Source: Beroe ovata
Taxonomy: Eukaryota; Ctenophora; Nuda; Beroida; Beroidae
NCBI GenBank assembly: GCA_946803715.1
Contig: CAMPET010000335.1
Location: 6,218-44,484 of the forward strand
Length of the DNA stretch: 38,267 nucleotides
Direction: 5' to 3'
Part shown: one piece after another, positions 1 through 38,267 of the stretch
How positions within the stretch are numbered: position 1 is the stretch's first letter
How the letters are laid out: each line of letters begins with the position of its first letter
The notes under the pieces: model-generated
The model's input: only the letters and a program-made list of their open reading frames with translations
The model's database searches: none
Told to the model about the DNA's origin: nothing
Position numbers and translations under genes: made by a program

Positions 1-471
1 ACATAGAGACAAGCTGTGCAAATTTTTATGATTAACCGACGTCATTTACATGGTGTAATGACGTCACGAAAATCGCGATTTTCGCGATTTGGTACATTTT
101 TATATAGTAGACGCTGGCAAACGTGTTTTTACAAACACACGTAATGACTTAATCATTACTTTGGGACTTCATATCTGTTCGAAACAACACTGCCCTCGGC
201 CCTTCGGGCCTCGGGCAGTGCTCCCGGCCCTCCGGGCCGGAACCACGCCCATTTTTTCCGTGGCTGCGGGCGCTTGCCAGCGCCCTGATAGGCAGTGTCA
301 ATTATCCAAACACACTCACACTCTTGTGATGATTTGATCATACTCGCATCGTTTGTCTCGAGTTATAATTGGTACATAATCACTGATAATCACTGATAAT
401 TAGCCATCTATCTAAGCAATAGGTATAGAGTAAGATATTATAGCTAGTGGAGAGCTCGTTTCAACACAAAC
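1..471. other. Partial intron of TALDO1 with GC hairpins
   Basis: This stretch follows the donor of TALDO1 exon 4 (minus strand) and runs to the window edge, so it is most simply the first part of intron 4. I see no exon in it. It holds the hairpin cluster at 188-285 and a short tandem repeat of the form ATAATCACTG near 376-402. Confidence 0.6.
188..285. repeat. Three consecutive GC-rich hairpins
   Basis: There are three back-to-back inverted repeats. CACTGCCC (188-195) pairs with GGGCAGTG (213-220), with an inner GGCCC/GGGCC pair. CCGGCCC (224-230) pairs with GGGCCGG (234-240) across a 3-nt loop. GGGCGC (268-273) pairs with GCGCCC (280-285). They stand out as a GC island in an AT-rich intron. 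This could be a small foldback element or a structured RNA segment; no terminal duplication was identified. Confidence 0.7.
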
Positions 472-1432
472 CTGCGCAAAGGAGAAGAGTAGCGTCATGT
501 TACAGTGGATTCCCAACTCTTTGAGCTTCCTAGCAGCACAGATACCCTCCCATGTCGTGGAGAGTTTGATCAGGACCCTCTCCTTGGAGATGCCAGCCTT
601 CTCGTAGAGAGCAATGAGTTTGCGAGCTTTTGACACGGTATTCTCCATGTCAAACGAGAGTCTGGGGAGGGAGGGGGGCTACTATGCTATTGGAGTCAAT
701 TCAGGTTGAAATTAATTGTTTATTCTACAACTTATCCTTAGGTTCAATCGCGTGTGGTACAAGTGTGGAACAAGTGTGTCACAAGTGTGACACAACATTC
801 TCCCTACATACTGTGTGATTACCTGGCATCAACCTCTGTGGACACTCTCCCTGGGACCAGCTTGAGAATCTCACACCCAAACCTCACGAAGAGCCTGTCA
901 GTGGCATCCACCACTTGCTCCTCCAGCGACCTCCAGTGAGTGAAGGGGGTTATGGAAAATGAAGAAATAGTGATATAAATGCCATGATCTATAATAGTGT
1001 GAAGTAACTTTTTCGAATGTATGAAGCGGTTCAGTTAAGTCTGATAATTTTAAATTGAAATGGACTGCTGCTGTTATCAAGATTTACCCGTTAGATATCT
1101 TAGCTTCTTTTAAACACTCATCTACGACAGACTTGTACTTGTCTAGTTGGACAGCCGCCAAGATTAGGCTAGGGTTTGTCGTTGCATCTTGCGGCTTGTA
1201 TTGCTGGATCACTGAGAAATAAAGTTAATGATAATAGGTATTGTTTCAGGATTAACATCCAGTGATTGCGAGGGACAATAAGGTCGCATTGTACATTGTA
1301 CATTGAACAGTATACAATTGTACAATGTACACACTGTGTATATTGTACAGTGTAAACTGTCAACTCACACTCAAAGTCGCCAGTATCAGCAACCACTACA
1401 GTGTGTTTCTTCAATTGGTCCAGAGACGACAT
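472..1432 (-). CDS. TALDO1: Transaldolase, exons 1-4 (3' part outside window)
   Basis: Transaldolase of the non-oxidative pentose phosphate pathway, cytosolic. Four exons read on the minus strand at 1369-1432, 1088-1211, 823-930 and 472-661, with phases 1, 2, 2, 0 that join without a break. The joined protein starts [21 protein letters not shown] and continues with the family blocks [30 protein letters not shown]-type [13 protein letters not shown] and [12 protein letters not shown]. The Schiff-base Lys region (VLIKLS) is present. About 160 residues are encoded here, roughly half of the usual 330; the rest lies beyond position 1. The start Met follows a strong pyrimidine-AG acceptor at 1442. 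It is the last gene of a minus-strand trio with NUDT2 and the S9 peptidase. Confidence 0.93.
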
Positions 1433-1823
1433 GTTGGCTAGCTGACAGAAGAAGAATGAGTTGAAACTGACTGGTGTTCACACTAGGTAAGATAATATGA
1501 ATTCAATCCATTTGTACGGTAGGACTGCTAACAAAGATCAACTACTATAGGTGGGGAAATATTAAGTGACATTGAATAAAACATTGATAATCAAATAACA
1601 ATATACTCAACAATAAGGATGCATTAGGATCAATTGTTTGTAATTTAACCAAAAAAACATTGAAAAAATCAAAGAAATTAATTTGAAAAGTTGGATGACA
1701 CCCAAAGATATGATCATTCAGAATTCTGAAAAATGAAATTGAAAAAAAAAACAAAGTGAATAAAACATAAATAGATAATAAGATAATAAATCGGTCCCAC
1801 AATCCACATTTAGGCAAATATCT
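1433..1823. other. AT-rich spacer between the S9 peptidase and TALDO1
   Basis: 391 bp between the stop of the upstream S9 gene and the TALDO1 start on the same (minus) strand. It is A/T rich with no credible coding exon. Adjoining the TALDO1 start, the minus strand reads TTCTTCTTCTGTCAG ending at 1442, a good 3' splice site 9 nt before the ATG. No upstream donor with coding potential was found for it. Confidence 0.6.
1442..1460 (-). promoter_or_regulatory. Splice-acceptor-like site before TALDO1 start
   Basis: The minus strand has a pyrimidine tract ending in CAG at 1442, nine bases before the ATG at 1432. It is a candidate trans-splice acceptor or the end of a 5' UTR intron. Confidence 0.5.
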
Positions 1824-3776
1824 TTAAGGAAGATTGTTTATATGGGGTGGATTTTCTGTTTCATCTGCGAGTTCAAATCCAAATATCTTTGAGAGAAAAT
1901 AGATCTCAGTTGCAATACAATGCCTAATCGTCTCACCTTTTCTAAAACCATGACTCTCTCCTTCATATTCAATGTAAAATGTTGGTACCTTGTTTTTCAA
2001 AGCGGCATTATACATCTCTTTAGACTGCTCAGGGGGACATATGCAATCTTCAGCTCCCTGAAAAAACCCGATGGGCAGATTCAACTTCTCAATGTGGTAC
2101 AATGGGGAGCGATCCTTGTATATTTTCTCATCCTCAGGCAGTTTACCGACCAACTTTTGCAAGTAGGACGACTCAAACTTGTGGGTTATGTTGGAAAAAT
2201 TGGTGAAATCCGACAGACCAAAGTATGAAACACCCACATGGAAGAAGTTTTTGAAAACCATCATTGCCATTGTTGTGTATCCCCCAGCACTTCCTCCGTC
2301 AATAGCAAGCATTTTTCCATCGATTATTCCCCGGGCAATAAGATGCTTAACTCCGGTTATTGAGTCTTCTATGTCATAAACTCCCCAATTACCATAGAGA
2401 GATCTTCTGAACTGTCTCCCATAACCGCTGCTGCCTCGATAATCAACATCAAATACAGCAAATCCCCGGGAAGTGAAATATTGGGTCTTCAAGTTCAAAC
2501 TTCTGGTTGTTACACCAGTGGGGCCGCCATGAATTCTCACCAGTAATGGTGGTTTTTCACCATCTCGGCACTCAAAGTTGGGATTCTTTGGTCTGTATAG
2601 ATACCCATATGCAACGGGCACTTCACTGTCAATCACATCAAACTCAACTTTCTCAGCATATGATACGAACTGCTTGAGATCTTGACTCACACTGCTTTCA
2701 TTGTATACAAGGAGACTGTCATCTTGTATAGATAGCCGTATAAGGGAGGGAGAATGAGCAGAATCGTCCAATCCCAGGGCATAAACATAGTTATCATGAC
2801 AAAGTACATTTGCAAATGTACCAAATTGGTAACCATGTTTGAGTGTGATAGCGTTAAGATTCTTCTTGACTATTCCTTTGGAATTCCAATCCACCAAGAC
2901 TAAATCGTCTTTTGCCCCAATGACAATCCCATTATCTGTAAATCCATATCCTGGACAACCAAAGATCCAGCCATAGGGCCATCCTGATTCTTTTTCAGTC
3001 TCATACCAAGGGGAGTCAGAATTGCTGGATTTCCAAACATTCCAGAATCCTTTTTCATCACTGAGAAAAAGATATGTTTCAGCATTTACAAATTTTGCTT
3101 GTAATATTGATGACCCAGTTTTAACACACTCCAAATCAGATATAGACATTCCATCTGCAGATAAATTACCCACACTTAGTTTAGTTACATCCCATGGCAT
3201 ATTAGGATGGTCCCAACTTACAAACAAAATCTTGTTGTCGAAGGTATCAACACTCTTATAAAAGTCACTGTCAGTGACCAAACAAAACTGATCACCGTTC
3301 TCCAAATCTATAGATACCACTGAATTGATACATTCTTTATCCTTCTCCCTATGATCTTCTCTTATCATGATAATCTTGTTGGAGAATTTATTGATATGTC
3401 CACATGCATAACGTAGAATTCCATCACCACAATCTTCAGTCAATGCTATTGGCTGATCTCCAGGAGAGATTTGCTTGTATAACCTCTGATCAGTTTTATT
3501 AACAAAATATAGTACATTATCATGGGCGAAGAATTCACCTCCTCCATACTCATGAACCTGACTTATCACACTGTATGATTCAGGGGTCCACTTCTCATGG
3601 ACACCTCTTTCTCCCTCAGAATAGATCACATATTGCCCATCTGGTTTTTTCACTCTCCAAAAAAGTTTGCCTGTAACTGCATCCAAGACAGCATTGCTGA
3701 CTTCATCATTCTTCTTTGTAACAATATCAAGTGATATTGGAGATTTCCACTCTCCATATCTAGATTTTATAACCAT
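1824..3776 (-). CDS. S9-family serine peptidase (acylaminoacyl/dipeptidyl peptidase-like)
   Basis: Single-exon, 650-residue prolyl-oligopeptidase-family enzyme with an N-terminal beta-propeller and a C-terminal alpha/beta hydrolase. The N-terminus (YGEWKSPISLD) and VHEYGGGEF are typical of the S9C-type propeller. The catalytic triad is visible with family spacing: Ser496 in GGSAGG, Asp577 in GAEDCICPP, His609 in GESHGF. I chose the Met at 3776 because homologues start near YGxWKSPI and because a splice-acceptor-like CATATTCTCAG lies 4 nt upstream; the frame is open for 25 more codons upstream. No signal peptide or membrane segment, so probably cytosolic. It lies 137 bp downstream of NUDT2 on the same strand. 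The exact peptide substrate cannot be told from sequence. Confidence 0.93.
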   Translation of the reverse strand: MVIKSRYGEWKSPISLDIVTKKNDEVSNAVLDAVTGKLFWRVKKPDGQYVIYSEGERGVHEKWTPESYSVISQVHEYGGGEFFAHDNVLYFVNKTDQRLYKQISPGDQPIALTEDCGDGILRYACGHINKFSNKIIMIREDHREKDKECINSVVSIDLENGDQFCLVTDSDFYKSVDTFDNKILFVSWDHPNMPWDVTKLSVGNLSADGMSISDLECVKTGSSILQAKFVNAETYLFLSDEKGFWNVWKSSNSDSPWYETEKESGWPYGWIFGCPGYGFTDNGIVIGAKDDLVLVDWNSKGIVKKNLNAITLKHGYQFGTFANVLCHDNYVYALGLDDSAHSPSLIRLSIQDDSLLVYNESSVSQDLKQFVSYAEKVEFDVIDSEVPVAYGYLYRPKNPNFECRDGEKPPLLVRIHGGPTGVTTRSLNLKTQYFTSRGFAVFDVDYRGSSGYGRQFRRSLYGNWGVYDIEDSITGVKHLIARGIIDGKMLAIDGGSAGGYTTMAMMVFKNFFHVGVSYFGLSDFTNFSNITHKFESSYLQKLVGKLPEDEKIYKDRSPLYHIEKLNLPIGFFQGAEDCICPPEQSKEMYNAALKNKVPTFYIEYEGESHGFRKGETIRHCIATEIYFLSKIFGFELADETENPPHINNLP

Positions 3777-3913
3777 GACCCTGAGAATATGGTCAAGGAA
3801 ATTATAGTGACTAATTAGTATTATTGAAGATTGAGATATATAGTCTATCAAAGCTTGGAAAAGTTTGAATCAAGTACAACTACACAATAGATTTCTTAAA
3901 TATTGATGAAGAC
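3777..3913 (-). other. Short intercistronic spacer NUDT2 to S9 peptidase
   Basis: Only 137 bp separate the NUDT2 stop from the S9 start. No AATAAA is seen in it on the minus strand. It ends in an acceptor-like TATTCTCAG at 3781. It is too short for a separate promoter, 5' exon and intron, hence operon-like. Confidence 0.55.
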
Positions 3914-4366
3914 CTAAACAGTTTTTTGATTATCAATAAATTGTTTGGCAGATTGATAAAGCTTTTTATAGTTATCAAAAATTGCTGAATCAATAGCCTG
4001 CTCAAATGTAACCCACTTTGAATCTGTATGTTCATCCGAGATAGTGACTTTTTGACTGGAATCAACTCTTCCTAGATAAAAGACAGACGTTTTTTTCATT
4101 TTAACACCTTTCTTGCACACAGTATACATTATTTCGTTTTTGAATCCCTCCTGAAGTGATACATCAGATTTAGCTATCCCAGCTTCTTCTTCAGTTTCAC
4201 GATATGCTGTATCAAGGTCACATTCTCCTGGGTCAACATGCCCTTTTGGTGGTCCCCACTCTTTATTATATGAACATTCTAATAACAGCATTTCTGGTAG
4301 GCTTGTTTTCTCTGTAATACGATATATAATTATACCAACTGCTCTGACTCCATCCAAGATGGCCAT
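3914..4366 (-). CDS. NUDT2: Bis(5'-nucleosyl)-tetraphosphatase (Nudix type 2)
   Basis: Ap4A hydrolase of the Nudix superfamily, which splits diadenosine tetraphosphate to ATP and AMP. The 150-residue single exon matches the usual 147-residue animal protein. The Nudix box spans residues 42-64, beginning GHVDPGE and ending RETEEEAGI (metal-binding REXXEE at 56-61). The N-terminal VRAVGIIIYR strand and C-terminal WVTFEQA are also family-like. No targeting signal is seen. The start Met is the only one that fits the family; a pyrimidine tract ending TACTTAG lies 13 nt upstream. It is the promoter-proximal member of the minus-strand trio and faces ENDOV across a 1 kb divergent spacer. Confidence 0.96.
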   Translation of the reverse strand: MAILDGVRAVGIIIYRITEKTSLPEMLLLECSYNKEWGPPKGHVDPGECDLDTAYRETEEEAGIAKSDVSLQEGFKNEIMYTVCKKGVKMKKTSVFYLGRVDSSQKVTISDEHTDSKWVTFEQAIDSAIFDNYKKLYQSAKQFIDNQKTV

Positions 4367-5367
4367 GCTACAACACTCGCTAAGTAAAAGTATAATTTAT
4401 AAATATATATTGATGATCAAGTTCTATAAATTCTGAACCTTCCAGTTAATACATTAAGTGGGATAACTGTAATGAATGATAACTCCCAGCTGATGGGGGT
4501 AAATGATTCAGCATAATGCTTTATTTGTGGGTTGTGCGAGGTTCGTTTTTTTGTGACATTCACCATATACAGTTCTGTAAATATATTTTTGTTCACCAAA
4601 TTTGCAATAGTCTATCGACTTTCAATAAAGATGAATAAATATAGCGATAACCACTTTAACAACATAAGTAACAATATCACAATAGATTATCAATTGTCTG
4701 GCGATGCTACATGCCGCACCGCTGTCTGAGAATAAGCTTGCGCCGCGCGCGCAAAATTAAATTCTCGACAGGGTCTGAGGGTCTATCATTGATCATCAAA
4801 ACTTTATGTGATATACAATGCCTGACTTGGCTGTCGATGACATGACGGCCGGGCCTTGCCGTCGAAAATTTTATTACGCGCGCCACTTGTCTGGCGATGC
4901 TAGACCGCTGATGCAATCCGCAAAGCGGCTTGCGTCAGCAAGCCTGTCTGAGAATAAGTTTGAGCCGCGCGCGCGCAAAACGAAATTCTCGACAGGGTCT
5001 ATCATCGATCGACAAGCGCGCCACAAAATATTAACGTGATGTTGTAAAGTTGATTGTCGTGATTCAGCAATTAGCATTCATACTTTTATAGTGGTATTTA
5101 TACATTGGTTAATGAATTCTTCACTGGATGGAACACTGGATCAAAATAACTTGCCATGACAAGTAGTGTGTAATTCTTAGCAAATGCCACATGCATAACT
5201 TTTGAGTTATAAGAATAAATCTCACTAAATATTGCTTTCATTATTTCCTTGAGGATTGCTTGTTTATCATGTTAGCTCAAAATTGACAAAGAATAATAAG
5301 CCTATTCCTATTTGTTAAAATGACCTAAATTCTATTGCCTTTCTGATAGTGTCAATGATTCTATGAT
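4367..5367. promoter_or_regulatory. Divergent spacer between NUDT2 and ENDOV groups
   Basis: 1 kb between two head-to-head gene groups, the only position from which both could be transcribed outward. No exon is recognised. It is AT-rich except for the GC-rich foldback pair at 4695-5010. A bidirectional promoter is inferred from gene orientation only; no core promoter motif is claimed. Confidence 0.5.
4695..5010. repeat. Foldback/MITE-like repeat, two direct copies with an inverted piece
   Basis: Copy A starts at 4695 and copy B at 4887, both with TTGTCTGGCGATGCTA. They share CTGTCTGAGAATAAG, then a GCGCGCGC tract, then TTCTCGACAGGGTCT. Copy B carries about 30 bp more, itself partly palindromic (CCGCAAAGCGG, CTTGCGTCAGCAAG). 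Between them, around 4851-4883, part of the same block is inverted (GTCGAAAATTTTATTACGCG). This looks like a non-autonomous foldback element that nested or duplicated. No transposase is present. Confidence 0.65.
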
Positions 5368-6141
5368 ATGACATGGTTTCTACTATCAATTCTGGTCCCA
5401 GTATGCTGCAGTGCCCTGACCTATTTCATTTACCAAAAACATTTGAAGATACTTTATTATAACTTGGTGCAATCATTTTATAAGTGCTCTGTCTTGTTCA
5501 AAGATCAATTTGAAAGATTGAACTACGTAGGTGGTGTAGACATTTCTTTCTCCAAAACTAATGAAAAACATGCCTGTATTTCTCTTGTGGTGCTAGACAT
5601 TGACTCACTCAAGACAGTGTATTCTTATTCTGAATTCATAACAATGCATGAAGATTATATTCCTGGATATCTAGCCTTTAGAGAAACACCGCATATTCAA
5701 AAGGTTCTGAAAACATTGATAAGCCAATCTTGTCCATTTTATCCTGATATTCTACTTGTGGATGGGAATGGAAGGCTCCATAAGAAAGAGTTTGGTCTGG
5801 CATGCCAGACTGGTGTATTATGTGACATTCCTTGTATAGGTGTGGCTAAGAATTTGTATCTTGTTGATGATAGTGTTACAGCTCAAAACCGAGATGTATG
5901 CAACCTCAGAAATGTGGGGGATTCAATTGATTTTGTTAATTCCAGTGGTATTAAATTGGGCTGTGCTTTTAAAAGTAGCAAAGATTCTACCAAACCAATT
6001 TATGTTTCAGAGGGACATAGGGTTTGTTTAGAAACTGCAAAAGAAGTTATTTCTAAATGTTGTAAATACAGGGTCCCAGAGCCTATAAGACTAGCAGATA
6101 TTCTTTCCAGGAAACTTTTGAGAGAAGATGTACCAATTTGA
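5368..6141 (+). CDS. ENDOV: Endonuclease V with an unusual hydrophobic N-terminus
   Basis: Inosine-specific endonuclease V (a ribonuclease acting on inosine-containing RNA in animals). 257 residues, single exon. The active site is intact: Asp58 in GGVDISF, Glu106 in PGYLAFRE, Asp132 in LLVDGNG. Their spacing (48 and 26 residues) is identical to that of the human protein. GLACQTGVL, PCIGVAKN and the C-terminal VPEPIRLADILSR are also family blocks; the usual His of the HLGVL motif is Gln147. The first 22 residues (MTWFLLSILVPVCC...) are strongly hydrophobic where homologues are polar, so either a membrane anchor is present or the true first exon lies upstream. It heads the plus-strand trio. Confidence 0.93.
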   Translation: MTWFLLSILVPVCCSALTYFIYQKHLKILYYNLVQSFYKCSVLFKDQFERLNYVGGVDISFSKTNEKHACISLVVLDIDSLKTVYSYSEFITMHEDYIPGYLAFRETPHIQKVLKTLISQSCPFYPDILLVDGNGRLHKKEFGLACQTGVLCDIPCIGVAKNLYLVDDSVTAQNRDVCNLRNVGDSIDFVNSSGIKLGCAFKSSKDSTKPIYVSEGHRVCLETAKEVISKCCKYRVPEPIRLADILSRKLLREDVPI

Positions 6142-6273
6142 TATTCTATGAATATTCTACAGCATATCTACACATTTATCATAATGTATTAGATTTTACT
6201 GACCTTTGATACTTCAATTGTGAATCTCTATTTCTACCATTGGAATAATGTTTTTCTGCAGTCAAGGTTTCTA
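6142..6273 (+). other. Short intercistronic spacer ENDOV to ATP5F1D
   Basis: Only 132 bp lie between the ENDOV stop and the ATP5F1D start. It contains no AATAAA and ends with TTTTTCTGCAG (AG at 6260-6261), 12 nt before the ATG. This mirrors the 137-bp spacer of the opposite-strand trio. Confidence 0.55.
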
Positions 6274-6826
6274 ATGGCATTCAGAAGACTGGCCACTCAA
6301 TCTTTGGCACTGTGTCAAAGAGCTCTTGCTACTGAGGCTTCTGGGGTGACCTTCCCTCTTACATTTGGAAATCCTTACAAAGCTGTTCATGATAATGCTC
6401 CTGTGAAACAAGTTGATATTCCATCTACCACTGGTATGTTGCAACCTTCATCAACTTTGTTTCTTTAATGAAACAGATCAGTTTATTTAAAGTAAATATC
6501 TGAACATATCTTCAGGGCACTTTGGAATTCTCCCAAACCACGTCCCCACCATTGCTATCCTAGTGCCTGGTGTTGTGGCAATTCACACCGACTCTGGTGA
6601 CGTTCAAAAGTACTTTGTGAGCAGTGGAACTGCTACCATCCACCCTGATTCTAGCGTTCAGATCCTTGCTGAGGAAATCTGTGAAACAACCGACATTGAT
6701 GTGAATGCAGCAAGGGCTGGTTTGGACGCAGCTCAGTCCAAATTGAGTGCAGCCTCACAGGAAACGGATAAAGCCGCTGCTCAAATCGAGATTGATGTTT
6801 ACCAAAGTATGATAGCTTCTGCTTGA
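6274..6826 (+). CDS. ATP5F1D: ATP synthase F1 subunit delta, mitochondrial
   Basis: Delta subunit of mitochondrial F1 (homologue of bacterial epsilon), part of the central stalk. Two exons, 6274-6433 and 6516-6826, join in phase 1 to give 156 residues (about 168 in human). The N-terminus MAFRRLATQSLALCQRALAT is a typical Arg/Ser/Leu-rich matrix-targeting peptide. The beta-sandwich (VTFPLTFGNPYKAV, GHFGILPNHVPT, KYFVSSGTATI) is followed by a C-terminal helical hairpin rich in Ala (NAARAGLDAAQSKLSAAS). The start follows an acceptor-like sequence at 6261. It is tightly packed behind ENDOV on the same strand. Confidence 0.96.
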
Positions 6827-7216
6827 ACTGTAATCCTACTCATCTCACCACGGCTGTTTTAATTGCTTCGTTCCATGTGGTTTATTACTACCTATAACTA
6901 TGATATTGTGATAATATCTAAGAGTTTGCCAATGTGTTTTTGAATGATTTTCAATCTGATTCTGTGAGGGTTCTACAATGCTCGATTTCTAATCACACAA
7001 ATGTAATTCACATTTGAACAATGTTACATGTTCCTAACAACACGTATTTGTGATGATAGGCAGCACAATGAAATGCAAGGACGTGACCTGATGTCTGTCA
7101 AATCCTGGATGATAAGGTGAGTGTCGTCCTATTCTCGCATTCCCAGTTTAATATGTCCGTAATATATATTAAATCCTTGGAAAGTTGTCACATCTATAGA
7201 TATCCCAATTTTTCAG
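6827..7216 (+). other. Spacer ATP5F1D to IQCH with possible 5' UTR intron
   Basis: 390 bp without coding sequence. A good donor, ATAAG|GTGAGT, lies at 7116/7117, and the acceptor TTTTTCAG ends at 7216, directly before the IQCH ATG. These two could bound a 100-bp 5' UTR intron. Reading the upstream piece in frame meets a stop after splicing, so it is not coding. Confidence 0.6.
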
Positions 7217-10200
7217 ATGACTACCGTGCTGACACCTCAAGAGGACACAGGATCGATCCTTGTAAAGGTTCAAGATGAGTTGCGTCATCTCCGAGACCAG
7301 CTGGTAAACAGTGGGGGCACCGTCGATATCCATGCCCTGGCCTCGGCCATATCTAGGACAGAGAAAGCTGTCCAAGGCAAAGCTGAGGAGCTTTTATCTG
7401 CTCAGCAGAACCAAGTTTTGACTCTCCCATCTCTGAACCAGTCGAACCAGCCTGTACCACAGCTATCAAGTGGAAAGCGACAACATAGCGTGTTTTATAA
7501 GTCTCGATTCTCAACCAATTTCAGTGTGAACAAGACTCCCGGTCAGGTGGTTAAGGATAAGATGTTGTCGAGAATGATTGCAGCCCCCACACACCAGCCA
7601 GACAATGTCAATGCTAGAATTGTGATTCAGGAGCAGTTCGGGGTCAGTAAACCACGAGAAAAAGTCGCTCTTCCTCCACTCCCACCCCCAAAACCACTGA
7701 TGGGCCCGACAGTCGTGGGTGCACCCTCCCTCCCGAAGTCTAACAGGCTGAACCCCCGTCTAACTCCTCCCGTTATCACAGAACGGGATGCTAAGAAGGG
7801 AATACTCAGTCTATGTGAGCGAGGACTAATCCCTCCGGCGGCTGAGCTCACCCTGGAACCGTCTCCAATCAAACACAGAGCAGCCCCCCTCCACATTCAG
7901 AACACCGAACCGCTGGCTATCGAGAGGATAGCTGATGCTCAGGAGCTAGAGCACACCATGGTTGGAGTTCAACTCGATACTTCAGCCCATGAAATGCCCC
8001 TAGTCCCATACAACAAGCCCCGATCAAGTAATGTTCCAGCAGCCAGAGTGGTCACTGCCAGTGCCCCAACTCGCAACAAGAGTGGAGCTTCAACCTTCAA
8101 AATGATCAACACTCCTCTGTCCCATATGTCACCCAACCCTCCTACAGGCCCTCCGCAAACCCCTGCCCTGACCAAGTCCAGGAAGTTTACAATACAGGGC
8201 GGAAGAACGGTCTGTGAGAACTCCGACTTTGAAGATTTCCGGAAGGAGTACTGTCAGAGCTGGAGTTATATTCTCCCAACTTTGCAGGAGTTGGAGTTGG
8301 TGCTCACGCAATATGCGGTTCCTGTGGCAGTGGTTGATGGGGAGCAACTCTCACAACTGTCTCTGAATTATAAGATGGGAGGGAGACCGTCCATACAAGA
8401 TCTGATCGATTGTTGCACAAACCAAGTATCGATCATATCTCTTATGGAGAGTCCTGGACAGCTGTACCGTGGACCCAAGGGATACGACCTTGCTGCAGCC
8501 AAGATCCAGGCTACATACAAGATGTTCAAAGAGCGGTCCAAATATCTCGAGCATCGCAAGAAGAAGGGAGCTGGAAACATCATAGCACTGAACTGGATGA
8601 TGGCCATGAGAATGGCAGGAGTGAAGGGCAAACTGAAAGCATCCCGCGCTCTTTATCTTACAAAGTTCAGAGAGAGGGTCAAGGAGTTGAAAACGACATG
8701 GCCGAGTATGAAACAGAAAAAACGAGTCATCATCCACATTCCATCTCGGGGATTCTCACAACCAATCCGGGATAGCTTGGTGGATTTCCACAATCTCCAG
8801 AACAGTCAGATGGGTAGGATCTGTGATATCAATGATCCCAATGTGGAAGTGATCTACATCTCCCCGATTGATCTCGATAACGATATGCAGCAGTACTACC
8901 AGAAGATGCTGAGCATGGGAGTGTCAAGAGATGGTGAGAATTGCAAAGAAACGGACACCAAAGTCAAGTTCATTGTCCCCCACAACCTTGACTCATTCCC
9001 CGGTCTCAACTTCTGTCTCTCCACTCTACTGCTCTACTCTGCAAGAACTATAAAGCGGATAAAGAGGCTGATCGCGGGGAAGACAGCCTATATCATGCCC
9101 GGGCTGATGCACCGTGACGACATGGAACTGTCGGAGGTTCTCGATATCCCAGTATTGGGGGCAGAACCCGACATTGCTCACCTCTACTCCACGAAATCGG
9201 GTGCTAAGAGGATATTTGCCAATGCCAATGTCCCCACACCCCCGTCTGAGTTTGATATATACACAGAGGAGCAACTGTTTGAGATGTTGTCCTCGCTCAT
9301 CGCGAGCAACCTGCATGTTACACGCTGGTGTTTCAAGATAGACTCAGAGTTTGATGGGCGAGGAACTGCCTACTGTGACGTCACTTCACATCTTGAGTGT
9401 TACAAGTGGGCTCTCAAACAGGCAGAGAGGTATGGGTCAAAGTGGTCGAAACGGTGGGCCCAGGAACCAACCACTATCAAAATATACTCTGAACTGCCTG
9501 AGATAATCTACAACAATCTCAAGATTGTGAACACCAAGCTCTTCCCCTCGGTAGAGAAATTCCTGGTCGCATTCACCAAATCAGGGGGTGTGATTGAGGC
9601 ATGCCCACCGTCAGATGATGTCACGTGTATCACAGTGGACATGTTCATCGAGCCTACAGGTGAAGTGGAAATCAAGAACACAGGGGACCAGATTCGAGCT
9701 ACAGAGTTCCAAACATGGGCAATCTCCTCTCCCCAAACCTCCATCCACCCTAACAGACTGCACTCCATGAGTGAGAGTGTGGGAACTGCGTGCTATGAGC
9801 GGGGCATTATAGGCTATATCTCTGTAGGATATGCCACTTTCATTGACCCTGTGTCTGAAGAGCAGCGGCTGTGGGCTATCGATCTCAAGGTGCAATACAC
9901 TGACACCATGGCAATGGCAAACATTCTCCAGTACGTAACCGGAGGACGGTTTGACGGGGGCACAGGACTGTTCAAAATCCCGGACTACAAGATCATGCCT
10001 GAGATGGCGTCCCGATTCCAGTCCCCCAAAGTGAGGCAGCCGCCTAACCACAGATTCGCAGTGCTGTCTCCACGACTATTCCACACTAACCTGTCCCTGG
10101 TGCACTACAGCGTGTTTTTCCAAATGTGCAGGGCACACCACATTGGATACGATGTGCGGGAGAGAGAGGGATCTGTTTTCACTCTGATAGACAGCTACAA

Positions 10201-10423
10201 GAGAGATATCATTGGGATGGGTGTGGTGGAACCAGACCTGGTTTCCGCTCTCAAAACATTCCACAGGAACCTGTCCGTTGTGCATCAGGAGATATCCTCG
10301 GCCAACATGCCCGGGAAAAACAATTTCAATGCTCTGATCATGGAGGTAGATAAGATCTTGGATTCCCTGGCTATCGAGGATCCGGAAGAGGAGGCTCAGC
10401 AGGGCGAGGATAAACAACAGTGA
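7217..10423 (+). CDS. IQCH: IQ motif-containing protein H, intronless
   Basis: 1068-residue protein matching animal IQCH (about 1030 residues in human), a calmodulin-interacting protein linked to sperm and ciliated cells. An acidic/coiled N-terminus is followed by a Pro-rich, low-complexity region at about 90-330. A single IQ motif lies at about 431-450 (KIQATYKMFKERSKY). A long conserved C-terminal part from about 450 to 1035 includes YIMPGLMHRDDMELSEVLDIP, KSGAKRIFANANVPTPPSEFD and KIDSEFDGRGTAY, which resemble ATP-grasp-type folds. The whole coding region is one exon, whereas vertebrate IQCH has many. The ATG follows TTTTTCAG directly. A polyadenylation hexamer lies 234 bp past the stop. 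Confidence 0.93.
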   Translation: MTTVLTPQEDTGSILVKVQDELRHLRDQLVNSGGTVDIHALASAISRTEKAVQGKAEELLSAQQNQVLTLPSLNQSNQPVPQLSSGKRQHSVFYKSRFSTNFSVNKTPGQVVKDKMLSRMIAAPTHQPDNVNARIVIQEQFGVSKPREKVALPPLPPPKPLMGPTVVGAPSLPKSNRLNPRLTPPVITERDAKKGILSLCERGLIPPAAELTLEPSPIKHRAAPLHIQNTEPLAIERIADAQELEHTMVGVQLDTSAHEMPLVPYNKPRSSNVPAARVVTASAPTRNKSGASTFKMINTPLSHMSPNPPTGPPQTPALTKSRKFTIQGGRTVCENSDFEDFRKEYCQSWSYILPTLQELELVLTQYAVPVAVVDGEQLSQLSLNYKMGGRPSIQDLIDCCTNQVSIISLMESPGQLYRGPKGYDLAAAKIQATYKMFKERSKYLEHRKKKGAGNIIALNWMMAMRMAGVKGKLKASRALYLTKFRERVKELKTTWPSMKQKKRVIIHIPSRGFSQPIRDSLVDFHNLQNSQMGRICDINDPNVEVIYISPIDLDNDMQQYYQKMLSMGVSRDGENCKETDTKVKFIVPHNLDSFPGLNFCLSTLLLYSARTIKRIKRLIAGKTAYIMPGLMHRDDMELSEVLDIPVLGAEPDIAHLYSTKSGAKRIFANANVPTPPSEFDIYTEEQLFEMLSSLIASNLHVTRWCFKIDSEFDGRGTAYCDVTSHLECYKWALKQAERYGSKWSKRWAQEPTTIKIYSELPEIIYNNLKIVNTKLFPSVEKFLVAFTKSGGVIEACPPSDDVTCITVDMFIEPTGEVEIKNTGDQIRATEFQTWAISSPQTSIHPNRLHSMSESVGTACYERGIIGYISVGYATFIDPVSEEQRLWAIDLKVQYTDTMAMANILQYVTGGRFDGGTGLFKIPDYKIMPEMASRFQSPKVRQPPNHRFAVLSPRLFHTNLSLVHYSVFFQMCRAHHIGYDVREREGSVFTLIDSYKRDIIGMGVVEPDLVSALKTFHRNLSVVHQEISSANMPGKNNFNALIMEVDKILDSLAIEDPEEEAQQGEDKQQ

Positions 10424-10941
10424 TTGCAGGTGTCAAGTTGAGGTGTCAAGGTGAGGGGGGTGTCAAGTTGGGTCCAGATCTGGAGCTGGTGTCATGTGCT
10501 AGTGTGTTGATCGCGACATTTTATGAGACACAGGACTGGTCAGGCAATAATGGATTTTAGTTTTGATATGTTCACAGACTCTCATACACTCATATTATAA
10601 GCACTGTTTGTACTAAACGTGGGCGGGAGAGGGGTCAGAGACAGATTTGTTAATAGAATAAACCCATTTGTAAATACGTACACTTATAAAGTTTTAAAAT
10701 CAGAAATAATTGTAAATTATTCACTTTCTATTGTTCATTTATATACAACAGATATTGAATGTGATTAGATTTATTTAAGTGATTTCAGTTATATGAGACC
10801 TGATCGTGAAGGTTGTTATGTAAAAATTAGTTTGGCAAAATAATCATCTTGTGTAAGAGTAACTTTAATTTGTTTATACACCTTCAAAGAAATTCACCAC
10901 TGTGTCATTTTCAGTACATTGCGAATCGCTCTTCGATGAAA
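10424..10941. other. 3' flank of IQCH, no gene seen
   Basis: Begins with a few degenerate GGTGTCAAGTTG-type repeats just after the IQCH stop (10430-10470), contains the AATAAA at 10657, then AT-rich sequence running into the satellite. No exon recognised. Confidence 0.6.
10657..10662 (+). terminator. Polyadenylation signal AATAAA, probably for IQCH
   Basis: A canonical AATAAA hexamer 234 bp downstream of the IQCH stop codon on the same strand, in an AT-rich stretch. It is the only clear hexamer close to a gene end in the left half of the window. Confidence 0.5.
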
Positions 10942-12091
10942 GACATGAAAAAATGTGTAACCGGACTAATTTTGGGCGCAAATTACCAAACTGGAAGATT
11001 TTGGAGCTATCTCATCGAGAAAACGACGAAATTATGAATCGTATTCCAGCTCGATCATAGACTAAAATTTTGATTATGACTGTCGAGTAACACCTCGGGG
11101 AAGCAAGATAGCCCTTGAATTTCATTTTTAATCGATTCTGCGTCCAAAAATACGTAAGAATCAATAGTATTTTAGAGATAATTGGACAAAAATATTTTTC
11201 GTGATTTAAGCCGTCTTGAATCAGAAAATCGCGAAGCACAAATCCCAAACTCTTGGGGTCAGAATTGGCAAAATTTATTTTAGACTTTCGAGACATGCAA
11301 AGATGTGTACCCAGCCTATTTTTGAACGTAGATTACGAATCTGGAGGAATTTTGGACCTATCTCATCGAGAAATTGGTGAAATATTGAATCGTATTCCAG
11401 CTCGATCATAGACTAAAATTTTGATTATGACTGTCGAGTAACGCCTCAGGGAAGCAAGATAGCCCAGAAATAACATTCTTAATCGATTCAGCATCCAAAA
11501 ATACATAGGAATCGCTAGTATTTCTGAGAAAATTGGACAGAAATATTTTTCGTGATTTCAACCGTCTCAAATTTGGAAACCGCAAAAGACAATCCCAAAC
11601 GTTTGGGATCAGAATTGGCAAAAATTATTTTAGACTTTCGAGACATGCAAAGATGTGTACCTAGCCTATTTTGAACGTAGATTACGAATCTGGAGGAATT
11701 TTGGAGCTATCTCATCGAGAAATTGGCGAAATATTGAATCGTATTCCAGCTCGATCATAGACTAAAATTTTGATCATGGATGTCGAGTAACGCCTCAGAG
11801 AAGCGAGATAGCCCCAAAATAACATTCTTAATCGCTTCAGCGTCCGAAAATACATAGGAATCAGTAGTCTTTTTGTGAAAATTGGACAAAAATATTTTTC
11901 GTGATTTCAGCCGTCCTGAATTGGAGAATCGCATAACACAAATCCCAAACTCTTAGGGTCAGAAATGTCAAAAAACATTTTAGACTTTCAAGACATGCAA
12001 AGATGTATATCCGGCCCATTTTTGAGCGTAGATCACGAATCTGAAGGAATTTTTGAACTATCTCACCGAGAAATTGGAGAAATATTGAATC
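10942..12091. repeat. 350-bp tandem satellite, about 3.3 copies
   Basis: The marker GACATG(C/A)AAAGATGTGTA occurs at 10942, 11292, 11642 and 11992, an exact 350-bp period. Other shared blocks are TCGTATTCCAGCTCGATCATAGACTAAAATTTTGAT, TCGAGTAACRCCTC and CAAATCCCAAAC. Copies differ by scattered substitutions and small indels. The last copy is partial and stops about 30 bp before the NME7 start. Minus-strand open frames in the unit are short and not conserved as protein between copies. Confidence 0.9.
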
Positions 12092-12120
12092 TTGTAAACA
12101 TCTACAATCACAATTCTAGG

Positions 12121-13727
12121 ATGGGTTCGTTTACCGACTCGAGACTGGTGTTCCAAGCAGANCACACACAACTATTCGACACCCCCTCTACCCCCCTCTC
12201 TCCCAGACGGCTGTTTCTGAAGCGGAGCGCGGTGCCCAACATCACGGAGGAGAAGCTGTACGTGGGAGCTGTTCTCAACGTTAACTCCCGTCAACTCACA
12301 CTGACCGGGTACGGGGACGATTTCACTGAGCGAGCTCTTGGGACGAGAAATGAGAAAACACTGGCGATCATCAAACCGGATGCGGTGGATAAAGTGGGGG
12401 CCATAGTGGAGAGAATCTGTAGAGAGGGTGAGTGATTGTTGTGAAGACAAATGTCATGGTAACATGACTCGTGTTGTCATGGTAACATGACTCGTGTTGT
12501 CATGGTGACATGGGTATTGTATGACATTATCACGTGTTATCACGTGTTATCACGCGTTATCAGGAATCAAGTTTTGCAATGCTAAGATGCTGATCATGAG
12601 TAAGAAGGATGCAGCTGCTTTCTATGCTGAACATGCAGGTGACTGAATTTGTTTTTCACAGCGACAGAAGAAACACTGTAACAATGCGGTGGTAAGCTTA
12701 ACTGATCAACTGTTTTCAGGGAAACATTTTTTCGATGAACTGATTGAATTTGTGGTGTCTGGACCTGTGATAGCAATGGAATTAATGGGCGACAATGTCA
12801 TTGCTAAGTGGAGGCAAATCATCGGACCAACAGATGCTTCAGAAGCGAAATGGTGAGTTCCCCTCTTAGGCTGTTAACATCCCAGATACCAGTCTTATTG
12901 ACACCTTGCTGACTTTCCCCAGCACGGTCACCAGTAAACACCATGTTAACAATTTCAGCAAAGTACCGCAGAGTTTGCGTGCCCTGTACGGATCTAACGG
13001 TACCGCTAACGCTTGCCACGGTTCCGATAGCCCAGCCTCCGCTGCCCGGGAAACAGCGTTCTTCTTCGGCGAGGGAAGACAAATGAGCGGCACAGCTCGA
13101 CTGTCAGGGACAGCCCTGTGTCTGGTGAAACCCCATGCGATAGAGAGTGGGAACACGGGCAAAATAATCAGCATGGTACGTGTAACAATGTGCTACATCA
13201 GTGGTAACATCACTCTTATTGGGGTGTTACACCTCTCCGATGCTGTAACCGAGTGTGTGACACCAATCACCCTCTTGTTATAGATAACCGGGGCTGGCTT
13301 CTCAATCAGTGCAATGGAGATGTTCAACTTGGACCGTGCAAATGCAGAGGAGTTTCTCGAGATTTATAAAGGAGTAGTGACGGAGTACACGCAGATGGTC
13401 ACGGAGTTGTGTAGCGGACCTTGCCTAGCAATAGAGGTATTGAGAACATGTTAAACAACAAACTGACAACATTGTTATTCCACTGACAACATTGTTATTC
13501 CACTGACAACACGAAACTGACACCGCTCATTCCAGATTGTCGGTGGGCACAAGGAATTCCGCGACTTCATCGGTCCAGCAGACCCCGAAATCGGTAAACA
13601 CCTGAGACCGAACACAGTTCGAGCGAAATTCGGCCAGGATAAGATATTCAACAGTGTTCACTGCACTGACTTGCCCGAGGATGTCGGTCTCGAGATTGAA
13701 TACTTCTTCAAAATACTGAGTCAATGA
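12121..13727 (+). CDS. NME7: NME7-type nucleoside diphosphate kinase, N-terminus broken by a gap
   Basis: NME7 (DM10 domain plus two NDK domains), a gamma-tubulin ring and ciliary axoneme protein. Exons: 12121-12161 (MGSFTDSRLVFQAE, cut by N at 12162), 12207-12427, 12564-12638, 12720-12852, 12959-13175, 13284-13436 and 13536-13727. Phases join cleanly from 12207 to the stop. The DM10 C-terminal part reads RLFLKRS...VNSRQLTLTGYGDDFTERALG. NDK-A begins KTLAIIKPDA and has its active-site His in NACHGSDS. NDK-B begins LCLVKPHAIE with His in NSVHCTDLPED. The middle of DM10 (the WYDPNASL-type segment) is absent and should lie in the gap. The start sits just after TTCTAG, at the edge of the satellite. 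Confidence 0.95.
12162..12162. other. Assembly gap placeholder (N) inside NME7
   Basis: To the left the exon is cut in mid-domain. To the right the sequence begins as CA repeats and a pyrimidine tract ending CTCTCCCAG, a 3' splice site. About 25-40 codons of the DM10 domain plus intron sequence are missing, so the gap is larger than one base. Confidence 0.8.
12453..12560. repeat. 23-bp minisatellite with GTCATGGTAAC core, then CACGTGTTAT repeats
   Basis: In an NME7 intron. The core GTCATGG starts at 12453, 12476 and 12499 (23-bp period). It is followed by CACGTGTTAT, CACGTGTTAT, CACGCGTTAT at 12531-12560, running up to the acceptor at 12563. Confidence 0.85.
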
Positions 13728-14178
13728 GGCGGCAACTCGGTCGCTGCTGATAGGGTCGATTATACACAGTACACACAGAGGGGAACACAGCTGAGTGCGA
13801 GAACACGTACTGTTTTTACCACAATCAGTGATTTTATTGTACACAACTCACACTACATACACTAATATTATACACTACATACACATATGCTTATATTATA
13901 GTCTGTGACTGAATATTGTAAATATTGCACATTGTACATTATATACTCAGAAGAAGAGATGTGTGTAAATAATAATTTGTCAAATGTAGAACATGATTGT
14001 TTTATTTCGTTACACAGCCGTGACTGATGGAGAATTTTCTCAGATCTTTTGAATTGTTGTATTGAGATTACAAGAGCATATGACCCAATGAAAGAAATTC
14101 GCTCTTGCAATGAATCGTGATCTCACTATTTTTCTCCAATCTGTCTCTTCAGAACCATGTTTTGGCCTCTGCTGACCG
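13728..14178 (+). other. Spacer between NME7 and the G-patch-like gene
   Basis: 451 bp, AT-rich, with TACACTACATACACT-type repeats around 13850-13885. It ends in the strong acceptor-like TCTGTCTCTTCAG (AG at 14151-14152), 26 nt before the next start. No exon recognised. Confidence 0.5.
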
Positions 14179-14911
14179 ATGTCTGGAAATGATACTGATG
14201 ACCATGTGAGTATTGTTCATTCTCCATTATAGCAGAGTATCACTGTTACCATGGTAACAGCCAAGTGTTACCCCGAGTTATATCATTGTATCACCATGGT
14301 AACACACGCTCTATTTCAGCAGTACTACTCACTACACTATGGTGTGGGATACAACTTGTTGGTGAAGCAGGGGTGGAAGCCCACTGACCACACACAGCTA
14401 GGACAACTCATTACCCCCTCTGTCCCCCACTCAGAGCTGAGACATGGACTAGGATATGTTAAGGACCGGGACGCTAGACTTGATAATGAGGTTCGTTCTT
14501 CACTGACATTGCAATCAAACACAGTAACTTGTACGAAACCGCTGTGTTCAAACATGCAATTATCTCCACTAGTAAAACTTGTTTCAGTTTGACGAGATGT
14601 TATCTAAGATGAGCACCTTGTCGACTAAGTTACCACATCCCAAAGCGAAGTGCCACACTGCATCAGAAACTACGTCACACAGTTGCACAGTTACATCAGG
14701 GATTGCTTCAGCGAAACCAGGAACAACAGCTCCTATCACAACAGATAATTTGGTAGTGGAAATTAATCATGTGGATAAATCAGTTTCGAAATGGACTGAA
14801 GTTGGAAGTGATGTGGAATGTAAATCAGAAACTCCGCCCCATAGAATCAAAATGTCATTGAAATCCTCCAATCTTGCAAGAGGATTGAAGAAACCTCTGT
14901 GTTTTCAATGA
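14179..14911 (+). CDS. Small G-patch-like protein
   Basis: Three exons, 14179-14205, 14320-14490 and 14588-14911, all phase 0, give 173 residues. Exon 1 encodes MSGNDTDDH. Exon 2 encodes a G-patch-like block: YGVGYNLLVKQGWKP, then TQLGQ, then HGLGYVKDRDAR at the end, as in G-patch proteins that finish with a GLGY element. Exon 3 is a Ser/Thr/Lys-rich tail, probably disordered. G-patch modules bind and activate DEAH helicases or RNA, so a nuclear RNA-processing role is a guess. I could not assign an orthologue. An upstream out-of-frame ATG lies at 14156. The first intron carries a perfect GTTACCATGGTAAC (14245-14258). Confidence 0.7.
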
Positions 14912-15653
14912 CGTTCAATTGTTTTTAGTTTTAATGTTTGATTTTGACTGTATATTTCGATTTGAATTTCCTCGCTTTGAAATTTTGTTGTCAATTCTCG
15001 CAGAATGTCCCAAAGCGCAGGAAACGCGCCGCGCGTTGCTACGACTACGTAACGCGCGGCGACATCCGAAGTATATAACGAAATTGCGGCTCACAATTTA
15101 CTCAAATTTCTGACATTTTTCGCGATCTTCATGGAGATACATGGTAACCAAGGATTGGGCACATGGTTATTGGTATGTACACGTCAAATACACTGCTTTT
15201 AGTACTTGTTTTGAGCCAGGGTCTATCAAATAATGAGAGGTTTTATTGGTTCACTGCGTTTAGGTTCATCACAAGAATATTCCAAAAATTCTATCAATGT
15301 CAGTCAATCTGGTTTACGTTCTGGAAAATAGCGGATTAGTGTAGTCGAAGCTACCAAACAATCTATCAAACTCGAATTCATGTTGAAAAGCAGTGTATTT
15401 GACGTGGATAGGTCACGATGCAGCTTGGTTGGACGTGACGTCTCAAAATCGTGAAGCCGAATATTTTAACACGTCACGCAAATTCCTTTCACGCGCAGTC
15501 TAGCTTTCACTGGAATTTCTCCTAAATATTTTGCAGCAAATCTACCGTCAAAAACATAAACTATGAAGGCTTAAGGACGTTTGAAATACAAAATAGGTTT
15601 GTTATACACCATAGCTACAGATAAACTACATTTCATGGTCACGGAACCTGTCA
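14912..15653. other. Convergent spacer, no gene seen
   Basis: 742 bp between the 3' ends of the G-patch-like gene (plus) and the RIM-like gene (minus). It contains the GC-rich inverted repeat at 15027-15061 and otherwise unremarkable AT-rich sequence. Confidence 0.6.
15027..15061. repeat. Inverted repeat CGCCGCGCGTT/AACGCGCGGCG
   Basis: Perfect 11-bp arms at 15027-15037 and 15051-15061 around a 13-nt loop. Composition resembles the CGCGCG foldbacks at 4.7-5.0 kb, 21.6-21.7 kb and 32.6-32.9 kb. Confidence 0.75.
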
Positions 15654-16286
15654 TCAAGGAACACTAGGAATTTGGGGGTGTGACAGGAACAGCCTGTACC
15701 AGGCTGTCAATCTGACAGTCAGGTCTAAACTTGACAGGTTGATCTGGGCTTCCCCCAATGACAACTTCCTCGCGAAGCGTTCCTTCGCCACAACATAGAC
15801 AGTCAGGATCTTGTCATTGAACTCTGGGTTGAAAGTGAACAGTTCGTTATAGGATGGGGAGGGACTACTCTTGGCTAGCTTGGACTTCTTCTTCTGGTAT
15901 TTTCTAGTCGAGAGTTGGTCCAACAAGTGTGCCTTCACATACGTATCTGAAAAATAGGAGTCACCATACTCTTGTTACCATGACATCATCATGTCACCAT
16001 GACATCATCATGTCACCATGATATCATCATGTCACCATGACATCATCATGTCACTATGACATCAAGATATGGCACTCACCAAAGTGTTTCTCGGGGGACT
16101 TTGATTTCAGATATCTGGCTCGGATCACGGTAAAGCGAAGTTTTCCCTCGCACACTTCAAGTGACACCTGCACATCGCCGCTCACTTGACGCTCTGAAAG
16201 TCCTGAGCGTGAGAAGGGAGCGTCAGGTCGCGACACTTTGGGGAGGAAGAATGTAACGGGTTGTACATGGGAAGTAGGAGTTGACT
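15654..16286 (-). other. C-terminal C2 domain, RIM C2B-like
   Basis: Exons 16080-16286 and 15654-15946 (phase 1 join). They read [88 protein letters not shown] and WYRLF, ending in IPSVP. RIM C2B domains begin similarly (GDIQVGMMDKKGQLEVEIIRAR) and carry YVKVYLLD and GVAQILL. There are no calcium-binding aspartates. The domain is preceded by the short exons at 16377, 16786, 16965 and 17245. Confidence 0.87.
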
Positions 16287-19200
16287 CTGGCATAAGTGTA
16301 TCCCAGTTTTAGACCACACGGGAGAAGGGTCTCATATAATTATAATTGCAAATTAGGGCCCACACTGAGCGGTTACCTGGTGGGCTCCATAACCCTGGGT
16401 TCTGACCGGGCCCAATACCGATCACATCGAGTACAGTGCCCTTGTCGTGGCCCTCAGGCGGAGGCCGAGCTGTCATCCTCACACAGTCGCTCTCTATCGA
16501 ACTGGGGGGGTATAAGTGGTCCCTGGTGGTTGTGAGGGAAAGAGAGGGGGATTGATAATGTCTCGCAGCGCGATGGGGGGTTCATGCGTGTGATTCGAAA
16601 CGTGACAGCAAGAAACTTCTTTCAAAGTTTATGATTGGGCATAATTGAAACTCGACAAGATACTTATAACTTCCTGTTTATTCCATATAAGGAGATTAAC
16701 GTTCCCTCTCCATTATGACCAGTGGGTTTGCTGACGCCACATTCTGATCTCCCAAAGTGAAATCACAGGTGAGCGGAGTACTCACCTCTTAGTGCTACGT
16801 CTACCAGCACCGGCAACACTAGCTTCCTCCGAACTGCGAGGGAGGGGGGAATTCAAACACATGACAACACCAGTAAACGCACTATCGCACCATGACAACA
16901 ATAACGTTATCAACAAGTTACCATAACAACACCTGTTACCACCCACGTTACCATGACAACTCACCTCTTGGTCCCCCGCCGGTCTGTCATAGCCGGAATG
17001 TCGGGGACCACAGTGTCCTCCTGGTCGTACGAGTAGGTTTTGCTGGAAAACAGCGAGGCCAGGGACCGCGCTCCGCCTAGTCGCTCCTTCGGTTTGGAGT
17101 GTGAGATCTTGGATCCCACTCCGCTCACAAACTGAGGGATAAGTAAACATAACACGTGACATTACACGTGACGTGATTGTCACGTGACATTTCTACATTG
17201 GTATGAGAATGGCCATGAGAATGCTACTGAGAATGAGGTGTTACCGGGTCGACTTTCCCCTGGTGGGAAGTTTCCGAACTCGTCTCATCGTCCGTCGGTA
17301 GTTTTATCTTTCGACCTGTCAAATTTCACAGTGTGAGTAGTGATAACGTCATGGTAGATACCATGACAACAAGAAGGCTGTAATAAGTTGAGAGAGGATT
17401 GGTTTACTTTTGACAGTGAATAATTGCCAAGGGGCACGCGCTCATATCAAGATCGCAATTTAGGGTGAGGAAATTCAATTAAAATATTCCATGATTAGTG
17501 TTAATGAATCGCTGTGATAGCTTATCAATTAGCTACCGCTAATTGGCTTATCTCAATTCCTAGGAAATTCTCTCTAAGAGACAAATTCTCATTCTAACTA
17601 CTGCATATTTTTCTCTGCGATTCGGTATGAAATTTTTCACGACTGTTTTCATTCTTGTCTGCGCTGCTGTGACCAGTTACTCGGTCACGATTGACAGAAC
17701 ACAGAACTTCTACATCGACTGGCAACATGACAGGTGACACTTTCACCATGACAACACCATATTTCCATGACGACAATATTGAATGTTATTATCCTGCATT
17801 GACTGGTCAGGTTTGTGAAGGACGGGTTACCGTATCAGTATGTTGCCGGGGGTCTTCACTACTTCAGAGTACCGCAACAATACTGGAAACACAGGATACG
17901 AGCAGCCAAATCGGCAGGTAAGATACGTCACTACAAGTACAACATGTAACCATGGCAATGTCACCAGCATATGACTCCCACCAACTCATGCTCCCAATGT
18001 CTCTTTAGGACTGAACGCTATACAATCCTATGTATCATGGGGCCTACATGAACCACTGAGAGGTGAATACAACTTCCAGGACAGATTGGACATCGTGAGG
18101 TAGGTGTAACCATGGCAACCAGTCACGAGTAACCATGGTCCATAACAACAAGAATGTCGCATGTTCATCTCTCCTCAGATTCATCAAGACAGTCCAGGCA
18201 GAGGACATGACTCTTATCCTAAGAGTTGGACCCTACATTTGCGGCGGGCAGGATTTTGGCGGTTTGCCAGGCTGGTTACTATCGATACCAGGCATGCAGG
18301 TCAGGACTACAAATACAGAATTCATGCTGGCGGTGAATCAGTGGCTGGGGGTGTTGCTAGGGAAACTGGAGCCTCATCTCTATAACAACGGGGGTCCAGT
18401 CATCATGATACAGGTTTGACCGTGGGAAATAAGATCTTATGTCGCAGTTGTCGGCAGGCCATGACAACACATTATCCCTGACACACAATGTCACCACATC
18501 ACCCTGACACCAGCCTGACACCACAACATGGCAACAGATAGAGAACGAGTATGGCGCATTTGGTTGTGATGCTGACTACATGCACCAGCTATACTCCCTG
18601 TTCCACAAGAGACTGGGCGACGAGGTGGTATACTTCACTCTGGATGGTCCTGGTGACTTTGTGTGCGGATCCATCAATACAACACAGGTTAGTTACCATA
18701 GTAACGCGTGGTTAGTTACCATAGTAACGCGTGGTTCAGGTTAGTCACTATGATAAAGCGTGGTTAGACACCATAGTAACGCGTGGTTATAGATACCATT
18801 CAAACTTCAGGTACTGACGACTATCGATTACCTGGAGGACAATGATAAGAGCGCGCACACTGAGGAATATTTTGCTGCTGTGAAAGAGTACCAGCCCCAT
18901 GGACCCCTAGTAAACACGGAGTTCTACACCGGATGGCTGGGCCAATGGGGATCGCGACATGTTACCAGGGGTATGCATTGTCATGGTAACATGATTACCA
19001 GTGCACTGTTACCATGGTTACACACTTCCTCTCAGATGCTGCAGCTCTGAGCAGGGGGTTGGAAAAGTTGCTCTCGCTCAACGCAAGTCTTGCACTGTTT
19101 CTGTGGCACGGTGGAACTAATTTTGGAAGGGGTGGAGCGTTTTCAACTACAACCAGCTACGACTACGATGCTCCAATGTCGGAGTCAGGTGAGGGGAACT

Positions 19201-22200
19201 AGCCAATCAGCGCACGCACAGAGTAATTTGATGGAATCATCCAATCAGCGCACAGAGGAAATAATCAGAAAATCGACAAATCGAGATTGTGAGATCGCAA
19301 TCTGGTTTGTTAACCAGCTCTTTGCAGGCGATATGAGACTCGACAAGTACTGGGCAATCAGGAAAGTTCTGGAGAATTACTTCCCCGGTAATACACTACC
19401 AGTTCCACTACCAGTGAGGAAACTGGGCGGGAAAACAGTGAGGATGACTCACGTGGGTGATTTGGTATCCATGGTTACTAGAGACAACTTCATACTGTAC
19501 AACCAACACCCGCTCAAATTTGAGGAAATGGGTGAGTGTTCTCCGCTCCACTGTTACCATAACAACCCTCTAGTACCATCACCAAGAAAACACTCTGTTA
19601 ACAGGACTGTATGACACGATGTTAGCATACAAACACACCCTGACAACACCACTACACCACGTGCAAATGATAGTGGAGGGGGTTCATGATCGAGCATACG
19701 TCCTGGCTGATGACAGATTTGTCAAGGTAACATTCAGGAAATCGAAAAAAGAATTCCTGGGGTCTCCTTAACCAGATGACAATAAACTTCAAATAAGATG
19801 TCAACAATTTGTGCAGAATTTCACACAATGAACAGTGGACCATGATTACTCAGGTATTGAAGAAAGAAGAAGCTGTCAGTTTCACAGTGTCAGCAACATC
19901 CACCATAACAGTCATTGTTGAGAGTCTGGGACATCTAGCATGGCTGAGTGGCGGACTTGATTCCATGGGTAACGAATACAAGGGTAAGTGTGCTGACACC
20001 ACTTCACACTGTACTGACACCACTTGAATGTGTTGACACCAGTTCGTAATTCTCGCAGACACATCTTGTATACATGAATGTTGTAACCATGACAACACCG
20101 TGTACCAGGAATTGGGAATGTTACTGCTAACGGAGAATCGGTAGAGAAATGGGGTCACTACAGGCTGGATACAATGACACCAGATAGTGGGATATATGGG
20201 AGTCATGGTAACGCTAGTGGGTGTCATGGTAACTCAACGTTACACAACGAACATGGCCTACTGACACATGGGCCATCTCTATTCAGAGGTATATTCTCAT
20301 TTACTTAAAGTCAGTAAAGTCAGAGATAGCCCCTAGTGTAAAGTGATCCTGCTACAACAAACTAAACTCTCCCCCAGGAACGTTAGAGCTGACCTCATCA
20401 GAGACACTTGACACTTTCCTTGACACCACTGGATGGGGCAAGGGGGTGCTGTATGTGAATAACCAACTCATAGGGAGATACTGGCCTCAAGCCGGCCCCC
20501 AGTACACCCTCTACATACCAGGTATAGTACTCTACAATGGTTGCTATGGATACGAACTATGGTTGCTATGGATACGGACTATAGTAGTCAAGTGTTGACA
20601 TCTGTTTTATTGTTTCAGGGGTCTATTTGCAAGAAGGAGTGAACACTATAGAGATGATAGAAATGCAGTTGGCTAAACAATCTCTGACAGTCAGATTGAC
20701 AGATAAACATATCATCAACGGGAAGGCAAATAGCAACGTGGTCTGAATCACCATGACAACGTCACTATGACAACAGAGCAACAGTGATTGATTGCCTACC
20801 TGACTTGGGAGTGAACAGCTTCCTGAACTTCTGTAGTGGAGATAAGACAGCCGAAGTGTTGGGAACTGATACAGGGCTATCCTTGATATTGACACTGCAC
20901 GGATCCGCCGTGCCATCGCTAGATTTCCTGCGGAGAATGTTACTTAGCAACCCTAACTAGTTGCTCATAGCAACACTAACATGTTGCTCATAGCAACACT
21001 AACATGTTGCTCATAGCAACACTAACATGTTGCTCATGGCAACACAATGATTATCTAGGTTGTGCATCTCACCGCTCTCCATCACTGCTGGTATCAAGCT
21101 GTTTGATAGAGTTCTCTTGTGAACTCTCTACTGATTGGGCTGATAATATGGGTTCTAGAGGCTGGTGGTGTTGTAACGTCGATACACCTGTAACACAATA
21201 TAGAGTTACTAAGATGGTTACCAAGGTACCACTGTTACCACTGTGACACGGTTACCGAGGTGACGGTTACTTACTGGACTGGTGCATGAGTTCTGACATA
21301 TCGACTTGCACTGGTTGAGGCATGATGGATCCTTGCGAACAGTATGGTCTGATCTGTATGGATGGTATACTTCCCTGATAATTTGACTTTGTTCCACATT
21401 GAATTGTAAATTCAAGAATTTGTGGTTAACCTATATCAACCTCATGTCAAATTACAACACTTGTTGTTTATCTCCCTACTTGAACTGAGGATAGACTGAG
21501 ACGGCGTGATCGGGCTGCGGCGGAGAAATCTGGGAGCGGGTCAAATGACTTGGAGAGTCGAGGAGCCATCCTTGGGGACAGATCAGGGACCAGCTTTAAT
21601 TTCCCTGTGGGATTGTGGCAGATGAAATTTCCAGTGTCGAAAGGAGCGCGCGCATGACGCGCGCGTTACTAATTGCTCTGACAGCGCGCGCAGCACATGA
21701 TACTCTACATCAATTGCTGCGCGCGTTCCGTATTATTACTGTCGAATATTGGGATAACGTGAATGGGGCAAAGTGACAGATTCATAATAATGCTTTAATT
21801 TCAGTGACGGTGAATGACGCACCATCTTTGACAAGAATCGTGTATTAATGGTAAATGGTTTAAACGGTGGGGGATAATAGTTCTGTAATAATAAAGACAA
21901 ATTAAGGTATCAAGCAAAGAGTGCCATTATTTCGCATCATTTCACAGTAATAAAATGCCTGGTATGTGCGAGATTTACTGATGGAGTATGACCACTTTGT
22001 GGATAATTAATTTAGAATCGGGTGCAATATATACACCAGTATATATCGCAAGGGAAAGATAGAGCCAAGAGGGAGAGATCACTCAACGAATGTTACACAC
22101 CTACCACATAGCCCATTAGCCACATTTCTTTAGTTGGAACTACCTTGATTCAACTCATGTTCAAAATGTGTATACTGCAGTGTATTAGGTAATGCAAAGT

Positions 22201-25200
22201 CTTTCTAATGCATTATTCTGATGTACAGAAAGAACACTGTGTACCTATAGAGTGGTTTCAGTGCGTGAAAACTGGTGTCAATGTATCGATCCATCATACG
22301 GTGTCAACACAATATGGATAAATTATATGCTTGCATTTGACGTAGCAAAACAGGTACCAATCGTGTTCTTTGATATATTTTGAGATTCGACATGCCACAT
22401 AATAACCCCAACTTAGATTAACACAAAAGGCATTGTCTTGGCGCCTTTAATCGCTTTGTGTCTCAGTGTGTGTCTAGACTCTAGAGTGTGTGTCTATGTG
22501 TGTGTGTCTATGTGTGTGTGTCTATGATTGTGTGTGTGTGTGTGTGTGTGTCTATGTGTGGGTGTGTGTGTGTGCGTTTGTCCCACTCCCTCTCGTGGGT
22601 AATTATTGTGTTGCGAAGTACACACGTAAATTCACGGGTAGAATACGAAAGTTTCCTTTTATGGTATGATGGGTGCAGGAATTGCCAAATTACACGCTCT
22701 CCCGAGCCATAATTTGGAGTCCCCGCAACCCCGCAACCGACACACAGAGAGAGTGAAAATCACGTGCACCCTGTTAAGGCACGTGTATCACGTTAATGCT
22801 CGAATATCACGTTAAGTCACGTGATTTTCAGACCCTGATGACCACATTCCTACTATAGCAGCTCTGTCAGAACACGTCTAGCACTTTGTGGTTGCTATGC
22901 AAGGACAGGCTATCGTCATGGTAACAGCGGGAACATACCTTCTGAATAACATGGTCTTGATAGTGGTTGGGGTTTGGGTGAGGCTGGGAGACAACTGGTT
23001 GACTTGGATACTGGTCCGATCTGTGTGTTATTCACATGTTACCATGGCTATATCAAGCTGCTATCGTGGTTATAATTAGCTGTTACCATGGTTACACTAG
23101 TTACCATGGTAACACTCACCCCCGGTTTGATGGAATACGCTGGAGTGAGCAGATCTCTGGAGGACTTGAAGTCAGAGAGATCGTGCCAGCGGGCAATTCC
23201 GTCACATTGATCCAATGTCAGGAATATGATGGCCTGACGCAGTGTGATAGTAATAGAACAAGCGTTGTCATAGTTACGATTGTAGTAGTGACATCACTGT
23301 GACGTCATAGCAACATGATGACCGTACATACCTGTCCCATGAATGAACTACATGAAAATCTGTCATAGTGCAGCGCAATAATCTCCAGATAGTGGTTCTT
23401 CAGCTGCGGGGTACAGAATTGGTAAGTGACGGGTAGTGGGTTGTCATAGCAACACAACTTAGCAACAGCAACACTCACCTCTGTTGCTGAAACCCCAGGG
23501 AAAACAAACTGCTGGTTCCAATCAGGATTTAGAGTTCTCGTCATAACTCGAGTCTTCCGCTTACTGTTAGGATGATATCATAAACAACACGAATATGCAT
23601 GTGATTCAGAGAGAGAGAGAGGAAATTCATTCGTTGCCATAGCAACCGAATTAGGTTCCATAGCGACAGTACCTGCGATCAGGGTGAAGATACAGTTTGA
23701 GGTAAGGTTCCGCCGATCCCATCTTATCTCGAGGAATGAGTCCTTTAGCTGAGATAGCTGTCACCATGAGCTGGTCACTCTCAAACTGTAACCTAACCTG
23801 TGTTAACATGATATGTTAACACAATATATCTGTTAACAAGTACTATAAGAGTGCAGGATGGTGCATGCTATAATAAGCACTATTCCACTATTCATACGGA
23901 ATTCCACAGACCCATTATATTGCATTCCCCACGCCGTATTGGATATATGGTAATGGGAGCAGCGAACAATGGATTGTGCAATACTATTGTTTCCTTGTTG
24001 TCTGGAGAATATTATAATGGCTCTGTGGAAACCACACACTATATAATATCTCCATGCAACCTCTCTTAGCAACCTCTCTCATTGCTCACCTGTACAGAGC
24101 CAGTAACCGGGAGATTCTTGTCCTTTATCCCAAACTGACTGTACTGTAAATGTCTCTGTAGGTTGTGCTTCAGGGAAGTTGAACTAGCAACACCACTTCC
24201 CCTCCCTGGGGTAATGGTGTCAGCAAACTGACAACACTTCGGATAAGTGACACCAGGTCTTCTTGACACCACTTCTCACACCAATATGTACTCGTGAGAC
24301 AACACTTCACTGAATGTTTGTGTACACCGGGAGGTAAGAAGCGTGTTACTTACTTAGCTTACCCCAATCACGATATTGCACAGTGCACTGTATCACACAC
24401 ACACGTGCCGTGTTATCACATGTTGGTGAGAGTAAACTACTTATCACTTGTGTGATAAACATCTCACAGAATCAGTAGAAATCTTTTCATCTCACAACGG
24501 GACAAGTTGTTATAACAACTGATTGTTGCTATGGCAACATATTGTACACTATTCAACACTATAGTACACTATTGGGTAACAGACAACATAATAATATACA
24601 ACTGTGCAGCAGTCTCCACAACTATCAGACTGCCTCCCTGATGCTATTGTCTGTACAGTTTGCAGTGTAGAGATAGAGTGCTTTTGTCTCAAGGGGAGGA
24701 AGGTTCTGTGCAACAGATTAAGTGGTTATATATTGGGTACTGTAGTCATGTTAACAGCGTGTTGTCATGGTAACAACGTGTTGTCATGGTAACAACGTGT
24801 TGTCATGGTAACAACGTGTTGCCATGTTGCCGGTGTTACCTGTGTTGCTGCTGTCCTCATTATCATCGTCAATGTTGTCCGCACTGTAGAAAAGGATGGA
24901 ACCTAAACTCATCCTGCTGTCCAGTGACGTTGATCTGGAATCATACCTGCGCGTCACGTTGTCACAATGTTGTCATGTTAACATGTTGTCATAATACCAT
25001 ATTGTCACCATGGTAACACTGACCTAGAAGTCCCGTAGCTTGTATAGTTGGAATCCACACTTGGAGACCAGCTACTCCGGCTGGCGGATAGCCGAGAGTC
25101 GACACTGGATCGACTGTGCCAGTAGCTGCTCGTACCAGCACTGTCACACGACGTGGAGTGGATGTAGCGTAGAGTCCTGGGGAGGGGGTGAGGGGTATGA

Positions 25201-28200
25201 GGAGGGAAGGGAGGGGGAGGAGGGAGCGAGAGGGGAAGAGATTAGAGGTATGTGTATGTGAGCCAATGTGAATCATGAGGGGAGCGAGACAAAGATAGGA
25301 GACACGTGTTTAAAGATATGAGACATGATATAAGGGACACGTGATAAAGAGACACGTGATAAAGAGACACGTGATAAGGAGACACGTGATAAGAGAAACG
25401 TGATAAGAGACACGTGAAAAGAGACACGTGATAAAGAGACACGTGACATTCCTCACCTGTAGGACAGGTCACTGTCCGACTCCGCATTTGTCAGTATCTG
25501 CATCTCACACTGACTCGCGTTGTCTGAACTCGTGTCTATGGAGATGGACTTGTTCCCGAATGTGGTCCATCTCCTCGGATGTGTCCGTGTTGTTTGCTTC
25601 ATCTGCAGAGAGGTGTGTTCATAGGAACCGACCCCCAGTAACATAGTCATCACCTAGCAACCCCTAGCAACATAGCCATCACCTAGCAACCCCCTAGCAA
25701 CATAGTCATCGCCTAGCAACATAGTCATCACCTAGGAACCCCTAGCAACATAGTCATCACCTAGCAACCCCCTAGCAACAGACCTGACTGACTAGTCTCT
25801 TGACTGGTGTTGAAGGTTGTAAGTGTGTCTCAGACGCACTGTTGTGTTGCACGTACAGCGGATACCAGTATGCTTTTCCTGACAAATCTGCATCGCAAAG
25901 ATCAATCAGAACCTGATGAGATAATTAGGGGACAATTAGAGGGGTCATATCTCGAGGAGGTACGTGAATTAAAGCAGGTACGTGATTTGGAAACACGGGG
26001 GGGGTGAGAGGGTCTTTAGAGCTTAGAAGGTCAAGACTTTTTGTATGTGACAATGGCATCAGGAGAACGGCATCTCAAGAATGAGGGGGAGGGGAGATGT
26101 CAGTGGTTACCTCTCCTAGAAACTCGTTTGCAGCAAATCTGTCGTAGTGCCATATCGTTACTTCCAGAGCTATTTTACCGACCTGGCAGGAAATTCCCAG
26201 TTAACTATCATAATTTGGAATCGCTGCTTTCTGCATCGAAATATATGTGCTCTCTGCAGAACTCCATGTCATAGCGGAAAGAGGTCTGATTTTTCAAATA
26301 CCACTAGAACAAATGTCGCACATCAGCGTATATATGCGTGCGTGTGTTAATAAAGCACATGGGGGGTCTGTTCGTGTGCAATATATCGAAACAATTTGCA
26401 CTCTAGAAAGGGATAATCGGGTTTCAAATTGAAAATGATCAAACCTGGTCTCGGTTAATCTCGCTGAATTTGAAGATTTCGTCATAAATCGGGTTGAGAG
26501 TCTTGTTTTTGACCTTGGTCTTCCTTTTCCTCGAACCACTGAATCAGTTGAGTATTACAACACGCACTGTTACCATGACAACACGTACACAGTTACCATG
26601 GCAACACGTACACTGTTACCATGACAACACCCACTGTTACCATGACAACAAACCTGTGTTACCATGACACATGCAGTGTTACCATGACAACACGCACTGT
26701 TACCATGACAACAAACCTGTGTCTAGGTAGGAGGAACAATTTCACGTAAGGGTTACACAATTCTCCCTTCTCCTGACACGGCAGATCCTCCACTCTTATC
26801 ACGGTGACATACAGCGAGTCCTTGAACGGCTGCAAGTTACATGAGTTGAGAACACGAAGAAGTAATTCACGAAATAATGATCCAAGAAAATGATGGTCCA
26901 GTTAAAACTGGTAGTATTCAAATGCGACCTTCAAACTGTCATCCTATAGTTGAATACCACATTAATGTCGACAGGGACTCTCCTACATTGTAGTAGGGGT
27001 TATGTATACTACTTATTTAGACTATTCTAGAATAGCTTCATGTACAATGTACATTGTACATTCCATGTACATTGTACAATGTAGACACGGACTCTACCTT
27101 ATAGTGCATTCTCAGGAGTATGGTTCCCCTGTTTGATTCCGGACCACCCTGTTGCATCTGCTGGGAGAGAGAGAGAATTCATCACACATCCCCAATAGCG
27201 TGATGTGATGTGAGAGTGATGTGGTGTTGATAATCACACATTATTCAAACAAACGATCACACACATCACTCAGAAGCACCACATTATCGATAGAAGCCAC
27301 AGTACCACAAGTATACTTCTTGGTACCCCTGGTTACCATGCAATTGTGTGTGTTACCTGACTCACTACCGCACTGCTCAATGTTATTTTCTGTGGTGTCA
27401 CGGGGCTGGGGGCCTGGTCCATCTGCGGTGGTCGGGTCAGCAGGACGCCCGCACAGAACGGATCTCGGTCATCGATACTCAGGGCGTCGCAGCTGTTCGT
27501 CCTCTTCTTGGGTTGAGGGCCGGGGGTGAAGCACATTCCGTGCATTTTATCTGGAGATTGGGAGTAAGTGGAAGAGACTAGAATACTAAACAAGGGGTAA
27601 CCAGGTGGATGTATATTTTAGTGAACACATACCAAGATTTGCTCGTCTGCTCATGATCGCTCGTCGCAGAACTTGAGATGAACACTGGAAACTGTGCTGT
27701 CTGCTTGCTATGTTCCATTCTATCGGCTGGTTACTGAGGGGAAGAGAGACTAGTAATCATGGTAACCATGGTAACCAGTATGGTAGTGCGTTACCATGGT
27801 AACAGCGACGCTCACTTGATCTGGTACGCTACTACGAATGTGGTGTGTCTGTTGTAGTTGGATGTGATGGACTGAGTCTCCTCGAATGTCTTGCCCAGCA
27901 GAAGCTCTGTGTTCCATGATATCACCAAATCACCTGTGTAATGAGTTGTTGACGTTTCACCACGTACGTTCAATATAGCTGGACGGTTGGTGAGGTGAGA
28001 AGGTGAGTTTATTCCATCCTCCCTTTTCTCTCTTAATAAAGTGAGACACGTTGTGTTATTTGGCATGTCTCACTTTGCGACTATACCTAGGCACTTTCAC
28101 AAGTCGGCAGTGTCCAAGGAGCAAAATTATGAGCAAAATTTGGCGCGGTGACGATGTCGGGCTTCTAAGATACTGCCCATAAGTCTCGCTGTTTCATTGT

Positions 28201-31200
28201 CTCACCTGGTTTCACAGATGTCTGTAGGTCAGCAGGACTGCCCAGTCTCACGGTTACCACCTTAGCAACCATCCTGTTCCCGGAATTCTTACCTCCCACC
28301 ACTCTGAGACCGAGGTAACCGCCTGTGACACGGAGTTTGATTAGGAAATGATTCAATTCACGCGATAAGTATTAAGTGTACCTGAATCATAACTTCAATA
28401 TGTAGCACTGACTCACTCTGTGCTAGGGGAGGCGAGTCTGTTTCCAACTCGAGAGAGTACTTTCTCAGGAGACGAGAGTGTCCGATATAGTCATCTAAAT
28501 CAGGTGGGAGTCCCTGAGAGAGAGATGTTACCATGACGATGTTACCATGACAACACCACTGTTAACACTCATGTGAGAGTCTGCTACAACATTGTAACCA
28601 TGACAACATGAAACCTCTCTTAGACGTTGGGTCTCCTCATCGTCCATAACATCGTTCAGAGATGACATGGAGTTTCCACAACTCTCTATATTCTCCTTTA
28701 TTGCCTCCTGCAACCACCGCTCCTAGGGAGCTGGTTATAGTGTGTTGCTATGGAAACAGTTCTTATTGCTTGCGTTGCTATGGCGACATGGAGCATGTGA
28801 GTTGCTATAGCAACATGTTGCTCATTGAAATACCTGGTTTAGTTCGTTCCTGATCAGAGCTATCACATCGTCAGCCCCACTGCTCTCACTACTGGTTCTC
28901 TTCACCTGAGAGCTGCTGACGGAGGACGTCTTGGAGTAGGATGTCTTGTGACTCGAGCCGGAGTTCTTAGCAGACCCTGATTCCTCGGGGGAGACCTAGG
29001 AGAAACGGAGAGGAGATTCACAGGAGGATAAAATTTGAGGAATGAGGAATGATGTTTTGTTATAATGAGGGAGAGGTGAACCTTGTTTGAACCAGTGAAA
29101 CTACTGTTTTCCGAATCCTTCATTCTTTGCTGCTCCACCTTAGATAGCTGCAATAATATCATCATCTCACATAATTATTCGGATTATTTGGATTATTTGG
29201 ATTGAGCTAGAATACTCTTCAAACTTCTATCACGGGTCAAGGACCATGTGAATCTCGAACAACTAAAGTTATCGGTTCCCAAACCTTCTCATGGATGCTC
29301 TCGACCAGCTCATCGTCTGTGAAATCCAAGCTCTTCTGCGACATGCTGATAAGTTTAGCACTGCGCAGTGAAGAGGACGATTTCTTCTGGCTGACTCGGG
29401 ATGTGTCATCGCTGGGGAGGTTTCATGATGCTGGGGTTGTACGGAAAACACAACCTTTTTACTATAAAAGGCAGCTGTTTGAGTGAGCACCAGAATTCAT
29501 GACGTGAGACATCCATTGTTGCCAAATCTCACAGAATGACGTAATCACGTGTGTGTTTGTCAGGAACACAAACTCTGAGTATGGTCATGTGTTGTAAGTG
29601 CACACTGCTATTGTTGAGTAGTACCTGTTGAGAGAATCGATGCTGAAGGAGAGTCGACTAAACAGACTGTTTGACTCTGAAGACTTCCTGACAGTTTCAC
29701 TGCAAATATTGGGGGGTTGTCAAATTGTGATTCTCACCAAACAAGGCCATTTAACCAGCACAAATAGTTTTGTTGTGAGAATGTGACGACGAAAACAGTT
29801 TTTGGGGAAGTTAACTCGCAGTAAAACAGCGATGATCTTTATTATGCTACATAAATGGAGCAGAGCGTTGAATTCAATTACTAAGTATTGACCATGATAT
29901 GATGTTTATCCAAATATTTCTTACAGGAATGGGATGACCGATTTACTAAACGTACTGAACATGACAGCGTTAGAACATTGTCAATAAGTTCTGACTCAGC
30001 TAGATAATTCTGCTGACATTCAACAGAGCATTTTGCTTACTCTTCAGGCCGTGATGAGCTTATAAGGGAAATTTTGGGGGCAGAATCTTCCTTCACTTCT
30101 GCCTATAAATAGAACACAACGTGACATTTACCGACTTTCAGAAATTCGTCATACTAAAAATAGAATTAATCAAAATAGAATGCATATCTAACTGATAAGA
30201 CCAAACTCTCACCTCCTTGCACGTGCTCAGACTGATATCAGGTGTTCCACCAGTGCTCCTTGACGTGGAGCTGGACTCTATGTTAAACTGGCCACAGATT
30301 TCACCTCGACAACAACTATCAGTTCCCCATCTCCTGAAACTATCATCTCCTCTCCGACCCTCCTCACCCCAACTCCTCCCTTTGGATGAGTGAGGGGGCT
30401 CGGGGCTGTTGCTTCCTGTTCGGTGTCTCTCGGTGTCACAAGTTGGGAGACTCCGGTGGTGGTGTTGGGAAAAGTGATCACAAGACACACCCTGATCTGT
30501 GCTATGACTGCTCGTTCTGTGCTGATCAGGCATCGCATGACCACACTTCTGATGATGTTGTTGTTCGGGGATTTGTCCACATGATTTCTTATACTGCTGC
30601 TGATCTGTGCTTGGTTTATGGTGGTGTTGCTGCTGGTCAGAGTTTTGTGAGCCAGACCTCTGGTGGTCAACACAATGTCCGCTCGTCCTGTGTTGTTCAA
30701 CGCTGTGACTGCTTGTCCTTTGTTGATCATAACTGTGGCCACTGTTTCTGTGAGGATTCTGATCAACTGGGTGACTCCCAGCTCTCTGCTGCTGTTCTGA
30801 ACAAACTGAACCAGAACACACCGCAGATCTGTGTTCTGAGGAGTGGCTTCCTGATTGGTGGTGTTCTGGGCTATGAGTCACACCAGTATCATAGGGATAC
30901 CACAGACCAGTTCGCTTGAGGAATTCTCTCTTCTTCACACAGAAAACACAAAGGAATACTTTCTGAAAAATAGTATTGATATCAAATATTAGCCATTATG
31001 TTGTAGAACTTACCATTTTAGAAAAGTCACAATTTGCTTCAAAAGGAGAAAGATACCTTTGGCCAGTTGACTGAGTAAGAATACCAAAATACCCCACACA
31101 ATGGGTAACAGATTTTATTTAAGCAATCATAGCACCCTTGTAATCCTATGTCCTGCAAAAGTTGAGATGAGGAAGAGTGCTAATATGGCACAAGCATCTG

Positions 31201-31324
31201 TGCAATGAGGTCACTGTTAACCTAATATCTGTTACAAAAATACCTTGGAACAAGAGGGGTTGATAGGCTTAAAACTCTTGCATTCAACACATAGTTTGGT
31301 AAAGTCACTCTTTGCTTCAAGAAT
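15654..31324 (-). CDS. RIM-like active-zone scaffold: zinc finger, PDZ, three C2 domains
   Basis: Member of the RIM/Fife/Piccolo scaffold family, which in neurons ties Rab-bearing vesicles, calcium channels and priming factors. Predicted exons (minus): 31244-31324, 31057-31152, 30213-30962, 30041-30102, 29625-29699, 29285-29411, 29082-29147, 28834-28995, 28615-28722, 28417-28513, 28206-28322, 27816-27933, 27633-27733, 27357-27550, 27098-27160, 26717-26829, 26445-26538, 26111-26182, 25784-25912, 25457-25602, 25024-25176, 24840-24946, 24090-24227, 23673-23797, 23479-23563, 23332-23403, 23120-23233, 22939-23020, 21480-21604, 21275-21374, 20800-20927, 17245-17315, 16965-17131, 16786-16833, 16377-16501, 16080-16286, 15654-15946: about 1,640 residues. 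Phases agree throughout except at two places (24227/24840 and 20927/21275), where a small exon or another splice choice is missing. The start exon is unresolved. Confidence 0.88.
15960..16070. repeat. TCACCATGACATCATCATG minisatellite
   Basis: About five tandem copies of a 19-bp unit in the last intron of the RIM-like gene, variants of ATGTCACCATGACATCATC. It fills most of the intron between 15947 and 16079. Confidence 0.8.
17627..20746 (+). CDS. Secreted/lysosomal beta-galactosidase (GH35)
   Basis: GLB1-type glycoside hydrolase family 35 enzyme removing terminal beta-galactose. Thirteen exons: 17627-17733, 17811-17917, 18009-18099, 18179-18413, 18538-18687, 18811-18970, 19036-19188, 19328-19531, 19605-19726, 19854-19983, 20109-20288, 20378-20521, 20619-20746. 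They total 1911 nt in one open frame, 636 residues (human GLB1 677). Signal peptide at residues 1-18 ([19 protein letters not shown]). [14 protein letters not shown], acid/base Glu184 in IENEYG and nucleophile Glu267 in NTEFYTGW match the human spacing; WHGGTNFG is also present. Exon 10 might instead begin at 19836. Exon 11 includes a Gly/Ser/His insert made from the local intron repeat. The gene is nested, antisense, within an intron of the RIM-like gene. Confidence 0.95.
18692..18795. repeat. GTTACCATAGTAACGCGTG minisatellite
   Basis: Four units in a beta-galactosidase intron; the first two start at 18692 and 18715 (23-bp period), later ones are degenerate. The core GTTACCATAGTAAC is a near-palindrome. 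Confidence 0.85.
20800..21604 (-). other. Linker exons of the RIM-like gene
   Basis: Three exons: 21480-21604 ([20 protein letters not shown]...RRLSLSS), 21275-21374 ([19 protein letters not shown]) and 20800-20927 ([25 protein letters not shown]). They are Ser/Pro/Arg-rich. The last ends in phase 1 and joins exactly to 17245-17315, skipping over the whole beta-galactosidase gene. The join between 21275 and 20927 is out of phase as read, so one small exon may be missing. Confidence 0.65.
20960..21045. repeat. 23-bp minisatellite GTTGCTCATAGCAAC
   Basis: Four near-identical copies starting at 20960, 20983, 21006 and 21029, each GTTGCTCATAGCAAC plus ACTAACAT. It lies between the 3' end of beta-galactosidase and the next RIM-like exon. 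Confidence 0.92.
21605..22938. other. Large intron of the RIM-like gene
   Basis: 1.3 kb between exons 22939-23020 and 21480-21604 (minus), which join in matching phase 1. It contains a CGCGCG-rich foldback zone (about 21640-21730, GAGCGCGCGC / GCGCGCGTT) and a (TG)n microsatellite at 22485-22577. No exon recognised. Confidence 0.6.
22485..22577. repeat. (TG)n microsatellite
   Basis: TGTGTGTG runs interrupted by TCTA, in the large RIM-like intron. Confidence 0.95.
23120..24227 (-). other. Second C2 domain, an extra copy not in typical RIM
   Basis: Exons 24090-24227 (end), 23673-23797, 23479-23563, 23332-23403 and 23120-23233. Key segments are [73 protein letters not shown] and [17 protein letters not shown]. 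Its introns interrupt the domain at the same three places and in the same phases (2, 0, 0) as in the first C2. Calcium ligands are largely missing here too. Confidence 0.85.
24755..24835. repeat. 19-bp minisatellite GTTGTCATGGTAACAAC
   Basis: At least three perfect units with a 19-bp period (GTCATGG at 24764, 24783, 24802). The unit is almost entirely the near-palindrome GTTGTCATGGTAACAAC. It directly abuts the donor of exon 24840-24946. Confidence 0.9.
25302..25446. repeat. CACGTG (E-box) minisatellite
   Basis: About nine copies of a 15-bp unit GAGACACGTGATAAA; eight keep the perfect palindrome CACGTG. It starts ten bases from the donor of the RIM-like exon 25457-25602. Confidence 0.9.
25640..25790. 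repeat. ACCTAGCAACCCCTAGCAACATAGTCATC minisatellite
   Basis: About five degenerate units of CCTAGCAAC and CATAGTCATC, filling the intron between exons 25457-25602 and 25784-25912. Confidence 0.85.
25784..27160 (-). other. First C2 domain (RIM C2A position)
   Basis: Five exons: 27098-27160, 26717-26829, 26445-26538, 26111-26182 and 25784-25912. Key segments are [72 protein letters not shown] and [19 protein letters not shown]. The calcium loops keep few aspartates (CQEKGE in loop 1, [11 protein letters not shown] in loop 3), so it is probably calcium-independent, as known for RIM C2A. A Ser-rich linker follows (exons at 25602, 25176 and 24946). Confidence 0.85.
26568..26715. repeat. CACTGTTACCATGACAACACG minisatellite
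   Basis: About seven units of GTTACCATGACAACA with short spacers, occupying almost the whole intron between exons 26717-26829 and 26445-26538. Confidence 0.9.
27790..27803. repeat. Perfect palindrome GTTACCATGGTAAC
   Basis: One of three perfect copies in the window (the others at 14245-14258 and 23100-23113). It lies 12 bp from the donor of the second PDZ exon. The motif equals the RFX X-box consensus. Confidence 0.8.
27816..28417 (-). other. PDZ domain of the RIM-like protein
   Basis: Encoded by exons 28206-28322 and 27816-27933 with the end of 28417-28513. The ligand-binding loop is [12 protein letters not shown], close to the RIM sequence GALLGLKVVGGK. It continues [34 protein letters not shown], then TFEETQSI and TTFVVAYQI. 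The phase 1 joins at 28417/28322 (donor GTGAGT) and 28206/27933 restore the motif exactly. RIM PDZ domains bind ELKS and calcium channel C-termini; the partner here is unknown. Confidence 0.88.
30213..30962 (-). other. Large His/Gln/Ser-rich exon of the RIM-like gene
   Basis: A 250-codon phase 0/0 exon. After the end of the zinc finger it encodes a degenerate repeat of about 10-14 residues of the type R-(T/S)-S-x-H-S-x-(D/E)-Q, for example [18 protein letters not shown] and RTSSHSTDQ, with QQQHHH runs. It probably forms a disordered, possibly metal-binding or condensate-prone linker. An opposite-strand open frame here is a shadow. Confidence 0.8.
30900..31324 (-). other. RIM-type (FYVE-like) zinc finger, three exons
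   Basis: Joined reading gives CVEC, a lone Cys in NPSCSK, CYDC, ICYPLC and LCVFC, then [13 protein letters not shown]. This follows the RIM pattern, in which four CxxC knuckles are followed by a conserved C-terminal piece (RIM: NLCRKQQEILTKSGAWF). Intron boundaries fall at 31244/31152 and 31057/30962, all phase 0. The third knuckle has three residues between its cysteines rather than two. In RIMs this finger lies in the Rab3/Munc13-binding region; Rab binding here is not shown. A possible upstream exon near 31503-31550 (MEWTFDEVQL before a GTAAGT donor) could hold the preceding helix, but its phase does not fit. Confidence 0.8.
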
Positions 31325-32007
31325 CTGTTTGTAAGCACATAATTCTCTGTACAATCGTCTGATGTAAAGGATACTTTTGAAATATAGGAGGCATTCATCA
31401 AAAAATCATTAGAATCCCAGGTTATCATGAATACAAATATGATGGTACTTGACATTAATAACTGGAAAATCAAAAAATAACTGGAAAATCAAAACTTACA
31501 TCAACTGAACTTCATCAAAAGTCCATTCCATTGGTGTGGAAATCATTCTTGAATAATCCAGTGTTGAGTGATAATGAATTGCTGCATCATATTTATGTTC
31601 TGCATCTCACATAGTTGTAGCTGAGTAAGATACAGGTGAACCAACAAAATAAGATAGATAAATAAATAAATAAAAGGATAATGGTATTTAACCATCTCAA
31701 TTCTCTAAAACACTGAAAAGAAACATTCACAGCCATTTGAAAAAAGGCCACCTTTAAACTCAGGTGTCCAATGGATCCAAAAAAAGAACAATCACATTTA
31801 GAGGAAGAAAAACTGCTAGCCAATGTTAATGCCACTTTCCTTTGCAATTTTTTTGAAAAGGAAATTGAATCGAAGTGAAACTAAATAAAATAAATAAAAT
31901 TTTTAGGAAGGAATTGTTCAATCATGAATCATTTATAAAATATTGGAGTAAAATTTTTCTTGGCAATGGAAATATAATAAAATCAGCCTATTTTGATATG
32001 CTGGCGA

Positions 32008-32600
32008 ATTTTATTTGACGCAAGCTTATCCAAAAATTTGCAAAGCCGCGCCGCGCAAATTAGAATGGTCGCGCCGCGCATTTCAATATGACCGAGCCGC
32101 GCATCCAAAAATGGCTGCATCGCGCTCGAATTAATTGAAAGTAACCAGTGCAGGTTCGATCTCAATTCAAAGCATTGAAAAATAAGGGTAATAGACTAAT
32201 AGGTATGACAAATTTACTTTTCAGATTTTATCGGTTTTTGCCGGATGTTATCTGTCCGCNGAATTTCTAACATTTATATTAATTCCCTTCCTTTTTGCTA
32301 CAGAAGGATTTTCGGTAAGATAATGTTACACAAGATATGCTGCACAAGACCACTGATTTCATTCCGAAACCTTAATTTTGATACTTCATACAAACTTTAT
32401 ATCTTGACCACCCATTTTATTGACGCAAGCTTATCCAAAAATTTACAAAGCTGCGCCGCGCAAATTAGAATGGTCGCGCCGCGCATCAGAATATGGCTGC
32501 GCAACGCTCGAATTTGAAAGTAACCAGGTTCGATCTCAATTCAAAGCATTAAAAAAGATTCATGGATTATAGGTATGACATATTTACTTTTCATGTTTCA
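32008..32600. repeat. Diverged direct repeat on either side of an N
   Basis: GACGCAAGCTTATCCAAAAATTT... at 32018 recurs at 32422 (404 bp apart) and similarity runs on for about 190 bp, through CGCGCCGCGCAAATTAGAATGG and GGTTCGATCTCAATTCAAAGCATT. The left copy runs into GCCGGATGTTATCTGTCC and stops at the N (32260). Either two copies of one foldback element or two haplotypes. Confidence 0.7.
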
Positions 32601-32613
32601 GATTTCATCTGTT

Positions 32614-32650
32614 TCTCGCGCGCGCCTTCGATGGAGGCGCGCGCGCGAGA
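32614..32650. repeat. CGCGCG hairpin
   Basis: TCTCGCGCGCGCC (32614-32626) faces GGCGCGCGCGCGAGA around a short loop. Related in sequence to the longer palindrome at 32741. Confidence 0.8.
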
Positions 32651-32740
32651 TCAGAAAGAAAGGTCAGATAAAATCTGACATGGACAGCACATTTACCAAT
32701 ACCAGATTCTAAATTTTTATTTTCGAGTTCAATCGAAGGT

Positions 32741-32864
32741 TGCCGGATGTTATCTGTCCACTGTTTCTTGCGCGCGGCGCGCGCGCCTTCATCGAAGGCC
32801 TGTTTCGGCCTTCGATGAAGGCGCGCGCCGCGCGCAAGAAACAGTGGACAGATAACATCCGGCA
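32741..32864. repeat. Near-perfect 60-bp-arm palindrome
   Basis: The left arm, 32741-32800, starts TGCCGGATGTTATCTGTCC. The right arm, 32807-32864, ends with its complement. The loop is the 6 nt TGTTTC. The arms differ only by a 2-nt indel in the GCGCGC tract. The arm end also occurs alone at 32239-32257, next to the N. Typical of a foldback/MITE terminus. Confidence 0.93.
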
Positions 32865-33200
32865 AATCGAAGGTACAATACTGCAATCATCCTATCACAA
32901 TGCAATGTTATCACTTTGCAGCTTTGCTGGTGGAACTGCACCATGCTGATGCAGTTGCACACTCACTCACTGCAAATGCACTGCCCTCTAAGTCTAACTT
33001 TAATGTTTTACTAAACTGTATAAGTGTAAAAAGAAGTTCATTAACGCAGTAACGCACGCCAGTCAGTCAGATCACGGGTACGGAAATCCATCAATCCTTC
33101 TTCATTAGACCATATGATTTGAGTTCTGACTTAAACTTAACCCATTATGATATTAATTGCTGACAATAATTGCTGACAACTAATAGTTGTAGTTGAACTA

Positions 33201-36200
33201 TCAAGTTGGTTGAATTTTGCGAGAGGACGGGACGGGTGAGGGTAATCTATGGCGTGATGATGGAGACGCAGATGAAAAGAAAGGGGAATCAGCCGTGACG
33301 GGATGGTAAGAGAGGGGCGAGGTGGGCGTGGGTGCCCGGGGCGTGGGCAGAGTCCTCTTCACTTGGATTTTCTCCTCCAGTGTCAGGACAGAGTTCCGAG
33401 GAGTGGTCTCTACATCACTGGACGACGGGTTTATTGTCTCATTCACAAACACATTATCCGGTGACACCTGTGACCGCCTCCTCGCCGCCTTATCAACCGG
33501 TGTCACGAGGATTGCGACGGCGGTGGGCGACACAGGGCGTGGCTCACCGGGTGACGAGGCTCCGTTCACGTGAACACCGTTACTCTCGTGACACGACTCG
33601 TTACAGATAACCGTAACAGGTTCCGGGATTGTTTCCAGCGGCATTCCGTTACCAACGTCTTCAGGTGTGCTGCTGTCGTTACCGATGCCTAACCTGAACA
33701 GGAAAATGTAGAACAGAAATCAGAGAATCTCTCTATCTGTTACAGCTCTCACTTTCTCCCATTCCATACCTCTTGGAATAGGTTCTCCCATGGATCCTGA
33801 CCCCGTATTTCCGCAGCCAGCTGAGCGCCTTGGTGGAAGTGACAGCATGGAAATAGGTCGGACATGTCATCATGTAGCATACGGGGATCATTACACTCCC
33901 AATACACGTCCAGAAGGAGAGGAAGTCCATACCTAGGACCATTGTACTGCCGTATTCTCGCATCTTGTACGACTGACAGGGGGATCATATTTCATTACCA
34001 GATAGCCCGTCGGGCAGAAACCGGTCACTCCCCGTGAGAACTATAAGTGTGGGAGATGATGATCAATGTATGGGAGAGTTACCGGATCCTCGGTTTGAGC
34101 ATCCATTTCCTGCGTGTCCTGATATAGGAGAGAGAAGGATGTGATCCACTTTGGGAGCTGGGTGACGGAGAACACGACCACCATGCACACACTCGCCTTA
34201 TACCTGAGTGTTGCCATGGTAACGATGAGAGGTGTGACTTCATTATTGGATTCTACAATGTACACACAATAACATTAGAATGGTGACTCTACACACATGG
34301 TAGGTATCTGTTATGGGGGAAAATTGAGGACATCCAACACTATTCACTCGGTATGCAAGACGTATTCCATGGGGGGGGAAATTCTATATTCTGTGCGACA
34401 GCAAACCTCTCGATAAATGTCCGTGATTTCTCGAGTGCCTGCTCCTCACTCAGGTCATTTTCCACCCCCTTGTGATTCCCCTTGAATAGACTCCGCTTTC
34501 TGATGTACAGCAGTGCCTATAATAATAACTCTGATCAAACAACTTGGCGGAATTGTAGCTCAATTGGTACGTAGAACAACATGCGCGATTCCTGAGGTTC
34601 CAGGTTCAACTCGAAAACCATTCCAACCTGACTCCACTTCTCGGTTCTCGCTGACACCAATCACTCACCTTGACACCATGTAGAAGTACTACTCACCATG
34701 TAGAAGCAGACCGAGTAGGACACTGGAATGAGCCAGAAACAGCAAAGGTAGATGTACAGCTCCCTGTATGTGGTGAAAGTGTAGGCAGTGTAACAGTTGA
34801 TGATAACAGTGTCGTCCTCCGCGCCACACTCCCTGTACTTCTCCTTTATTCCTGTGTACAGTGTATAATGTACAGTGTATAATGTGTATAATGTACAGTG
34901 TACACGTGTGTTTTATTCCTGTGTACAGTGTAGTGTATAGGATGTACAGTGTATAGGATGTACAGTGTACAGTGTAGTGTACAGGATGTACAGTGTATAG
35001 GATGTACAGTGTATAGGATGTACAGTGTACTGCACAGTGTACAGTGTACACGTGTGTTTTATTCCTGTGTGATTGTAGTGTATAGGGTGTACCGTGTATA
35101 GTGTATAAGCAATACTCTGTACAGCATATTGTGTATACTGTGTACACTGTACAATGTAGCACTGTACACTGTAGCTCCACGTATACAGTATACACGTAGT
35201 GCTACAGTGTCTGCAGACTTTGGAAAGAGAGTACAGTGCCTATAATACACAGATACAGTTTAAATTGTCCTACTCAAACAAAACTCATTCAAACTCTGGA
35301 TAGGAGTTGGGACTTTAATACAAAGGGACTTTACTATGATGGAATGCGACCCACCCCCCAATCTAACCTCCCCCCCGCCCTATTTCTCTAACACTCACCG
35401 AGTGTTCCCCCGTCTATGAGGAACCACTTATCGTTCCACATGAGGAGCATATGAGGAATGAGGGCTGTCACCCACAGTGACATTGCCACCTTCTTAACCA
35501 GGAACACCTTTACAACGTCCTTCAGAGAGGTGAACCGGTAAATGAGCATGTCACAGAGAATCATTAGCACGTGCATCATGTACAGCACCTGACGGGAAGT
35601 GTTGTCATAGCAACAACACGTCATGTGACAGAATATGTTGTCATTGCAACAACACGTGTGACAGAATATGTTGTCATAGCAACAACACGTCATGTGACAG
35701 AATATGTTGTCANCCCCATTTCTCTAACACTCACCGAGTGTTCCCCCGTCTATGAGGAACCACTTATCGTTCCAGATGAGGAGCATATGAGGAATGAGAG
35801 CTGTCACCCACAGTGACATTGCCACCTTCTTTACCAAGAACACCTTTACAACGTCCTTCAGAGAGGTGAACCGGTAAATGAGCATGTCACAGAGAATCAT
35901 CAGCACGTGCATCATGTACAGCACCTGACGGGGAAGTGTTGTCATAGCAACAACACGTCATGTGACAGAATATGTTGTCATAGCAACACGTGTGACAGAA
36001 TATGTTGTCATAGCAACAACATGTCATGTGACAGCATATGTTGTCATAGCAACAACACGTCATGTGACAGAATATGTTGTCATAGCAATAACACGTGTGA
36101 CAGAATATGTTGTCATAACAACAACACGTGTGACGGGATATGTTGTCATAGCAACAACACGTGTGACAGAATATGTTGTCATAGCAACAGTGACAGTCAC

Positions 36201-36786
36201 TATGATAATAGTAATCACCTCAAAGTAAGAAGTGCAATACGCTGTGAACGTGCACCAATACTGTCCCAGACCCCAGCCGTTATTCTTCAGCATTGTATAC
36301 ACGGTCATTGGGTAGACCAGGAATGCCACCAGGAAATGGTTAAAACTGAGACTGACAGCGGACACGAATGTGAACTGGTCGATCTCTTTCCACCGCTCCA
36401 CGATTGAGGCGAGGACCACAGATGAGTTACTAACCTGGGGAGAGGGAGTCATGGGTTATTCAGATGGTCACCACGGGTGCCTGGTTTCTGGTTGCTAGGT
36501 TACCGAACAAGATATTTCCGATTCAGAGTGGATCGCACCGGTGATATTAGCAGGATAAGATTCACAGGTACAGTTAGAGCTAGATAGCATTGTGCTATGG
36601 ATAGTATTTGCTCACCATTGCAAATAGTGATATCAAGATGTACAAAATGACAAATGCCGCCTTGTGCCCGTCTGCTCTATCACAGATATACGCCGGGTTG
36701 AGCAGGTCTGTCTGCATGGTGACCTGACACTCGTACACCCAGGACTCAGCCTCAGCTGCACTGATACACCCACCTTCATCACCCAT
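33201..36786 (-). CDS. Rhodopsin-like (class A) 7TM receptor, divergent
   Basis: Eight exons: 36616-36786, 36219-36434, 35735-35924, 34697-34851, 34407-34516, 34083-34203, 33770-33972, 33201-33693. They sum to 552 codons in one frame with matching phases. Class A landmarks: TM1 Asn in MVSNSSVVLA, TM2 FNHFLVAFLVYP, TM3 Cys in QYWCTFTAY, TM4 Trp in SLWVT, TM5 Pro in WLIPVSY, TM6 Pro in SVTQLP, TM7 Pro in IPVCYMM. Altered positions: the TM2 Asp is His, DRY reads DML, and NPxxY reads IPVCY. ECL2 has Cys in YRECGAE and INCYTA. A 190-residue Ser/Pro/Thr-rich tail follows TM7. No signal peptide; the Met lies one base after TTTTTGCAG. Ligand unknown. Exon 3 is duplicated at 35399-35588 beside an N. 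Confidence 0.9.
34546..34624 (+). repeat. tRNA-like sequence, probably SINE head or tRNA pseudogene
   Basis: Lies in a GPCR intron, opposite strand. It has an A box (TAGCTCAATTGG, from 34555) and a B box (GGTTCAACTC, from 34603) at tRNA-like spacing. The ends GGAATTG and CCATTCC can pair at 6 of 7 positions. D and T stems do not fold well, so it is not a functional tRNA as read. Confidence 0.45.
34855..35200. repeat. GTACAGTGTATAGGAT low-complexity repeat
   Basis: Irregular tandem array of TGTACAGTG and TGTATAGGATG, rich in the palindrome TGTACA, in the GPCR intron after exon 3. Long open frames read through it are products of the repeat. Confidence 0.85.
35378..35712 (-). other. Second copy of GPCR exon 3 and flanks, ending at an N
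   Basis: 35378-35712 repeats the sequence starting at 35714 with a constant 336-bp offset. It includes a full exon copy (35399-35588) with intact splice sites. Exon copies differ at about five sites, mostly silent, one giving LLMW versus LLIW. Including both 190-nt exons would shift the frame. Most likely two haplotype contigs joined without merging. Confidence 0.8.
35938..36190. repeat. ATGTTGTCATAGCAACAACACGTGTGACAGAAT minisatellite
   Basis: About seven units of 29-37 bp filling the intron between GPCR exons 2 and 3, each with the near-palindrome GTTGTCATAGCAAC. Also present, shorter, at 35600-35712 in the duplicated copy. Confidence 0.9.
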
Positions 36787-38267
36787 ACTGCAAAAACACA
36801 CACGTTACAGTGTATGATACATCATGTCCTGGAGACCCTCTTCAGTAGCGAATCATTAAATCTCATTAAATCGGAAATAGTAGCATAAAATATCGAATAT
36901 GTTTTGTGTGCTCTATAGTACATACAAAACTAAATACCACAAAAGCTAAAGCTCCCAGGACGCTCTATTCTGGCTTTGTCCCCTCCCCATTTCTCTTAGA
37001 AATGATGGTTTCAAATTCCCGACAATTCAGTTATGAGTCAATTAAATAACTCATGTGACGTCGATACAAATTGTAAGACAGATATTGGTGCTGGTTCAAC
37101 AAAATGTGAATTGAATTTTGTGTCATCCGTATTCCATATTATGACGGTATTCGTTTAGTAATAAACAAATGTGTGTGTTTACTGTTAAACTTTTGGCAAG
37201 AAAAAAGCACGAATAAAATATGAGACCAACGCGCACCCCAACAGTGCACGAACAATACATTGGTGTTAAACATAGTTACTGAGAAAAACTACAAATAGAG
37301 TTCATAAATAAAAACGGAACAATGGTGAAACACACATACTCGCACACACACAAACTCGCACATACACACACAAATAATTGTTGTCATCAGAGGGTGATAC
37401 TGGTGTTCTGCAGATACCCTTACAGAGACCTGTCTATTGAAGTGTCAAATCATCACACAATGGTCAGGATAGGGACGGTCATTATTATAACATTGTCTGC
37501 CATATATTCTCAATATTGTGTGTTTGAGAGTGTGTGTGTGTGCTTATGATATCTGCCACAATATGACGTCACAGATACACACGCGCACACAGACAAACCG
37601 AAACACACAGAAATACAGACACAATTCTGTGGGAGGGAAGGCAATCAGTATGAAACATCGAAACAATCACTCTGCTATACCCAGTGAGCAATCCATTATC
37701 AAACTTAATTAATTTCCCGCAAGGAGGGGTTAATATAGGGCTACAACACACTAATTTTCCAGTCTCTTCATTAGTGTTTGGCTGATCGAGGTCGTATATG
37801 AAATGACGGTCACCTCGATTGGACAAATTCAGTACTCGCGAATCACAGCACTGGGTATTCAGGTTATATGTTTCGGCTAACAGTAAACACGGAAACGCAA
37901 ATTGGTGTCACGAAAAAGAAACGGAAAATAGGGCATAGAAATTGATGCATTGGGTCACTATTGACAAGACGAAATCTATCCTTGAGTATGATATTGCTGA
38001 CGAAATGTCAAACAAACAACAACACAAACAGATCTTGTGTACGATGAATTAGGAATGAAATTCTGATATGATGTCGAAGTTTGGCAAGGCTTCGCTCAAA
38101 TACAATCAACACACTATTGTTGAGAAGTCCTATATAAGTCACATTGATGAGTGAAGATCTGTTCAGTTATAATATTCCTACTTAGCATGCTCAACAAACA
38201 CACAGACACACACATATACACACACCCCACACACAGACACACACCCCACACACACACACACACACAC
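36787..38267. other. Upstream flank of the GPCR, no gene seen
   Basis: 1.5 kb. The first bases on the minus strand (TGTGTTTTTGCAG) look like a 3' splice site one base from the start codon, so an untranslated exon may lie here. CA-rich tracts are at 37328-37372 and 37574-37600. No coding exon recognised. Confidence 0.5.
38190..38267. repeat. (CA)n-rich microsatellite at window end
   Basis: CACACA and CACACCCCACACACAGA repeats run to the last base. Confidence 0.95.

Follow-up and report, generated by a model that had tools for sequence, protein, structure and literature searches.

Can a scaffold of the RIM family carry three C2 domains in place of two, and, if so, where did the extra one come from? 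RIM-type scaffolds organize the release sites of nerve cells, and C2 domains are membrane- or protein-binding modules. The question arises from a window of 38,267 nucleotides of the ctenophore Beroe ovata (contig CAMPET010000335.1), by which we mean the whole stretch of DNA that was analyzed. The gene modeled in it, RIM-a, has 39 exons on the minus strand, with phases that join and no internal stops, and its frame connects a weak zinc finger of RIM/rabphilin-like kind with a RIM PDZ, two C2A-type C2 domains (C2-1 and C2-2, the latter being the extra one) and a RIM C2B-type C2 (C2-3; Table 1). An earlier note had read these domains on one strand with joining phases, and the model bears this out, the zinc finger being the weak part. 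Pfam found three C2 stretches, and in the sequence the three C2 folds are clear. We propose, with a probability of roughly 0.7, that RIM-a is a ctenophore RIM-family scaffold of the order (zinc finger)-PDZ-C2-C2-C2, whose extra C2 arose by duplication of a C2A block and whose function is RIM-like.

Table 1. Features of RIM-a and of the gene nested in it (positions in the window)
Feature	Span	Exons	Strand	Basis
Zinc finger, first part		31244-31358, 31057-31152	-	Gene model; weak FYVE_2; rabphilin 1zbd
Zinc finger end and Q/H/S-rich low-complexity stretch		30213-30962	-	Gene model; 1zbd alignment
Conserved pre-PDZ stretch begins		28834-28995	-	First exon with Mnemiopsis P0001 support
PDZ (two main exons)	27816-28322	28206-28322, 27816-27933	-	Introns of phases 1, 1, 2; RIM2 PDZ 1wfg match
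C2-1 (C2A type)	25784-27160	27098-27160 (first strand), 26717-26829, 26445-26538, 26111-26182, 25784-25912	-	RIM2 C2A 1v27 match; gene model
Ser-rich conserved linker, C2-1 to C2-2		25457-25602, 25024-25176, 24840-24946	-	Mnemiopsis identity
C2-2 (extra C2)	23120-24205	24090-24205 (first strand), 23673-23797, 23479-23563, 23332-23403, 23120-23233	-	Piccolo C2A 1rh8 match; trees
Linker after C2-2		22939-23020, 21480-21604, 21275-21374, 21073-21187, 20800-20927	-	Gene model
Intron of 3484 nt between C2-2 side and C2-3 side	17316-20799		-	Split codon G/GT
Beta-galactosidase (GH35) gene, not part of RIM-a	17627 to ~20746		+	Pfam Glyco_hydro_35; last exons roughly placed
Pre-C2B linker with IGPGQ motif		17245-17315, 16965-17131, 16786-16833, 16377-16501	-	Gene model
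C2-3 (RIM C2B type) and stop codon		16080-16202, 15654-15946	-	RIM1 C2B 2q3x match; tree clade

The N-terminal part was read from modest scores. The zinc finger reached 15.8 bits with FYVE_2 (Pfam cut-off 27.2) and aligned with rabphilin 1zbd at E 1e-4, the zinc-finger end is absent from the Mnemiopsis model described below, and the placing of a start exon at 31500-31531 is conjectural. Pfam gave no PDZ match in RIM-a, and the PDZ was recognized through PDB chains 1wfg (RIM2 PDZ, E 1.1e-11) and 1zub (RIM1 PDZ, E 6.3e-8). RIM-a has three features of the RIM/Piccolo homology family, namely a RIM-type PDZ upstream of the C2 domains, a C2A-type C2 after it (the tree place of C2-1 being weak) and a C-terminal C2B-type C2 directly preceded by L/IGPxQ; the fourth, an N-terminal FYVE-type zinc finger, is represented by the modest matches above. 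This motif, IGPGQ in RIM-a, stands before the last C2 in all seven proteins scanned, RIM-a included; that it marks the family was observed in the present analysis. The large intron holds a nested gene on the opposite strand, which the earlier note had passed over, with a Glyco_hydro_35 match (E 2.3e-82) and two beta-galactosidase domains in Pfam, whose end was read from the sequence.

Among the three C2 domains, top single-domain PDB matches were RIM2 C2A for C2-1 (1v27, 87.9 bits), Piccolo C2A for C2-2 (1rh8, 84.7 bits; fly RIM C2A 4ts6, 71.0) and RIM1 C2B for C2-3 (2q3x, 55.9 bits); in whole-chain scores, two-C2 synaptotagmins ranked above RIM and Piccolo for each of the three. C2-3 fell within the RIM/Piccolo C2B clade in three trees (support 97/97, 96/96 and 93/91), as the earlier note had expected. 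C2-2 joined the RIM/Piccolo C2A domains weakly (79/93, 78/15 and 86/88), and the best trees left C2-1 loose. None of the trees recovered C2-1 and C2-2 as the sisters that had been predicted, nor was their pairing rejected as a constraint (AU p 0.227 and 0.257), and a constraint joining C2-1 to synaptotagmin C2A was not rejected either (p 0.105). C2-1 and C2-2 are identical at 42 of 122 positions, and neither is closer to the other than to further C2A domains.

Intron layout supplies the other line of evidence. On a home-made C2 profile, the introns inside C2-1 and C2-2 lie at the same columns (50.2, 81.0 and 105.0) in phases 2, 0 and 0, and C2-3 has a single intron at a different column, 38.1; in both respects the first reading was right. 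The first common intron splits a codon in PRH[AG/T]GSRKRK of C2-1 and PDR[AG/T] of C2-2, and FMGQ closes the third site of C2-2. Both domains consist of four-exon blocks running from phase 0 to phase 0, with a third exon of 72 nt in each, and the intron on the N-terminal side differs in position within the pair (13.0 vs 9.0). All three sites also occur in the C2A of RIM-b, a second RIM gene of the same genome, and were clearly matched by 0 of 36 further C2 loci (40 fetched, 36 scored). The exon layout of C2-1 and C2-2 is the RIM-type C2A layout. Because the C2A of RIM-b has these introns too, they do not date the duplication. Nor is intron 38.1 RIM-specific, since it is also present at the C2B start of a gene on C67, which also carries a C2 with NPYVK; this gene was considered as a third RIM and was read as synaptotagmin-like from a transmembrane-like segment upstream.

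Taken together, the internal exon-block duplication proposed earlier stands in part: the extra C2 has a RIM-type C2A layout, and neither tree sisterhood nor the introns as dating evidence can be added to it. We infer that the extra C2 came from a duplicated four-exon, phase 0-to-0 C2A block inside a RIM gene. Exon shuffling that brought in the middle C2 from another gene (a RIM/Piccolo-like one or one for some other C2 protein) instead of a copy of C2-1 would account for the unrecovered sisterhood and for Piccolo C2A as the top single-domain match of C2-2, and a phase 0-0 block would preserve the frame within any phase-0 intron. We nevertheless regard it as unlikely, as the three internal intron sites equal those of C2-1 and RIM-b C2A in a layout that was clear nowhere among the other C2 loci.

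The number of C2 domains sets RIM-a apart. At most two were found in all 11 non-ctenophore RIM/Piccolo-type proteins examined, and a review describes RIM with two, which fits the earlier statement that known relatives carry no more. A canonical RIM has exactly two C2 domains with a RIM-BP-type PxxP motif between them, and binds Rab3, Munc13, CaV and liprin; RIM-a has three, in both Beroe ovata and Mnemiopsis leidyi, and is therefore classed as a variant. The motif [RK]xLPxxP was found in neither of the two RIM-a proteins; RIM-b, scallop RIM and fish RIM1 carry it between C2A and C2B, and amphioxus Piccolo and Saccoglossus RIM have it at another place. Looser PxxP sequences, such as LPASPKPQP, occur in RIM-a.

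RIM-b, which lies on C116 with a partial near-copy on C31, resembles RIM-a in its PDZ intron phases, its C2A intron positions and phases and its L/IGPGQ motif, but it has two C2 domains in the stretch scanned and contains RVLPKVP, and its C2A is identical to C2-1 at only 36 of 124 positions. Bilaterian RIM1/RIM2 (RIMS, type I) likewise have the PDZ, C2A-type and C2B-type C2 domains without full Ca2+ sites, an LGPxQ-like motif before C2B and a zinc finger of the type that is weak in RIM-a, whereas they differ in having two C2 domains, in their identity of ~30-38% per domain and in the [RK]xLPxxP motif that RIM-a lacks. Piccolo shares the order zinc finger, PDZ, C2A, C2B, and its C2A leads the single-C2 chains for C2-2; the amphioxus Piccolo-type protein, unlike RIM-a, is longer (2591 aa) and has two C2 domains, and its C2A and that of rat Piccolo keep all five Ca2+ aspartates. 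Type II is the only RIM type reported for ctenophores in the parts available of two papers referring to Piekut et al. 2020 (PMC7939481, PMC11405698). Concatenated PDZ+C2A+C2B trees, which included no labelled RIM-II sequence, gave no resolved type I or type II placing for RIM-a; amphioxus P0007, tried as a RIM-II, was dropped because it is an incomplete model of Piccolo-like type in which some pieces are duplicated.

The same comparisons bear on an older origin, in which the RIM/Piccolo ancestor had three C2 domains, or the canonical C2A has its true orthologue in C2-2 and C2-1 was added, with losses elsewhere. The trees that join C2-2 to RIM/Piccolo C2A and leave C2-1 unplaced would suit it, as would the position of ctenophores as a very early animal branch, yet three C2 domains were seen in none of the 11 proteins of other animals and two in the scanned stretch of RIM-b, so that repeated losses would be required, and we hold this somewhat less probable than capture.

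That RIM-a is a single conserved ctenophore gene is supported by Mnemiopsis leidyi, whose P0001, a predicted protein annotated as 'hypothetical protein', carries the PDZ region, all three C2 domains and the linkers in one chain, with 953 of 1233 columns identical to RIM-a; this also upholds the claim of three C2 domains in one gene. C2-2 is the best conserved domain (118/123), followed by C2-1 (120/128), the PDZ (61/78) and C2-3 (79/124). Outside the domains, identity was 109/117 in the pre-PDZ stretch, 156/185 in the whole linker between C2-1 and C2-2, 148/192 between C2-2 and the large intron and 85/130 in the pre-C2B linker. The search that found P0001 and that with C2-1 used an earlier gene model in which exon 16377-16501 was still shorter. 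With C2-1 as sole query, 56 candidates were scored and the Mnemiopsis protein was the only RIM; no other ctenophore or type II RIM was among the 7986 and 7994 candidates scored for sharing the most words, an absence that means little. Under the duplication reading, the event would predate the split from Mnemiopsis. That two adjoining genes, one for PDZ-C2-C2 and another for the C2B with the GH35 gene between them, were read as one is highly improbable: a 3.5-kb intron holding a whole opposite-strand gene parts the halves and the gene model is a prediction, but P0001 continues across the junction and is conserved on either side of it, the phases fit, and the exon following C2-2 runs into a GTGAGT donor.

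At the five Ca2+ positions, where Syt1 C2A has five D, C2-1 reads E N H D E, C2-2 reads D E H D S and C2-3 reads S D A E L. Since none keeps all five Ca2+-binding aspartates, the C2 domains of RIM-a would act without Ca2+, and binding by C2-2 is probably Ca2+-independent. Ca2+-free binding of RIM2 C2A to PIP2 membranes has been described in simulations, in the part of the study available (PMC8507603). By analogy, RIM-a would sit at release sites like RIM, its PDZ gripping the C-termini of partners and its C2 domains making contact through basic strands with PIP2-rich membrane or through proteins. The extra C2 would give the scaffold one further membrane or partner contact. The RIM-BP-type motif is absent from RIM-a and present in RIM-b.

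A common origin of the synapses of ctenophores and of other animals is a matter of debate, and RIM figures among the proteins named in the parts available of two papers (PMC4685580, PMC11405698). RIM-a, with its extra and nearly unchanged C2, and the two-C2 RIM-b are two concrete proteins to localize and compare, a comparison set in an animal with a different-looking presynapse, and RIM-a would be a case of domain gain through an exon block in a scaffold of the active-zone type. More speculatively, and with a low likelihood in our estimate, ctenophores may have split the RIM job between two genes: RIM-b, a canonical two-C2 RIM that has the RIM-BP-type motif, and RIM-a, without that link and with a very strongly kept third C2, which might tie together the vesicles, the plasma membrane and the ER sheet at the presynaptic triad of these animals. 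If true, this split would make a release-site architecture peculiar to the lineage and assembled from the parts of RIM.

RIM-a, the RIM-type gene of the window (G000:C335:6218-44484; 38,267 bases, 43% G+C, from a Beroe ovata assembly of 77.8 Mb in 534 contigs), reads as one frame of 39 exons with a single stop codon, which is terminal. The frame is a predicted model rather than a transcript: it was built from minus-strand stop-to-stop frames and with a small home-made exon-chaining script, using codon scores trained on the visible domain exons and generic splice-site scores, after which phases were curated by hand and one donor was corrected. Splice-site scores are weak at several linker exons, such as the donors of 29082-29147 and 28615-28722. 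Short palindromic GTTACCATGGTAAC-like repeats lie in many introns at 16-29 kb of the window and likewise in those of the GH35 gene.

Features in the window and at related loci of the same genome
Feature	Location	Strand	Remark
RIM-a frame	window 31531-15654	-	curated model
C2-1	window ~27160-25784	-	first C2
C2-2	window ~24205-23120	-	extra, middle C2
C2-3	window 16202-15654	-	C-terminal C2
Large intron of RIM-a	window 17316-20799	-	3484 nt
Beta-galactosidase (GH35) gene	window 17627-20746	+	entirely within the RIM-a intron, opposite strand
Seven-transmembrane receptor-like gene frames	window about 33.2-36.8 kb	-	upstream of RIM-a; from reading of frames
Rabphilin/Doc2-like frame	G000:C281:30190-31665		583-aa single frame; FYVE_2 zinc finger and two C2s
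RIM-b (second RIM gene)	C116, about 155.6-161.5 kb		PDZ, C2A, C2B
First C2B exon of RIM-b, tandem	L053 (C31) 3533-3631 and 4098-4196		present twice
Long open frame	L053 (C31) 5543-6616		in C2B intron of RIM-b, seemingly another gene; resembles a 2OG-Fe(II) oxygenase

The earlier note had read a zinc finger, a PDZ, C2 domains and a RIM C2B-like end on one strand. The PDZ has the RIM2 PDZ as its top PDB match (1wfg, E 1.1e-11). Two-C2 synaptotagmin chains rank first for each C2 by summing two domains; among single-domain chains the top match of C2-1 is RIM2 C2A (1v27, 87.9 bits), while C2-2 matches Piccolo C2A (1rh8, 84.7 bits) and fly RIM C2A (4ts6, 71.0), and C2-3 matches RIM1 C2B (2q3x, 55.9 bits). 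C2-3 is preceded by IGPGQ, and L/IGPxQ stands ahead of the last C2 in 7/7 scanned proteins (window, Mnemiopsis, RIM-b, fish RIM1, scallop RIM, Saccoglossus RIM and amphioxus Piccolo). The zinc finger has all eight cysteines, arranged as four pairs, although one pair reads C-x3-C; it is below the Pfam cut-off for FYVE_2 and matches rabphilin weakly (1zbd, E 1e-4).

A protein search with residues 545-1651 of the RIM-a model, scoring only candidates that share most words, returned a predicted Mnemiopsis leidyi protein of 1212 aa (P0001). The curated RIM-a protein is identical to it in 953/1233 alignment columns; the match essentially begins with exon 28834-28995 and runs to the C-terminal end, covering 31 of the 39 exons. 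The remaining eight, which lie upstream of 28995 and include the zinc finger, are without this support. Identity persists through the linkers, at 156/185 between C2-1 and C2-2, 148/192 from C2-2 to the large intron and 85/130 in the stretch after it, and both proteins show three C2 stretches with Pfam. Searched back against the Beroe genome, P0001 recovered RIM-a exons on contig C335 only, the remaining matches being single C2s elsewhere. Because P0001 aligns across the C2s and the conserved linkers, these predicted proteins argue strongly against two separate genes and uphold a RIM-family scaffold with three C2s in one gene. By this one protein the source is identified as a ctenophore as well.

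The claim that known RIM and Piccolo proteins carry at most two C2s fits the 11 non-ctenophore RIM/Piccolo-type proteins compared (P0002-P0008 and P0032-P0035). None of them reaches three complete C2s: P0008 has a single one, the partial model P0007 has two and a repeated piece of its last, and the other nine have two each. Two broad protein searches, limited to candidates with the most words in common, brought up no RIM from placozoans, cnidarians or, beyond P0001, ctenophores. Titles and abstract openings of the literature surveyed name no three-C2 RIM, an incomplete coverage that is no proof of novelty; one mention of three C2 domains there concerns Munc13. On C152 this genome also has a MUN domain (Munc13). 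PMC4685580 describes the presynaptic triad of ctenophores.

In the columns of a 12-domain C2 profile that includes the three from the window, C2-1 and C2-2 share introns at 50.2, 81.0 and 105.0 (column.phase), confirming the phases 2, 0, 0 first noticed; their N-terminal flanking introns differ (13.0 vs 9.0). As controls, 40 stretches around C2 matches of the same genome were used, leaving only two of its 50 matches outside the window uncovered; 36 loci were scored, two being RIM-b C2B copies, after three without a 10-bit fragment and one near-copy were dropped. Of the 36, 18 keep an unbroken frame through 50.2, 23 through 81.0 and 16 through 105.0. Eight loci (L009, L018, L019, L020, L031, L033, L040 and L048) have GT or AG letters at one of the spots, with top donor scores of 1.4 (L009) and 0.3 (L020); we take these as coding, since in all eight the C2 match continues past the spot in the same frame.

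RIM-b, with two C2s within the stretch scanned, has its C2A introns where C2-1 and C2-2 have theirs (GG|A at 50.2, AKE|LAEK at 81.0, where the donor is weak, and LGQ|VEID at 105.0). Its third C2A exon is 72 nt, as in C2-1 and C2-2, and its PDZ exon phases are 1, 1, 2, as in RIM-a. The layout is therefore a mark of RIM-type C2A and not of a recent event within RIM-a: the shared introns behind the proposed exon-block duplication stand, but they do not date it. A partial copy of RIM-b lies on C31 in four blocks (85-96% identical); at that identity the overlapping C31 and C116 are diverged copies, perhaps two haplotypes. RIM-b carries RVLPKVP, of the [RK]xLPxxP type, between C2A and C2B, as do fish and scallop RIM, whereas in Saccoglossus RIM and amphioxus Piccolo the motif is located elsewhere; a motif scan found none in the window and Mnemiopsis RIM-a proteins. 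A review gives RIM two C2s with a PXXP RIM-BP site between them (PMC10169678).

Trees placed C2-3 with RIM/Piccolo C2B throughout, as predicted: 97/97 (starred) with 31 domains and 128 columns, 96/96 with 27 rows and 93/91 with 22 rows, long branches left out. C2-2 grouped, weakly, with RIM/Piccolo C2A (79/93, not starred; 78/15; 86/88), with C2-1 loose outside them in the first tree and joining them at 54/48 in the last. The predicted sisterhood of C2-1 and C2-2, which are 42/122 identical, was not recovered, but constraining it was not rejected (27 rows, cost 4.4 log units, AU p 0.227; 22 rows, p 0.257). Other 27-row constraints gave p 0.523 for C2-1, C2-2 and C2A together (0.2 better than the free tree), 0.359 for C2-1 with C2A without C2-2, 0.346 for C2-2 with Piccolo C2A and 0.105 for C2-1 with synaptotagmin C2A. 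Concatenated PDZ, C2A and C2B trees did not separate type I from type II RIM; passages in PMC7939481 and PMC11405698, after Piekut et al. 2020, describe ctenophores as lacking type I and having type II.

In Syt1 C2A, five aspartates bind Ca2+. At the corresponding positions C2-1 reads E N H D E, C2-2 D E H D S and C2-3 S D A E L, and all three keep a lysine/arginine-rich strand. RIM2 C2A, also Ca2+-independent, binds PIP2 membranes in simulations (PMC8507603). From the incomplete aspartates, the basic strands and this analogy, the RIM-a C2s would be expected to make Ca2+-independent membrane or protein contacts. Conservation against P0001 is lowest in C2-3 (79/124) and highest in C2-2 (118/123), so that the extra C2, while its conservation gives no indication of a binding partner, is judged from sequence comparison to be under strong constraint.
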